Below, piece by piece: positions 1-64,000 of a stretch of DNA of 64,000 nt. This DNA is from Cupriavidus sp. D39. GTDB lineage: Bacteria; Pseudomonadota; Gammaproteobacteria; Burkholderiales; Burkholderiaceae. Under the pieces are notes generated by a model, which did not search any database, was not told where the DNA came from, and saw only the letters and a list, made by a program, of their open reading frames with translations. Both the position numbers and the translations under genes were made by a program. The DNA lies in contig NZ_JAPNLE010000009.1 of assembly GCF_026627925.1 (NCBI RefSeq), forward strand, positions 3,410,001 through 3,474,000, given 5' to 3'. Each line of letters opens with the position of its first letter. Within the stretch, counting starts at the first letter, position 1.

Positions 1-24
1 CGCCTTAGGGCGATGCTCAAACAT
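1..24 (-). CDS. Start of an unidentified gene running off the left edge
   Basis: On the minus strand an ATG at 24-22 opens eight codons (M-F-E-H-R-P-K-A) before the window ends. A purine-rich AGAGGG lies about four bases upstream, a well-placed ribosome binding site. Too little protein is visible to name it. The next gene to the right (MerR type) is on the same strand, 236 bp upstream, with a palindromic repeat in between. Confidence 0.3.
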
Positions 25-182
25 GGGTCCCTCTTTTCCGCTCTTTTTGCCTGCCGACGAGGCGCCCCATAACGGGAGATGAAAACCTTGACGGCTCGCT
101 TCGCATCGCGCTGGGGTGCGGCCCGCCCTTCAGGCGCTCCGCACGTCTACCAATCTACCCTGGTCCAATCTACGCTGGTTTG

Positions 183-228
183 CTCCCCTCTCCCGCTTGC
201 GGGAGAGGGGCCGGGGAGAGGGCGGGCG
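183..228. repeat. REP-like palindromic repeat
   Basis: An inverted repeat with arms CCCCTCTCCCGC and GCGGGAGAGGGG around a short loop, followed by a GGGGAGAGGGCGGGCG tail. The same arms recur in intergenic DNA near 6.1, 18.9, 50.0, 50.4 and 50.5 kb. It lies between the MerR gene and the gene at the left edge and can fold into a strong hairpin. Confidence 0.75.
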
Positions 229-260
229 CTTGATGTTGCGGCTTCGCTCGCGTACCTGTA

Positions 261-1166
261 TCAGCGCTTTGTCTTCCGGGCCGCGCCCTTCGGTGCATTG
301 CCCTTGCCGCTCTCTTCCGGTTTATCGTGCAAGTGCTCGATGATGGCTGCCACGCGGTCGCCGAGGTATTTGTTGGCCGACTGCTCGAGCGCCCGCATCA
401 TCTCCGCTTCTACCGCCACCATCGCCAGCGGGCGAATGCGCCAGAGGATATCCACCAGCCGGGGCACGTCCTGCGGCGGTGGCAGCTTGCCTTCGCCGAA
501 GCGGTCCAGCTCGCGCACCACCATCGCCACGATCCGGTCCGATACGGCCTCGAAGTGCCCGCGTGCGTGCTCGATGATGGACAGCACATCCTCCAGCGCA
601 AACCCCGCGCGTGCGATCTCGGCGCCGGCGGCCAGCGTGCGCGGGCTGCGCGCGAGGTAGCCCATGCCGTCCGGCTCCAGCAGGCCGAGCGCGATGGCCT
701 TGGCCAGCGCCGGGCGCGACACCGCGCGGCCGAACAGCTTGGCCAGCGCCAGGTAGGAATAGTGGCGCGGCGCTTCGTCCGTCCACGGACTGCTGATGGC
801 GGATTCCAGCCCGAGGATGGAGCGCAGGTCGTGGCCTTCCACGATGGCCTTGAGCAGCTCCTGGATATTGTTCAGCGTATAGCCGCGCGCCAGCAGGTGG
901 TTGATCAGCCGTAGCCGGCCCAGGTGCGCCTGCGTGTAGATGCCCACCCGGCCGCGCCGCTCGGGCGGATCGATCAGGCCGCGGTCCTGGTAGGAGCGCA
1001 CATTGCGCACCGTGGTGCCGGCCGCGCGCGCAAGCTCGTCGATGGTGTATTCCGGCGGCGTGCCATTGCCATTGCCGGAGCCGGCGGCATCGTGGGCGGC
1101 GGATGCGGATGAAGACGCGGATGAAGACGGGGAGGTGGGCGCAGGGCTGCGCTTGAAGAGGGCCAT
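261..1166 (-). CDS. MerR-family transcriptional regulator
   Basis: A 301-residue DNA-binding regulator. The MerR winged helix-turn-helix runs from about residue 40 (YTIDELARAAGTTVRNVRSY) to 107, with the usual RGLIDPPER turn and a GYTLNNIQELL helix. Residues 10-38 are a Ser/Ala/Gly-rich linker ahead of the domain, which is unusual because the HTH normally starts at the N-terminus. The C-terminal 190 residues are helical with no effector-site cysteines, so a metal sensor is unlikely. The ATG at 1166 (MALFKRS) is preferred to the further upstream ATG because the latter adds a basic, non-conserved stretch. The tail (KGAARKTKR) is basic. It is divergent from the LysR gene at 1329, with about 160 bp between the starts. 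The ligand is unknown. Confidence 0.85.
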   Translation of the reverse strand: MALFKRSPAPTSPSSSASSSASAAHDAAGSGNGNGTPPEYTIDELARAAGTTVRNVRSYQDRGLIDPPERRGRVGIYTQAHLGRLRLINHLLARGYTLNNIQELLKAIVEGHDLRSILGLESAISSPWTDEAPRHYSYLALAKLFGRAVSRPALAKAIALGLLEPDGMGYLARSPRTLAAGAEIARAGFALEDVLSIIEHARGHFEAVSDRIVAMVVRELDRFGEGKLPPPQDVPRLVDILWRIRPLAMVAVEAEMMRALEQSANKYLGDRVAAIIEHLHDKPEESGKGNAPKGAARKTKR

Positions 1167-1328
1167 GGCAAAAATTCTACCCGAGTCGTGCCGCCGCCGT
1201 GTGTCGCATCCCGCGCGCCGGGGCACGTCCAGCTACAGCTACAATATTCGCAGCGCCGCTCCCGAGACGGCGGCATTCACCTTGATCGTCCCCCTTCAAC
1301 TTCGCAACGCGCCCCGGCGCGAGTCCTT

Positions 1329-2258
1329 ATGCATATCCGCTGGCTTGAGGATTTTGTATGCCTGGCCCAGGCCGGCAGCCTCGCGCGCGCGGCGGAGCTG
1401 CGCAACGTCACGCCGCCGGCATTCGGGCGCCGCATGCAGGCGCTGGAAGTCTGGGCGGGCGCACCGCTGATCGATCGCAGCGTGTTCCCGGTGCGCCTCA
1501 CCGATGAAGGGCGCCAGTTCCTGGAAGCCGCGCAGAGCGCGCTGCGCACGCTGGACGAGACGCGCTTGTCGCTGCGCGCGGCGCATCGGGCCGATGCCAG
1601 TACCGTGGTGATTGCCACCGGCAAGACGCTCGCGCGTTCGATGGTGCCGGCGTGGCTGGCTGGCCTGCGCCACACGTTGCGCAAGGATCCGGTGGCGGCC
1701 AACTTTCGCACCCGGCTCTCCACGTTTTCCACGCATGACGCGCTGGCGATGTTCACTGAGGGCGACGCGGATTTCCTGCTCTGCTACAACTCCCCGGAGC
1801 AGCCGGTGACGCTCGACAGCGCGCGCTACCAGTACTACCTGGTGGGTGAGGAACGCCTGGTTTGCGTGAGCGCGGCGGCGGACGGCGGCGGGCCGCTGTA
1901 CAAGTTGCAAGCGCGCGGCCAGCGCGCGCCGGTGCCGATGATCGCCTACGCCGAAACGCTCACCCTGGGACGCATGGTCAACGGCGAGATCGCGCGGCGC
2001 GGGCTGGCCAGCCGCCTCGACGTGATCGCGGTAAGCGACTTCGCCGAATCCGTGCATGAAATGGTGCGCCAGCGCATGGGCCTGGCGTGGCTGCCCGCCA
2101 GGTTGATTGCCGATGACCTGCACGCGGGGCGCCTGGTGCGCGCCGGGCTGGAGGTGGGCGGCGAGACGGACCTCGCCATGCAGATCCTGCTGTATCGCCC
2201 GCGCGCGCCGATGCGGCCGCTGGGCGAGGCCTTCTGGAATGCGGCGGTGGCAGGCTAG
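1329..2258 (+). CDS. LysR-family transcriptional regulator
   Basis: A 309-residue LysR-type regulator. The N-terminal winged HTH (MHIRWLEDFVCLAQAGSLAR, then a recognition helix ending in FGRRMQALE) is followed by a periplasmic-binding-fold effector domain to the end. The start at 1329 is chosen because LysR proteins begin only a few residues before the WLEDF-type motif; the longer frame back to 1188 adds low-quality sequence. It lies in the same direction as the Bug-type binding protein (2503) and the aspartoacylase-like gene (3627), which are its likely targets. It is divergent from the MerR gene. Confidence 0.88.
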   Translation: MHIRWLEDFVCLAQAGSLARAAELRNVTPPAFGRRMQALEVWAGAPLIDRSVFPVRLTDEGRQFLEAAQSALRTLDETRLSLRAAHRADASTVVIATGKTLARSMVPAWLAGLRHTLRKDPVAANFRTRLSTFSTHDALAMFTEGDADFLLCYNSPEQPVTLDSARYQYYLVGEERLVCVSAAADGGGPLYKLQARGQRAPVPMIAYAETLTLGRMVNGEIARRGLASRLDVIAVSDFAESVHEMVRQRMGLAWLPARLIADDLHAGRLVRAGLEVGGETDLAMQILLYRPRAPMRPLGEAFWNAAVAG

Positions 2259-2502
2259 CCGTCAGCAATCAGCGCATCAACGCATCAACGCCACCACCGT
2301 CAGGACCAGCAGGATCGCCGCCATCGACACATTGATCAGGCGCACTCACCGGATCCTGCACGAAGCCGCCCGCTCCTCCTCCCCCACCCCCTTGCCAAAA
2401 CGGCAAGCGCCATTGCCAAAGCCGCACGTTGTTGCAGCCGCACGCTCTTTAAGATCGCCGCATACCTGCCTACGGCCAAATCTAAAAACGGAGAGACCTG
2501 CC

Positions 2503-3471
2503 ATGAACAAACTGCTGCGCGCGGCTGCTGCCGCATCCTTCTGCCTGCTTGCCGGCGGCGCTGCCGCCTCGGGCTGGCCGACCAAGCCGATTTCCCTGGT
2601 GGTGGGCTACACCGCGGGCGGCAGCGTCGACCTGGTGGCGCGCACCATCGCGCCGGAGCTGGGCAGGCGCCTGGGCCAGAGCGTGGTGATCGAGAACCTG
2701 GGCGGCGCGGGCGGCACCATCGGCGCGTCCAAGGTGGTCAAGGCCGACGCCGACGGCTACACGCTGCTGATGGGCTCGGGCAGCGAGGTCTCGATCGCGC
2801 GCCTGACCAACCCCGCCGTGCGCTACGACGGCGAGCGCGACCTGGCGCCGATCACCTTCGTCGGCACCCAGCCGATGGTGCTGGTGGGCAAGTCCGCGCT
2901 GCCGGCCAAGAACGCCGACGAGTTGATCGCGCTGGCCAAGGCGCAGCCGGGCAAGCTGGCCTATGCCTCGTCCGGCGTGGGCACGCCGCTGAACCTGGCC
3001 GGCGAGCTCATCAAGCAGCAAGGCAAGGTCAACATCACCCATGTGCCCTATAAGGGTGCGTCCGCCATGTCCACCGACCTGCTCGGCGGCCAGATCGACC
3101 TCGCCGTGATGGTGCTGTCGTCGGCGCTGCCGCATATCCAGGCCGGCCGGGTCAAGGCTTACGGCGTGACCGAAGGGCACCGCGCCCAGGTGGCGCCCAA
3201 CGTGCCCGCGCTGGCGGAAAGCAGCGCGCTCAAGGGCGTGGACATGGGCGTGTGGTTTGGCCTGATGGCACCGGCCAATACGCCGCGCACCGTGGTCGAT
3301 CGCCTGAACACCGAGATGCAGGCCGTGCTGGCCATGCCCGACGTGAAGAAGAAGCTGGCCGAGGCCGGCGTGGAAGTGGCGCCGGGCGGCCCGGGCCAGT
3401 TCGGCAGCTTTATCAAGCGCGAGACGGTGAAGTACAAGAGCATCGTCCAGACCGCCGGCATTCACGAATAA
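2503..3471 (+). CDS. Bug-family periplasmic solute-binding protein (tripartite tricarboxylate transporter type)
   Basis: A 322-residue secreted binding protein. Residues 1-23 are a classical signal peptide (MNKLLRAAAAASFCLLAGGA) cut after an Ala-rich stretch. The mature part opens with WPTKPISLVVGYTAGGSVD, the usual Bug start, and has IENLGGAGGTIGA and HVPYKGASAMSTDLLGGQID, typical ligand-loop motifs. GGAGAG about ten bases upstream supports the ATG at 2503. Bug proteins of Burkholderiaceae bind carboxylates, often without a linked membrane component; none is seen here. The neighbour at 3627 acts on an N-acyl amino acid or carboxylate, so the ligand may be its substrate. That link is inference. 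Confidence 0.9.
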   Translation: MNKLLRAAAAASFCLLAGGAAASGWPTKPISLVVGYTAGGSVDLVARTIAPELGRRLGQSVVIENLGGAGGTIGASKVVKADADGYTLLMGSGSEVSIARLTNPAVRYDGERDLAPITFVGTQPMVLVGKSALPAKNADELIALAKAQPGKLAYASSGVGTPLNLAGELIKQQGKVNITHVPYKGASAMSTDLLGGQIDLAVMVLSSALPHIQAGRVKAYGVTEGHRAQVAPNVPALAESSALKGVDMGVWFGLMAPANTPRTVVDRLNTEMQAVLAMPDVKKKLAEAGVEVAPGGPGQFGSFIKRETVKYKSIVQTAGIHE

Positions 3472-3626
3472 GGGGAAGGCGGCAGGCGTACCATTTGCTT
3501 GTTGTCCGCTTGTTGTTTGCTTGCCGCAAGTGGCGGTGCCGGCATCGGCCGCCCGCCTTTCCTCGCTTGTTCGTTGCTTCTTCATTGTTAAGTCGAACCC
3601 ACTGGCAACCTCCCCGACCCAAAAAC

Positions 3627-4598
3627 ATGACGACCACTGCCCCCAGCTTCCACGCTTACCCGGTTGAAGTCGAATTTCCCGATATCTCCGCCTACGCCAC
3701 CGGCAACGCCGGCGTGCCCTACGTCCACACCTTCGACAGCGGCGTGCCCGGCCCGCACGTGATGGTCAACGCGCTGACCCACGGCAACGAGGTGTGCGGC
3801 GCCATCACCGTCAAGGCGCTGCTGGACCTCGGCCTGCGCCCGCGCCGCGGCCGCCTGACGCTGGCCTTTGCCAACGTCGACGCGTATCACAGCTTCGATG
3901 CGGCCCGCCCGGATGCGTCGCGCTATGTCGACCAGGATTTCAACCGCGTGTGGACGGCAGCCGTGCTGGACGACACCACCCGTGACTCGTCCGAGCTGCG
4001 CCGCGCGCGCGCCATGCGCCCGGTCATCGATACCGTGGACCTGCTGCTCGACCTGCACTCCATGCACGAGAAAAGCCTGCCGCTGATCGTTTCCGGCCCG
4101 CTCGACAAGGGCATCGCCTTGGCGCGCGCCGTGGGCGCGCCGGCCAACGTGATCGTGGACGAGGGCCATCCAGAAGGCCGCCGCATGCGCGACTACGAAG
4201 GCTTTGGCGACCCCGCCAGCGCCAGGAACGCGCTGCTGGTCGAATGCGGCCAGCACTGGGAAACCGCTGCCGTGGGCGTGGCCAAGGACAGCACCGCGCG
4301 CTTCCTGCTCAATGCCGGCGTGATCGACGCTGGCGACGTGCCTGCAGGCTGGCTCTTGCCCGTGGCACCGCAGCGGGTGGTACGCGTGACCGAGCCCGTG
4401 GTCGCCAGCAGCATGGATTTCCGCTTCGCCGGCTCTTACACCGGGCTGGAAACCTTCGCCGAAGCCGGCACCGTGATCGGCTGGCGCGACGGCGAGCCGG
4501 TGGTCACGCCTTACCCGGATTGCGTGCTGGTGATGCCGTCGTTGCGGCAATTGCGCCCGGGCGTGACGGTGGTGCGGCTGGGTCAGCTGGTGGGCTGA
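3627..4598 (+). CDS. Succinylglutamate desuccinylase/aspartoacylase-family metallohydrolase
   Basis: A 323-residue zinc-dependent deacylase of the M14-like AstE/AspA family. The zinc ligands are visible as H52 and E55 in NALTHGNEVCGA and H144 in LLLDLHSMHE, in the order and spacing of the family, and RVWT and the DFNR motif (residues 104-107) contribute to the substrate pocket. The start at 3627 (MTTTAPSFHAYPVEVEFPD) gives a normal family length. It lies 155 bp after the Bug gene and is probably co-regulated by the LysR at 1329. The exact acyl-amino-acid substrate cannot be read from the sequence. Confidence 0.85.
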   Translation: MTTTAPSFHAYPVEVEFPDISAYATGNAGVPYVHTFDSGVPGPHVMVNALTHGNEVCGAITVKALLDLGLRPRRGRLTLAFANVDAYHSFDAARPDASRYVDQDFNRVWTAAVLDDTTRDSSELRRARAMRPVIDTVDLLLDLHSMHEKSLPLIVSGPLDKGIALARAVGAPANVIVDEGHPEGRRMRDYEGFGDPASARNALLVECGQHWETAAVGVAKDSTARFLLNAGVIDAGDVPAGWLLPVAPQRVVRVTEPVVASSMDFRFAGSYTGLETFAEAGTVIGWRDGEPVVTPYPDCVLVMPSLRQLRPGVTVVRLGQLVG

Positions 4599-4789
4599 TC
4601 GGGTGATCGGTTAATCGGTTAAGCGATTGATGGATGGGCGCGACGCGCACGGAAGGTGTCCCCTGAAGGTGTCCCCTGATGGGGCACCACTCGCGCGCGT
4701 CTGTGCACTCCGCAAGGGAACAAAGCTGCACTTCTAGCTGTAATGGGTACGCCCTTGTCAAGGCGACCTGCGTCAGGCGGTGGAGGTCT

Positions 4790-5322
4790 TCAGGCTGGCG
4801 TGGCTTGCGAGGTGGGATAAGCCGGCGCGGCGGGCGCGGCCGGTGCGCCGGCAGTGGACGGCTTTGGCCGCATGCCGGGCAGCAATTGCTCGAACAGCTC
4901 GTCGATCTTCATCTCGGGCGGGACCAGGTTGCTCAGGTTGAGGCCGCCGGCGCTGCGCAGGGCGTCATAGTTCGCCTTGCCGGCGCGCTCACCATTGATG
5001 TAGACGATGATCTCCGCCGTACTCAGGAAATCGCGCCAATAGGTCTGGCGCTGCATGTAGACCGTGGCGGTATAGGGGCACGACGCCACCGACGAGCCGG
5101 GCGACAGCATCTTGAACTCAAAGCCGCGCTGCTGCACCGAGTCGCGGATGAATTCCGCGTAGGCATTGCCGCTGCCCGCGTTGGCAATCACGCAGAACAG
5201 CGTGCCGTCGGCGGGCTGCATGGCGGCGATACGGTCGCCGCGGTCGACCGGGACGACGGCCTGGTACGTGGCGCAGCCGGTGACCAGCAAGCCTAGGCTG
5301 GCGGCTAGCAATGCTTTTTCAT
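4790..5322 (-). CDS. Small outer-membrane-type lipoprotein (start frameshifted)
   Basis: The protein begins K-A-L-L-A-A-S-L-G-L-L-V-T-G-C, a lipoprotein signal with a lipobox (LVTGC), then a domain with conserved-looking FCVIANAGSGNAYAEFIRDS and a Pro/Ala-rich tail. The only good ATG (5322-5320) reads M-K-K-H-C-stop. If the five T bases at 5315-5319 (A on the coding strand) were six, it would read M-K-K-A-L-L-A-A and give 177 residues in frame. The upstream sequence CCAGGAG fits a ribosome binding site for this ATG. It resembles small Sbal_3080-type lipoproteins, but I am not sure of the family. Role unknown. Confidence 0.7.
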
Positions 5323-5486
5323 GATGCTCCTGGAAACGCTGCTGCAAGGGTGCCGAACCGTGTTGTCGGCAGGCGCGCCCGCCAACTTTAGGCCATCGCG
5401 GCGTTGGCAATCGTTGGAACAGAGCGGGTAAACCGGTCCTGCGCCGGTCCTGCGCCGGTTCCGTGGAGCGCGGTGGCCGCCGAGGC

Positions 5487-5515
5487 AAAAAAACGGCCAG
5501 CCGGAGAGGCTGGCC
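5487..5515 (-). terminator. Rho-independent terminator, minus strand
   Basis: A perfect 8-bp stem (GGCCAGCC at 5495-5502 with GGCTGGCC at 5508-5515) and a 5-base loop, with seven A bases at 5487-5493 that become the U tract on the minus strand. It lies just downstream of the small gene at 5574-5861 and supports that gene being transcribed. Confidence 0.75.
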
Positions 5516-5573
5516 AAGAGGGGGTACTACCCTTGGAGACTACTAGCGTTCGGATTGGCTGCGCGGGTGAGTC

Positions 5574-5861
5574 TCAGAGCACAAAAGCCTGGCGGCAGCG
5601 CAGCGCCATCACCTGCACCTCGAAGGCACGGGCGGCGCGCTGCGCGAGCGGGTCGCGGCGGCGCTGGCGGGGTTTGGGGGCCGACAGGCCAGCTGGCTGG
5701 TCCTTGCTGGTGCCGTCGCGGCGGCCGCCCGGGTGGCCATGACCCACGGCGAGGGGGCCGAGCCCTGTCACCTGCCACTCGCGGCGCGTAATCGCGAGGA
5801 TGTTGGTAAGTGCCTGGGCTTGCGGCGCGGTCATACTGCCCGGGAGGGGGACGTTCATCAT
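5574..5861 (-). CDS. Hypothetical 95-residue protein
   Basis: The frame starts M-M-N-V-P-L-P-G-S-M-T and contains ALTNILAITRREWQVTGLGP, which reads like a real helical segment, then a long basic, low-complexity tail. I do not recognise a family. The main support is the terminator 59 bp downstream on the same strand. There is no strong ribosome binding site. It could equally be a chance frame in GC-rich DNA. Confidence 0.4.
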   Translation of the reverse strand: MMNVPLPGSMTAPQAQALTNILAITRREWQVTGLGPLAVGHGHPGGRRDGTSKDQPAGLSAPKPRQRRRDPLAQRAARAFEVQVMALRCRQAFVL

Positions 5862-6087
5862 GATATTCAGCGCGGCCCGGGCTCCTGGGAGCTTGCGGCC
5901 TTGTAGCGTCGTTGACGTTTGTTGGTATCGTGATGGAAAGATACACAGCGCCGGAGCGCGCCATTATCGACGGCGCACCGATCTTGCTGTGGGATGTGTC
6001 CTACAAGGCGCCGGAGAGGCGATTGGACCACTGGTTTGCTCTGCTCTCCTGCCTGGCTGGAGGGGCCGGCCGGATCTGCGTTGTCGT

Positions 6088-6226
6088 GCTCCCCTCTCCC
6101 GCGTGCGGGAGAGGGGCTGGGGGAGAGGGCGGGCGCTCGTTACGCCGTCGTGCTGGAAAACACCACGGGCTCCGCTTCCGGTGGCTCCTAGCTAAGCCAC
6201 CCCTCTCCCCCTGAGGGGAGAGGGAG
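6088..6226. repeat. Two palindromic repeats in the 5862-6301 gap
   Basis: 6088-6137 is a near copy of the REP-like repeat at 183 (CCCCTCTCCCGC, short loop, GCGGGAGAGGGG, then a GGGAGAGGGCGGGCG tail). 6199-6226 is a second, related palindrome (CCCCTCTCCCC, then GGGGAGAGGG). The rest of the 440-bp stretch 5862-6301 shows no convincing gene; an open frame across the repeat at 5912-6214 encodes mostly the repeat itself. Confidence 0.7.
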
Positions 6227-6301
6227 CGACAGCCGTCGTCATGGCGCGCGGCTTTGGCCCGATCGGCGGCTTCGTCTGTCGCGTCAGGCGCTTCAGGTGC
6301 C

Positions 6302-6505
6302 TCAGGCCTTTGCCGCGCCCCCGCTGGCCATCGTGCCCACCACCATCAGGCAGATCGCGGCAAGGAACACTCCCACCAGCAGGATCTGCAGGCGCCCCAC
6401 CGGGCGGCCCTTCAGGAAGGCGTTGCTGATGAAGGGCGGTGAGACCAGGCCCACCACGGTAACGATCAGGATGGTCAGGGCGAGTACGGAAAGCAGGGTT
6501 TGCAT
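6302..6505 (-). CDS. Small two-helix membrane protein
   Basis: A 67-residue protein that is almost entirely two hydrophobic helices: about residues 3-24 (LLSVLALTILIVTVVGLV) and 42-62 (LLVGVFLAAICLMVVGTM), joined by a short basic hairpin (KGRPVGR). The start is MQTLLSV at 6505. I do not recognise a named family. It sits 35 bp downstream of the OB-fold gene on the same strand, so the two are probably one transcript. Confidence 0.6.
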   Translation of the reverse strand: MQTLLSVLALTILIVTVVGLVSPPFISNAFLKGRPVGRLQILLVGVFLAAICLMVVGTMASGGAAKA

Positions 6506-6540
6506 GCTGGATATCGGTGTGGGTAAGTCAGTGCTCGCGC

Positions 6541-7119
6541 TCAGTTGGCGCCGCCACGCACAAGGCAACCCTCGAGAACTGGCGAGCCTTCCACCTGGCC
6601 GGCGCCGGTACATTCCACCGCCACCTTCTGCCCGCGCCGGACCATGGTGCCGCGCGCTTCCACCTCGCAGGTGCGGCCGGCGGGGCCGCAGATCTGGATC
6701 GGCAGGAGCTTGGCGCGCACCACCAGGGTCGGGCTATTGGAGCGGATATCCAGGAAGACCGTGTCGCCTCCCTCGCGCCGCACGCCGCTGGCTATGCCCT
6801 CCACGATGAAATACTTGCCCAGGTAGCGGTCGTTGGCCGCGCCGCTGTTTTCCTGGTAATCGTCGACGAGGGTGTCCGCCTGGTATTGCGGCAAGATGTC
6901 GGTGGAGCGGTTCGGGTCGATGCTGATCGGGTCCAGCGTGCCGTTCTTGGGCACGCCGCGCGCGCCGGCGTTCGGCTCCGGCACCGCCGCGGACGCCGCC
7001 CTGACCGGCTCGGCGGCTGGTTCTTCCTGCTGCTCTTCATGGTTGCCGGTGAGCCACAACATGCCAAGGACGGCAAGGGCGACAACGCCGATAAGGATTT
7101 GCTGGTTACGGTTCAACAT
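6541..7119 (-). CDS. Membrane-anchored OB-fold (tRNA_anti-like) protein
   Basis: A 192-residue protein. Residues 5-22 (NQQILIGVVALAVLGMLWL) form one N-terminal membrane anchor, followed by an Ala/Glu/Pro-rich linker to about residue 70. The C-terminal domain has NDRYLGKYFIVEGIASGVRR and VFLDIRSNSPTLVVRAKL, the pattern of small OB folds of the tRNA_anti-like group. Two cysteine pairs (ICGPAGRTC, ECTG...GC) suggest a disulfide-stabilised periplasmic domain. The ATG at 7119 has AGGA twelve bases upstream. Function unknown. The 350 bp upstream (7120-7469) hold no gene but a cluster of DnaA-box-like sites. Confidence 0.65.
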   Translation of the reverse strand: MLNRNQQILIGVVALAVLGMLWLTGNHEEQQEEPAAEPVRAASAAVPEPNAGARGVPKNGTLDPISIDPNRSTDILPQYQADTLVDDYQENSGAANDRYLGKYFIVEGIASGVRREGGDTVFLDIRSNSPTLVVRAKLLPIQICGPAGRTCEVEARGTMVRRGQKVAVECTGAGQVEGSPVLEGCLVRGGAN

Positions 7120-7283
7120 CCGGGGTTTCCTGCAATAGAAATAGGCCATTGCGCTGGCAGGCACCAGCTCGCGCAGCGCGCGCGCCGCACTGCGTGCCGG
7201 CGCGCTCGGATCGGCTGCCAGCCCGCCTGTGGCAAGGGCTGGCGGTGCCAGTCCAGGCGCTCGGGAGGGACCTGCCCAAAAAG

Positions 7284-7338
7284 TTGCCCACAGCTTTGCC
7301 CACAGGGTTGTTCGGTCTTCTCCACAGACTTGTCCACA
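7284..7338. promoter_or_regulatory. Cluster of four DnaA-box-like nonamers
   Basis: TTGCCCACA at 7284 and 7296, TTCTCCACA at 7318 and TTGTCCACA at 7330. Each differs from TTATCCACA at one or two positions. The first and second are exactly 12 bp apart, as are the third and fourth, with 22 bp between the pairs. They lie 165-220 bp upstream of the OB-fold gene and 17 kb from oriC. Binding by DnaA is inference. Confidence 0.45.
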
Positions 7339-7469
7339 GCCTGGACGGGGTGTGGTGTGGGGATCCGGGTGGGGTTGCGCATGCACTTCATGGCGAGGGT
7401 GTGGCGTAAGGCTGGCTTTGGCGGCGCCGCCAGGATGCCTCGCATCACGCCGCAACCGGCAAGCAGCGA

Positions 7470-7877
7470 TCAGTGAAGGTGCCGCAGCCCGGTTTCGTCG
7501 TCGTCGTCTTCGTCCCAGTCCTCGTGCTCGACCGGGGTGTCCGGCGCCATGTCGAACACCATCGAGTGGTGCTGCACGGTGAACCAGTCACGGAACTGCT
7601 CCAGCGTCAGCGTTTGTGGCCACAGGCTTTCGTCGAACCACTCCCCCAGCATGAATTCGAAGAGGGCGCGCCAGCGCTGCTCCACCCACTGCAGCGCTTC
7701 TGGCGTGGTCGCCACATCGTCCGGCACCAGGAACACACTCTGGTCCTCGCGCACATGCTCAAGGGTCAGCGTGGCTACCGGGTCGATATCCACGGCCATG
7801 ATCCAGTCGAAGAAAGGCTGCTGCGGCACCAATACGACGAGCGAGCGATTGAGGGTAAAGCGGGGATGATCGGTCAT
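7470..7877 (-). CDS. Conserved hypothetical acidic protein
   Basis: A 135-residue protein starting MTDHPRFTLNRSLVVLVPQQ. It holds PFFDWIMAVD, EHVREDQSVFLVPDD and WVEQRWRALFEFMLGEWF, and ends in a strongly acidic stretch (EHEDWDEDDDDE). There are no membrane segments or known catalytic motifs. It reads like a widely kept small betaproteobacterial protein, but I cannot name it. As given, the frame is continuous with the acyltransferase upstream; that fusion is better explained by a lost base at 8012-8017, so 7877 is taken as a separate start. Confidence 0.7.
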   Translation of the reverse strand: MTDHPRFTLNRSLVVLVPQQPFFDWIMAVDIDPVATLTLEHVREDQSVFLVPDDVATTPEALQWVEQRWRALFEFMLGEWFDESLWPQTLTLEQFRDWFTVQHHSMVFDMAPDTPVEHEDWDEDDDDETGLRHLH

Positions 7878-7995
7878 GGCAGGGGCTCGTTCGCTGAAAC
7901 GGCCCATTGTAGCCGTTGGCCGTGCCCGCATGCGATTCATCGGTGGGCCAGCGGGCCGGCACTGCCAGGCCGCCGCCCGCCGTGGACCGGCACGC

Positions 7996-9212
7996 CTAGA
8001 TGATGGGCCGTCCCCCCTGGCAGGGTCGGCCCCGAATGCGTCCCGCGCCGGCAAGGCGGCCGATGGCAGGGGCGGTGCCGGCGTGGGGACCCGGTTGGGG
8101 AACAGCACGTCCTTCAGCCCCAGGAAGCGTTTTTCGATCAGGTGCCAGCTGAGCAGGGCCGCTGCGATGGAGGCGCACAGGCACGCCGCCGAAAAGCCCA
8201 GTTGCCACGGGATCTGGCTGCCAAGCAGCAGGCGCGGCTCGCCGAACGCCTTGACCGCCACCACGCGGATGATCGGGTGGAACACGTAAAGCGCGTAACT
8301 GTACTTGCCTAGGAACACCAGGTACCGGTTGCTGAACACGGCGTGCCGGTCCGTGGCGCAGGCCGCGTAGATCAGGCCCACCGCCACCACGGCAACCACC
8401 GAGAAGCCCACGGTGTAGATCAGCGGGCTGGATTCCAGCCGGGAACCCATGGCCGCGAGCCCGCCCACCAGCACCAGCAGCGCGAACGGCGCCGCTTTCA
8501 CCAGCCAGGGCTTGAAGTGCAATCCGCGCCGGACCGCCATCGCCAGCAACGCGCCCCCCACCAGGCCATCCAGCCGGGCCGGCGTGAACACCGAAATGGC
8601 GTCCGCGCCGAAGCCCTGCATGACCATGCCGACGCGCACCGCCAGCGTACCCGCCAGCAGCACAAAGCACAGCCGGCGCATGGCGGCCAACGGCAGCAGC
8701 AGCACCAGCAACGGCCACACGGCATAGAACTGCTCTTCGATGGCGAGCGACCACAAATGCCCCGCGCCCGCCCCGAAAAACGTGCCGGTCAGCGCCTGCT
8801 TGAGGTTGGACAGATACAGCACGAACCACGGCCAGCTGGCCTGCACCGCCTCCAGCTTGGCCTGCTCGTTGTCGCCGAGCCGGTGCGAGATCAGCGGAAA
8901 CAGCAGCACGAACAGGACCGCCAGGTAGAAGTAGTACAGCGGAAAGATGCGCAGCACGCGGCGGCCGTAGAACGCGCGCAGGTAGTTGGGCGTGCCCTTG
9001 GTGCGCAGCAGGATGCCCGTGATCAGGAATCCCGACAGCGCAAAGAAGATATCCACGCCGATCCATCCCGTCATCGACAGTTGGTAGAACACCCGGTCGA
9101 GCGCCAGGTCCGACACCAGGCCCACGTGGGCAAAGTGATAAAGCATGACGATCAGGACCGCCAGGCCCCGCACACCGTCCAGCGCGGATAAGTGTGTACC
9201 GTCTCTGTTCAT
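7996..9212 (-). CDS. Acyltransferase-3 family membrane protein (3' frameshift)
   Basis: An OafA/NodX-type integral-membrane acyltransferase that transfers acyl groups to surface sugars. It shows the N-terminal family motif LSALDGVRGLAVLIVMLYHF, then GVDIFFALSGFLITGIL, the RRVLRIFPLYY segment and LWSLAIEEQFYAVWP; about ten membrane helices follow. The start at 9212 (MNRDGTH) has GGGAG upstream. As written the frame runs on into the next gene to 7470. If the six C bases at 8012-8017 were seven, it would end ...GRPII-stop at 7996, giving 405 residues, the usual family size. A real fusion is the less likely alternative. Confidence 0.8.
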
Positions 9213-9356
9213 GTTCACTCCCTGCTGGGGATGGACACGGCCCACGCGGGCGTGCCCCCGGACTGCCGCGGCGCAATGTCACAAGGTACCGCCAGGCCCT
9301 GCCTGCGTTGGTGTGGCAGCCAACAGAAACAGGGGCCAGCTCCGCTCAACTGCGGC

Positions 9357-10529
9357 TTACAAGGCTTGTTGCGGCAAGTCCTGGAGCGGTTCGGCCTCGA
9401 CGCTGCGCGGGTGCGCGCCGCCCTCCTCGCTCCCCGCCTCCAGGGTTGCCGCCTGCGCTCGCTTGCCAAGCCAGCTTCTGAGGCGCAGGAAAGGCGCTTC
9501 GACCAGCGCGTAGCTCAGCGCCGCGGCCGCCAGCGCCTCCAGGATGCAAAAGGGAAGCGCAGCGCCAGCGGCGATGCCGCGCTGGTAAACAATTGCTGCC
9601 AGACGTACAGGCTGAACGAGATCGTGCCGACGAACACAAAGGCCTTGCTCCTGAGCAGTCGCGATATCCACAGTTCCGGGCGCTCCACCACGGCGAGGAT
9701 CAGCAAGCCGACTGCCGCCGCCAGCGCCACCGGGCCATAGGTCGCCGTCCAGATGCCGCCGGCCAGGGTGCCGATGACAGGCAGGCCAAGCAGCAGTACC
9801 AGGATCAGCGCCGGGAGCACGAACGCGCCGGCGAAGCGCGCGTTCAGTTGTGCCTTCAGGCGCTCGCGGTCCAGCGCGATATAGCAACCCATCAGTACCG
9901 GGTCCACGCCCGTGTGCAGCATCAAGCCCAACTGCCCGCGCAGCGAAGGTGTCGCGAAATAGCAGAGCACCCTGAGCAGCGGCATCAGCATGATCACCAG
10001 CACCAGCCAGCGCGGATCCCTGCGGCGCAGCAGCAGCAACAGCACTGGCGGCCACAGCCAGTAGAACTGCTCGTCCAGCGCTAGCGTCCAGAAATGGCCG
10101 AGCAGCCACGCGCCGACGGGATGCGCCATGTTGACGTTGCCCAGCCCGAGCATCTCGGAGTAATTCCAGAGGTGCGCTGCCGCAAACAGGATTTGCCGCA
10201 CATCCACGTCGATCAGCCCGGCGATGCCAAACAGGCCCAGCGCGATGAGATAGACATAGAAAGCCGGCCAGATGCGCAGCGCGCGGCGGCCATAGAAACG
10301 CATCAGCTTGATGGAGCCGCAGGCGCGCCACTCAGCCTGCAACAGCTCCGTAATCAGGAAGCCGCTCAGCACGAACGAGATAAACACGCCAACGCCGCCG
10401 TTCGCGAAATACCGCAGTGGCGCAAGCAATCCCGTGTACCCCCTTGGTCATGTGCTCCGCATGGCTGATGACCACCAGCATCACCGCAACGCAGCGAAGC
10501 CCGGTCAGCTCTAGAACGCGACGGCTCAT
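9357..10529 (-). CDS. Second acyltransferase-3 family protein, two compensating frameshifts
   Basis: The N-terminus MSRRVLELTGLRCVAVMLVV..HAEHM is the family start but shifts out of frame. The next frame gives GVGVFISFVLSGFLITELL, RRALRIWPAFY and LALDEQFYWLWPP. A third frame gives the last helix and tail (ALSYALVEAPFLRLRSWLGK). Five C bases at 10439-10443 need to be four, and four A bases at 9548-9551 need to be five; the result is one 390-residue protein. The start at 10529 has GAGGGG eight bases upstream. It lies next to a paralogue at 7996-9212, so the two probably modify the same surface polymer. Sequencing error is the likely cause of the breaks. Confidence 0.7.
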
Positions 10530-10767
10530 TTTTCTCACCCCTCAAAGTCTCGGGGGGCGCGGTACTCTGCCATGCCTCCCTGCCGCCACGCCACGACGCT
10601 CTCCGGCATCGCGGTGGCTCTCGCGCGACACGCGTAGCCGGTGGGCATGCGAGATGAATCTAGCCTGCCTCGCGCCCGCTCTCTGTGCGCAGGCATACCA
10701 AGTGCGTGCTAACGTGAAAGGATGACGAACGCGCGGCTACCGGTTCGGCAGCAAGGAGGCAGGCGCC

Positions 10768-11445
10768 ATGGGTTTCAAGGTCGGGTTCACGCTAGCGGTG
10801 GAAGGCCTGCTCTTTGCGGCCTTGCTGTTTGGCGCCGCAGGCACGCTGGCCTGGCCCGCCGCCTGGGCCTATCTCATCCTGTTTTTTGGTGGCGGCTTCT
10901 GGCTCACGGCGCGCCTGGCGCGGCACGATCCGGCGCTGCTCGCCGAGCGCATGAAAATGCCGCTGCAACCCGGCCAGCCGGTCTGGGACAAGATTCTGCT
11001 GCCGTTCGTGGCCGCGGCGTGGATCGCCTGGATGGTGTTGATGGGCCTGGATGCGGTGCGCTTTCACTGGTCCGTGATGCCGCTCTGGCTGCAGTGCCTG
11101 GGCGCGGTGCTGATGGTGCTGTCATTTTTTGCGATCGACCGCGTGTTTCATGAAAACACCTTCCTCGCGGCCGTGGTCAGGATCCAGGCCGAGCGCGGGC
11201 ACCGGGTGGTGTCGAGCGGCCCTTACGCCGTGGTCCGCCACCCGCTCTACGCCACCATGCTGGTGTTCCTGCCCGCCAATGCGCTGATGCTCGGCTCCTG
11301 GTACGGCGTTGCCGCCTCGCTGGTGCTCATTGGCGCCATCGTGCTGCGCACGGCAATGGAAGACCGCGAGCTGCAGCGCGGCCTTGCAGGCTACGCGGTG
11401 TATGCGGCCCGGGTGAGATACCGGCTGGTTCCGTTCGTCTGGTAG
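10768..11445 (+). CDS. Isoprenylcysteine carboxyl methyltransferase-like membrane protein
   Basis: A 225-residue protein with five or six membrane helices. The C-terminal half has VVSSGPYAVVRHPLYATML, the SAM-binding signature of the ICMT/phospholipid-methyltransferase fold (G-P-Y-x-x-x-R-H-P-x-Y), and ends with EDRELQRGLAGYAVYAARVRYRL, the usual E-x-x-L tail. AAGGAGG just upstream supports the ATG at 10768. Bacterial members act on small or lipid substrates, since these cells lack prenylated proteins of the eukaryotic type; the true substrate is unknown. It stands alone, divergent from the acyltransferase genes. Confidence 0.85.
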   Translation: MGFKVGFTLAVEGLLFAALLFGAAGTLAWPAAWAYLILFFGGGFWLTARLARHDPALLAERMKMPLQPGQPVWDKILLPFVAAAWIAWMVLMGLDAVRFHWSVMPLWLQCLGAVLMVLSFFAIDRVFHENTFLAAVVRIQAERGHRVVSSGPYAVVRHPLYATMLVFLPANALMLGSWYGVAASLVLIGAIVLRTAMEDRELQRGLAGYAVYAARVRYRLVPFVW

Positions 11446-11545
11446 GCGTCTGGTAGGCGTCTCGTAGGAGTCTGGAAGGCAGCCGGTCTTTTCTGGCTAT
11501 CGCAGGTTATCGCTGGCTATTGCCGGCGATCTACGCAGCGAAGCC

Positions 11546-11998
11546 TCAATGGATCTGCATCCCGCGCATGGCGTGGATGCGATCGTGATGCCACTGTATG
11601 CCCTCGTACTGGCGCTGCACCACCGCGCGGATCTCAGGCGGCATGTCCTTCATCAGGGCCGACTGGTATTCGCGTTTTGCCGTTTCCTCATCGCGTTCGC
11701 AGAGTTGCAACACCGCATCATCGTTGTGCGGCGCGATCACGTGCAGCACCTCCATCCAGCCGCGATGCAGCGTGCCGCCCATGGTGCCGCGATCCCGCGG
11801 CTCCGCGCCCAGCGATGTCACCAGTGCCTGCAACTCCATCACGGACGCGCGGCACGATTCCGCCGTGCCCGCCAGGATGGCGCGTATCTCCGGGTTATGC
11901 ACTTCACGGGCGCCGGTTGAGCAGCTGAGCTCGCCGTCCTTGCCGACCTCGATCAGGTGGTTCAGGGTGCCGACGATTTGTCCTTGCGCGTTGGTCAT
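11546..11998 (-). CDS. PA2169-type four-helix-bundle protein
   Basis: A 150-residue soluble helical protein starting MTNAQGQIVGTLNHLIEVGKDGE. The repeated helix pattern with CRASVMELQALVTSLG, GTMGGTLHRGWMEVL, ERDEETAKREYQSALMKDMP and VQRQYEGIQWHHDRIHAMR matches the PA2169 (DUF2383) family, ferritin-like four-helix bundles of stress-related but unclear role. AAGGAG upstream of 11998 fixes the start. It is a single gene. The 457 bp to the next gene (11999-12455) hold only a short repeat. Confidence 0.85.
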   Translation of the reverse strand: MTNAQGQIVGTLNHLIEVGKDGELSCSTGAREVHNPEIRAILAGTAESCRASVMELQALVTSLGAEPRDRGTMGGTLHRGWMEVLHVIAPHNDDAVLQLCERDEETAKREYQSALMKDMPPEIRAVVQRQYEGIQWHHDRIHAMRGMQIH

Positions 11999-12324
11999 GA
12001 CGATCTCCTTGCCGGTCTTGCATGGACAGGAGCCTGTATGCATCCTCATGTGAATCCCCGCGTACATCGGCGCCGCACGCTACACGCCTGGCGTCGATGC
12101 CGGTCCGGGATTCAGGCCCCTGCTCCCTGTGCTTGCCTTGATTGCCGCGCGGCACTTATGCGATGGCTCGCACGCTGGCAGCCGCGTGGACCAGCGGCGG
12201 GCGAGGGTTTGGGATTTCAGTATAGGAGGGGTGTGCGGACTCGTTGAGGATGCTGGCCGGTTTGTGTGCTACAGATCACCGGAATCCGATTCTCCACCCA
12301 GCGGGTGGTGAATCAACGCGTTTA

Positions 12325-12353
12325 GAAATCAATGAAAATCAATGGAAATCAAC
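12325..12353. promoter_or_regulatory. Three 10-bp-phased direct repeats upstream of the AraC gene
   Basis: RAAATCAATG occurs at 12325 and 12335, and a partial third copy (GAAATCAAC) at 12345, exactly one helical turn apart. They lie about 100 bp ahead of the regulator gene at 12456. AraC proteins often bind phased half sites, so an autoregulatory site is plausible. No direct evidence. Confidence 0.35.
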
Positions 12354-12455
12354 CTCCGACCCGCGCTTGCCGACACCCCGCGCCACCTGACCCACGCAAA
12401 ACCGCAAAATCTGCAAACCGCCTCCCGGTACCTTGCGCTCCATGGAGATCACTTG

Positions 12456-13289
12456 ATGAAACCCGAAACCCGAATCCAGTACGCCCAACGCATGGAACCC
12501 GTCCTGCGGTGGCTGGCAAGCCACCCTGACGCCGACCCGGATCTGTACCAGTTGGCCGACCTGGCCTGCCTGTCGCCGTATCACTTCCATCGCGTCTACC
12601 GCGCGATGATGGGAGAAACGGTGAACGCCACGGTACAACGCATCCGCATGCACCGTGCGGCGATCGCGCTGGCGGGTACCGAAGCGGCATTGCGTGATGT
12701 GGCGCTGCGCGCCGGCTACGAGTCGGACGCGGCGTTCAACCGGGCATTTGGCGCGGCCTTCGGCATATCGCCGGGGCGGTATCGCGCAGCCCGCTCCAGT
12801 CCCTTCAACCCTCAGGAGCTTGGCATGTATCCCATCACGATCGAAACCTTTCCCGGCACCGTTCTGGCCGCGCTGCCCCATCGTGGCAGCTATCAGGAAA
12901 TCGGCCCGGTATTCACCCGCGCCTTCATGCTGGCGGCCAGCCGCGGCCTTGCCAGCCCGGACGCCACCGGTTTTGGCGTGTACTTCAGCGATCCCGAGCA
13001 GGTGCCGACCGCACAATTGCGCTCGCTGGCCGGCATGTCGGTTGCGCCGGATGCCGACCTGGGCGAGGAGCTCGAGCGATTCGAGATCCCGAAGTGCCGC
13101 TGCGCGATACTGACCTACACAGGCCCCTACAACGAGATGAGCAAGGCCTATAACTGGATGTTCTCGGAGTGGCTGCCGAACAGCGGGGAGGTGCCGGCGG
13201 ATTTTCCGATGTTCGAGCAGTACGTGAACGATCCCCGCATCACGCCGCCCGCGCAATTGCAGACGCGGATCTGCATGCCGGTGAAGTAG
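12456..13289 (+). CDS. AraC-family regulator with GyrI-like effector domain
   Basis: A 277-residue transcription factor. Residues 1-110 are the two-helix AraC DNA-binding domain (LYQLADLACLSPYHFHRVYR, and VALRAGYESDAAFNRAF, then FGISPGRYR). Residues 120-277 are a GyrI-like ligand-binding domain starting YPITIETFPGTVLAALPHRG and ending LQTRICMPVK, typical of SoxR/BmrR-type small-molecule sensing. The start at 12456 is chosen because the HTH begins right after it and GGAG lies upstream; the earlier ATG at 12342 adds unconserved residues. It converges on mnmE, with 12 bp between the stops. Confidence 0.88.
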   Translation: MKPETRIQYAQRMEPVLRWLASHPDADPDLYQLADLACLSPYHFHRVYRAMMGETVNATVQRIRMHRAAIALAGTEAALRDVALRAGYESDAAFNRAFGAAFGISPGRYRAARSSPFNPQELGMYPITIETFPGTVLAALPHRGSYQEIGPVFTRAFMLAASRGLASPDATGFGVYFSDPEQVPTAQLRSLAGMSVAPDADLGEELERFEIPKCRCAILTYTGPYNEMSKAYNWMFSEWLPNSGEVPADFPMFEQYVNDPRITPPAQLQTRICMPVK

Positions 13290-13301
13290 GTCTGCAAAGG
13301 C

Positions 13302-13307
<6 letters not shown>
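13284..13307. terminator. Stem-loop spanning the convergent stops
   Basis: AAGTAGG at 13284-13290 pairs with CCTACTT at 13301-13307 around a 10-base loop. It covers the stop codons of both the AraC gene and mnmE. It has no T tract, so it is a weak terminator at best. Confidence 0.3.
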
Positions 13308-14771
<1,464 letters not shown>

Positions 14772-14775
<4 letters not shown>

Positions 14776-15638
14776 GGCGATATTGTCGCAGATCGATCCG
14801 GCGCAACCGCCGCGCCCGGCACATCCGTCGTACCCGCTGCACCGGCGGCATCCTTTGCGGGCATGTTCAGGCACTCCATCATCAGCCGGCGTGCCACCAC
14901 GCCGTCGATCAGGCCGCCCAGGCTGCCCTGGCGCTTCACCAGCTTGCGGTGCAGGCGCTTGGCATAGCGCGCGGGCAGCACCGGCTTCAAGGCCTCGATC
15001 ACATAGCGCAGCCGCTTGCTGCCAATGCGAAAGCGATGCACGCGGGCCAGGTCTTGCGAGCGCGCGGCGCGCGCCAGCGATTTCACGCGCTTGCGCCCGC
15101 GGCACACCCGCCGGCTGGCGAACTCCGCCAGGTGATCCTTTGCGGCGGAGCCAGCGCCCTGCACGCCGCCACGGTTCAGGTGCGTGAGATCGCGGTGCAG
15201 CACGGGCAGCGGCCAGTGCTGGTATTCGGTGAGCTGCGCCAGCATGGTGGCGCGTGCGTAGTGGCGGCGCGTAATCGCGGTGTCATGCACCGCCAGCAGC
15301 ACCGGATCCTCCGGCTCCAGGTCCAGCGCCGGGCGCAAGGTCTCGCTGACGAACACGTCCCAGTCGCGCACATCGCTGGCAGCCTGCGCCAGCTTGCGCA
15401 GGCAGTCATCCCAGCGCGCGCGGATGGCCTTGGGCAAGGCCGGGGCAAAGGCCCAGCACACGGCGCGCAGATGCCGCACCGCCACGCGCAATGCGTGCAC
15501 ATCATCGGGATGGTCACGCCGGTGCAAGGCATCCAGCTGATCGGCAACCGCCACCAGGCCCGCATCGCCGAGCGCGATGAAGGCATCGATGGCGGGCATG
15601 CGGGGGTGCAACTGGATGGGAAGGTTGGCAGCGCGCAT
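14772..15638 (-). CDS. CHAD domain protein
   Basis: A 288-residue helical protein. [19 protein letters not shown] near the start and [20 protein letters not shown] near residue 215 are the two conserved His/Arg-rich helices of the CHAD fold, which binds polyphosphate. The C-terminal 30 residues are a disordered Ala/Gly tail. The gene overlaps mnmE by four bases, an unusual partner; the pair was probably brought together by rearrangement. A CYTH partner domain is not fused here. A role in phosphate or polyphosphate granules is inferred from the family. Confidence 0.85.
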
Positions 15639-15871
15639 GGCATATCGGCATTGGCATATGTACCGGCGTACCTACCGGAACAGCCTGATCTACGCAGGCC
15701 AGGTTCAGGGCACGATTCAGGGCACGTCTATTCAGTGTAGGCCATTGTGCCGGGTGCGCCGCACTCCATTGACAGCCTGCGCGCTTCGGGTTGCAATGGG
15801 TGCTGGCAACGCCGGCCGGCCAGCCACCACCCAAGCCGTACCCGACCACCACTAGTGCGAGGAGCAGCGCC

Positions 15872-16309
15872 ATGTCCACCGAACAAGAACGGCTTTTGCT
15901 GCGGGACACCATCGAGGCCGGCTTTCGCCAGGCGGCCTTCGTCGCGGACGTGGGCATCCGGCTGGTGGATTGCGGGCCGGGCTGGTGCGAGAGCGAACTG
16001 CTGGTCACGCCCCGCCACCTGCAGCACGGCGGCATCGTCCACGCCGGCGTGCAGGCCACCATCGCCGACCAAACCGCGGGCGCGGCCGCCTCCACCATGC
16101 TGGATGCCGGGCGCCATGTGGTCACCGCCGAATTCAAGATCAACCTGCTGCGCGCCGCCCGCAGCGATCGCCTTACCTGCCGCGCCGACGTACTGAAATC
16201 CGGCCGCGCCATCATCGTGGTGGAGGCCGATGTCTTCGCCAGCGTGCACGGCGAGGCGGTGCTGGTCAGCCGCTTCAACGCCACCATGAGCGTGCTCGAC
16301 CTGGCCTGA
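15872..16309 (+). CDS. PaaI-family hotdog thioesterase
   Basis: A 145-residue single-hotdog protein that would hydrolyse acyl-CoA or aromatic acyl-CoA esters. The family core HGGIVHAGVQATIADQTAGAAAST carries the active-site helix with its acidic residue (D of IADQ), followed by EFKINLLRAARSDRLTCRADV. GCGAGGAG lies ahead of the ATG at 15872 (MSTEQERLL). The stop at 16307 is followed in the same frame by a fragment of another gene (16310-16375). Confidence 0.87.
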   Translation: MSTEQERLLLRDTIEAGFRQAAFVADVGIRLVDCGPGWCESELLVTPRHLQHGGIVHAGVQATIADQTAGAAASTMLDAGRHVVTAEFKINLLRAARSDRLTCRADVLKSGRAIIVVEADVFASVHGEAVLVSRFNATMSVLDLA

Positions 16310-16375
16310 GACGGCGTCTTCGTGCCGGATCCGGACGGCCACAATATCGAGGCGGTGTGCCACGCGCCTGGGTGA
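16310..16375 (+). pseudogene. C-terminal scrap of a glyoxalase/VOC-family protein
   Basis: Directly behind the thioesterase stop, and in the same frame, the DNA encodes D-G-V-F-V-P-D-P-D-G-H-N-I-E-A-V-C-H then A-P-G-stop. F-x-D-P-D-G-H-N-I-E-A-V is the closing strand of many glyoxalase/VOC proteins, including the metal-ligand glutamate. No start or N-terminal part is present. It looks like the remnant of a VOC gene whose body was lost when the thioesterase gene arrived or was rearranged. Confidence 0.6.
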
Positions 16376-16484
16376 GACGAGGGGAACGCAGACAAGCACG
16401 CATCGCATGCGGTACCGAAAATCGGTAAATTGTTACCTGTTTTAGGTATCCGGCAAAAACCGGCAAGCCATGGGCTTGGGCTGC

Positions 16485-17438
16485 TCAGAACAACAGCGTC
16501 AGCAAATCAAACAACTCCTGATCCGCCGCTGCGGCGGAACGGGCACGCCGCCTGATCACGGCCAGCAGGCAATCCACGAAGCACTGCGCGGCCGCGCCGC
16601 GCATCGCGCTGCGGCGCGCGATGATGCCCAGCTGGCTGGTTTCGAAGCGCTCGGCCACCGGCACCGCCTGCACCCAGCCGCGCATCGCGTCGGTGAACAT
16701 CAGCGGCCGCGGGCAATAGGTGAGCATGCCCGCGTGCCGCACCATCTCCAGCAGCAACGAGGTCGAATGCGCGCGATGCAGATGGCGCGGCTCGATGTCG
16801 GCGCCGTGTTGCCAGAACAGGTTCTGCATCATCGCTGGGTAGGTGGCGGGCGTGTAGTTCACCACCCAGTCCTGGTCCAGCAGTTGATGCAGCGAGGTCT
16901 TGCCGGCGCAAGGATGGTCGCGGCTGGCTACCACGCGGGAGTCGTAGGCCAGCAGGAGCTCGCAGTCGAACTCCTGGCCCGACATGGTCCGCGTGAACGG
17001 ACCCACGACAAAATCCAGCAGGCCCTCGCGCAGGCGCGGCAATGCCACCGCGGTCAGGCCCTCGAACACCTCAAGCTGCACGCCCGGCATGCGCTCCCGA
17101 AAACGCAGCATCGTCTCGGACAGGAACGTCAGCATGACCCAGGGCGTGACACCGATCGACAGCCGCCCGCCCACCTCGCCACGGAGCTCCGCCAGTTCCG
17201 CGTTGGCGCGCTCCAGCTGGCCAACCACCAGGCGTGCATGGCCCAGCAGCCGTAGCCCCGTCTCCGTGAAGCCAACGCCGCCCGCGGTGCGCAGCAGCAG
17301 CGGCAGCCGCTGCTCCGCTTCCAGTTCGCGCAGCGCCTTGGTCACGGCCGCTTGCGAATGGTCCAGCAGGCGTGAGGCGGCACGGATGCTGCCGGCGTCG
17401 GCAACGGCAACCAGAGCCTGGAGTTGATGGAGTTTCAT
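16485..17438 (-). CDS. LysR-family transcriptional regulator
   Basis: A 317-residue LysR protein. The HTH is at residues 1-60 (MKLHQLQALVAVADAGSIRA, then QAAVTKALRELE). The effector domain begins at about 90 with GRLSIGVTPWVMLTFLSETM. The start at 17438 puts the HTH at the N-terminus. It is divergent from the M20 amidohydrolase at 17598 with 159 bp between the starts, the classical layout for a LysR regulator controlling its neighbour, here probably the amidohydrolase and the MFS transporter. Confidence 0.88.
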   Translation of the reverse strand: MKLHQLQALVAVADAGSIRAASRLLDHSQAAVTKALRELEAEQRLPLLLRTAGGVGFTETGLRLLGHARLVVGQLERANAELAELRGEVGGRLSIGVTPWVMLTFLSETMLRFRERMPGVQLEVFEGLTAVALPRLREGLLDFVVGPFTRTMSGQEFDCELLLAYDSRVVASRDHPCAGKTSLHQLLDQDWVVNYTPATYPAMMQNLFWQHGADIEPRHLHRAHSTSLLLEMVRHAGMLTYCPRPLMFTDAMRGWVQAVPVAERFETSQLGIIARRSAMRGAAAQCFVDCLLAVIRRRARSAAAADQELFDLLTLLF

Positions 17439-17597
17439 TGTGGGGCTGAGGGGGAAAATGGAGACAACCAACGGTTGTCAGGATAACAAGATTGCGGCTT
17501 CCCGCGGCGGGTGGGCGCTGCCTATGATCGGTTCCCTGTTCCACGGGGGCGCCGCCGGCATGGCGTCTGCCACCCGGCACCCACAAGGAGACCCGTC

Positions 17598-18785
17598 ATG
17601 CTGCAAGCCGCCCAACCCGCAGAATCCCCTGTTTTGCCCGGCATCCGCGCCATCGAAGCCGAGATGGTGGCCTTGCGCCACCGCATTCACTCGCATCCCG
17701 AACTCGGCTTCGAGGAGTTCGTCACCAGCGACCTGGTGGCGGAGTGCCTGCAGGCTTGGGGCTACGCGGTGCATCGCGGGCTGGGCGGCACCGGCGTGGT
17801 CGGCACGCTGCACCACGGCGAGGGCCGCGCGCTGGGCCTGCGCGCCGATATGGACGCGCTGCCCATCCAGGAAGCCACCGGCCTGCCCTACGCCAGCAAG
17901 CTCGACGGCAAGATGCACGCCTGCGGGCACGACGGCCACACCGCCACCTTGCTCGCCGCCGCCAAATACCTGGCCGAGCACAAGCCTTTCAAGGGCACGC
18001 TGCACCTGATCTTCCAGCCCGCCGAGGAAGGCATGGGCGGGGCCCGTGAAATGATCAACGACGGGCTGTTCACGCTGTTTCCCTGCGATGCCGTGTTCGC
18101 CCTGCACAACATGCCCGGCCATCCGGTCGGCAAGTTCGGCTTCCTGCCCGGGCCCTTCATGGCCTCGTCCGATACCGTCACCATCCGCGTGAGCGGGCGC
18201 GGCGGCCACGGCGCGGTGCCGCACAAGGCGATCGATCCGGTGGTGGTCTGCGCCTCCATGGTGATGGCGCTGCAAAGCGTGGTGGCCCGCAACGTCAACC
18301 CGCTCGACATGGCCATCGTCACCGTCGGCGCCATCCAGGCCGGCAAGGCGCCCAACGTGATTCCCGACAGCGCCGAGATGCGGCTGTCCGTGCGCGCGCT
18401 CAAGGCCGAGGTACGCGACCTGCTCCAGGCCCGTATCACCGCGCTGGCGCACGCCCAGGCCGAGAGCTTCGGCGCACGTGCCGAGGTCCACTACGACCGC
18501 CGCTACCCGGTACTCGTCAACCATCCCGCCGAAACGGAACTGGCCCGCGACGTGGCGCGCGAATGGCTGGGCGACGAAGGACTGATCGACAACATGGTAC
18601 CCCTCACCGGCAGCGAGGACTTCGCCTTCCTGCTGGAGCAGCGCCCCGGCTGCTACCTGATCATCGGCAACGGCGACGGCGAGGGCGGCTGCATGGTGCA
18701 CAACCCGGGCTACGACTTCAACGACGCCTGCCTGCCGCTCGGCGCCACCTACTGGGTCAAGCTGGCCGAGCGCTTCCTGGCCTGA
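17598..18785 (+). CDS. M20-family amidohydrolase (hippurate hydrolase type)
   Basis: A 395-residue metal-dependent amidase that removes acyl groups from N-acyl amino acids. Family signatures are HSHPELGFEE, GLGGTGVVGTL, LGLRADMDALPIQE, the metal site MHACGHDGHTATLL (Cys and two His), FQPAEEG (catalytic Glu) and the lid-domain GRGGHGAVPHKAIDP. AAGGAG upstream supports 17598. It is followed, after a palindromic repeat, by an MFS transporter on the same strand; together they look like an uptake and hydrolysis pair for an acylated amino acid under the divergent LysR. Confidence 0.92.
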   Translation: MLQAAQPAESPVLPGIRAIEAEMVALRHRIHSHPELGFEEFVTSDLVAECLQAWGYAVHRGLGGTGVVGTLHHGEGRALGLRADMDALPIQEATGLPYASKLDGKMHACGHDGHTATLLAAAKYLAEHKPFKGTLHLIFQPAEEGMGGAREMINDGLFTLFPCDAVFALHNMPGHPVGKFGFLPGPFMASSDTVTIRVSGRGGHGAVPHKAIDPVVVCASMVMALQSVVARNVNPLDMAIVTVGAIQAGKAPNVIPDSAEMRLSVRALKAEVRDLLQARITALAHAQAESFGARAEVHYDRRYPVLVNHPAETELARDVAREWLGDEGLIDNMVPLTGSEDFAFLLEQRPGCYLIIGNGDGEGGCMVHNPGYDFNDACLPLGATYWVKLAERFLA

Positions 18786-18885
18786 GCCCGCGCGCGCACG
18801 ACAGCGCAGATTGAGATTTGGCAGTAAGCAGAGACCGGACGCATGCCCGCCAGGCATCTGACAAGGCTGCAAAACCAGCCGGTTT

Positions 18886-18917
18886 GCTCCCCTCTCCCGC
18901 GCGCGGGAGAGGGGAGC
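18886..18917. repeat. Perfect 32-bp REP-like palindrome
   Basis: GCTCCCCTCTCCCGCG at 18886-18901 is followed at once by its exact reverse complement to 18917. It is the most symmetric copy of the dispersed repeat family. It lies between the amidohydrolase and MFS genes and could act as a transcript-stabilising or attenuating hairpin. Confidence 0.8.
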
Positions 18918-18994
18918 ACGACGGCGTAGATCGAGCTTTGTCAGCAAGCTGACCGGGCGCATGCCCGGCAATAACGATTCAAGGAGACCGGACC

Positions 18995-20314
18995 ATGTCC
19001 ACCACCACCGCCGCCCCGGCGCAGGCGCCAGCCGCCGCGCCCGCCCTGCCTGCGCCCACCCGGCGTGCCATCGCCGCCATCACCATCGGCAACGGGCTCG
19101 AGTTCTACGACTTCACCGTCTACAGCTTCTTTGCCGTGATGATCGGGCGGCTGTACTTCCCGGTGCAAGGCGCGCTCGGGCAGTTGATGTTGTCGCTGGC
19201 CACCTTTGGCGTGGGCTTCGTGGCGCGGCCGCTGGGTGGCGTGCTGATCGGCCTGTACGCCGACCGCGTCGGCCGCAAGCCGGCCATGACGCTGACGCTG
19301 TGGATGATGGGACTGGGCTCCGCGCTGTTCGTGGTGGCGCCCACCTATGCCCAGATCGGCCTCGCCGCGCCGGCGCTGATCGTGCTGGCGCGGCTGGTGC
19401 AGGGCTTTGCCATTGGCGGCGAGATGGGCGCATCCACGGCGCTGCTCATGGAGTACGCCGACGACAACTCGCGCGGCTACTTCGGCAGCTGGCAGTTGTT
19501 CAGCCAGGGCGTGAGCGTGCTGCTGGGCTCGCTGGTGGGCCTGCTGCTGACCAATGCGCTGCCCCCTGCGGCGCTGGAAAGCTGGGGCTGGCGCCTGCCC
19601 TTCCTGCTCGGCATCCTGGTGATTCCGGTCGGCCTGTATATCCGACGGCATCTCGACGAAACCGGCGAGTCCGCCACGGGCACCCACGGCGCCACCAGCG
19701 AGCGCGCGGGTCTGTCCGAGGTATTCCTCGGCCACGGCCGCGCGGTGGTGGCTGGCGTGCTGATCACCATTGGCGGCACCTCCGCCAACTACATCGTGCT
19801 GCACTACATGGCCAGCTACGCGGTGACGGTGCTGAAGCTACCGCTGTCGGTCGGCATGGGCGCCAGTTGCCTAGCCGCGCTGGTGCAGGTGGCGCTGTGC
19901 GCCTATGCCGGCCGCCTGTCGGACCGCATCGGGCGCAAGCCCGCCATCCTGTGGTCGCGCGTGGCGATGTTGGTGCTGATCTATCCGGCCTTCCTGCTGA
20001 TCAACGCGCACCCGTCGCTTGCGGTGCTGCTGGCTGCGGTGGCGTTGCTGGCGCTGACGCTGGTCTTCAACACGGTGCCGTCGGTGGTGCTGCTGACCGA
20101 ACTCTTCCCCCGCAGGATTCGCGCCACCGGCCTGTCGGTGGTCTATTGCATCGGCGTGCTGGTGTTCGGCGGGTTTGCGCAGTTCCTGGCGACCTGGCTG
20201 ATCGACCTCACCGGCGACCGCAACGCGCCGGCTTTGTACGTGATCGGCTGCGGGATTGCCTCGCTGGTGGGTTTGGTGATGGTGCGGGAGACTGCGGGCA
20301 AGCGGCTTGATTGA
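18995..20314 (+). CDS. MFS transporter, metabolite:H+ symporter type
   Basis: A 439-residue protein with twelve predicted membrane helices. AITIGNGLEFYDFTVYSFFA at the first helix and GLYADRVGRKPAMTLTLWMM in the loop between helices 2 and 3 are typical of the MHS group (ShiA/ProP/KgtP relatives), which import organic acids with protons. A second copy of the loop motif, GRLSDRIGRKPAI, lies between helices 8 and 9. AAGGAG precedes the ATG. It lies 209 bp after the M20 amidohydrolase, and its substrate is probably that enzyme's substrate or product. Confidence 0.9.
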   Translation: MSTTTAAPAQAPAAAPALPAPTRRAIAAITIGNGLEFYDFTVYSFFAVMIGRLYFPVQGALGQLMLSLATFGVGFVARPLGGVLIGLYADRVGRKPAMTLTLWMMGLGSALFVVAPTYAQIGLAAPALIVLARLVQGFAIGGEMGASTALLMEYADDNSRGYFGSWQLFSQGVSVLLGSLVGLLLTNALPPAALESWGWRLPFLLGILVIPVGLYIRRHLDETGESATGTHGATSERAGLSEVFLGHGRAVVAGVLITIGGTSANYIVLHYMASYAVTVLKLPLSVGMGASCLAALVQVALCAYAGRLSDRIGRKPAILWSRVAMLVLIYPAFLLINAHPSLAVLLAAVALLALTLVFNTVPSVVLLTELFPRRIRATGLSVVYCIGVLVFGGFAQFLATWLIDLTGDRNAPALYVIGCGIASLVGLVMVRETAGKRLD

Positions 20315-20378
20315 GGAGACGGTCGCTTACGCCTTGCGCCTGGCCGTGCCTGCGCTCTCGGGATGGCAGGCTTGGCCC

Positions 20379-20615
20379 TCATCCCCGAGCGTTGCGCACC
20401 CGTGCTCGCAGGGCCTCGAAGTAGTCCCTATCGACCGGAGCCGTGGGCGCTGAATCGGCACCCGCCAATAACAGGCCGCGAAGGTGCTGGCGATCCTGAT
20501 CCTTGCAGATCAGCTCACGCACGTACTCGCTGCTGGTGCCGTAGCCGCGTTGGTTGACTTGCTCATCGACAAAGGCCTTGAGCGTGTCAGGATGGGAGAT
20601 ATTCATGGTGCTCAT
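20379..20615 (-). CDS. ParD-like antitoxin without a toxin
   Basis: A 78-residue protein starting MSTMNISHPDTLKAFVDEQV, then GYGTSSEYVRELI, the ribbon-helix-helix and dimer core of ParD/CopG antitoxins, and a Pro/Ala-rich toxin-binding tail. In ParDE operons the toxin follows the antitoxin; here only 64 bp separate its stop from the convergent MFS stop, so there is no room for ParE. It may neutralise a distant toxin or be a leftover. Confidence 0.8.
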   Translation of the reverse strand: MSTMNISHPDTLKAFVDEQVNQRGYGTSSEYVRELICKDQDRQHLRGLLLAGADSAPTAPVDRDYFEALRARVRNARG

Positions 20616-20837
20616 GGTTTCATGCTAGCGAGTTTGGCAAGATTTGGCCAACCAACTTTCTGCGTGGCGTCTTGCTGCCACGATCTCCAGGGCCCGCTGC
20701 TGGCCCCGCCAAGCCTTCGTGGTGTACCCCAGCTCGTCGGCACGGCACGGGTTGGGCGCGTCTTGGCAACGCCACCGGGGCGACAGCCATCGTCATTCCA
20801 GACGGTTTTGGCCTTTTCAGTCGGTTTCGTTCAAGGC

Positions 20838-20869
20838 AAAAAAAGCCCGGTGCATCGCACCGGGCTTTT
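20838..20869. terminator. Bidirectional rho-independent terminator after yidC
   Basis: A perfect 9-bp stem (GCCCGGTGC at 20845-20853 with GCACCGGGC at 20857-20865), a 3-base loop, seven A on the left and four T on the right. It lies 54 bp beyond the yidC stop and ends the leftward rpmH-rnpA-yidD-yidC transcript. The 20616-20922 gap holds nothing else I can support. Confidence 0.88.
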
Positions 20870-20922
20870 CTATTGCCAGCGGGTTTGCCACCCGCCAGCC
20901 TCTATGCACTGCAACTTCAACT

Positions 20923-22593
20923 TCAGCTCTTTACCACCGCAGCGGTCTTCACCTTGTTCTTGCCAAGCATCCGGTTGATCTGCCATTGCTGCGCGATCGA
21001 CAAGACGTTGTTGGTCACCCAGTACATCACCAGGCCGGCCGGGAAGAAGAAGAACATGAACGAGAACACCAGCGGCATGATCATCATGACCTTGGCCTGC
21101 ACGGGGTCCGGCGGGGTCGGGTTCAGCTTGGTCTGCACGAACATCGACACGGCCATCAGCACCGGCAGGATGTAGAACGGATCCGGCACCGACAGGTCAT
21201 GGATCCAGCCCAGCCACGGCGCACCGCGCATCTCAACCGACGACAGCAGCACCCAGTACAGCGCAATGAACACCGGGATCTGGATCACGATGGGCAGGCA
21301 GCCGCCCAGGGGATTGACCTTCTCGGTGCGGTACAGCGCCATCATCTCCTGGTTCATCTTCTGCGGATCGCCCTTTAGGCGTTCGCGCATTGCGGTCATG
21401 CGGGGCTGCAGGTCCTTCATCTTGCCCATGGACTTGTAGCTAGCCGCCGACAGCGGGAAGAACACCAGCTTGATCAGCACCGTCAGCAGGATGATCGACC
21501 AGCCCCAGTTGCCCAGGAAGCCGTGCAGCTTTTCCAGCAGCCAGAAGATCGGCTTGGCCAGGATGGTCAGCCAGCCATAGTCCTTCACCAGTTCCAGGCC
21601 CGGGGTGATCTTCTCGAGCATGCGCTCTTCCTGCGGGCCGGCGAACAGGCGCGCGTCGGTGGTCACCGTGGCGCCCGGGGCGATGGCGCCCAGCGGCTGC
21701 TGCACGCCCACGCGGAACAGGTTGTTGTCGATCTTCTCGACGTAGAAGCTGTGCTCCTTGCCCAACTGCGGAATCCAGGCCGAGGCAAAGTAATGCTGCA
21801 CCATCGCCACCCAGCCGCTGGTACCGGCCGAGGGGACCGAGGCCTTGCCCTTGCCGATGTCGTCGAAGGTGATCTTGTGGTACTTGTCGGCGTCGGTGTA
21901 GATGGCCGGGCCGGTGAAGGTGCTATAGAACTGCGACTGCTCGACCTTGCTGCCGTCGCGCGTCAGTTCCATGTACAGCGTCGGCGAGACCGGCTTGCCG
22001 CTGTCGTTGGTCACGGCAAATTGCGTGTCCACAACATAGCTGCCCTTGTGGAAGGTGTAGGTCTTGGCCAGCTTGACCCCGTCCTTCTCCGCCGTCAGCG
22101 TGATCGCCACCTTGTCCGAGCCGGCCAGGTCACGCGGGCCCTCCGAAGCGGTGAACACCGTGGTGTGGTTCGGCAGGTCGCCACCGATCAGGCCGGAGCG
22201 GGCCATGTAGGTGCGGGTCTGGTCACGCTCGAACAGCACGACCGGCTTGCCGTCATGCTCTTTGTGGTTCAGCAGTTCCAGGCGCGTCAGGATGCCGCCG
22301 GCGGTATCGATCTGGGCACGCATCACGTCGGTGCTGACCACGATCTTCTCGCCGCTCGGCTGGGCCACGGCTACCGGGACGGACGCCGGGGCGCCTGCGT
22401 CGGTGCCGGCAGTGGCATTGGCCTTGGGCACGTCGCCTTGCGGGGCCGAAGCGCCGCCTGCGGTTGCCGGAGCCTGCTGCGTCGCGCTCGGGAAGAACAT
22501 CGACTGGTGACCGTTGGCGCGCTGCCAGTTGTCGTAGAGCAGCACGAGGGCCATCGAGAAGATGACCCAGAGTATGGTGCGTTTGATATCCAT
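20923..22593 (-). CDS. yidC: Membrane protein insertase YidC
   Basis: A 556-residue inner-membrane insertase that works alone or with SecYEG. The first helix is in [21 protein letters not shown] large periplasmic domain follows (about residues 60-345) after a Pro/Ala/Thr linker. The C-terminal core has the five-helix pattern, with [18 protein letters not shown] at the first coiled region and [20 protein letters not shown] in the conserved groove. The start at 22593 is the family start; the longer frame overlaps yidD. Gene order with yidD, rnpA and rpmH is the standard one. Confidence 0.96.
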
Positions 22594-22615
22594 GTCTCGC
22601 TGTGGTCGGGGGAAA

Positions 22616-22900
22616 TCAGGGGCGGGGTAGCCGGATCGTGACTGGATGGCCAGTCGCGGGGCGAGCCCGGTCTTGCTTTGTTGCCGATGCCGGTGGCACC
22701 GGATCATACCCGCCATCCGTGAACGGATGGCATCGGCATAGCCGGCAAGCGGCCAGCCAGCTGCCGCGCCCTGCGCCATGGCACAGGATCGCTTCGCGGG
22801 CGTAATCGGAACAGGTAGGCAGGAAGCGGCACTGCGAGCCAAAAAACGGGCTCAGGGCGATCTTGTAGATACGCAGCAGGGCAAGCAGGATTCGCTTCAT
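22616..22900 (-). CDS. yidD: Membrane protein insertion efficiency factor YidD
   Basis: A 94-residue peripheral membrane protein helping YidC-dependent insertion. [20 protein letters not shown] is the amphipathic N-terminus, and [15 protein letters not shown] carries the family motif F-x-P-T-C-S-x-Y. The C-terminal half after GGYDPVP is longer than usual and disordered. It sits between rnpA (19 bp upstream) and yidC (22 bp downstream) on the same strand. Confidence 0.93.
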
Positions 22901-22919
22901 GGCAGCGGGCTGGGGGCGG

Positions 22920-23384
22920 TCAACAAGCGGGAGCGCCCGAGGGCGGGACTTCTGTGGGCGCAGCCTCGGCGGACGTTGGCGGCGACACCCCGGAAGGGGC
23001 AGCAGGGCGCGGGGCCAGCGGGCGCACCGCTACCTCGAACAAGCCAGTCAACTCAGCCAGGCACGCCCGGCGTATCGCGGTGCGGCTGGCAAACTCCGCA
23101 CGCGGAAACTTGGCCTGCAGGCGCAGCAATACATCGCGGCCCGCGAGTTTGTCCTGCCGCGCGCGGAACAGTTCCCGCACCATGCGCTTGACCAGGTTGC
23201 GCTCGGCGGCGCGCGCTGCGAACTTCTTGCCAACCACCACGCCCAGGCGGGCTTGCGGCAGGCCGTTCTCGCCCACATACAGCACGAAATGCTGGCTGCG
23301 CCTGCGCGGGCGCAATGCAAAAACGGATGAAAACTCATCCGTTTTTGTGAGCCTCGCGGCTTTAGGGTAGGCAAAGGTAGTCAC
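22920..23384 (-). CDS. rnpA: Ribonuclease P protein component
   Basis: The protein subunit of RNase P, which matures tRNA 5' ends. [22 protein letters not shown] is followed by [19 protein letters not shown] and [11 protein letters not shown], which contain the RNR-type RNA-binding helix. I choose the GTG at 23384 (M-T-T-F-A-Y-P-K), giving 154 residues; the only in-frame ATG, at 23555, would overlap rpmH. After residue 125 there is a Pro/Ala-rich tail ([14 protein letters not shown]) that ordinary RnpA lacks; this extension is common in the group as far as I recall. Confidence 0.9.
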
Positions 23385-23502
23385 GCTAGGCAAAGCGAGC
23401 GGAAAAGCTGTGCTTGGCTGCTGGCTACCGGCCGTCCAAAAGGCGAGGCGAGTGGCCAAGGCGGCGCAAACTGCAGCACCGCCAAAGCCGGTCGCCAGGC
23501 CC

Positions 23503-23637
23503 TTAGACTGCCAGGCGCTTGCGGCCCTTGGAACGACGCGCGTTGATGACGGCACGGCCGCCGCGGGTCTTCATGCGCACGCGGAAACCATGGGTACGCT
23601 TGCGGCGGGTAACGGAAGGTTGGTATGTACGTTTCAT
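23503..23637 (-). CDS. rpmH: 50S ribosomal protein L34
   Basis: A 44-residue protein beginning [18 protein letters not shown] and ending [11 protein letters not shown], the universal L34 sequence. It is the first gene of the leftward rpmH-rnpA-yidD-yidC operon and marks the left border of the origin region. Confidence 0.97.
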
Positions 23638-24119
23638 GTTGCACTCTCTGGTTGATCTGGGCTCGCCCGGCTTCCGGCGTTAAGCCGGGCGCCGCCGCGT
23701 ATGGTTCGCATGGGGCTGCCGCGGTTTGCGGTGTTGCCGACTGCTGTGGTGATCTTGCTGCCGGCCGCGTGTATCTCCATCTCGCGAATCGATGGCACCG
23801 ACGAATCGGTACTCGACGCTCGCGAGGCAGCGAGGCAGATGAGGGAGGGAATCTTGCCGGAGCGGATCGTAAATCAACCCATCCGTTCCAACCCCATCAG
23901 CCTGCCCGGCCCGCTGCCTGTTCCGGCCAATCCAGCTATTTCCGGCACGCTTTGGCTCGGTGAAAAGCCAGCTTAGTGAAAAGCCAAACGCACCAGTCTT
24001 GCACGGAACAGGTCAGACCCGGCGATGCGCATACGTGATCCCCTGCGGCATCGCAGAACCCGCCATTTAACTGAGTTTCGCGCGACGTGTCAAGACTGCA
24101 GATGGATTAGAGCCTTCTT

Positions 24120-24400
24120 CTGCACCCCTGCCTGAAAAATACGCAACAGCCCGTTGTATTTCATTGTCCACAATCGCCAGTGGGTAAGTTTTTTCTTCTG
24201 GGGTGTCACCCGGGGTCGGTGAGGGTGAGCGAAGTCTCTGTTTCCACTAGCTTTTCCTGCGTTTTGCCTACCCGGAAACCCGCGCCAGAACTAGGGTTGT
24301 GCACAACAATTCACTGCTTTTTCACAACTTATCCACAGACTTATCCTTTGTGGATAACTTGGGGCGGGGGTACAATCCGGGTCCAAACACCACACGGGCT
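24120..24400. other. Chromosomal replication origin (oriC) region
   Basis: The 1.03-kb space between rpmH and dnaA (23638-24669) has perfect DnaA boxes at 24329-24337 (TTATCCACA) and, inverted, at 24349-24357 (TGTGGATAA), plus a one-mismatch box at 24164-24172 (TTGTCCACA). A T-rich run (GTTTTTTCTTC near 24188) may help unwinding. The place, between rpmH and dnaA with divergent transcription, is the usual oriC site in this group. I see no gene in the space; a frame at 23701-23976 has no family likeness. Confidence 0.75.
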
Positions 24401-24669
24401 GCGTGGCGCAAGCGCAACCCGGGCAACACCCTGGCATGCCGGACAACGGACGCGCAACGGGCAGCGACGATTTCGTCGCCTCGCTCGTCAGCGACTCCCG
24501 CTTGTCGCGTCGATCACCATGGGGGCCCGGGCTGCGGGGTCATTGCGGATCGCTTTGCGATCGTTTTCAGGTTGAACGTACCTCTGGCAGGGATGCCTCA
24601 CCGATCCTTGCCTGTCGTCCATTCGGCCGGACTGTCCATGCACCGTGGCGAACACCGAACAACAAAACA

Positions 24670-26456
24670 ATGCAAGATTTCTGGCAGGCAGCAGCCGCGC
24701 AACTCGAGCGCGAACTGACGCCGCAACAGTTCAAGACCTGGATCAAGCCGTTGGCGCCTGTCGCCTTCGACGAGGAAGCGCATGCGCTGCGCATCGCCGC
24801 GCCCAACCGCTTCAAGCTCGATTGGGTAAAAGCCAGTTCTCCGGCCGCATCACCGCGCTCGCCTGCGAATACTGGGAAGCCAACGTTAGCGTTCACTTTG
24901 TCCTGGACCCCGCCGCCTCGGGCCGGGCGGCTGCCGGCTATCCGCAACAACCCGGTCAGGCCGGCCAGCCCGGCATGGCGCCCGCGCACGCCGGCCCCGG
25001 CTATCCGTCGGGCCAGCCGCTGTCGCAACACTTCGGCCAGCCCGGCATGCAGCCGGGCCAGGGCGGCCAGGGCTACGGCCCCATGAACCAGTCCGGCCAG
25101 CGCGGCGGGCAAGCGCCCTACCCCGGCAATTCTGGTGGCGGCGGCAACTATCCCGGCAACGCCAGCCAGAGCAACATGGGCGGCATGGGTGGCGAGATCG
25201 TCGATATCGACGTGCCGCAACTCGACCCGGCCGAAGCCAGCGCCCGCTCCTACCGCGTGCAGCCGTCCCAGCAGCCCATGCAGGGCGGCCACCCCGGTAA
25301 CCAGGGCGGCGGCAATCAAGGTCACCCAGGCCACCAGGGGCACCCGGGCCAACAAGGTCACCAAGGCCACCAAGGCCACCAAGGCCACCCCGGCAACCAG
25401 CTCGGCGGCCAGCAGCAGAACGATTCGGTGCACGAGCGCTCGCGCCTGAACCACATCCTCACCTTCGACAACTTCGTCACCGGTAAGGCCAACCAGCTCG
25501 CGCGCGCCGCTGCCATCCAGGTGGCCAACAACCCAGGTAAGTCTTACAACCCGCTGTATCTATACGGCGGCGTAGGCCTGGGCAAGACCCACTTGATCCA
25601 CGCCATCGGCAACTTCATGTTGCTGGAGAACCCGCGCGCCCGCATCCGCTACATCCACGCCGAGCAATACGTCTCCGACGTGGTCAAGGCCTACCAGCGC
25701 AAAGCGTTCGACGAGTTCAAGCGCTACTACCACTCGCTCGACCTGTTGCTGATCGACGATATTCAATTCTTCTCCGGCAAGAACCGCACGCAGGAAGAGT
25801 TCTTCTACGCCTTCGAAGCCCTGATCGCCAACCGGGCGCAGGTGATCATCACCAGCGATACGTACCCCAAGGAAATCAGCGGCATCGACGATCGCCTGAT
25901 CTCGCGCTTCGATTCCGGCCTGACCGTCGCCATCGAGCCGCCCGAGCTGGAGATGCGCGTGGCCATTCTGATGAAGAAAGCCGCCGCGGAGAATGTGAGC
26001 GTGCCCGAGGAAGTCGCCTTCTTCGTGGCCAAGCATTTGCGATCGAACGTGCGCGAGCTGGAAGGCGCGCTGCGCAAGATCCTCGCCTTCTCCAACTTCC
26101 ACGGCAAGGACATCACCATCGATGTCACCCGTGAAGCGTTGAAGGACCTGCTGACGGTGCAGAACCGCCAGATCTCTGTCGAGAACATCCAGAAGACCTG
26201 CGCGGATTTCTACAACATCAAGGTCGCGGACATGTACAGCAAGAAGCGGCCCGCCAATATCGCGCGGCCCCGCCAGATTGCCATGTACCTGGCCAAGGAA
26301 CTCACGCAGAAAAGCCTGCCGGAAATCGGCGAGCTGTTCGGCGGACGCGATCACACCACCGTGCTGCACGCGGTGCGCAAGATCGCTGATGAGCGCAGTA
26401 AAGATGCGCAGCTCAACCACGAGCTGCACGTGCTGGAACAGACGCTCAAGGGCTGA
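24670..26456 (+). CDS. dnaA: Chromosomal replication initiator DnaA (frameshifted)
   Basis: Domain I ([33 protein letters not shown]) reads in one frame as far as LDWVK; the next frame continues [21 protein letters not shown]. Four A bases at 24828-24831 should be five, restoring W-V-K-S-Q-F-S-G. Domain II (about residues 95-250) is a very long Gly/Gln/His/Pro linker. Domain III has Walker [16 protein letters not shown] and Walker [11 protein letters not shown]. Domain IV has the DnaA-box helix [15 protein letters not shown]. Total 595 residues, against about 470 in E. coli, owing to domain II. The break must be an error or a mixed assembly, as the gene is essential. Confidence 0.95.
25300..25402 (+). 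repeat. 9-bp tandem repeats in the dnaA linker
   Basis: GGCCACCAA-type units repeat through this stretch and encode G-H-Q/P triplets ([16 protein letters not shown]). The copies nearest 25365-25390 are identical, the others differ by one or two bases. Such arrays change length by slippage without breaking the frame, so the DnaA linker length may vary between strains. Confidence 0.7.
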
Positions 26457-26488
26457 CCTGGAGCGTGAAATCGCAGTGAAGCAGCATT

Positions 26489-26717
26489 TGCCAGCCCGGT
26501 CACGCGGGGCTGGCATACTGTAGGGTACGCGCCGGGCAGGATCCGGCGCATGAATCAATCGGAAAGCAACACCGGGGCATTGCGGAACATTGCCATGAAA
26601 ACGGCCTGGGCTAAGGCTTTGCGGTGAGTCGGGACGAGCGGGCGGAGGGGGCGGCCAGCGACAAAAGTCGCCAGCAGCCGAAGAAGTCTGAATTTGTGTC
26701 GCTTTGAGCACAAATTC
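26489..26717. other. Two inverted repeats in the dnaA-dnaN gap
   Basis: TGCCAGCCC at 26489-26497 pairs with GGGCTGGCA at 26507-26515. GAATTTGTG at 26690-26698 pairs with CACAAATTC at 26709-26717. Both have 9-bp arms and 9-10-base loops and no T tract. The first could weakly end dnaA transcripts; the second lies 25 bp ahead of the likely dnaN promoter and could be an operator. The 425-bp gap 26457-26881 holds no gene. Confidence 0.45.
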
Positions 26718-26741
26718 ACCCTCCGATCGCGCTTCTCCCGC

Positions 26742-26771
26742 TTCACCGCAGCGGCTTATCCTTGGTACAAT
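26742..26771 (+). promoter_or_regulatory. Likely sigma-70 promoter of dnaN
   Basis: TTCACC at 26742-26747 and TACAAT at 26766-26771 are 18 bp apart. The -10 box matches five of six consensus bases and the -35 box four of six. The leader to the dnaN ATG would be about 100 bases. Confidence 0.4.
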
Positions 26772-26881
26772 GGCAAATTAACTCGTTGATTCCAAAGTCA
26801 TTTTGGAAATACACGCAGCGAGTTAGTGCCAGTCAGTGCGCACCCGCGGTCGCTTACTACAAACGACGAAGGATAAATTCA

Positions 26882-28006
26882 ATGCAATTGGTCAAAACCT
26901 CGCGAGACAATCTGCTGCGTCCGCTGCAAATCGTGAGCGGCATCGTGGAGCGCCGCCACACACTCCCGATCCTGGCCAACCTGCTGATTCGCAAGTCCGG
27001 GTCCAACGTCTCCTTCCTCTCGACCGACATCGAGATCCAGATCACCACGCACGCCGAATGCGGTGTGGGCAGCGACACCGTGGCCACCACCGTGGCCGCC
27101 CGCAAGCTGCTCGACATCCTGCGCGCCATGCCCGACGGCGAAGTCGCCCTGTCGCTCAACGACAAGCGCATGACCGTGCAGTCCGGCAAGAGCCGCTTCG
27201 CGCTGCAGACCCTGGCCGCCGAGGAATTCCCCACGGTGGCGGAAGCCAGCGAGTTCGGCGCCTCCGTCAGCCTGCCGCAAAAGACCTTCAAGCACCTGCT
27301 CGCCATGGTCCACTTCGCCATGGCCCAGCAAGACATTCGCTACTACCTCAACGGCATGCTGCTGGTGGTGGACGGCAAGAAGGTCATGGCAGTCGCCACC
27401 GACGGCCACCGCCTGGCGTACTGCGGTGTTGAGCTGGATACCGAAGCCACCAGTGGCGAAGGCGCCCCGTCGCGCCAGGAAGTCATCATCCCGCGCAAGA
27501 CCATCCTGGAACTGCAACGCCTCTTGGAAGACAACGACGATCCCGTGAAAGTGCAACTGGCCGCCAACCAGGTCAAGTTCACCTTCGCCAACATCGAGCT
27601 GATCTCCAAGCTGGTCGAAGGCAAGTTCCCGGATTTCCAGCGCGTGATCCCCAAGGGCTACAAGAACGCCTTCGCCATCGATCGCGTCAAGCTGCAGCAA
27701 GCCCTGCAACGCACCGCCATCCTGACCACCGACAAGTTCAAGGGCGTGCGCTGCATCCTGGATACGCACGTACTCAAGATCAGCTCCACCAACGCCGACC
27801 AGGAAGAGGCGCAGGAAGAGCTCGAACTTGATTATTCGGGGGACGCCCTCGATATAGGTTTTAACGTTACCTACCTGCTGGACGTGCTTGCCAACCTCAA
27901 GAGCGAGCAAGTCCAGGTCAGCCTCGGCGACTCCAATTCGAGCGCGCTGATCACCGTGCCGGAAGACGACAACTTCAAGTACGTCGTCATGCCGATGCGC
28001 ATTTGA
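26882..28006 (+). CDS. dnaN: DNA polymerase III beta sliding clamp
   Basis: A 374-residue clamp that tethers the polymerase to DNA. It starts MQLVKTSRDNLLRPLQIVSG, then VERRHTLPILANLLI, and ends DDNFKYVVMPMRI, the typical M-P-M-R C-terminus. The three repeated clamp domains fit the normal length. GAAGGA upstream fixes the start at 26882 over the longer frame from 26762. It lies between dnaA and gyrB in the standard order. Confidence 0.97.
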   Translation: MQLVKTSRDNLLRPLQIVSGIVERRHTLPILANLLIRKSGSNVSFLSTDIEIQITTHAECGVGSDTVATTVAARKLLDILRAMPDGEVALSLNDKRMTVQSGKSRFALQTLAAEEFPTVAEASEFGASVSLPQKTFKHLLAMVHFAMAQQDIRYYLNGMLLVVDGKKVMAVATDGHRLAYCGVELDTEATSGEGAPSRQEVIIPRKTILELQRLLEDNDDPVKVQLAANQVKFTFANIELISKLVEGKFPDFQRVIPKGYKNAFAIDRVKLQQALQRTAILTTDKFKGVRCILDTHVLKISSTNADQEEAQEELELDYSGDALDIGFNVTYLLDVLANLKSEQVQVSLGDSNSSALITVPEDDNFKYVVMPMRI

Positions 28007-28110
28007 TGAGCCGGTAAACAGGACCAAAAGATACGCAAAACCGGAGCATCTAACGGCACACCACGGCTTGCGCAGGCGCCCCAAGGGGCCCGCGCAAGAC
28101 CCGCCGCACC

Positions 28111-28141
28111 AGGGGCCGGATCGTTAAGATCCGCCCCTTTT
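28111..28141 (+). terminator. Rho-independent terminator after dnaN
   Basis: AGGGGCCGGATC at 28111-28122 pairs with GATCCGCCCCT at 28128-28138 (one bulged C), loop GTTAA, followed by TTTT and, after GCCG, more T. It lies about 105 bp beyond dnaN and separates it from gyrB. Confidence 0.75.
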
Positions 28142-28233
28142 GCCGTTTTTATGTAACCCGCTATGCGGCCCGATCCGGGCGCGCCCATCCGGGCGTGACG
28201 AGAGATCGCCGCATTCGCCGTGAGTAAGAGAAC

Positions 28234-30770
<2,537 letters not shown>

Positions 30771-31142
30771 GGATTGCTGTAGATTCTCAGAATAGTTGAG
30801 AGAATTCACAAATAAATGATTCAGCTTCTCCAGAGGAATGGAAATACCTGGTGTCGGGACATCGCTATTGAACTTTGATCAGTCTAGGAGGCTGAAGGCA
30901 CCGAAATCGTGAGACTGCTCGGATTGGCAAGTAGCAGACTAGTGGGATTGGTCGCAGTGAACGTAAGAATCAGGAGGGGCCCGCGGAAAATGCTGGAAAC
31001 CTTGAGATAGCCGTTGACTGAAGCACGCACTCGCCAGATTGAGTTCCTCAACGCAATCCGGGGCTTTCAAGGTGCTCGTCGTACTAGTGGTTAATGTCCT
31101 TTTCGTGTCTCCCGAATAGGAGCATGCGCTAATGGAAGTTGC
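30771..31142. other. AT-richer gap after gyrB, no gene seen
   Basis: 372 bp of clearly lower GC than either flank, with stops in all frames and no recognisable protein. A short TCTCA/TGAGA stem lies right after the gyrB stop (near 30795). It ends at the tRNA-Thr fragment and looks like foreign DNA at an island border. Confidence 0.5.
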
Positions 31143-31187
31143 TTTGTAATCATCAGGTGGCGGGTTCGAGTCCTGCAGCCGGCACCA
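31143..31187 (+). pseudogene. 3' fragment of tRNA-Thr(TGT), probable attachment-site scar
   Basis: The 45 bp begin with an anticodon loop TTTGTAA (anticodon TGT), then a variable region, a full T arm (GCGGGTTCGAGTCCTGC) and the acceptor strand AGCCGGCACCA including encoded CCA. The matching 5' half, which should start GCCGGC near 31112, is absent: upstream bases pair with neither the acceptor nor the anticodon stem. Integrative elements often recombine at the anticodon loop and leave such 3' copies. A terminator hairpin follows. Confidence 0.75.
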
Positions 31188-31195
31188 GCAAATTC

Positions 31196-31230
31196 AAAGG
31201 GTTACAAGCGTTCCGCTTGTAACCCTTTTT
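31196..31230 (+). terminator. Strong terminator hairpin behind the tRNA fragment
   Basis: A perfect 15-bp stem (AAAGGGTTACAAGCG at 31196-31210 with its complement at 31214-31228), loop TTC, then T residues. It would have ended the original tRNA-Thr transcript. The first group II intron begins four bases beyond it. Confidence 0.88.
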
Positions 31231-31234
31231 CGTG

Positions 31235-33110
<1,876 letters not shown>

Positions 33111-34966
33111 TGCGCCCAGCATGGGCGCACTCCTGTGGGTGCAAGTCCCACCGTAAGTTGATCACAGCGATCGAAGCGAAGCGCAACTGCGAAAGGGCGA
33201 CCGATCGTGGGGAGGAAGCGTGGAGCGAAGCTGCGAGCCGAGGAACACGAACCGGATAGAAGGCGGTGCCGACCAGGACGAGCGGGCATGAAACCGCGAA
33301 GTTCTCGTGATCAAGGGGAGGCGGCGTAAATCCGGCGGTTGTGCAGCGAAGGAGTGCGTTCTTACCTGGGGAGATCTCGCCTCATGCCTGAAAGGGCGAC
33401 GGCGTCGAGCCGGAGCGAGAAGTCAGCAGAGGTCGAAGTAGTTGGGGGTAGCGCCGGCAAGGCTCGAATCCGCCGACGAAGGACCGAACGAGAGGGAGTG
33501 TTCGAAGCCATGTCGATACCGAAGGCATTGCGTCAGAAGCCCGCGCGAGCGGGGCGGGAGGGAGTAGCGGGCGGTGAAGCCGGCCGTGAACCCGCCTGCG
33601 ACGAAGCCGGCGGTCCGCGGCGGGGACCGGAGGACACGGGGTCGGCGCTGCTGGCAGCGGCGCTGACGCGAGAGAACCTGAAGCAGGCGTTCAGGCGGGT
33701 CCGCCGCAACAAAGGCGCCGCTGGCGTGGATGGTCTGGATATTGATCAGACCGCCCGCTATCTGGTGTCGGCGTGGCCGGAGATCCGCCAGCAACTGCTC
33801 AAGGGGACGTACCGGCCCAGTCCGGTACGGCGGGTAACGATTCCGAAGCCGGACGGAGGAGGCGAGCGCGAGCTCGGTATTCCGACGGTGACGGACCGGC
33901 TGATCCAGCAGGCGCTGTTGCAGGTGCTGCAGCCGATGCTGGACCCCACCTTCAGCGAGCACAGCTACGGCTTCCGGCCTGGGCGGCGTGCGCACGATGC
34001 GGTGTTAGCCGCGCAGTCGTACGTGCAGTCGGGGCGGCGAGTGGTGGTGGACGTGGATCTGGAGAAGTTCTTTGACCGGGTCAACCACGACATCCTGATT
34101 GACCGTCTACAGAAGCGCATCGGGGACGCCGGGGTCATCCGGCTGATCCGGGCGTATCTGAACAGCGGGCTGATGGATGGCGGGGTAGTGCTGCAGCGGT
34201 ACGAGGGCACGCCGCAAGGCGGGCCGCTGTCACCGCTGCTGGCTAACGTACTGCTCGATGAGGTGGACAAGGCGTTGGAGCGTCGAGGTCATTGCTTCGT
34301 GCGCTATGCCGATGATGCGAACGTGTACGTGCGCAGTCGGCGGGCGGGCGAGCGAGTGATGGCGCTATTGCGGCGCTTGTACGGCAGCCTGCGCCTGAAG
34401 GTCAACGAGGCAAAGAGCGCGGTGGCGAGCGCGTTTGGCCGCAAGTTCCTCGGCTACAGCTTCTGGGTGGCCGCAGGGGGAGTGGTCAAGCGCAAAGTGG
34501 CAGTTAAGCCGCTGCTGACGTTCAAGCAACGCATCCGCGAACTGACTCGCCGCTCAGGCGGGCGGAGTCTGCAGGCAGTCGTGGATCGGGTGAGGCCATA
34601 TGTTCTGGGATGGAAGGCCTACTTCCGGCTGGCGCAAACGCCCCAGGTCTGGCGCGAGCTGGACAAGTGGATGCGCCACCGGCTGAGGGCCATCCAGCTC
34701 AAGCACTGGCGCCGTGGTCGGGTCATTTACCGAGAGTTGCGTGCGCTGGGTGCTACAGCGGATGCCGCCAGGCAAGCAGCGGCGAGTAGCCGGTGCTGGT
34801 GGCGCAACAGCGGCGACACGCTGAACCGGGTCCTGACCATCGCCTACTTCGATCAGTTGGGCATGCCCCGTCTCACTTAACCTCAACCTCTCGAACCGCC
34901 CGGTGCGGACCCGCATGCCGGGTGGTGTGGCAGGGGCGCAGCCAGTGGGCTGCCCCCTATGCCGAT
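33111..34966 (+). mobile_element. Group II intron 2, in tandem with intron 1
   Basis: It begins TGCGCCCAGCATGGGCGCA immediately after the CTCGAT end of intron 1. Compared with intron 1, the leading G of GTGCG is missing. A ribozyme 5' part of about 400 bp precedes the RT gene. The 3' end has a domain V-like hairpin (AACCGCCCGGTGCGG, then CCGCATGCCGGGTGGT near 34886-34925) and a domain VI stem (GGGGCGCAGCC..GGGCTGCCCC), ending CTATGCCGAT at 34966. The RT differs clearly from that of intron 1, so this is a second intron insertion, not a duplication. Confidence 0.83.
33510..34880 (+). CDS. Group II intron reverse transcriptase/maturase
   Basis: A 456-residue intron protein. RT motifs are KGAAGVDGLDIDQTARYL, IPKPDGGGERELGIPTVTDR, SYGFRPGRRAHDAV, DVDLEKFFDRVNHD and EGTPQGGPLSPLLANVLL, with the catalytic YADD at residues 266-269. 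The maturase region is VLGWKAYFRLAQTPQVWREL. Again no HNH domain is visible. The start at 33510 (MSIPKALRQKPARAGRE) has GAGAGGGAG upstream; the longer frame from 33339 reads through ribozyme sequence. It is intact, so the protein could be active even if the RNA is damaged. Confidence 0.92.
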   Translation: MSIPKALRQKPARAGREGVAGGEAGREPACDEAGGPRRGPEDTGSALLAAALTRENLKQAFRRVRRNKGAAGVDGLDIDQTARYLVSAWPEIRQQLLKGTYRPSPVRRVTIPKPDGGGERELGIPTVTDRLIQQALLQVLQPMLDPTFSEHSYGFRPGRRAHDAVLAAQSYVQSGRRVVVDVDLEKFFDRVNHDILIDRLQKRIGDAGVIRLIRAYLNSGLMDGGVVLQRYEGTPQGGPLSPLLANVLLDEVDKALERRGHCFVRYADDANVYVRSRRAGERVMALLRRLYGSLRLKVNEAKSAVASAFGRKFLGYSFWVAAGGVVKRKVAVKPLLTFKQRIRELTRRSGGRSLQAVVDRVRPYVLGWKAYFRLAQTPQVWRELDKWMRHRLRAIQLKHWRRGRVIYRELRALGATADAARQAAASSRCWWRNSGDTLNRVLTIAYFDQLGMPRLT

Positions 34967-35083
34967 TCCTGATGCCGTGTAACCGCTGTGTAAGCGAATT
35001 CTGTCAACGCGGCTTCCTTACAATCCACCCCGCCCCATTAAAATCTAGACGCTGCGCCTGGCAGGTGGAGGCTAAAGGCCACG

Positions 35084-35222
35084 GTGGCTAGTCAAAAAGT
35101 GGATGATGTGGTCTGGGTGCCCACCGTGTTCAGCAAGAACCGCGAACGGCTGATCAAGCACGACGCGGTAATCGAGTTCTTCAATGAAGTGTTGGCGACC
35201 ACGAAAACGCCTGATCAGCTCA
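35084..35222 (+). pseudogene. IS5-family transposase fragment
   Basis: The short frame encodes VDDVVWVPTVFSKNRERLIK then HDAVIEFFNEVLA, which resembles an internal N-terminal segment of IS5-group transposases (V-W-x-P-T-V-F-S-K-N-R-x-R-L). Both the true N-terminus and the catalytic DDE part are missing; homology ends near 35222. 35223-35447, up to the IS256 element, holds nothing I can identify. This is a dead remnant. Confidence 0.6.
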
Positions 35223-35509
35223 ATTCACTGACTTTCGACTTGTTCGCCAAGGGTCCGCTTGTCCGTGTACCGGATCTAGGCTCCAGACCCACTCATGCAA
35301 TTCCTGCCGACGCTGTAACTATGCGCAGATGGTGCCGGCCAGAATCCTCCCTGAATCCAAGCCGGTACCGTCAATCTCATGGCATGTGCACATAGTTGTG
35401 AACTGTGCATAGGGGTCGATCAGAGCCATCTGGCCTTGACCGCGACTACCCTACCGGGCCTGTACGGGATTTTGTGTGCAGGGCATAACATGTCGACAAG
35501 GAGCATGTA

Positions 35510-36760
35510 ATGCCACGCAAACCAAAGGCCATACCCAGGGACCTTCCGACCATCCCTAAGGAGCTGATCGATCAGTTCGTTAAAGGTCCGATGACTGCTG
35601 AGGCGGTGCAAGACGCCGCCATGGCGTTCAAGAAGGCCCTGATCGAGCGGGCGATGGGCGCGGAGCTGGGCCATCACCTGGGCTACCCGGCGGGTGCCGA
35701 GCGCCCCGAGGATGCAACCAACCAGCGCAATGGCTCCAGCGCCAAGACCGTGCTTACGGACACGGGACCCTTGCGGCTGGCGATCCCGCGCGACCGCGAC
35801 GGCAGCTTCGCGCCCATCCTGATTCCCAAGCACGACCGGCGTTTTACTGGCTTTGACGACAAGATCATCGCCATGTATGCGCGCGGCATGACGGTACGCG
35901 AGATCCAGGCGTTCCTGGTCGAGCAGTATGGCACTGAGGTGTCGCCCGCGTTCATCAGCTCGGTAACGGATGCGGTCATGGAGGAAGTCACCGCCTGGCA
36001 GGCCCGTCCATTGGAGGTCATGTACCCGGTCGTGTTCTTCGACGCGCTGCGGGTCAAGATGCGCGAGGATGGCGTCGTGCGCAGCAAGGCGGTCTATCTG
36101 GCGCTGGGCGTGCTGCCCGATGGCACGCGTGACATCCTGGGCCTGTGGATCGAGACCACCGAAGGGGCAAAGTTCTGGATGAAGGTGTTCAACGACCTGA
36201 AGACGCGAGGCACCCAAGACATCCTGATCGCGGTGACCGACGGCTTGAAGGGCATGGAGCAGGCCCTGAACGCGGTGTTCCCGAGCACGACACTGCAGAC
36301 TTGTGTCGTGCATCTGATACGCGGCAGCCTGGACTACGCGAGCTGGAAGGACCGCCGTGTGGTGGCGGCCGCGCTCAAGCCTGTCTACACGGCTGCCACG
36401 GTTGAGGCCGCCGAGGCGGCGCTGTTGGCCTTCGAGCAAAGCGACTGGGGCAAGCGCTACCCACCGATTGCAGCCTCCTGGCATCGCGCCTGGGACCGGG
36501 TGATTCCATTCTTTGCGTTCCCGCCGGCCATCCGCAAGATCATCTACACCACGAATGCCATCGAGAGCATCAACGCGCAACTGCGTAAGATTATCAAGAC
36601 CCGCGGGCACTTCCCGAGCGATGAAGCGGCCACCAAACTGCTGTGGCTAGCCTTGCGCAACATCACCGGCAAGTGGGGCAGCGCCACGCACGACTGGAAA
36701 GCCGCCATGAACCAGTTCGCGATCCTCTACGAGGATCGCTTCACACAACCCCATCGCTGA
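35510..36760 (+). CDS. IS256-family transposase
   Basis: A 416-residue mutator-type DDE transposase. The catalytic triad is visible at D178 (VVFFDALRVK), D244 (IAVTDGLKGM) and E352 (YTTNAIESINAQLRK), with the family C/H motif TCVVHLIRGSLDY before the last residue. The length is normal for the family. AAGGAG precedes the ATG at 35510. The gene fills the element and has no interruptions, so the element could still move. Confidence 0.95.
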   Translation: MPRKPKAIPRDLPTIPKELIDQFVKGPMTAEAVQDAAMAFKKALIERAMGAELGHHLGYPAGAERPEDATNQRNGSSAKTVLTDTGPLRLAIPRDRDGSFAPILIPKHDRRFTGFDDKIIAMYARGMTVREIQAFLVEQYGTEVSPAFISSVTDAVMEEVTAWQARPLEVMYPVVFFDALRVKMREDGVVRSKAVYLALGVLPDGTRDILGLWIETTEGAKFWMKVFNDLKTRGTQDILIAVTDGLKGMEQALNAVFPSTTLQTCVVHLIRGSLDYASWKDRRVVAAALKPVYTAATVEAAEAALLAFEQSDWGKRYPPIAASWHRAWDRVIPFFAFPPAIRKIIYTTNAIESINAQLRKIIKTRGHFPSDEAATKLLWLALRNITGKWGSATHDWKAAMNQFAILYEDRFTQPHR

Positions 36761-36774
36761 GATAGGATCAAAGG

Positions 36775-36812
36775 CCTGCCTGCCGGGCAGCCTGCCCGGC
36801 AGGCAGGTTTTT
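36775..36812 (+). terminator. Terminator of the IS256 transposase
   Basis: CCTGCCTGCCGGGCAG at 36775-36790 is followed by C and its exact complement at 36792-36807, then TTTTT. This is a 16-bp near-perfect hairpin with a U tract, 15 bp beyond the transposase stop and inside the right end of the element. Confidence 0.85.
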
Positions 36813-37005
36813 AGCCTTGCACACAAAAATCCTGACACCCCCACCCTACCTGCCTGGTTTCTGGTCCGCAGCCAATTGCCTCAGGGCGCCAATCATGATC
36901 CAAGGCTCATGGGGTACCGGGGTCACTCTTACTTCTTCCTGAAGATTCGTGCAGCCTTCCCCGGAAATCGGAGATCGCAGCCTGACGAAGGCCCTTAGCG
37001 GACCC

Positions 37006-37287
37006 CTATCCCTCCTCCGCTCTAACCTTCTCCAAATCCCGCGCAATCCGATCCCGAATCGGCGATGTATGCCCATGCTCCTCGTCCGTCTTCCCGGTGA
37101 CAAGCCAGTACGCATACTGAGGCCACACCGCCCCAATAGCCTCCACCATCTCCTGGGTCACGCGTTGCTGATTGCGGCACGTGTTCTTCCAGCTATCTGA
37201 CTTCACTCCGGTCAGTTCCTCCATGCGCTTGAAGCGCCGGTGTCCGCTCGCAACGAAATCTATCAATTCTTCTACCCGATCGCGCAT
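37006..37287 (-). CDS. Small helix-turn-helix-like DNA-binding protein
   Basis: A 93-residue protein starting MRDRVEELIDFVASGHRRFK. The middle, RMEELTGVKSDSWKNTCRNQ, has the helix-turn-helix spacing of phage-repressor-like proteins, and AIGAVWPQYAYWLVTGKTDE resembles the dimer helix found in many small betaproteobacterial regulators. The tail is basic and acidic mixed. It is alone on its strand beside the mobile-element nest. Its target is unknown. Confidence 0.6.
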   Translation of the reverse strand: MRDRVEELIDFVASGHRRFKRMEELTGVKSDSWKNTCRNQQRVTQEMVEAIGAVWPQYAYWLVTGKTDEEHGHTSPIRDRIARDLEKVRAEEG

Positions 37288-38019
37288 TTCAATTGGGCTA
37301 TTTAAGCGTTACTAGGTAAATTTAGCCTCATTCGCTGACTTCACTTGGTGAGCGAACGGGCGACTTGCGAACAGGGGCGGGCCGCCGTGCACGCACGTCG
37401 GTTGTCGCTTCTTCGTTCGCGACATCTTGGCGCGAGCCCACCTTGCAGCGCCGCACGATGGCGACCGCCGCTACTTGCCGTCCTTCTGTGAGGCGGCAAG
37501 TGTTGGCTCGCGCTGAGAATGATCAGCCGCATTATGGACCATGCGGAGGGGTCCTTGCGTCCCTCTGATTGTGGTGGAAGCCTTCGCCATGCCAGGAGCG
37601 GCCAATCTGCTCACGTCATGGCGTGTGTCGCTGTCGCGAATTTTTGAGCGCGCGCACCTGAGCCCATCTTCGACAGGAGGAATATTGGACTTGCCAATTT
37701 ACTTCGGCCCGGAATCTGGTCAAACCGTCGTAAAAATTAGTGCCGCGCAGCACTTGTGTATGGCTGCCGCGCGCGATGACGTCTTTTCTCGCCTCCCGGT
37801 GAAGGGACTGCAGATCCTAAAGCCGTCACTCCTTTCGTATTGCGTGGCCTGTTCAATGACATGCCAGGTGGCGCGGAGACTGGGCCAGCGTTTTGGTCTT
37901 CGCGATCTAATGCTTGAGGCCCATCCGTCCGAGCTACACGCTGCATCGCCTGATCGCATTCCGGCTCCCGAGCAGCACAGGTTGACCTACCCTGTTGACG
38001 ACCGTGAAAACGCGGCCAC
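37288..38019. other. 732-bp stretch without a supported gene
   Basis: An open plus-strand frame from 37541 to 38221 spans most of it, but its last 200 bp overlap the well-supported XRE gene on the other strand, it has no good ribosome binding site and I see no family motif. A minus-strand frame (37720-37959) is no better. The stretch may hold a decayed accessory gene. Confidence 0.4.
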
Positions 38020-38265
38020 TCAAAGCTTCGCAACCGCCATCAACTCCGCAACCGTAACCTCTAGCGCAGTCGCAATTCTCAAGAGATGCATCACCCCCAG
38101 GTTCTGCCCTCCCCGCTCAACTGAACTCATATACGAGCGGTCGATGCCAGCCCGATGGGCGAGCTCTTCCTGGGACAGGTCTTGCCTGAGTCGGACTTCG
38201 CGGATCGCGTTGCCCAGTTGAACAAGAGGGGCGGCACCACCGTGCCTTGGGGAAGCTATTGGCAT
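38020..38265 (-). CDS. XRE-family transcriptional regulator
   Basis: An 81-residue single-domain repressor-type protein. LGNAIREVRLRQDLSQEELA, HRAGIDRSYMSSVERGGQN and MHLLRIATALEVTVAELMA give the full five-helix Cro/C1-type HTH. Such short XRE proteins control restriction or toxin modules; no such partner is intact next to it. It is divergent from the gene at 38385. Confidence 0.82.
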   Translation of the reverse strand: MPIASPRHGGAAPLVQLGNAIREVRLRQDLSQEELAHRAGIDRSYMSSVERGGQNLGVMHLLRIATALEVTVAELMAVAKL

Positions 38266-38384
38266 CTCGCCATGCTCGGTCTATGATGACGATAAGACCA
38301 CGGACGATATTACCCAAGCGAGCCACGCTTTCACGTGAACAAGGCCTCTGAACACGCTCGTCAGATTTCGCGATATCGCTACCC

Positions 38385-38648
38385 GTGCGCATCGCTTCGG
38401 ATGCCTCCGACACGCTGCCACTGATGGAGTCGCTGATGCCACAGCACGCACCTGAGACGGACCCCGCAGCCGCCATCCACCAAAGCTGCCACGAACTGTT
38501 GCGCGTCAGCGCAGGCCTTGAGTCTCTCCTGGTCCTGCTAGAGCTGCAGGCCGGCGAGCGCGCCGGCAATTGCGGCCTGCATGCCTTGCTGGCTCCGCTG
38601 AAGCAGCAGTTGGACCACGTAGTGGACCGGGTGCAAGCGCAGTACTGA
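38385..38648 (+). CDS. Small helical protein, DUF1484-like
   Basis: An 87-residue protein with IHQSCHELLRVSAGLESLLV and LLELQAGERAGNCGLHALLA, followed by PLKQQLDHVVDRVQAQY. The helix-turn pattern with C-H-E-L-L-R-V-S-A-G-L-E-S resembles DUF1484 proteins known from Ralstonia and Cupriavidus, but I hold this only loosely. The start may be the inner Met of MPQHAPETD (38436). It heads a run of three small genes up to 39403. Confidence 0.55.
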   Translation: MRIASDASDTLPLMESLMPQHAPETDPAAAIHQSCHELLRVSAGLESLLVLLELQAGERAGNCGLHALLAPLKQQLDHVVDRVQAQY

Positions 38649-38828
38649 GGTTCATCTGTTCTCCACACCTGCGTCGCGGCCCGCGAGGCCGGGGCCGGTG
38701 GGGATACACACACCGATCGAGGCAAAACTCGCTGTTGCCCCATGCTGGAGACGATGGTTGTTGAATCTGCCGATCGAAATTCTGGCGCCGGCATCCTTGC
38801 CGGCGCCGAACCGGAGCACACTCTCACC

Positions 38829-39236
38829 ATGAGCGGCATGTTTGTCCTCTGGCAAACGGCACGCCACGCCGGCGATCTCGCCCGGACGGCCGCGCCGTAC
38901 CACGCCCTAGGCGCCACCCTGGCGCAGCGGCCGTTTCGCCTTCCGGCTCCCCAGCAGGCTGCCGCGCTGCAACTGCAGGGGCTGGTGGCGGCCTACCTGC
39001 AATACCAGGAGGGCCAGCTGGCCCACTACCAGGCAGCCGTACAGTGCGTGGCCGCCTGTACCGCCTACTGGCAGGGTAGAGGCGCGCTGCCGTGCCATTG
39101 GCGCCGGATCCGCAACCAGGTGCTGCGCTTTGAATTCAGCCTGGCACCTCCACTGTTTCTGTCGAGCCGCGTCCACGCGGTCAGGCAGGAGTTAGATCCC
39201 TATATCTCACACTGTAGTCTGGGAGCATCGCTATGA
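38829..39236 (+). CDS. Hypothetical protein coupled to a small membrane protein
   Basis: A 135-residue soluble protein from the ATG at 38829 (MSGMFVLWQTARHAGDLART); an in-frame ATG at 38742 would add 29 residues. It is rich in Ala, Gln and His, with LQLQGLVAAYLQYQEGQLAHY and CVAACTAYWQGRGALPCHWR. I recognise no family. The stop overlaps the next start by four bases (ATGA at 39233-39236), so the two genes are translated together. Confidence 0.5.
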   Translation: MSGMFVLWQTARHAGDLARTAAPYHALGATLAQRPFRLPAPQQAAALQLQGLVAAYLQYQEGQLAHYQAAVQCVAACTAYWQGRGALPCHWRRIRNQVLRFEFSLAPPLFLSSRVHAVRQELDPYISHCSLGASL

Positions 39237-39403
39237 CGATCGGCCTAGCCGTCTTGGCCGTGGGCGTGCCCATCGCGGCCTTCTTCATCTGGGTTGCCCG
39301 GAACAGTCTTCGCGCACAGGAGGCGAAACGGGCGGAGCGCCGTGGGTGCAGCTGCCACTGCGGGCGCCGGCAGACCAGCGCCGACCACCAACTGCCTCCA
39401 TAG
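39233..39403 (+). CDS. 56-residue single-helix membrane protein with a Cys-rich tail
   Basis: It starts at ATG 39233 inside the ATGA overlap with the gene before. Residues 2-22 (TIGLAVLAVGVPIAAFFIWV) are one membrane helix. A basic stretch follows (RNSLRAQEAKRAERR), then GCSCHCGRR, with three cysteines and a histidine in C-x-C-x-C spacing at residues 39-43 that could hold a metal. The positive side would be cytoplasmic. There is no known family. Coupled start and normal composition favour a real gene. Confidence 0.5.
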   Translation: MTIGLAVLAVGVPIAAFFIWVARNSLRAQEAKRAERRGCSCHCGRRQTSADHQLPP

Positions 39404-39482
39404 CCCTCTGGCAAGAAGGACAGCCAAGGCTTATCGGTGTCAGATCCACCCCAGGGCACACTCGCCCGGCGCGAGCAGCGCA

Positions 39483-40448
39483 GTGCCCAGCGGGTGGGCT
39501 CCACTATCCCTCCCGTTTTCATGTCTTCTACCGTTCCTTCGCAACTTTCCTGAACCGTATCCGCGCAATATACGAAACGCCGCGTGGCAATTGGAAGAGT
39601 ATCGGCTGTCCAAGGAGGACGCGGGTAGCACCGCCTTTTTTGTCATCGCGGGGCAACTTAGCGCTGGGGCACGGGACATCTTGTGCGAGCGCAACATTGG
39701 CTATTTCGACGCCAGTGGAAGTTTGTACTTCAAGCACAAGGACTGGCTGATCAACATCGATCGCCCGGCGAAACCTGTTTCGCCCCGGCGAGCGGGATCA
39801 CTCTTCACCGGCGCGAGGGAGCAAGTCGTACATGCCCTGCTCCATTCCAACCAGAGATGGCTGACCGGACTCGAGATTGCTGACCTGGCCGAAACCTCCG
39901 CCTATACGGTGTCACTCACCCTGCGTGAATTGGAGCGCCTGGAGCTGGTAGAGTCCAGAGGCAGTGGGCGAACCCTGCGCCGGCGCCTTATACAACCAGG
40001 CGTGCTGCTTGATTTGTGGGCCGATGCCTGGCGCGTTCGGAAGGAACATAAAACCCGCTGGTTTGCGTACACCCGCAACCCGAATGCGATACTTTCGGCC
40101 ATCACCGACAAGCTGGAGAGCGAGGCGCTAACGGGCTGGGCCTTCACCGGCACCGCCGCGGCGAACGCGGTGTCGCCACTGCTTACGCACGTGGAGAGCG
40201 CGGACACAATCGTTCCTCTCGGCAGCACGCCCGACTACGCAAAGGCGCTGGGGTTGCAGGAAGTCGAGAAAGGCTCGAATGTCACCCTCATCGAGCGTGG
40301 CGGTGCGAGCTCCCTATTCACCCGGGAACACTCGGATCATCCCTCGCACCTTGCCAGTGCGTTCATCATGTACCTGGACTTGCTGGACGGCCGTGGCCGC
40401 AACAAGGAACTCGCTTCGCAACTTCGCTCGGACATCCTGAAAATCTGA
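39483..40448 (+). CDS. AbiEi-type antitoxin / transcriptional regulator
   Basis: A type IV toxin-antitoxin antitoxin-like protein. AFFVIAGQLSAGARDILCER and YFDASGSLYFKHKDWLINID form the N-terminal domain. A winged helix follows (GLEIADLAETSAYTVSLTLR, ELERLELVESRGSGRTLRRR). The C-terminal domain has WAFTGTAAANAVSPLLTHVE and ends FIMYLDLLDGRGRNKELASQ. The start is uncertain: I give the GTG at 39483, but the frame is open from 39294 and a small frameshift near 39530 is possible. The toxin normally next to it is only a fragment (40453). Confidence 0.7.
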   Translation: MPSGWAPLSLPFSCLLPFLRNFPEPYPRNIRNAAWQLEEYRLSKEDAGSTAFFVIAGQLSAGARDILCERNIGYFDASGSLYFKHKDWLINIDRPAKPVSPRRAGSLFTGAREQVVHALLHSNQRWLTGLEIADLAETSAYTVSLTLRELERLELVESRGSGRTLRRRLIQPGVLLDLWADAWRVRKEHKTRWFAYTRNPNAILSAITDKLESEALTGWAFTGTAAANAVSPLLTHVESADTIVPLGSTPDYAKALGLQEVEKGSNVTLIERGGASSLFTREHSDHPSHLASAFIMYLDLLDGRGRNKELASQLRSDILKI

Positions 40449-40452
40449 CCTC

Positions 40453-40677
40453 ATGGACTTCTCCAAACCGGCAACCGCCGACGGTTACAACGTAGAACAC
40501 ACCCTTGCGTGCGAACGGGCACCGATCGCCCTGCTCGGTAAACTGGTGAATCCCGAGCAACGCCAACGTGCGGCGACATGCCGCAGCAGCGGTCGATGTA
40601 CACCTTCAAGACTTGAATCGGCGATCTATTTGCGTTCAGCCAGAAGCTTGCGGATGGCGGCTTCCGTTTCGGCATAG
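40453..40677 (+). pseudogene. Fragment of the gene following the AbiEi-like antitoxin
   Basis: Four bases after the antitoxin stop an ATG opens MDFSKPATADGYNVEHTLAC then ERAPIALLGKLVNPEQR; from about 40575 the frame runs into antisense of the thioredoxin-like gene. The tight spacing is what an AbiEii-type nucleotidyltransferase toxin would show, but no nucleotidyltransferase motif (G-S-x-x-x-D) is present. I read it as the two ends of a toxin gene left after a deletion. Confidence 0.4.
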
Positions 40678-41165
40678 CGCCCTTCCCCAAAGTGCTGGTA
40701 GACGATGCGGCCCTCGGCATCGATCAAGTAGGTGGCAGGCCAATACTGGTTGTGAAACGCCGACCACGTGGCGTAGCTGTTGTCCTGCGCGACCGGATAG
40801 CGGATATCGAAGCGCTTGAGCGCCCGTTGTACGTTGGCGGTGGACTTCTCGAGCGGGTATTCGGGAGTGTGCACGCCCACGACGACAAGCCCCTGGTCCT
40901 TGTACTTCTCATGCCACTGCTTCACATAGGGCAACGTGTGGATGCAGTTGATGCAGGAGTACGTCCAGAAATCGACCAGTACCACCTTGCCGCGCAGCGC
41001 CTTCATCGAAAGCGGCGGCGAGTTCAGCCATTGGTCGATGCCGGCGAACTCGGGCGCTGCGCTGCCATCCGCAACAGTGGCGCTGAAGGCGGGCGCGCCC
41101 GTTCCGACGACATAGATGGCGGCAATGCCGGCGGCAACCAGGGCGGACAGTAGAAGTGTGCGCAT
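40626..41165 (-). CDS. TlpA/DipZ-C-like thioredoxin-fold protein
   Basis: A 179-residue exported thiol-redox protein. Residues 1-29 form a signal or anchor (LLLSALVAAGIAAIYVVG). The thioredoxin fold has VVLVDFWTYSCINCIHTLPY with the C71-I-N-C74 active site, then GLVVVGVHTPEYPLEKSTAN and YWPATYLIDAEGRIVYQHFG with the cis-Pro. The motif and HTPEYP are typical of the periplasmic domain of DipZ-like proteins. A scrap of a DipZ-type membrane domain lies 4.3 kb away at 45502. The next gene, ohr, is on the same strand 106 bp upstream. Confidence 0.85.
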   Translation of the reverse strand: MRTLLLSALVAAGIAAIYVVGTGAPAFSATVADGSAAPEFAGIDQWLNSPPLSMKALRGKVVLVDFWTYSCINCIHTLPYVKQWHEKYKDQGLVVVGVHTPEYPLEKSTANVQRALKRFDIRYPVAQDNSYATWSAFHNQYWPATYLIDAEGRIVYQHFGEGRYAETEAAIRKLLAERK

Positions 41166-41271
41166 GATTTCAAATGCTTCAAATGCAAGTGCGTAAGGAG
41201 TGGGAAGCCGTGCCAACGGCGCTGGCACGCTTGCGATCCGCCCGACGGCATCGGGCGGATCGCGGCACGGG

Positions 41272-41688
41272 TCAGACCAGATGCAGTTCGACGTGGATGT
41301 TGCCGCGCGTGGCTTTCGAATACGGGCAGAGCTGATGCGCCGCTTCAACCACCGCCTGTGCCACTTCCCGGTCGAGACCCGGCAGGCTGACGTTCAGGCG
41401 GGCCTGCAGGAAAAAGGCGCCGTCGGTGGTGCCGAGGTCCACCTCGGTATCCACTGCAAGGTCCGCTGGCAGCTTGATCTTCATCTGGCTGGCGGCGCGG
41501 CCCATTGCCCCGATAAAGCAAGCCGACCACCCTGCGGCAAACAGCTGTTCGGGGTTGGTGCCGGCGCCGCTGCTGCCCGGTGAGGACAGCTTCAGATCCA
41601 GCCGGCCATCGTTGCTATGGGCTTGGCCATCGCGGCCGCCGGTGACGTGGACCTTGCCGGTGTACAGGACGTTCTCGATGCGGGTCAT
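41272..41688 (-). CDS. ohr: Organic hydroperoxide resistance protein Ohr
   Basis: A 138-residue thiol peroxidase of the Ohr/OsmC family that reduces organic hydroperoxides. The reactive cysteines are C57 (AAGWSACFIGAMG) and C121 (AAHQLCPYSKATRGN), with the fold motif GTNPEQLFAAGW. The start MTRIENVLYTGKVHVTGG is normal. No OhrR regulator is next to it. With the thioredoxin-like gene and the hydrolase it forms a small peroxide and detoxification group. Confidence 0.94.
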   Translation of the reverse strand: MTRIENVLYTGKVHVTGGRDGQAHSNDGRLDLKLSSPGSSGAGTNPEQLFAAGWSACFIGAMGRAASQMKIKLPADLAVDTEVDLGTTDGAFFLQARLNVSLPGLDREVAQAVVEAAHQLCPYSKATRGNIHVELHLV

Positions 41689-42048
41689 GATGTTTTCCTT
41701 GAGATGGGTTTGCGCGGAGAATTGCGCGGCCGGAGATCGCTTCGCTTGTGCTCGGCATCGGGCCACGGAACGTATTAAAGGCGGTCGATGTATCAGGCGC
41801 GTAGCACGTCGCGGCCTGTTCTGTCTGGATGCGTATCCCGATTGCCGCGTGATACAGACGCATACAAAAATCCCGCGGCAAGTGGCGCAGACGCGGCGCA
41901 GGACGGCGCTGTCGGATGCGGCTTTGTATCGCTCTGTATCCGGTGGCCTGCCGGATACGCAACGTTTCAAATCAGAGGGTTCGGGAAACAGGCGCGATAC
42001 GTCGCTCGCCAATACTTCCCATCGTCATCATTCCCAATGGAGAGAACC

Positions 42049-43098
42049 ATGTCCGAACCGATCAATCAAAAACGGCGCCGCCTGTTTGGCACGGCCGCGC
42101 TCACGCTGGCCGCCGCGCCACTTGGCCTGTATGACCTGGCGCACGCGGAATCCGGCAAGACGGCGGCACGCCTGCCGACCGCACGCCCGGGTACGCATGC
42201 CCAATTCACGACGATCAAGCAGGTGACTGCCGGCGAACTCAATATCGGCTATGCCGATGCAGGTCCTGCCGATGGGCCCCCCGTCATCCTCCTGCATGGC
42301 TGGCCGTATGACATTCACAGCTTTGTCGACGTCGCGCCGGCGCTGGCGGCGGCGGGGTACCGCGTGATCGTGCCGTATGCACGTGGCTATGGCAGCACAC
42401 GGTTCGTTTCCGACGCGACGGTTCGCAATGGCGAGCAGGCGGCGCTCGCGCTCGACACCGTCGCCCTGATGGACGCGCTGGGCATCGGCAAGGCGATCCT
42501 CGCCGGCTACGATTGGGGCGCGCGCACGGCATGCATCGTCGCGGCGCTCTGGCCGGAGCGCTGCAAGGCGCTGGTTTCCGTCAGCGGCTACCTGATCGGC
42601 AGTGTCGAGGGCAACCGAAAGCCGCTTGCGCCGCAGGCCGAACTCCAATGGTGGTATCAGTTCTATTTCGCCACCGAGCGCGGGCGGGTCGGTTATGAGC
42701 AGCACCGGCATGCGTTCACGAAGCTGATCTGGCAACTCGCCTCGCCGAGATGGAACTTCGACGACCGCACGTTCGATCGCAGCGCCGTGGCGTTCGACAA
42801 TCCGGACCACGTGAGCATCGTGATCCACAACTACCGCTGGCGGCTCGGCCTTGCCGAGGGCGAATCCCGATACGCCGATCTGGAGCAGCGGCTTGCTGCG
42901 TTTCCGAGCATTGCAGTTCCAACCATCACGATGGAAGGTGACGCCAATGGCGCGCCGCACCTGGAACCGAGTGCCTACGCCAGCAAATTTTCGGGCAAGT
43001 ATCAGCATCGGCTGATCACAGGCGGCATTGGCCACAACTTGCCGCAGGAAGCGCCGCAGGACTTTGTCAGAGCCGTGATCGACGCAGACCACCTCTGA
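42049..43098 (+). CDS. Tat-exported alpha/beta hydrolase, epoxide-hydrolase-like
   Basis: A 349-residue protein. The N-terminus has QKRRRLFGTAALTLAAAPLG, a twin-arginine signal. The hydrolase core has LLHGWPYD (oxyanion hole H-G-W-P), the nucleophile D155 in ILAGYDWGARTA, and the catalytic His in GGIGHNLPQEAP. An Asp nucleophile followed by W-G marks the epoxide hydrolase/haloalkane dehalogenase branch rather than esterases. The ATG at 42049 has GGAGAG just upstream and is preferred to 42037. It is divergent from ohr. Confidence 0.85.
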   Translation: MSEPINQKRRRLFGTAALTLAAAPLGLYDLAHAESGKTAARLPTARPGTHAQFTTIKQVTAGELNIGYADAGPADGPPVILLHGWPYDIHSFVDVAPALAAAGYRVIVPYARGYGSTRFVSDATVRNGEQAALALDTVALMDALGIGKAILAGYDWGARTACIVAALWPERCKALVSVSGYLIGSVEGNRKPLAPQAELQWWYQFYFATERGRVGYEQHRHAFTKLIWQLASPRWNFDDRTFDRSAVAFDNPDHVSIVIHNYRWRLGLAEGESRYADLEQRLAAFPSIAVPTITMEGDANGAPHLEPSAYASKFSGKYQHRLITGGIGHNLPQEAPQDFVRAVIDADHL

Positions 43099-43221
43099 GC
43101 GCAGGTTGCCTGGTCAGGCTCGTTGCCGGGAAGCGTGGCCAGGCTGCTTCGAGGTGGACAGCGACGCATTGAAACCGTGGCCCCGCCGGGCAACCGAGCA
43201 GGTCACTACCCTCCCCTTTGG

Positions 43222-44549
43222 TCAGCCTAGCCTGACGATCGCCGCCAGCCCGCCCCCTTCGCGGTTGCGCAGCTTGAGCGAGCCGCCAATGGCCACCGCA
43301 AGCTGATGTGCAATCGCCAGTCCCAGGCCGGAGCCGCCGGTCTCGCGGCTGCGCGAGCTTTCGAGCCGCACGAACGGCTGCAGCACGGCTTCGAGCTTGT
43401 CTTGCGGGATGCCCGTGCCGCGATCGAGCACCTCGATGATCACGGTGTCGTGCTCGCGGTCCACGCGCAGTTCCGCCGCGCCGCCGAACTTGATCGCGTT
43501 GTCGATCAAGTTGGTCAGGATCCGGCGCAGCGCATGGGGGCGCGTCACGATGGCGCCGCCGATGTTCTGCTGGATGGTCACCGCCTTGCCGATGTCCTGA
43601 TAGTCGTAGGCCAGGCTCTCGATGAACGATCCGAGGTCGATTCTCGATGGCTTCTCGCCATCGCCATGCGTGGATCGCGCGTACGCCAGCCCTTCCTGCA
43701 CGAGCCTTTCGATCTCGGCCAGGTCCTGCACCATCTTGCGCTTCTCCTCGGAGTCCTCTGCCAGCTCGGCGCGCAGTTTCATGCGCGTGATCGGCGTCTG
43801 CAGATCGTGCGAGATGGCCGCCAGGATCTGCACGCGCTCCTCGATGAACTGGGCGATGCGCTCGCGCATGGCATTGAACGCCCGCGCGGCGCGGGTCAGC
43901 TCGGCGGGGCCTGTTTCGGCCAGCGGCGGCGTCTTCATGTTGGGATTGAGCGTATCCGCGGCATCGGCCAGTGCCACCAGCGGCCTGATCGACACGCGTA
44001 CGGCGAACCAGCAGCACCCGACCAGCAACAACAGTTGGATCACCAGCACATAGGGCAGCCACTGGGCGATCGGGAGCATGCGCGGATGCACGTCGATGGT
44101 CAGGGGCTGCCGTCGCTCAGCGTCAGGTGCGCCTGCACCTGCTTGCCGTCGCCTGGGATCGACTCCACCGTGACGGGAAAGCGGCCCTCGCTGGCTTGGG
44201 TGATCCGCTGGGCAATATCCTTGCCGCGTTGCGTCATCTCGGGCACGCCCGGCGAGCCCGGCCCCAATATGTATTGATAGTTGCCGCGATTCACGCGCGG
44301 CAGCCATTGCGCACGCTCGGCGGCGGGAACGCGGTCGAGGATGGCAATCGAGGTGGCCACGTCGGTTTCCAGCGTGCCGAGCATGACTTCGCGCGCTGTC
44401 ATGTATCGCTCGGAGAACAGCACGCCAAACGACAAACCATGCGCGATCACCAGCCCGGCAAGCAAGATCAGGAACAGGCGCGAACCCAGCGAGCGCGGCC
44501 AGGGCCAGAGGCGCGTGCTCATTGTGCTCGTTGTGCTCATGGTGCTCAT
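43222..44549 (-). CDS. Sensor histidine kinase (frameshifted)
   Basis: The first frame carries one membrane helix (LFLILLAGLVIAHGLSFGVL) and a periplasmic domain to LTLSDGSP. The next continues LTIDVHPRMLPIAQWL, a second helix (LPYVLVIQLLLLVGCCWF), HAMP, the H-box AAISHDLQTPITRMKLRAEL, the N-box LTNLIDNAIKFGG and GGSGLGLAIAHQL. Four G at 44103-44106 should be five (S-P-L-T-I-D), giving 442 residues. The ATG at 44549 overlaps the response-regulator stop by four bases, so the pair is coupled. The start region is a short repeat of TGTGCTCAT units. Confidence 0.88.
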
Positions 44550-45289
44550 TGGCGGGCCTCCTTGATCTCCACCGGCATCGCAAGCACGTAGCCCTCGCTG
44601 CGCACGGTCTTGATGTAGCTGGGTTCGCGTGCGTCGTCTCCCAGGCGCTGGCGCAGGCGGCTGACCAGCAGGTCGATGGAGCGCTCGAACATGTCCGCCT
44701 CTCGGCCCTGTGTGAGGTTGAGGAGTTGATCGCGGTTGAGCACGCGCTGCGGATGGTCGACGAACACGCGCAGCAGCCGGTACTCCGCGCCGCTGAGCGT
44801 GACGATGGTGCCGTCGCTGTCGATCAGGTGGCGCGCGGTGGTATCCAATTGCCAGTGACCGAACGCGAGCATCTGCCCTGCTTCGGTGATCTGCAGATTG
44901 GGCGGCAGCATCCTGGTGCGGCGGAGCACGGCCTTGATGCGCGCCAGCAGCTCGCGCGCGGCAAAGGGCTTGGCGACGTAATCATCCGCGCCCATTTCGA
45001 GGCCGATGATGCGATCCGTTTCATCGTCGCGCGCGGTCAGCATCAGCACGGGCGTGGCCTTGTGCTTTCCGGCACGCAATTCGCGGCACAGCACCAGGCC
45101 GTCATCGCCCGGCAGCATCAGATCGAGCACGATCAGGTCGACGGCATTGGCCTCCAGGAACGAGCGCATGTGGCGGCCATCCGGCGCCACCGTCACGCGC
45201 AAGCCGTTCTTGGTGAGATAGGTCGAAACGAGTTCACGGATTTCCCGGTCGTCATCGACGATCAGGATATGGTCGACGTGCGATTCCAT
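44546..45289 (-). CDS. OmpR-family response regulator
   Basis: A 247-residue regulator. The receiver domain has acidic residues D12-D13 (LIVDDDREIRE), the phosphorylation site D56 (LIVLDLMLPGDDG) and K107 (DDYVAKPFAARE). The OmpR winged helix is at residues 140-240 (VTLSGAEYRLLRVFVDHPQR and RSIDLLVSRLRQRLGDD). It starts at 45289 (MESHVDHILI). It is translated together with the kinase downstream. The signal and targets are unknown; the nearby peroxide and hydrolase genes are candidates. Confidence 0.93.
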   Translation of the reverse strand: MESHVDHILIVDDDREIRELVSTYLTKNGLRVTVAPDGRHMRSFLEANAVDLIVLDLMLPGDDGLVLCRELRAGKHKATPVLMLTARDDETDRIIGLEMGADDYVAKPFAARELLARIKAVLRRTRMLPPNLQITEAGQMLAFGHWQLDTTARHLIDSDGTIVTLSGAEYRLLRVFVDHPQRVLNRDQLLNLTQGREADMFERSIDLLVSRLRQRLGDDAREPSYIKTVRSEGYVLAMPVEIKEARQ

Positions 45290-45501
45290 CGGGTTCACCT
45301 CGGTAGGATTGGGAATGTTCGGCCAGTCAGTTTCGTCGCCATTGTATGGGGCCTTCGGCCCCGCGTGTATCGCAATGTATCCGGGCGCCGCGCTGCCACA
45401 CAGAGGTACAAACTCGCTTGTTTGCGGCACATGTTTGCGACACATCCGGGCGACATCCGCGGCGCCTGATCGAGGGCAACCCAGCCACGCCAACAGACCC
45501 G

Positions 45502-45597
45502 ATCATACCTCTGCTGCTACTTGCTTGCCCGGGTGGCGCACTGACCATCCTGAGCCCGTGCATCCTGCCCGTCCTGCCCGTCGCGCCATTTGTGCTC
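45502..45597 (+). pseudogene. Fragment of a DipZ/CcdA-type membrane protein
   Basis: The frame reads IIPLLLLACPGGALTILSPC then ILPVLPVAPFVLSG. L-T-I-L-S-P-C-I-L-P-V-L-P with its cysteine and prolines is the first helix of CcdA/DipZ electron-transfer proteins. The match stops at about 45597, where the MFS gene on the other strand ends. Only the first helix is left, and the start is lost or weak. A deletion or insertion has joined the 5' end of this gene to the 3' end of the MFS gene. Confidence 0.6.
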
Positions 45598-46867
45598 AGC
45601 GGCGACGCGCCCACTGAGCCAGTCCGGCGCAGGCGACCAGCAACCCACCCGTGACAAAGAACACCGAATGCAGGCCGAGGCTCACACCGATCTGACCGCC
45701 GATCACCGGCCCGATCACCTGGCCGCTGAACTGCGCCGATTGCAGGTACCCCAGCATCTGCCCCGTCGCGTGTTCGTCAACCGATTGTCTCGTGAGCTTG
45801 CCGATCGCAGGCAGCAGGCCAGCGAGCGTCATGCCCATCAGCATGCGCAGCGCGGCCAGTTGCCACCAGTGCGTGACAAACGCTTGCGGCAGCATCGCAA
45901 GCCCCGTCAGCACCAGGCAGCTGATGATCACGTTCCAGCTACCGATGCGGTCGGCCAACGCGCCGAGCCGCGCCGCCGTCAGCACGCTGCCGAGCGCCGA
46001 ACACGCCATCACCACGCCCGCGATGCGGGTCAGGTGATCCGCGCCCACGCCCAGGCTGCCGATATAGACCGTGATGATCGGCTCGATCGACATGTTGGCA
46101 AGTAGCACCATCATCGCCGTCACCAGCAGTGCGGTCACGACAGCGTAGTTCGTGCGGCGCACCGCGCCCGCCGCCGGACTGGCCGTGCGGCCCCTAGCGT
46201 CGCTGGCCGGATGAAAGTCCTCCTTGACGACAAAGATTGTCAGCAGCGCGGTGACCGCGATCATCGCCCCGCCCGCGAAGAACGTGCCCCGGATGCCGAT
46301 CCATTCCGGCAGCAGCCCGCCGACCAGCGGCCCGACGAGGTTGCCGGCGAGCGCGCCGGTCGACAGGATGCCGAGCGCCCAACCCGCGCGCTCGCGCGGC
46401 GCCTGGGTGCCGACCATCACCGTAGACGCCGACGCATAGCCGCCCACGAGGCCGGCGATCAGCCGCAGCGCGACGAGCTCGTAGACGTTGTGGGCGACGC
46501 CGATCAGCGACATCACCACGGCCATCCCGACCGCCGCCCGAATGAGCATCGGCTTGCGGCCGAAGCGATCGGCCAGCCGCCCCCAGAGCGGCGCGGTCAG
46601 CGCCGTGCCGAAAAACGTCGCGCCGAACGCAACGCCCGACCACTGAATCACGCCCGACTGCGATTCGACGCCAAGCTGCCTGACGTACACGGGCAGGAAC
46701 GGCAGCAGCATGCTCAGGCTGACCAGCGTTGTGAACGAGCCGAACACGCAGACCGCAAGATTGCGCCGCCAGTAGTGTTTGTTGCGCTCGGCGTAACCGA
46801 TGTTGCTCGCCCGGCCAGGCGCGGCGGACGTCGATTGGGCGGCCTGGTTCATTTTTGCGGATTGCAT
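45596..46867 (-). CDS. MFS efflux transporter
   Basis: A 423-residue, twelve-helix transporter. ALTAPLWGRLADRFGRKPML is the loop between helices 2 and 3 and ALRLIAGLVGGYASASTVMV the helix 4-5 region, as in drug/H+ antiporters of the TetA/MdtG group. A soluble N-terminal extension (MQSAKMNQAAQSTSAAPGRA) precedes helix 1. It is the last gene of the leftward SDR-tautomerase-SDR-MFS run; the predicted stop of the SDR lies 2 bp ahead of its start. Confidence 0.88.
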   Translation of the reverse strand: MQSAKMNQAAQSTSAAPGRASNIGYAERNKHYWRRNLAVCVFGSFTTLVSLSMLLPFLPVYVRQLGVESQSGVIQWSGVAFGATFFGTALTAPLWGRLADRFGRKPMLIRAAVGMAVVMSLIGVAHNVYELVALRLIAGLVGGYASASTVMVGTQAPRERAGWALGILSTGALAGNLVGPLVGGLLPEWIGIRGTFFAGGAMIAVTALLTIFVVKEDFHPASDARGRTASPAAGAVRRTNYAVVTALLVTAMMVLLANMSIEPIITVYIGSLGVGADHLTRIAGVVMACSALGSVLTAARLGALADRIGSWNVIISCLVLTGLAMLPQAFVTHWWQLAALRMLMGMTLAGLLPAIGKLTRQSVDEHATGQMLGYLQSAQFSGQVIGPVIGGQIGVSLGLHSVFFVTGGLLVACAGLAQWARRR

Positions 46868-46869
46868 GG

Positions 46870-47711
46870 CTACCCCCGAAGTCGGTTGAGCGCGTGATGG
46901 ATTCCCAAGCCCCGATCTCTCTGCCCAAGGCCCTGAGGCGCGCCTCGACAAGCCGCCGGGCGTCGTCGCCGAGCAGCAGATGCGTCGGCGGATCCTCAGC
47001 GTCGACAATGCGCAGGAGCGCGAGGGCCGCCTTGGCCGGATCCCCCGCCTGGTGGCCGCTGTATTCCTGCCGGCGCTGGCGCACCGGCTCGAACACGGCG
47101 TCGTAGTCGGCAATCGAGCGGCCGGAACGGACCATCGAGCGTCCTGCCCAGTCGGTGCGGAAGGACCCCGGCGCGACGGCCGTGACCTTGATGCCAAGGC
47201 CGCTGACTTCCTTGGACAGCGCTTCGCTGATGCCTTCGAGCGCGAACTTGCTGCCGTTGTAATAAGCGACGCCGGGCAAGCCCACGTAGCCGGCCATCGA
47301 CGTGATATTGACGATGTGGCCACGGCGCCGCTGGCGCATGGCTGGCAGCACGGCCTTGATCATGGCCACCGCGCCGAACACGTTGACCTCGAACTGGCGC
47401 ACCAGCTCGGTCAGCGGCGACTCCTCCAGGATGCCCTCGTGGCCGTAGCCCGCGTTGTTGACGAGCACGTCGACCGGGCCCCAGTCCTGTTCGATCCCGC
47501 GCACGGCGGGCTCGACGTCATCCAGCCGGCTGACATCCAGGATGACGGCCTTGGCGCGCGTGCGATGCAGGGCCTCGAACGCGGTGCGATCATCCTCGCG
47601 CCGCACGGTGCCGACCACGCGGTGCCCGGCTTCCAGCGCCGCCTCGGCAAAGGCGCGGCCCAGGCCGCCGCTGACGCCGGTGATGAGAAAGGTCTTCTTG
47701 ATGGTCTTCAT
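46870..47711 (-). CDS. Short-chain dehydrogenase/reductase (3' frameshift)
   Basis: A classical SDR: the NAD(P)-binding motif TGVSGGLGRAFAEAALEAGH, VDVLVNNAGYGHEG, the active site Ser in VNITSMAGYVGLPGVAYYNGSK with Y-Y-N-G-S-K (Y-x-x-x-K), and VAPGSFRTDWAG. As written the frame runs into the MFS gene and stops at 46194. If the five C at 46873-46877 were six, the coding strand would read D-F-G-G-stop at 46870, giving 280 residues, the usual size. The start is MKTIKKTFLITG at 47711. Confidence 0.85.
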
Positions 47712-47759
47712 TGCAGACTCCACGGACTCCAGGTAGGGGCTGGCGCCGCCCAAGGCGGT

Positions 47760-47996
47760 TTATCGGCTGTCCTGCGCACCGGGGGCTGAAGCGGCATTCG
47801 ACTGCTTGCGAATCTCGGTGGTCGTCCGGCCCCCGAAACCCCAGTTGTCGGTATCCACCTCTTCGATTGCGATGTGCGTCCATTCGGGCGGTTTGTGCAG
47901 CACGCGCTCCAGGGTCTCGGTCACTTCCTTGATGACCTGGGCTTTCTGCTCGGCGGTGGTTCCCTCGCGGGTAATGCGAATGCTGACGAAAGGCAT
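47760..47996 (-). CDS. 4-oxalocrotonate tautomerase-family protein
   Basis: A 78-residue tautomerase. After removal of Met, Pro1 (MPFVSIRITREGTTAEQKAQ) would be the catalytic base. The chain continues ETLERVLHKPPEWTHIAIEE and DTDNWGFGGRTTTEIRK, as in the longer monomer type. AGGAGG lies just ahead of the ATG at 47996. It sits between the two SDR genes on the same strand and may act on a keto-enol product of one of them. Confidence 0.88.
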   Translation of the reverse strand: MPFVSIRITREGTTAEQKAQVIKEVTETLERVLHKPPEWTHIAIEEVDTDNWGFGGRTTTEIRKQSNAASAPGAQDSR

Positions 47997-48085
47997 GGCG
48001 GCCTCCTGCATGGATTGACGTTTTGAGATGAGAGCAATGGATTCGGGGCCGCGGCGGGACACACGTCCGGCCGCGGCTGCCGGCT

Positions 48086-48838
48086 TCAGCGGCCTGCGCT
48101 GAAGCCGCCGTCCACCGGCAGCACGGTGCCGGAGACAAAGTCGGCCTTGGCCAGGTAGAGCACGGCGTCGCTGATCTCGGCGATGTTGGCGATGCGGCCC
48201 AGCGGGTGCAGGCTGCCGAGTGCCGCATGGGTTTCGGCGGCATGCATCGGGGTGTCCACCACGCCCGGGGCGACCGCGTTGACCGTCACGCCGTGGGGCG
48301 CCAGTTCCAGCGCCAGCGCGCGCGTCGCCTGGTTGATGCCGCCCTTGAGGGCCACGGCCAGCAGCGCTGGCACACCGCCGTGCGGCTGAAGCGCCAGGGA
48401 CGCGGTGATGTTGATGATCTTGCCGCGCTTGCGTTCGCTCATGTGCCTGGCCGCTTCCTGCGACGGATACAGCACGCCCTTCAGGTTGGTGGAGATCTGC
48501 TCCTCCACTTCGTCCGGCGTGAACTGCACAAACGGCTTGGCCGTGAAGATGCCCGCGTTGTTCACCAGCACGTCGACCTTGCCGTACTTGGCAATGGCCT
48601 GCGCGAAGACCTGGCGCGCCGATTCGGGCTTGCCGACGTCGCCCGCGACGCCCAGGAAGCGCTCGCCGGCGTTCAGCCGTTCAGCGGCGGCTTGCAGGCG
48701 CTCGGTGGAACGGCCGGTGCCGACGACGTTGTAGCCCGCCTTGAGGAAGGCTTCGGCCAAGCCCAGGCCGATGCCGCTGGTGGCGCCGGTGATGATGACG
48801 GTGTTGTCGGTGCTGTGGGTGCTGTGGGTGTTGCTCAT
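48086..48838 (-). CDS. SDR-fold protein lacking the catalytic tyrosine
   Basis: A 250-residue SDR. The cofactor motif TGATSGIGLGLAEAFLKAGY, VDVLVNNAGIFTAKP and the C-terminal GTVLPVDGGFSAGR are normal. At the active site the sequence is INITASLALQPHGGVPALLA then VALKGGINQATRALALE: the Lys is present but the residue four before it is Ala, not Tyr. I recall related proteins with the same loss, so this may mark a subfamily with a changed reaction. It is the first gene of the leftward operon, divergent from the LysR at 48990. Confidence 0.85.
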   Translation of the reverse strand: MSNTHSTHSTDNTVIITGATSGIGLGLAEAFLKAGYNVVGTGRSTERLQAAAERLNAGERFLGVAGDVGKPESARQVFAQAIAKYGKVDVLVNNAGIFTAKPFVQFTPDEVEEQISTNLKGVLYPSQEAARHMSERKRGKIINITASLALQPHGGVPALLAVALKGGINQATRALALELAPHGVTVNAVAPGVVDTPMHAAETHAALGSLHPLGRIANIAEISDAVLYLAKADFVSGTVLPVDGGFSAGR

Positions 48839-48971
48839 GATGGTCCTCCGATGGATCCGGGTTCAGATTCAGGTTCAGGGTCCGGTGTCGGACTCCAAAG
48901 CCGTCACCGGTGTGGAGGTACTATATTGCTGCTGTAGAACGCAATAAACGGGGTTTCCTGCACTTTTCCTA

Positions 48972-48984
48972 TTACATGGTGTAA
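48972..48984. promoter_or_regulatory. Inverted repeat ahead of the LysR gene
   Basis: TTACA at 48972-48976 and TGTAA at 48980-48984 with a TGG spacer lie five bases before the LysR start. The place suits an autorepression site of this divergent LysR/SDR pair. Support is symmetry and position only. Confidence 0.35.
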
Positions 48985-48989
48985 AGAAT

Positions 48990-49933
48990 ATGCACCGGCA
49001 ATTCGACGACATCCTGCTCGGCAGCATCGAGCTGTTTTGCCTGGCCGCCGAGGCCGGCAGCTTCACGGCGGCCGCCAATACCGCAGGCGTCACGCCTGCC
49101 GCCGTCAGCCGCTCGATCTCGCGCCTGGAAAAGCGCCTGGGCGTGCGCCTGTTCGTGCGCTCCACGCGTAGCATCCGGCTGACTGAAGGTGGCAAGGAAT
49201 ACTTCGAGCAATGCCGCGCCGCGCTCAATCAGCTGGCCGAAGCCGAGCGCAAGGTCACCGGCGAGCAGGTGCAGCCTTCGGGCACGATCCGCATCAGCGC
49301 GCCGACCACCTACGGGCACCATCGCCTGTTGCCGCTCCTGCCCGCGTTTCGCGCCAAGTACCCGCTGATCAAGGTGGAAGCACATATCAGCAACCGCAAC
49401 GTCGACTTCCATGAGGAAAACTTCGACGTGGCGATCCGCTTCCGCGCGCAGCCGGACTCGCTGATGGTCTCCCGGCACCTTGAAGACGCGGCGCTGGTGG
49501 TGGTCGCGAGCCCCGCCTACCTGAAGCGCGCAGGGGTACCCAAAACGCTGTCGGACCTGGACCAGCACGAGTGCATCCAGTTCGATCTACCGAGCAGCGG
49601 GCGGCAGATCTCGTGGCTGTTCAAGGAAGGGGGCACGAGAAGGAGATCTTCTCGACGGGCAACTACATGTGCGCGGAAGACGTGCTGGCCGGCGTGACGC
49701 TGGCCAAAGCGGGCGCAGGGCTGTTCCAGACCTACCGATTCGTCGTCGAGCGGGACCTGGCGCAAGGCGAGCTGGTCGAGGTCCTGCAAGCTTTTGCCGG
49801 GCGCATGCGCCCCGTCAGCCTGATGTATCCGCACGGCCGTTTGCTGCCATCGCGCGTGCGGGCGTTCGTCGAGTTCATGATGGAACAAGCGCGTGGGCCA
49901 ATTGCTGATCAAAGCGGGGCTCGCCGACGTTGA
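48990..49933 (+). CDS. LysR-family transcriptional regulator (frameshifted)
   Basis: The HTH is SIELFCLAAEAGSFTAAANT and VTPAAVSRSISRLEKRLGVR; the effector domain starts PSGTIRISAPTTYGHHRLLP. After SWLFKEGG the frame breaks, and the second frame gives KEIFSTGNYMCAEDVLAGVT and the end of the domain. Five G at 49630-49634 should be six (E-G-G-H-E-K-E-I-F), restoring 314 residues. It is divergent from the SDR operon and is its likely regulator. A duplicated segment begins at its stop codon. Confidence 0.83.
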
Positions 49934-50750
49934 AGTCCGGCGCAGGCGTAGCAAGAGCGCTCGCGTGCAATCTCGCGCAGGTGTAGCTCTTCACCTTGAG
50001 CTAGCGCCCACCCTCTCCCCGGCCCCTCTCCCATTTCATGGGAGAGGGGAGCAAACCAGCGCATTGCATCGTGTCGCTCTCGCTCGGATGGAGGACCCAC
50101 ACGAAAGTCTGATGAACCCATACAAAGATCTGGCCAGGCGGTTGCCCTCGCTCCAGCTCCATTGATCTGCCAACACTCGTTCTGCACGGTCGCCGAGACG
50201 TCATCGCGCCACTCTCTAAACGGGAGAAAGCGCTAGCTGCCTGAGCCCGACGCATGCCGGCACCCCCCAAAAAAATTACACTTCAGCCCATCAGATTTCT
50301 GTGTGGGTCGCCGGGCGAAGTCCGGCGCAGACGTAGCAAGAGTGCTCGCGTGCAATCTCGCGCAGGCGTAGCTCCCTCTCCCGCGCAGCGGGAGAGGGGT
50401 TGAGGGAGAGGGCGGGCATCCGCAAGAGCGAGGCGCTTCACCTTGAGCGAGCGCCCACCCTCTCCCCGGTTGCTCTCCCATTTCATGGAAGAGGGAGCAA
50501 ACCAGCGCATTGCATCGTGTCGCTCTCGCTCGGATGGAGGACCCACACGAAAGTCTGAACTTGCAAGTGTTCGCCGCCGGCGGTTGCCCTCGCTCCAGCT
50601 CCATTGATCTGCCAACACTCGGTCTGCCCCGTCGCCGGGACGCCATCGCGCCACTCTCTAACCGGGAGAAGGCGCTAGCTGCCCGAGCCCGATGCATGCC
50701 GGCAACGCCTCCCAAAACAAATTACACTTCACCTCATCAGATCAGGTCGC
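49932..50750. repeat. Tandem near-duplicate of a 365-430 bp intergenic segment
   Basis: 49932-50296 and 50317-50744 are two copies of the same sequence, both starting GAAGTCCGGCGCAG and both ending in AAATTACACTTCA followed by a CATCAGAT-like element. They differ by scattered changes and by an extra REP-like palindrome (about 50375-50430) in the second copy. Each copy also holds its own REP-like hairpin (near 50015-50050 and 50460-50490). The gap 49934-50775 has no gene I can support. The second copy ends about 30 bp before the LysR gene of the hydroquinone cluster. Confidence 0.8.
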
Positions 50751-50775
50751 GAGAACAGCGGCCACGGGAGACAGC

Positions 50776-51741
50776 ATGGACCTGTTCATGTCGATGGAGG
50801 CCTTCGTGCGGGCCGCTGAGGCGCAGAGTTTTGCCAGTGCCGCGCGCCAGTTGGGCGTCGCCAAATCCGTGGTGACCACGCGCGTCAAGCAACTGGAAGA
50901 GCATTTTGGCGTGCCGCTCTTTCATCGTTCGACACGGGCGGTGCGCCTCTCGGAACTCGGTGAGACCTATTACCGCGATTGCGCCGAACTGGTCAACAGG
51001 GTCCACGATCTGTCGGGGCGCTCGCGCGGCGAGCCCCATTCGCTATCCGGTACGCTCAACATCCACGTGCTGCCCGGTTTCGCTCTCGGGCATTTCTCGC
51101 AGACGTTGATCGAATTTCGCGCGGCGTACCCGCGCGTGGAATTCGTCGTCACGGTCAACGACCGGGTTATCGATCCCGTCCAGGAGGGTTTCGATCTCGC
51201 GCTCCAGATCTATCCGCCGGCGTCGAACCTGCTCGTCGAGCGGCGGCTGTTTCCGGTGCGCGGCGTGCTGTGCGCGGCGCCCGGTTACCTGAAGGAAGAG
51301 CCCGTGATCGAGACACCGCTCGATCTGCTGCGGCACGACTTCGCGCGCTATTCCTACTACCCGTGGGGCGACAAGTGGCCGCTGATGCGGGGCAACGAGT
51401 GCTTCGAAATCGCCCTTAATCCGGTGCTGAAAACCAATAGCGTGCATCTTCTGCTCGAGTTCGCGCGAGCCGGCGCGGGCGTGGTCTATCTGCCGACGAT
51501 GGTCGCCGCCGCCGATCTGCTCGAGCGGCGCCTGGAGCGCGTGTTGCCGGAGTATGCGGCGCCGCCGTTGTGGCTCTCGGCCGTCTACCCGGCGTCGCAT
51601 CGCTCGACGACCAAGGTGAAGGCGTTTGTCGATTTCCTGCGTACACGCTACCCGCGCGAGCCGCAGTGGGACAAGGCGCTAGGCATTGCGCCGCCGGACG
51701 ACGAGACGAAGAGCGTCGGCGAGGAACTGGCCGAGGATTGA
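50776..51741 (+). CDS. LysR-family regulator of the hydroquinone cluster
   Basis: A 321-residue LysR protein of the CrgA/DmlR-like group. The HTH is MSMEAFVRAAEAQSFASAAR with VAKSVVTTRVKQLEEHFGVP; the effector domain begins SLSGTLNIHVLPGFALGHFS. The start at 50776 has GGGAG upstream. It lies 164 bp ahead of hapC on the same strand and is the obvious regulator of the operon. The gap between them has a TACC-CTCTA-GGTA inverted repeat (51764-51776), a possible binding site. The effector would be hydroquinone or a precursor (inference). Confidence 0.88.
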   Translation: MDLFMSMEAFVRAAEAQSFASAARQLGVAKSVVTTRVKQLEEHFGVPLFHRSTRAVRLSELGETYYRDCAELVNRVHDLSGRSRGEPHSLSGTLNIHVLPGFALGHFSQTLIEFRAAYPRVEFVVTVNDRVIDPVQEGFDLALQIYPPASNLLVERRLFPVRGVLCAAPGYLKEEPVIETPLDLLRHDFARYSYYPWGDKWPLMRGNECFEIALNPVLKTNSVHLLLEFARAGAGVVYLPTMVAAADLLERRLERVLPEYAAPPLWLSAVYPASHRSTTKVKAFVDFLRTRYPREPQWDKALGIAPPDDETKSVGEELAED

Positions 51742-51905
51742 CCTTCTGCCTGCCTCCTGGGGTTACCCTCTAGGTACTTTCCCTGGGGCCTTTTTGACGC
51801 ACTCGTGGTTCGCGATTCCCGACCCTCGGATCATTGCTGTCCAGCCTGTCGCCACTTAATCTTCGATGCAAGCAACAACGCATTCAAGGATCAACGGAGG
51901 CAGAC

Positions 51906-52397
51906 ATGCAACAGACCTGGTTCGGCAGCCTGGACAATTTTCGGAAGGGCTCCATCGAAATCATCAAGGGCAAGCCGGAGCATTACGCGATGTCGAACGT
52001 GTTCGAAGTCGCGAGCCGCGCGCAGCCCTATCAGAAAGTCGTGGTCGGCAAGAATCTCAAGTACGTGATCGAGACGCTGCGCGCGGAAGGTTCGTCGCCG
52101 TGGTTTGCTGCATCGCACGATGAGTTCGCGGTCGTGCTCGACGGCGAGATCGACGTGCACTTCATCAAGCCCTCGGGCGGGCCGCTCGTCGACGCAAAGA
52201 CGGAAGGCACGGTGCGCCTGGACGGACAGCCGGCGGGCCAGCCGATGGGCTACGTGCGCCTCAGGCGCGGCCATCAGGCGCTGCTGCCGACGGGTGCCGC
52301 GTACCGTTTCGAAGCGGTGACGAAGGGCGTGCTGCTCGTGCAAACGATCCTCGGGCAATGCTCGGTCGAGAAGTGGGCCGAGATCTGCATCCAATGA
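51906..52397 (+). CDS. hapC: Hydroquinone 1,2-dioxygenase small subunit
   Basis: A 163-residue cupin-fold protein (MQQTWFGSLDNFRKGSIEII; SHDEFAVVLDGEIDVHFIKP; YVRLRRGHQALLPTGAAYRF) that matches in size and position the about 19-kDa small subunit of two-component hydroquinone dioxygenases (HapC of 4-hydroxyacetophenone degraders, PnpC of 4-nitrophenol degraders). These Fe(II) enzymes open hydroquinone between C1 and C2 to 4-hydroxymuconic semialdehyde. GGAGG lies ahead of the ATG. The large subunit follows 46 bp later. The name rests on the four-gene order as well as on the protein. Confidence 0.85.
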   Translation: MQQTWFGSLDNFRKGSIEIIKGKPEHYAMSNVFEVASRAQPYQKVVVGKNLKYVIETLRAEGSSPWFAASHDEFAVVLDGEIDVHFIKPSGGPLVDAKTEGTVRLDGQPAGQPMGYVRLRRGHQALLPTGAAYRFEAVTKGVLLVQTILGQCSVEKWAEICIQ

Positions 52398-52443
52398 CCC
52401 TCTCTACGCGATCTACGCGATCTATCAACGACTGGAGTCAATC

Positions 52444-53439
52444 ATGGACAAAGTAACCGGGCTGCAAAACGTCACCGCGACCGAGCCCGATCCGACCACC
52501 GGCTATCGCATCTTCCATCTCGGCGATTTCGAGTTCAGCCGCGATGCGTATTTCGCCACCGTCAAATGGCCCGCGAACGGCCAGACGCGTTCGCACCAGA
52601 TGCACGCCGACGACTTCCTGCGCGCGATGATGCGCGACGTGGCGTGGGGCTTCTTCTACGGCTGGGTCAATTTCGACGAAGTGATCGGCACGCGCAATCA
52701 CTACGGCAAGGTCGACATGTATGCGGGCTCGTACAACGCGAGCTACAAGGATGCGGGCATCGATCATACGCAGCAGTTCGATACGCCGCTCATCATGGCA
52801 ACGTTCAAGGCGATCCTGCGGGACTGGGTCAACGAGGGCTTCGACCCCTTCGCCGCGCCCGAGGAGACCGGTTCCGCGTTCGGCGCGAAACATGGCGACA
52901 ACATCGCGGCAATCGAGCGCACACGCATCGCCACCAAGCGCATGCCGGGCCTCGAAGGTGATTCGCCGTTGCGCGACGACCTGCCGGTCAATCGCCAGTT
53001 CGCGGACGTGGTCCAGGACGAGCCGGAGATTCATGCGGAGCCGGGCTTCGAGGGCGCGCTGCATGCGTTCAGCCTGTTCAAGTACCTGTCGCGCTCGGAT
53101 GTGACCTGGAATCCGTCGGTCACGTCGGTCTGCCAGCAGAGCCTGTTCTGCCCGACCACCGAGGAATTCGTGCTGCCGGTGTTTCACGGCAACGACCGCG
53201 TCGAGTGGTTCCTGCAACTGTCCGACCAGATCATCTGGGACGTCGCCGACAAGGATAGCGGCGAGCCGCGTGCACGCATCACGATGAACGCGGGCGACAT
53301 CGCCGCCATGCCCGCCGACATCCGTCACAAGGGCTATTCGCAGAAGCGTTCGATGTTGCTGGTCTGGGAGAACGCCACGCCAGATCTGCCGAAGCGCTAC
53401 GAAAGCGGCGAGCTGCCGCCCTACCCGATCCAGATCTAA
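52444..53439 (+). CDS. hapD: Hydroquinone 1,2-dioxygenase large subunit
   Basis: A 331-residue protein matching the about 38-kDa catalytic subunit (HapD/PnpD). The probable iron ligands are H248, N250 and E254 in LPVFHGNDRVEW and H295 in ADIRHKGYS: the spacing H-x-N-x3-E then His 41 residues on equals the ligand set I recall for the PnpD structure. The N-terminal part (GYRIFHLGDFEFSRDAYFAT) is the second cupin-like region. It forms a heterotetramer with HapC in known cases. It is followed 109 bp later by the aldehyde dehydrogenase. Confidence 0.88.
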   Translation: MDKVTGLQNVTATEPDPTTGYRIFHLGDFEFSRDAYFATVKWPANGQTRSHQMHADDFLRAMMRDVAWGFFYGWVNFDEVIGTRNHYGKVDMYAGSYNASYKDAGIDHTQQFDTPLIMATFKAILRDWVNEGFDPFAAPEETGSAFGAKHGDNIAAIERTRIATKRMPGLEGDSPLRDDLPVNRQFADVVQDEPEIHAEPGFEGALHAFSLFKYLSRSDVTWNPSVTSVCQQSLFCPTTEEFVLPVFHGNDRVEWFLQLSDQIIWDVADKDSGEPRARITMNAGDIAAMPADIRHKGYSQKRSMLLVWENATPDLPKRYESGELPPYPIQI

Positions 53440-53548
53440 CTCTCCGGCATTCCCCCGATCGTCGATCGAACGGCGCCAGACCGCTGGCGCCGCGGGGATG
53501 TCACGTCCAGGTTTTACTGTTTTACTGTTTTCCTAGTGCAGGACCAAC

Positions 53549-55012
53549 ATGCAAACTCAACTCTTCATCGGCGGCCGCTTCGTGCCGGCTGCAAGCGGCG
53601 AAACCCTCGCCACCCTGAATCCGCACGACAACTCGGTGATCGCCGACGTTGCGATGGCCGGAGCCGCCGATGTGGACCGCGCCGTCGCGGCCGCGAAGGC
53701 GGCGTTTCCGAAGTGGAGCAATCTCGCCGCGATGGAGCGCGGCCGGCTGCTGCTGAAGCTGGCCGATGCGATCGAGGCGAATGCCGACGCGCTGGCCCGG
53801 CTCGAATCGCTCGACACCGGCCATCCGATTCGCGATACGCGCAATCTCGATGTGCCGCGCACGGCCGCCACGTTCCGCTATTTCGGCGGCATGGCCGACA
53901 AGTTCGAAGGTTCGGTGATTCCGGTCGAGCAGGGCATTCTGAACTACCTGACGCGCGAGCCGGTGGGCATCGTCGGGCAGGTGGTGCCGTGGAATTTCCC
54001 GCTGATGTTCACGAGCTGGAAGATGGCGCCCGCGCTCGCCGCTGGCAACTGCGTGATCATGAAGCCGGCGGAACTGACGCCGCTGTCGAGTCTTGCGATT
54101 GCCGAGCTGATGACCGAGGTGGGGTTTCCCGCCGGAGTCGTCAATATCCTGCCGGGGTTCGGCAGTGTGGCCGGTCAATACATCGCGGAGCATCCTGAGA
54201 TCAGCAAGATCGCCTTTACGGGTTCGACTGCGGTGGGCCGCAAGATTGTGCAGGCATCGAGCGGCAACCTGAAGAAGGTGCAGCTCGAACTCGGTGGCAA
54301 AGGCGCGAACATCGTATTCGGCGACGCCAACATCGATGCCGTTGTGCAAGGGTCCGCGTTCGCGATCTTCCACAACCAGGGGCAGGCGTGCATCGCGGGT
54401 TCGCGGATGATCGTGCATGAGTCGATCGCCGACGAGGTGCTGGAGAAGTTCACTGCGTTGAGCCGCACGATCAAGATCGGCGATCCGCTCGACCCATCGA
54501 CCGAGATGGGCCCGCTCACCTCGCGCCAGCATCGCGACCGCGTGCTCTCCTACGTGGACATTGCGCGGGAGCAGGGCGGCCGCGTGTTGGCCGGCGGCAA
54601 GGCACCGGAGGCGGCGGCGCTGGCGAACGGCTGCTACGTGGAGCCGACCATCGTCGCGGCGAAGCCAGAACATCGGGTGTCGCAGGAGGAGGTGTTCGGT
54701 CCGTTCATGACCGTCACCACGTTCCGCACGGACGAGGAAGCGCTCGCCATCGCGAACGGCACCGAGTATGGTCTCGGCGCGGGTCTCTGGACTCGCGATC
54801 TGCAACGCGCGCACCTGGTGGCCCGCGAGATCCGCGCTGGCATGGTGTGGATCAATTGCTACAAGCGCGTCAGCCCAGCATCGCCGTTCGGCGGTGTCGG
54901 CGCAAGCGGCTATGGCCGCGAGATGGGCTTCGAAGCGATGCGCGAATACACGCAACCCAAGTCGGTCTGGGTCAACGTGGATGCGCAGATACCGCCGTAC
55001 TATCCGCGCTGA
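53549..55012 (+). CDS. hapE: 4-hydroxymuconic semialdehyde dehydrogenase (ALDH family)
   Basis: A 487-residue NAD(P)-dependent aldehyde dehydrogenase. The cofactor loop is IAFTGSTAVGRKI, the general base E247 lies in KKVQLELGGKGANIV and the nucleophile C281 in NQGQACIAGSRM. It ends NCYKRVSPASPFGGVGASGY, GREMGFEAMREYTQPKS. By family alone it is a general ALDH; its place between hydroquinone dioxygenase and maleylacetate reductase makes 4-hydroxymuconic semialdehyde (giving maleylacetate) the likely substrate. The next gene starts 16 bp later. Confidence 0.87.
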   Translation: MQTQLFIGGRFVPAASGETLATLNPHDNSVIADVAMAGAADVDRAVAAAKAAFPKWSNLAAMERGRLLLKLADAIEANADALARLESLDTGHPIRDTRNLDVPRTAATFRYFGGMADKFEGSVIPVEQGILNYLTREPVGIVGQVVPWNFPLMFTSWKMAPALAAGNCVIMKPAELTPLSSLAIAELMTEVGFPAGVVNILPGFGSVAGQYIAEHPEISKIAFTGSTAVGRKIVQASSGNLKKVQLELGGKGANIVFGDANIDAVVQGSAFAIFHNQGQACIAGSRMIVHESIADEVLEKFTALSRTIKIGDPLDPSTEMGPLTSRQHRDRVLSYVDIAREQGGRVLAGGKAPEAAALANGCYVEPTIVAAKPEHRVSQEEVFGPFMTVTTFRTDEEALAIANGTEYGLGAGLWTRDLQRAHLVAREIRAGMVWINCYKRVSPASPFGGVGASGYGREMGFEAMREYTQPKSVWVNVDAQIPPYYPR

Positions 55013-55028
55013 ACCACGCTGAACCGCC

Positions 55029-56087
55029 ATGAACCCCTTCGTCTACAACGGCTTGCCATCGCGCGTGGTGTTCGGCGCGGGCAGTCTCGACCAGCTGGGC
55101 CGCGAGATCGAGTTGCTCGGCGCGACGCGCGCGCTCGTGCTGTCCACCCCGCAGCAGCGCGCGCAGGCGGAAGCGCTGGCCGCGCAACTGGGCGCGCGTG
55201 CTGCCGGCGTCTTTGCCGAAGCCGTCATGCATGTGCCGGTCGAGACCGCCCGCCAGGCGCGCGCTTTCGCGGCAAAGGTCGGCGCCGATTCCGCGATCGC
55301 GATAGGCGGCGGATCGACGACCGGGCTCGGCAAGGCCATTGCGCTCGAAACGTCGCTGCCGATCATCGCCATCCCGACCACCTATGCGGGTTCCGAGATG
55401 ACGCCGATCTACGGCCTCACCGAGGGCGGCGTGAAGAAGACCGGGCGCGACCTGCGCGTGCTGCCGAAGACGGTCATCTACGATCCGGCGCTGACCACCT
55501 CGCTGCCGCCCGCGCTGTCGCTCACCAGCGGCATCAATGCCATCGCCCATGCGGCGGAAGGACTGTACGCGCAGGACGCCAACCCGATCATCAGCCTGAT
55601 GGCGGAAGAGGGCATCCGGGCACTGGGAAACGGTCTTCCACGCGTGATGGACGAGCCAGCCGATCTCGCCGCGCGCTCGGACTGCCTGTATGGCGCATGG
55701 CTGTGCGGCGCCGTGCTCGGCAGCGTCGGCATGGCGCTGCATCACAAGCTATGCCACACGCTCGGCGGCACGTTCAATCTGCCGCACGCGGAGACGCACA
55801 CGATCGTGTTGCCGCATGTGCTGGCTTACAACCGCGACGCCGCCCCTGAAGCGATGAAGCGCATCGCCCGGGCCCTGCGCGCCGACGATGCCGCGCAAGC
55901 GGTGTTCGATCTCGCACACGACCACGGCGCGCCGACTGCGCTAAAGGACATCGGCCTCACCGCGGCGGATCTGGACGTGGCGCTCGATCTCGCCTTGAAG
56001 AATCCCTACTGGAACCCGCGGCCGGTCGAACGCGCACCGCTGCGAGCGTTGCTGGAAGCCGCCTTCGAGGGGCGACCACCGACGTAG
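55029..56087 (+). CDS. hapF: Maleylacetate reductase
   Basis: A 352-residue iron-type alcohol dehydrogenase fold enzyme that reduces maleylacetate to beta-ketoadipate. MNPFVYNGLPSRVVFGAGSL is the usual start of this group. AIGGGSTTGLGKAIALETSL binds the cofactor, and IIAIPTTYAGSEMTPIYGLT and GVKKTGRDLRVLPKTVIYDP are typical of maleylacetate reductases (MacA/TftE type). The metal-site histidines appear in GMALHHKLCHTLGG and LPHAETHTIVLPH. It completes the four-step route from hydroquinone to a central intermediate. Confidence 0.92.
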   Translation: MNPFVYNGLPSRVVFGAGSLDQLGREIELLGATRALVLSTPQQRAQAEALAAQLGARAAGVFAEAVMHVPVETARQARAFAAKVGADSAIAIGGGSTTGLGKAIALETSLPIIAIPTTYAGSEMTPIYGLTEGGVKKTGRDLRVLPKTVIYDPALTTSLPPALSLTSGINAIAHAAEGLYAQDANPIISLMAEEGIRALGNGLPRVMDEPADLAARSDCLYGAWLCGAVLGSVGMALHHKLCHTLGGTFNLPHAETHTIVLPHVLAYNRDAAPEAMKRIARALRADDAAQAVFDLAHDHGAPTALKDIGLTAADLDVALDLALKNPYWNPRPVERAPLRALLEAAFEGRPPT

Positions 56088-56138
56088 CTGCACGCACTGA
56101 CATATCGACACATCGACACAATAAGACAGGAGACAACC

Positions 56139-57427
56139 ATGGACGGACATTCCTTCGATGCCGGACGCCGCCGCTTCGTCACGCTGGCGGCGGGCGGCGC
56201 GCTCGCCGCCTCGACCTCGGCGCTGTCGCCGCTGGTGTTCGCGGCCGGCCCGCGTACCTTGAAGATCGGCTATGTATCGCCGCAAACCGGCCCGCTCGCG
56301 CCGTTCGGGGAAGCCGATCGCTTCACGATCCAGCAGATGCAGACGGCGCTGAAGAGCGGCATCGTGATCGGCGGCAAGCCGTACCCGGTATCGATCGTGG
56401 TCAAGGACAGCCAGTCGAATCCGAATCGCGCGGGCGAAGTGGCGAACGACCTGATTCTCAAGGACAAGGTCGACATCATACTGGTGTCAGGTACGCCTGA
56501 GACCGCGAATCCCGTCAGCGATGCGTGCGAACTGAACGAGATGCCGTGCGTGTCGACCGTGGTGCCGTGGCAGCCGTGGTTCTTCGGCAGGAAAGGCGAT
56601 CCGAAGAAGGGCTTTCGTTTTACCTATCACTTCTTCTGGGGCCTGGAGGACGTGATCGCCGTCTACACCGGCATGTGGCAATCGGTGCAGACCAACCATA
56701 GCGTGGGCGCCCTGTTCCCGAACGACGGCGACGGCAACGCATGGGGCGATGCCAAGCTTGGGTTTCCGCCCGTGCTGGCGCAAAGGGTTTCACCCTGAAA
56801 GACCCGGGCCGTTTCCAGAGCATGACGCAGGACTTCTCCGCGCAGATTTCGGCGTTCAAGCAGGCGAATGCGCAGATCGTCACCGGCGTCGTGATCCCGC
56901 CCGACGCGAAGAACTTCCTGGTCCAAGCGCGCCAGCAAGGCCTGAAGCCCAAGGTGATCTCGATCGGCAAGGCGCTGTTGTTTCCGACCTCGATCGAAGC
57001 GCTGGGCGATCTTGGCGACGGTCTGTCGACCGAGGTGTGGTGGTCGCCGTCGCATCCGTTCAAGTCGTCGCTGACGGGACAAAGCGCGCGGCAGGTTGCC
57101 GACGATTACGAGCGCGTGACGTCGAAGCAGTGGACGCAACCGATTGGCTTCGCACATGCCCTGTTCGAAATCGCGGTCGATGCGTTGAAACGCGCCAAGG
57201 ATGTCGACTCGAATGAAGCGATTCGCGACGCGGTCGCGTCGACCAAGCTCGATACGCTGGTCGGCCATGTCGCGTGGGGCAGCGGTCCGGTGAAGAATGT
57301 CGCGAAGACGCCGCTCGTCGGCGGCCAGTGGGTGAAGGGCCAGAAGCATCGCTTCGACCTGGCGATCGTGAACAACCAGCTCGCGCCGACCGTGCCGCTA
57401 AGCGGCCCGCTCAAGCTGATCGCGTGA
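56139..57427 (+). CDS. ABC transporter substrate-binding protein, LivK-like (frameshifted)
   Basis: The first frame has a twin-arginine signal (DAGRRRFVTLAAGGALAAST) and the binding fold TLKIGYVSPQTGPLAPFGEA as far as GFPPVLAQ. The second continues GFTLKDPGRFQSMTQDFSAQ to the end. Three A at 56782-56784 should be four (L-A-Q-K-G-F-T), giving 429 residues. Type I periplasmic binding fold of the branched-chain/aromatic group. A Tat signal is less common here than a Sec signal. It is the first gene of a complete LIV-type importer and 51 bp behind hapF, so the ligand is probably the aromatic substrate of the pathway. Confidence 0.87.
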
Positions 57428-57447
57428 CCTGTGCGTGGAGAACTGCC

Positions 57448-58170
57448 ATGAGCCCTGTCCTGAAACTGACCGGCGTCTCGAAGCGCTACGGCGCGTTGCT
57501 GGTCACCGACGATATCAGCTTCGCGGTCGAGCGCGGGGAGACCTACGGCATCCTCGGCCCGAACGGTGCCGGCAAGACGACCCTGTTCAACCTCGTCAGC
57601 GGCGACGTGCGGCCCGATAAGGGCGGTGTGGAGTTCGACGGTGCCGACGTCGGGCACCTGCCGCCGCATCGCCGCTGCGCGGCTGGCATTGGCCGCTCAG
57701 ACCAGGTGCCGCGGCCGTTCGGCGGCATGACCGTGTTCGAGAACTTGCTGGTGGGAGCGACGTTCGGCGGTGAGCTGACGGAGCACGCCGCTTACGAGGT
57801 TTGCGTCGACGTGCTGGAGCGCACCGGCCTCAAGGCCCGCGCCAACCAGCTCGCCGGAACGCTCGGCCTGCTCGATCGCAAACGCCTGGAACTGGCGCGG
57901 GCGCTCGCCACGCAGCCGCAATTGCTGTTGCTCGATGAGATCGCGGGCGGCTTGACCGAACCCGAAACGCACGAACTCGTCGATGAAATCCGCCGGGTGA
58001 AGGAGCGCGGCGTGACCATCGTGTGGATCGAGCATGTCGTGCATGCGCTGCTCGCGGTGGCAGACCGGCTGCTGGTCATCAATTTCGGCAAGCGGCTCGC
58101 CGAAGGACTGCCCGCCACCGTGATGGAAGACCCCGAGGTGCGGCGGGTGTATCTCGGACTGGAGGCATGA
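57448..58170 (+). CDS. ABC transporter ATPase, LivG-like
   Basis: A 240-residue ATPase. Walker A is GILGPNGAGKTTL, the LivG-type Q-loop region is GRSDQVPRPFGGMTVFENL, the signature position reads LGLLDRKRLELARAL (weak form of LSGGQ, usual for LivG) and Walker B is LLLLDEIAGGL, with the switch His in IVWIEHVVHAL. The start at 57448 follows GTGGAG. The stop overlaps livF by four bases (ATGA at 58167-58170). Confidence 0.92.
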   Translation: MSPVLKLTGVSKRYGALLVTDDISFAVERGETYGILGPNGAGKTTLFNLVSGDVRPDKGGVEFDGADVGHLPPHRRCAAGIGRSDQVPRPFGGMTVFENLLVGATFGGELTEHAAYEVCVDVLERTGLKARANQLAGTLGLLDRKRLELARALATQPQLLLLDEIAGGLTEPETHELVDEIRRVKERGVTIVWIEHVVHALLAVADRLLVINFGKRLAEGLPATVMEDPEVRRVYLGLEA

Positions 58171-58880
58171 CCATGTCGACACTATTGGAGACGCGCGCCC
58201 TGACCGCGTTCTATGGCGATTTCCAGGCGCTGTTCGGGATCGACGTGACGGTAGCGCAAGGCGAAGTGATCGCGCTGATCGGCTCGAACGGCGCGGGCAA
58301 GTCGACCTTCCTAAAAGCGGTGGCCGGGCTGCTGCGCGCGCGCGCCGACCAGATCCTGTACCGCGGCGAGCCGCTCGGCGGGGCGGCTGCGGAGAGCATC
58401 GTCGGCAAGGGCATCGCGCTGGTGCCGGAAGGGCGACGTCTGTTTGCGAGCCTCACGGTCGAAGAAAACCTCCTGCTCGGCGCGTATTGCAAGCGGCCCG
58501 GACGGTGGAACCTGCAAACCGTCTATGGGCTGTTCCCGGCGTTGCGGGAACGCCGCCACCACGCCGCCACGGCACTGTCTGGCGGTCAGCAGCAGATGGT
58601 TGCCATCGGCCGCGCGTTGATGAGCAACCCGGATCTGCTGATGTGCGACGAACTCTCGCTCGGTCTCGCCCCGGTGATTGTGCGGGAGATCTATGCGGCG
58701 TTGCCGGAGATTGTCGCGGGCGGCATGAGCGCGATCGTGGTCGAGCAGGACGTGCAACTTGCACGCCGCGTGTCGTCGCGCTTCTATTGCTTCCAGGAGG
58801 GGAGGGTGTCGCTGTCGGGCGTGTCGGCCAACGTCTCCGACGAGGCGATCACGCAAGCGTACTTCGGAGCCGTCGCATGA
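58167..58880 (+). CDS. ABC transporter ATPase, LivF-like
   Basis: A 237-residue ATPase. Walker A IALIGSNGAGKSTFLKAVAG, the LivF-type GIALVPEGRRLFASLTVEEN, signature LSGGQQQMVAIGRALMSNP, Walker B LLMCDELSLGLAP and the switch His replaced by Gln (VVEQDVQLARR), as is common for LivF. The start overlaps livG, and the stop overlaps livH by four bases (ATGA at 58877-58880); an alternative ATG lies two codons on at 58173. Confidence 0.92.
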   Translation: MTMSTLLETRALTAFYGDFQALFGIDVTVAQGEVIALIGSNGAGKSTFLKAVAGLLRARADQILYRGEPLGGAAAESIVGKGIALVPEGRRLFASLTVEENLLLGAYCKRPGRWNLQTVYGLFPALRERRHHAATALSGGQQQMVAIGRALMSNPDLLMCDELSLGLAPVIVREIYAALPEIVAGGMSAIVVEQDVQLARRVSSRFYCFQEGRVSLSGVSANVSDEAITQAYFGAVA

Positions 58881-59743
58881 ATACCTTGATCAACATCGTC
58901 GTCCAAGGCGTGCTGCTGGGCGCGCTATATGGGCTCTTCGCCATGGGCCAGTCGCTGGTGTTCGGCGTGATGCGGCTGACCAATACCGCGCACGGCGACT
59001 TCATCGTGCTGCTTGTCTTCGTGCTGTTTGCGCTGACGGGCCTGGCGCATCTGCCGCTCGCCGCCGCGATCGTGCTGCTGCTCGTGATCGCATTCGGTGC
59101 GGGCTACGCGGTGCAATACACCATCCTCAACCGGGTCAGCAGCCGCGACCCGCTGCCGTCGCTGATTGTCACCTTCGGGCTGTCGATCGTGATCCAGAAC
59201 GTGCTGCAGCAGGTGTTTTCCGCGGACCCGCGCTCGATCGCGACGGGTAGCTTCGAAGCGAAGAGCATCACGCTCGCGGGCGGCATCACGCTCGGCTATC
59301 TGCCGCTCGCCGCGCTGGCCGCAACCATCGCGCTGGCGTTTGCGATGCAATGGCTGTTTGGCCGCACGCCGCTCGGCCGGGCTTTTCGGGCGACCTCCGA
59401 CGACCGCGAGATTGTCCAGTTGATGGGCGTCTCATACCGCCGCACCTACGCGCTGGCGATGGGCATCGCGTTCGTGTTGATCGCCGTCGCCGCCGCGCTC
59501 TATTCGATGCGCACCGCGGTCTCCCCGACGGATGGGCCGGCTTTGCTGCTGTACGCGTTCGAGGCCGTGATCATCGGTGGGATGGGCTCCTTCTGGGGCA
59601 CGTTCGTGGGCGGCATGGCGCTGGGCATCGCGCAACAGGCGGGCTTTTACTTCGACCCCGGCTGGGGCATCTGGCTTGGCCACGTGGTGTTTCTTGCCGT
59701 GCTGGTGGCCCGGCCGCAGGGCTTGCTGCCCAAAACCGCATAG
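58877..59743 (+). CDS. ABC transporter permease, LivH-like
   Basis: A 288-residue permease with about eight membrane helices. MNTLINIVVQGVLLGALYGL, FAMGQSLVFGVMRLTNTAHG and the transmission-interface stretch GRAFRATSDDREIVQLMGVS are typical of LivH. It ends in VVFLAVLVARPQGLLPKTA. Its start is coupled to livF; livM follows after 10 bp. Confidence 0.92.
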   Translation: MNTLINIVVQGVLLGALYGLFAMGQSLVFGVMRLTNTAHGDFIVLLVFVLFALTGLAHLPLAAAIVLLLVIAFGAGYAVQYTILNRVSSRDPLPSLIVTFGLSIVIQNVLQQVFSADPRSIATGSFEAKSITLAGGITLGYLPLAALAATIALAFAMQWLFGRTPLGRAFRATSDDREIVQLMGVSYRRTYALAMGIAFVLIAVAAALYSMRTAVSPTDGPALLLYAFEAVIIGGMGSFWGTFVGGMALGIAQQAGFYFDPGWGIWLGHVVFLAVLVARPQGLLPKTA

Positions 59744-59753
59744 AGGTATCGAC

Positions 59754-60845
59754 ATGACCACGTACTTGAACAGCGCCGCGCCAGGCTTCGAGGTGCAGCG
59801 CGCGACCCGCTCGAGCCGGGTGGCCGTAGCCGGCTTGCTGATCGTCGCACTGGCGGTCGCCAGCGCGCCCTGGTGGGCCGGGCGCGATGCGTTGCGCGAT
59901 TTCGTGCAGCTTGCGTCGTATCTCGTCTTCGCGATGATGTGGAACCTGCTCGCGGGATACGGCGGCATGGTGTCGATCGGCCAGCAGGCGTTCTTCGGCA
60001 TCGGCGGCTATGGGATGTTGATACTCGCGAACTATTGCGGTGTATCGCCGTTCATCGCGGTGCCGCTCGCCGCGGGAATCGCCACGGTCGTGGCGATTCC
60101 GGTGTCGCTGGTGGCGTTCCGTCTCGAAGGCGGGTACTTCGCGATCGGCACGTGGGTGATCGCCGAAGTGTTCCGCCTGAGCGTGGCGAACGTGTCGGTG
60201 TTGGGCGGCGGCTCGGGCACCAGCCTGACCGCGCTGCGGGACGTGCCGCGCGCGCTGCGCGAATCACTCACACTCTGGCTCGCGCTTGCCATCGTCGCGG
60301 CCGCGGTCGGCCTGCTCTACGTGTTCCTGCGCTCGAAGGCTGGCCTTGCGTTGACCGCGATGCGCGACAACGCGGTTGCGGCCAGCAGCCAGGGCGTGGA
60401 CGTGAAGCGCGTGCGGCTCATCGTCTATCTGGTATCGGCATGCGGCGCGGCCCTGGCGGGTGGCCTGTATTTCCTTGGCAACCTGCGCATCTCGCCTGAC
60501 GCCGCGTTCTCGGTGAACTGGACCGCATTCGGCATCTTCATCGTGATGATTGGCGGTTTGGGGACGCTCGAAGGGCCGATAGTCGGCGCGCTGATCTTCT
60601 TCGTCTTGAACAAGTTCCTGTCCGACTACGGCACCTGGTACCTGATCGGGCTCGGGGTGCTGGCCATTGTCGTGACGATGTACTTTCCGCAGGGCCTGTG
60701 GGGCTTCGTGTCACGCCGCTTTGGCCTGCAACTGTTCCCGGTGGGCCGGCGCGTGGTGTTCGACGAGTCCGCGCCGCCGCAGAAGCGATCGCCCGGCGGC
60801 ATGGCGGACTCGCTCGATACGCCGCCGGCCACGCATCGCGCATGA
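59754..60845 (+). CDS. ABC transporter permease, LivM-like
   Basis: A 363-residue permease with about nine helices. MMWNLLAGYGGMVSIGQQAF then FGIGGYGMLILANYCG is the LivM signature, and GLALTAMRDNAVAASSQGVD the ATPase-contact loop. The last 40 residues after VTMYFPQGLWGFVSRRF are a hydrophilic tail (VVFDESAPPQKRSPGGMADS), longer than usual. The Rieske gene starts 8 bp after its stop, so the operon continues. Confidence 0.92.
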   Translation: MTTYLNSAAPGFEVQRATRSSRVAVAGLLIVALAVASAPWWAGRDALRDFVQLASYLVFAMMWNLLAGYGGMVSIGQQAFFGIGGYGMLILANYCGVSPFIAVPLAAGIATVVAIPVSLVAFRLEGGYFAIGTWVIAEVFRLSVANVSVLGGGSGTSLTALRDVPRALRESLTLWLALAIVAAAVGLLYVFLRSKAGLALTAMRDNAVAASSQGVDVKRVRLIVYLVSACGAALAGGLYFLGNLRISPDAAFSVNWTAFGIFIVMIGGLGTLEGPIVGALIFFVLNKFLSDYGTWYLIGLGVLAIVVTMYFPQGLWGFVSRRFGLQLFPVGRRVVFDESAPPQKRSPGGMADSLDTPPATHRA

Positions 60846-60853
60846 GGTGAGCG

Positions 60854-61222
60854 ATGAACACGGCCGTTCCCGAACCGCAGCCCGGCTTTCTGTGCGCGCT
60901 CGACGACATTCCCGACGGCGGCGCGCTGGAAATTCCGGCCGGGCAGGCCGGCGTGCCTGGCATCGTCTTGCTGCGCCGGGGCGATGACGCCTGGGCGTAT
61001 CGCAACGTCTGCCCGCATTTTTCGATTCCGCTGAACTACGAGCCGAACACGTTTTGGGCCTATGACCCTGGCTTGCTGATGTGCGCGCACCACAGCGCGA
61101 TGTTCCGCTTCGAGGACGGGCTGTGCGTGGACGGGCCATGCGAGGGCGCGGCACTCACGCCGGTTGCCATATGCATTGAGCAAAGACAGATCTTCAACCA
61201 CGACAAGTGCGGACAGGCCTGA
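60854..61222 (+). CDS. Small Rieske [2Fe-2S] ferredoxin
   Basis: A 122-residue Rieske protein. The cluster ligands are C53 and H55 (NVCPHFSIPLNY) and C77 and H80 (LLMCAHHSAMF), 21 residues apart. It has no membrane or catalytic domain, so it should be a soluble electron carrier for an oxygenase or a regulator of cluster supply. No oxygenase component lies in the window. Extradiol-type hydroquinone dioxygenase needs no electron donor, so a partner enzyme, perhaps one making hydroquinone, may be coded elsewhere. It could instead keep the dioxygenase iron reduced, as XylT-type ferredoxins do. Confidence 0.88.
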   Translation: MNTAVPEPQPGFLCALDDIPDGGALEIPAGQAGVPGIVLLRRGDDAWAYRNVCPHFSIPLNYEPNTFWAYDPGLLMCAHHSAMFRFEDGLCVDGPCEGAALTPVAICIEQRQIFNHDKCGQA

Positions 61223-61300
61223 AGCATGCGCGGCGCGCCTCGACATCCGCGGGCGCTTGCGGGCAGTGCGCTACGACTTTGTCCTGGCCGGGGAGGGGCA

Positions 61301-61615
61301 ATGATGGGTTACTACTTCGCGGTATTCGCCACCGACAAGCCAGGCATGGGCGCCGTGCGCGAGCGCGTGCGCCCGGCGCACCGGGCCTATCTGCGGGCGC
61401 CATCCGCCCAGCGGGTGATCGTGCGGCTGGGCGGGCCGACGCTCACCGAAGACGGTGCCGGCATGAACGGCACCCTGCTGGTGGTGGAAGCCGAAGCGCT
61501 GGCTGACGTGGAGCGCTTTGTCAACGCGGATCCCTATGTGCGCAACGGCATCTTTGAGCGCGTCGAAATCCGCCCGTGGCAATGGGGGTTGGGAAATCCG
61601 GACAAACCAGCATGA
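61301..61615 (+). CDS. YciI-family protein
   Basis: A 104-residue protein of the YCII fold. It begins MMGYYFAVFATDKPGMGAVR, then ERVRPAHRAYLRAPSAQRVI with the conserved R-P-x-H-R-x-Y-L, then GTLLVVEAEALADVERFVNA and DPYVRNGIFERVEIRPWQWG. Family members act as small isomerases or dehalogenases (relatives handle chlorohydroquinone products) or have no known role. In this operon it may work on an intermediate. The gene is 78 bp behind the Rieske gene. Confidence 0.85.
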   Translation: MMGYYFAVFATDKPGMGAVRERVRPAHRAYLRAPSAQRVIVRLGGPTLTEDGAGMNGTLLVVEAEALADVERFVNADPYVRNGIFERVEIRPWQWGLGNPDKPA

Positions 61616-61716
61616 GCGGCACCGCTGCAACGCTTCGTACCGTCGGCGAGAGTCCGGCGGCGACGCGCCGCGCAAACCAAAAGAACCCATATCGGGACAC
61701 CACAATGGAGGAAGCA

Positions 61717-62628
61717 ATGAAGGGCTCACGGATTGAATGGCGCATTGCCTTGCGCCGCGGCGTGCTGGCCGCCACCCTAGCCGCCGCCGCGGGCGGCGCA
61801 ACGGCTACCGAGAACGGCGGCTCCATCTACCCGATGGGCGCGGAGAACTACATGACCGGCGCGCTGCCGCCGCCGGGCCTCTACGGCATGGTATTCCTGA
61901 ACCGCTACGAGGCGGATTCACTTCGGGACAACAACGGCAATCGCGTGCCCCTGGACTTCAGTGTCCGCGCCAACGCGATCTCGCCACGCCTTGTGTGGGT
62001 GCCCGGCGTGAAAGTGCTGGGTGGCGACGTGGTGCTGCACACGATCCTCCCGCTGGTGAACCTGCGGGTGCAGGCCGGCAACGCCAGCCAAACCAAGACA
62101 GGCATCGGCGACATGGTGTTCGGCACCGGCCTCGGCTATCACTACAGCCAGAACCTGCACGCCGTGTTTGGCGTGGACGTGTTCGCCCCCACCGGCCAGT
62201 ACAACAAGAACGATCTGGCCAATATCGGCCGCAACTATTGGGCCGTCCAGCCGCTGGCGAATTTCACCTACGTGGATCCCACCGGCCTGAACGCCGATAT
62301 CAAGGCGATGTACACCTACAACTTCAAGAATCCTGCGACCAATTACAAATCGGGGCAGGAATTCCACTTCGACTACGCATTGGGATGGGGCGTAGGCGGC
62401 GGGTGGGTGCTCGGCGCGGGCGGCTATGCCTATTGGCAGGTCAGCGATGACAAAGTCAACGCCCAGACGGTGCCGGACAACAAGGGACGCGCCTTTGCAA
62501 TCGGCCCCTCGCTCAAGTACGACAGCGGCAAAGGCTGGTTCGTCACGGCGAAATGGCAGAAGGAACTGGGCGTGCGCAACCGGGCGCAGGGCAACGCGTT
62601 CTGGGTCAAGGTGGTGTTTCCTTTGTGA
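61717..62628 (+). CDS. SphA-like outer-membrane channel (phenol-degradation MetA-pathway type)
   Basis: A 303-residue outer-membrane beta-barrel. The signal is RIALRRGVLAATLAAAAGGA, with the mature start TENGGSIYPMGAENYMTGAL. Amphipathic strands alternate to a C-terminal strand ending NAFWVKVVFPL, with a terminal hydrophobic residue. GIYPMGxE and GDMVFGTGLGYHYSQNLHAV are typical of the phenol_MetA_deg (SphA) group found in aromatic operons. GGAGG precedes the ATG at 61717. It is the last gene of the hydroquinone operon and would let the aromatic compound cross the outer membrane. Confidence 0.88.
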   Translation: MKGSRIEWRIALRRGVLAATLAAAAGGATATENGGSIYPMGAENYMTGALPPPGLYGMVFLNRYEADSLRDNNGNRVPLDFSVRANAISPRLVWVPGVKVLGGDVVLHTILPLVNLRVQAGNASQTKTGIGDMVFGTGLGYHYSQNLHAVFGVDVFAPTGQYNKNDLANIGRNYWAVQPLANFTYVDPTGLNADIKAMYTYNFKNPATNYKSGQEFHFDYALGWGVGGGWVLGAGGYAYWQVSDDKVNAQTVPDNKGRAFAIGPSLKYDSGKGWFVTAKWQKELGVRNRAQGNAFWVKVVFPL

Positions 62629-62688
62629 GCTTCGCTGTGAACAAGGGGGATGCGGCAGCAGCCGTACGCCCCCATCTCTCACGGCGCC

Positions 62689-64000
62689 TCACGTCTCAAA
62701 CACCAGCTCCGGCACCACGATCTCCCACTCCTTGCATCGTATGTGTTGCCTGAAGCCGTCCTCCTCATCGTCCAGCCGCCGTACCACGATGGCATGCACA
62801 TGCCCCCTGACGCGCACAACGCGCAATGGCGATCGATAGCGGCGCGACAGGCGCCCCACCACGATGCCGGAGGGGCTCAACAACTCCCACCTGTCATCGT
62901 CGCGACGCACCTGGAGCGCATCGCCGGGGCGCAGCGCCGCGATTGCGAGGTGCATTGGGGTCGCCTGGCTCGCGACGCCCGGGGAACCCCAGATCCACGT
63001 CGCCAAGCGTAAGGCGTTGATATCGGGTCGACAGCGCAGCGACAGGGCTCGGCAGCTGCACCGGCGCGCGTCGCATCGTGCCGTCTGAATCCGCGAGCGC
63101 ATCGATGAACTTGTTGCCGCCGGACAGGCGGCACAGAAACAGCAGGCTCCTTGCCCGCGTCATGGCAACGTAGTACAGCCGCCGAGGCGCATCGGCGTCT
63201 TCGTTCTTCCCAACCTTATCCCAGCCACCATCAAGCACTACGACGTGCTCAAACTCAAGACCCTTTGCGCGATGTGCAGTGAGAAGAAGCAGGCCGGTCT
63301 GGCGCCGCTTGGTTTCGCGGCCCCATTCGGCAAGCCACTCGGTGAAGTGGTCCTTTGGCAGGTCCGCGCCCGAAATCTCCAGCTCGTAGCTGTTCACTGC
63401 CTCCCGAAGCAGCGCCCACCAGGGGCCATCCTCTTGCTTGCCAAGCCAGCTCAGCATGGCAGCGACATCGACCAGGTTGCCGGGGTGCTACGCAGCCATG
63501 CCAGCATCGCCTGTGTTTCACGCAAGCGCCAGAAATTCGTGGATTCCTCATCGGCCATCTGTACCGGGATACCCAGGAACTCGCAGTAGGCGCGAACCGG
63601 TTCCAGATAGCTCCATCCCCGGGCGATGACTGCGCAGTTGCTCCAGCTCCACGCTCTGTCGAGGGAGGCGATGCGCTTGAGTTCCGAGATCGCCGCGAGC
63701 GCCTGCGAGGCGATTGAGTCGGCGGCGGGCAATATCTGAACCCGGCCCTGCCCGACGGGGTCGCGAGACTGCCACTCACCGCCGGGCGGAACCCTCCGCC
63801 TGGCGCGGTCGACGGTGATGGGTTGCGCCTTCTTCATGCGCTCGGATGCCGGTTCTATGACGGCATTGGCCGCGTCGATGATGTGCGCTGTCGACCGGTA
63901 ATTCTCGATCAAGAACTCCGGCTTGGCCTGATAGTCGTCGGCGAAGCGGCGGATGAACTCGACCGAGGCGCCATCGAACGCATAGATGTTCTGGTCGTCG
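62689..64000 (-). CDS. UvrD-like superfamily 1 helicase, C-terminal part (partial, two frameshifts)
   Basis: At the right edge the minus strand reads D-D-Q-N-I-Y-A-F-D-G-A-S (motif III). Next come FLIENYRSTAHIIDAANAVI (motif IV), then LLLLTAHRAKGLEFEHVVVL (motif V) and RRLYYVAMTRARSLLFLCRL (motif VI), followed by a small C-terminal domain ending IVVPELVFET. Two breaks are visible: a G is missing at 63480-63481 (S-T-P-G-N-L-V-D-V) and an extra base lies at 62978-62980 (D-L-G-F-P-G-V-A-S). The N-terminal half lies outside. It could be a free helicase or the tail of a RecQ-UvrD fusion. Confidence 0.8.

Follow-up and report, generated by a model that had tools for sequence, protein, structure and literature searches.

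The window analysed here, a stretch of 64,000 nucleotides of Cupriavidus sp. D39, is part of a 5.34-Mb contig in a 7.74-Mb genome; dnaA, dnaN and gyrB, at 24.6-30.8 kb, mark it as main chromosome. Genes for a LysR-type regulator, HapCDEF, an ABC importer of the LivK/G/F/H/M type, a Rieske ferredoxin, a YciI-family protein and an SphA-type channel all lie on the + strand. The regulator gene (50776..51741), with its ATG at 50776, codes for a protein with the Pfam domains HTH_1 and LysR_substrate that is 95-96% identical to those of three Paraburkholderia. When the window is aligned with 13 related loci, the adjoining intergenic region 5' of hapC (51742..51905) shows conserved blocks ending in GGAGG, and it likely holds the promoter and a regulator site.

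The gene hapC (51906..52397) codes for the putative small subunit of hydroquinone dioxygenase. Its product has no match in a Pfam search, but a conserved frame adjoins hapD in all 86 loci, the window's own included, with 52-90% identity in the others. The large subunit of hydroquinone 1,2-dioxygenase is encoded by hapD (52444..53439). HapD matches PF18191 (PnpCD_PnpD_N, 2.8e-79) and, over residues 9-330, the large subunit of the solved hydroquinone dioxygenase (PDB 4zxa, 1.8e-178); this PnpD-type protein and the adjoining hapC product make up the expected pair of a two-subunit enzyme. The HapD motifs HGNDRVE and DIRH align with 4zxa and are present together in 85 of the 86 loci, again with the window counted (the pair is missed in L036). 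The His, Asn, Glu and His of HapD are presumably iron ligands, with roles assigned after the PnpCD structure. Directly 3' of the dioxygenase genes follow hapE (53549..55012), attributed to a 4-hydroxymuconic semialdehyde dehydrogenase by its Aldedh domain (5.7e-180) and its position in the conserved cluster, and hapF (55029..56087), whose product has Fe-ADH domains and whose counterparts are annotated as maleylacetate reductase. The names HapC to HapF and the chemistry of each step are inferred from knowledge of the families.

The importer genes code for a Liv-type (HAAT) set of one binding protein, two ATPases and two permeases, the binding-protein gene being frameshifted. They are livK (56139..57427), whose two frames match Peripla_BP_6, livG (57448..58170; ABC_tran and BCA_ABC_TP_C), livF (58167..58880; ABC_tran), livH (58877..59743; BPD_transp_2) and livM (59754..60845; BPD_transp_2). 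Four-base ATGA overlaps join livG to livF and livF to livH. The Rieske-type ferredoxin (60854..61222; PF00355, PnpX2-like) has no solved relative at 0.001. The YciI-family protein (61301..61615; PF03795, YCII; PnpX1-like) has its nearest solved structure in TftG, a 5-chloro-2-hydroxyhydroquinone dehydrochlorinase (4lbh, 1.8e-11). The last gene (61717..62628) codes for an SphA-type outer-membrane channel (PF13557, Phenol_MetA_deg, 2.4e-67).

The first-pass annotation read all these genes as a single operon. The common strand and the livG/livF/livH overlaps are as described there. YciI and SphA lie outside the conserved block described below, behind gaps of about 80 (Rieske-YciI) and 100 bases (YciI-SphA). 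A consensus scan of 50.6-62.9 kb gave no promoter-like site (1.6 expected) and seven terminator-like sites (8.5 expected). In this consensus scan the hapF-livK gap has neither.

Two enzymes are missing from this set. No frame for an intradiol hydroxyquinol 1,2-dioxygenase is present between hapF and SphA, and the best match elsewhere in the genome is only 38% identical. As for a hydroquinone-forming monooxygenase, whose absence was already remarked upon in the annotation, there is no PnpA-type gene in the cluster and the best whole-genome match has 36% identity. Its lack fits hydroquinone arriving from outside the cell.

Origin of the block and state of livK

The 16S sequence places the host in Cupriavidus, with 98.2% identity to Cupriavidus necator A5-1 and 98.0% to C. 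campinensis, against 92-93% for the species of Paraburkholderia and Burkholderia compared. At the DNA level the stretch 50.77-61.22 kb runs colinear with Paraburkholderia, at about 85-87%, and does so without a break in loci such as L003 and L006. This block ends at about 61,224, with the Rieske gene as its last gene. HapD is 93-95% identical to the nearest Paraburkholderia proteins but 75-80% to those of other Cupriavidus, and HapD is found in 4 of 36 Cupriavidus genomes, this one included. The window groups with 12 Paraburkholderia-type rows in the LivK tree (support 97/90). In the HapD tree, from which L050 was dropped (its HapD has an internal stop), the other Cupriavidus stand across a 100/98 branch and the placement of the window, at 93/85, is not firm; the transporter labels of that tree are rough, L082-L086 being marked transporter-less with flanks too short to tell. 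Horizontal gain of 50.77-61.22 kb from a Paraburkholderia-like donor is the simplest reading and probably the correct one. The block does not extend to YciI and SphA. YciI is 54-65% identical to its counterparts in Cupriavidus, in Burkholderia and in MFS-type clusters of Paraburkholderia and Caballeronia.

The importer, initially taken to be complete, is not intact as sequenced because livK is frameshifted. Two overlapping frames make up the gene, one at 56139-56798 (profile positions 1-145) and the other at 56741-57427 (positions 153-339), so that the frameshift of one base falls between about 56,741 and 56,798. The window is one base short of all 33 related loci aligned at livK, which read in one frame. 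Both halves have dN/dS values of 0.02-0.04 at dS 0.55-0.64 relative to three Paraburkholderia, at or below those of most intact genes of the block. Such strong purifying selection in both halves implies either a very recent loss of the frame or a sequencing error, and one of these two is the likely explanation. Three more genes nearby are split in two frames each, one coding for a LysR protein (48,990-49,933), one for a helicase right of the operon and one for a phospholipase C; these favour sequencing errors. The same four broken genes could be taken as a sign that an acquired island is decaying, livK and its neighbours being true pseudogenes of an importer disused in this strain. This we hold to be unlikely, given the low dN/dS of the livK halves, the ten remaining genes of the block, all with intact frames and 83-96% identity to those of three Paraburkholderia, and the position of the other split genes outside the acquired block, as sequencing errors would give.

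Importer pairing in related clusters

The pairing of hydroquinone genes with an importer was thought to be unusual. It is not special to the window. The best 80 of 324 related stretches from one scan were compared, the importer being scored by LivK, LivG, LivH and LivM at 45% identity (LivF was not used); some flanks in this set are short (e.g. L063, L065, L069) and L057, L060 and L065 are partial clusters. An importer is present in 33 of these best 80 loci, an MFS transporter in 25, both in none and neither in 22, and these counts are not independent events since importer and MFS clusters form largely separate lineages in the HapD tree. In the same 80 of 324 loci a Rieske gene is found in 77, an intradiol dioxygenase in 60 (confirmed as Dioxygenase_C by Pfam in five of them) and YciI in 26. 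Three importer clusters (L007, L047 and L074) have no hapF match.

Two gene orders occur among the best 80 of 324 loci. In 30 of them the importer directly follows hapF or hapE; in three, all Cupriavidus, it comes after the intradiol dioxygenase, YciI and Rieske genes. Of the 30 loci measured, 27 have 40-190 bases between the hapF stop and the livK start; the other three, which have the Cupriavidus order, have 1.7 kb. LivK of two loci of this second order (L052 and L075) is 83-84% identical to P. sediminicola LivK, compared with 80% for Pararobbsia (L046), while HapD of Pararobbsia is 83-85% identical to that of the window and HapD of the second-order Cupriavidus 79-80%. The different ranking of LivK and HapD hints that importers were exchanged between clusters, the LivK branching being weak at that point (86/58).

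Among 398 Burkholderiaceae genomes, hapD is found in 107 and LivK relatives in 33. In the 26 genomes of the close LivK group the match starts 2.7-5.7 kb from hapD in every case. The 12 distant copies, at 41-64% identity, include none with hapD on the same contig in these genomes; the cut between close and distant copies was set post hoc, at the break in identity from 64% to 71%. An arrangement kept across several genera is not expected from chance proximity. The four-enzyme hydroquinone route joined to an importer, as originally proposed, is supported by Pfam, by 4zxa and by this conservation.

The SphA channel is not part of the shared arrangement: none of the best 80 of 324 loci has a relative at 40% identity or more. 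A more distant gene is present in 14 of these 80 loci, its representative in L020 belonging to SphA's Pfam family, and L057 and L060 have matches of 30-31%. Six contexts of SphA relatives elsewhere were inspected. One is beside LysR-hapCDE (L191), one beside genes for an FAD hydroxylase and a VOC-family protein (L190) and one near an intradiol dioxygenase gene (L194); L192, L193 and L195 are less telling.

Relation to described systems

The closest known enzyme sets are the pnp operons of 4-nitrophenol degraders (pnpC1C2DECX1X2 or pnpCDEFG, from Pseudomonas putida DLL-E4, strain WBC-3 and plasmid pPNP1 of Pseudomonas JS425), together with hapCDEFGHIAB of P. fluorescens. As in the window, they are under LysR control and comprise genes for a two-subunit hydroquinone dioxygenase, semialdehyde dehydrogenase, maleylacetate reductase, YciI and ferredoxin. 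In PMC6063337, pnpC1C2DECX1X2 is compared in ten strains, X1 being YciI and X2 the ferredoxin, and the hydroxyquinol dioxygenase gene is missing from some Burkholderia. The earlier statement that known clusters have the four enzymes stands for the enzymes, but YciI and ferredoxin (pnpX1, pnpX2) are known parts as well, according to the same paper. The window differs by the importer after hapF, by the Rieske gene preceding YciI and by the lack of a hydroxyquinol 1,2-dioxygenase gene, so that the exact seven-gene pnpC1C2DECX1X2 layout is not found. Plasmid pPNP1 has the same order as the pnp operons, and neither importer nor channel is annotated in the 15.3 kb shown, the gene table being incomplete. 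Hydroquinone is the reported effector of the operon in P. putida DLL-E4 (PMC4871426).

Importers of the same kind are known beside aromatic genes. Liv-type (family 4) importers of Cupriavidus JMP134 are located there as in the window (PMC2842291, a paper whose main text does not contain the word hydroquinone), and R. palustris CouPSTU belongs to the same importer family (PMC3610893). The links in these systems are to benzoate-type acids or phenylpropenoids. No description of an importer paired with a hydroquinone cluster was found in the open-access literature searched. It is this conserved pairing that makes the variant, the enzymes and accessory genes being already known.

Cargo of the importer and proposed mechanism

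The importer shares its family and fold with branched-chain amino acid importers, and is so named in databases. A LivK fold predicted from 67 sequences is good (88.8), and its best structural matches are amino-acid-type binders, naming no ligand; a model from 11 sequences (pLDDT 35) is useless. An ordinary branched-chain amino acid importer that came to adjoin the hydroquinone genes by chance is nevertheless very improbable. Against this leaning of the fold comparison stand the linkage to hapD in 26 of 26 genomes, the same importer subfamily in two gene orders and the score of 32.1 bits of the L005 orthologue with the canonical LivJ/K model, far below the NCBIfam cut-off of 477. The context of distant relatives argues likewise, three of the nine examined among the 12 copies being near ring-cleavage genes: L169 with an intradiol dioxygenase and YciI, L170 with an FAD hydroxylase, an FAA hydrolase and a VOC-family protein (here SphA is found inside the transporter operon), and L173 with a catechol 2,3-dioxygenase-like gene. 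Among the other six contexts, a flavin reductase is present in L171 and L172 and a porin accompanied by a cyclase or SDR in L174-L176; L177 is uninformative.

The cargo is likely an aromatic compound, to judge from these gene contexts, and hydroquinone itself is plausible. Five solved relatives of LivK are titled as hydroxybenzoate or hydroxycinnamate complexes (4evs, 4ey3, 4evq, 4q6w and 4f8j). They lend weight to another reading, which we rate as a real if lesser possibility, that the importer carries a different aromatic, probably an acid, which enzymes encoded elsewhere convert to hydroquinone or hydroxyquinol, the operon being the lower half of the pathway. The MFS transporter that stands in for the importer in about a third of the clusters compared (best 80 of 324) bears a weak resemblance, with scores far under the cut-off, to several MFS families, aromatic-acid/H+ symporters among them, and the intradiol dioxygenase of 60 of these 80 loci may make hydroxyquinol a second entry point. 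The window itself, however, is devoid of that dioxygenase. A PnpA-like FAD monooxygenase is present in five of the best 80 of 324 loci, none of importer type. In the search for a hydroquinone-forming gene beside the importer-type clusters, no flanking family, whether identified or not, proved common to more than four of the 33 loci, except for an antisense frame and a porin that 12 loci have. An ATP-driven importer dedicated to hydroquinone or a close quinol is a tentative proposal that we put somewhat below even chances; the close LivK subfamily is found only with hydroquinone dioxygenase in the genomes sampled, in two HapCD lineages and two gene orders.

Taken as a whole, the locus is in our view quite probably a hydroquinone operon of the PnpCD/HapCD type that includes its own aromatic importer and that reached Cupriavidus from a Paraburkholderia-like donor. 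From what is known of the families, LysR would sense an aromatic effector and switch on the genes from hapC onward, SphA would pass the compound across the outer membrane, and periplasmic LivK would bind it for inward transport by LivHMGF with ATP. HapCD would then convert hydroquinone to 4-hydroxymuconic semialdehyde, HapE the latter to maleylacetate and HapF maleylacetate to beta-ketoadipate. By conjecture, the cargo would be hydroquinone or a close quinol, the Rieske ferredoxin might keep the dioxygenase iron reduced, and YciI, as a TftG relative, might act on hydroxylated or chlorinated quinols.

Hydroquinone is a toxic phenol often met in soil and waste water, and bacteria are usually assumed to take it up passively. 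The pairing of its catabolic genes with an importer is real and conserved, and more ordinary than the first-pass annotation assumed. The conserved choice between ABC and MFS transporters in the same type of catabolic cluster offers a clean test of active uptake of small neutral diphenols, and it supplies, in LivK, a candidate binder with possible use in sensing or clean-up.

Rieske ferredoxin and transporters

The CxH and CxxH motifs of Rieske ferredoxins are usually spaced by about 15-17 residues. In the ferredoxin of the hydroquinone operon (window 60854-61222) and its relatives the gap is 21 residues, a spacing found in all 77 of the loci that match this protein at >45%. Among the best 80 of 324 related hydroquinone loci (L002-L081), no cluster combines the importer with an MFS transporter. 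Another Liv-type importer, accompanied by an amidase gene, is found about 10 kb rightward of the operon, at positions 12713-18980 of sequence L087.

Left edge of the Paraburkholderia-like block

A segment of ~400 bases is present in two copies, spaced by ~446 bases, at window 49932-50742, and its end coincides with the start of the Paraburkholderia-like block. Parts of this segment match 47 places in the genome, its own place included.

Split genes and mobile elements

Three genes are each split between two frames: a LysR gene (window 48990-49933), a helicase gene that extends from window 62894 to L087:7827, and a phospholipase C gene (L087:9059-11250). The gene at window 39294-40448 weakly matches an AbiEi-type antitoxin-like regulator (2e-6). 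At window 31642-36760, immediately to the right of dnaA-dnaN-gyrB, lie a tandem pair of group II intron maturase genes and a Mutator-family transposase.
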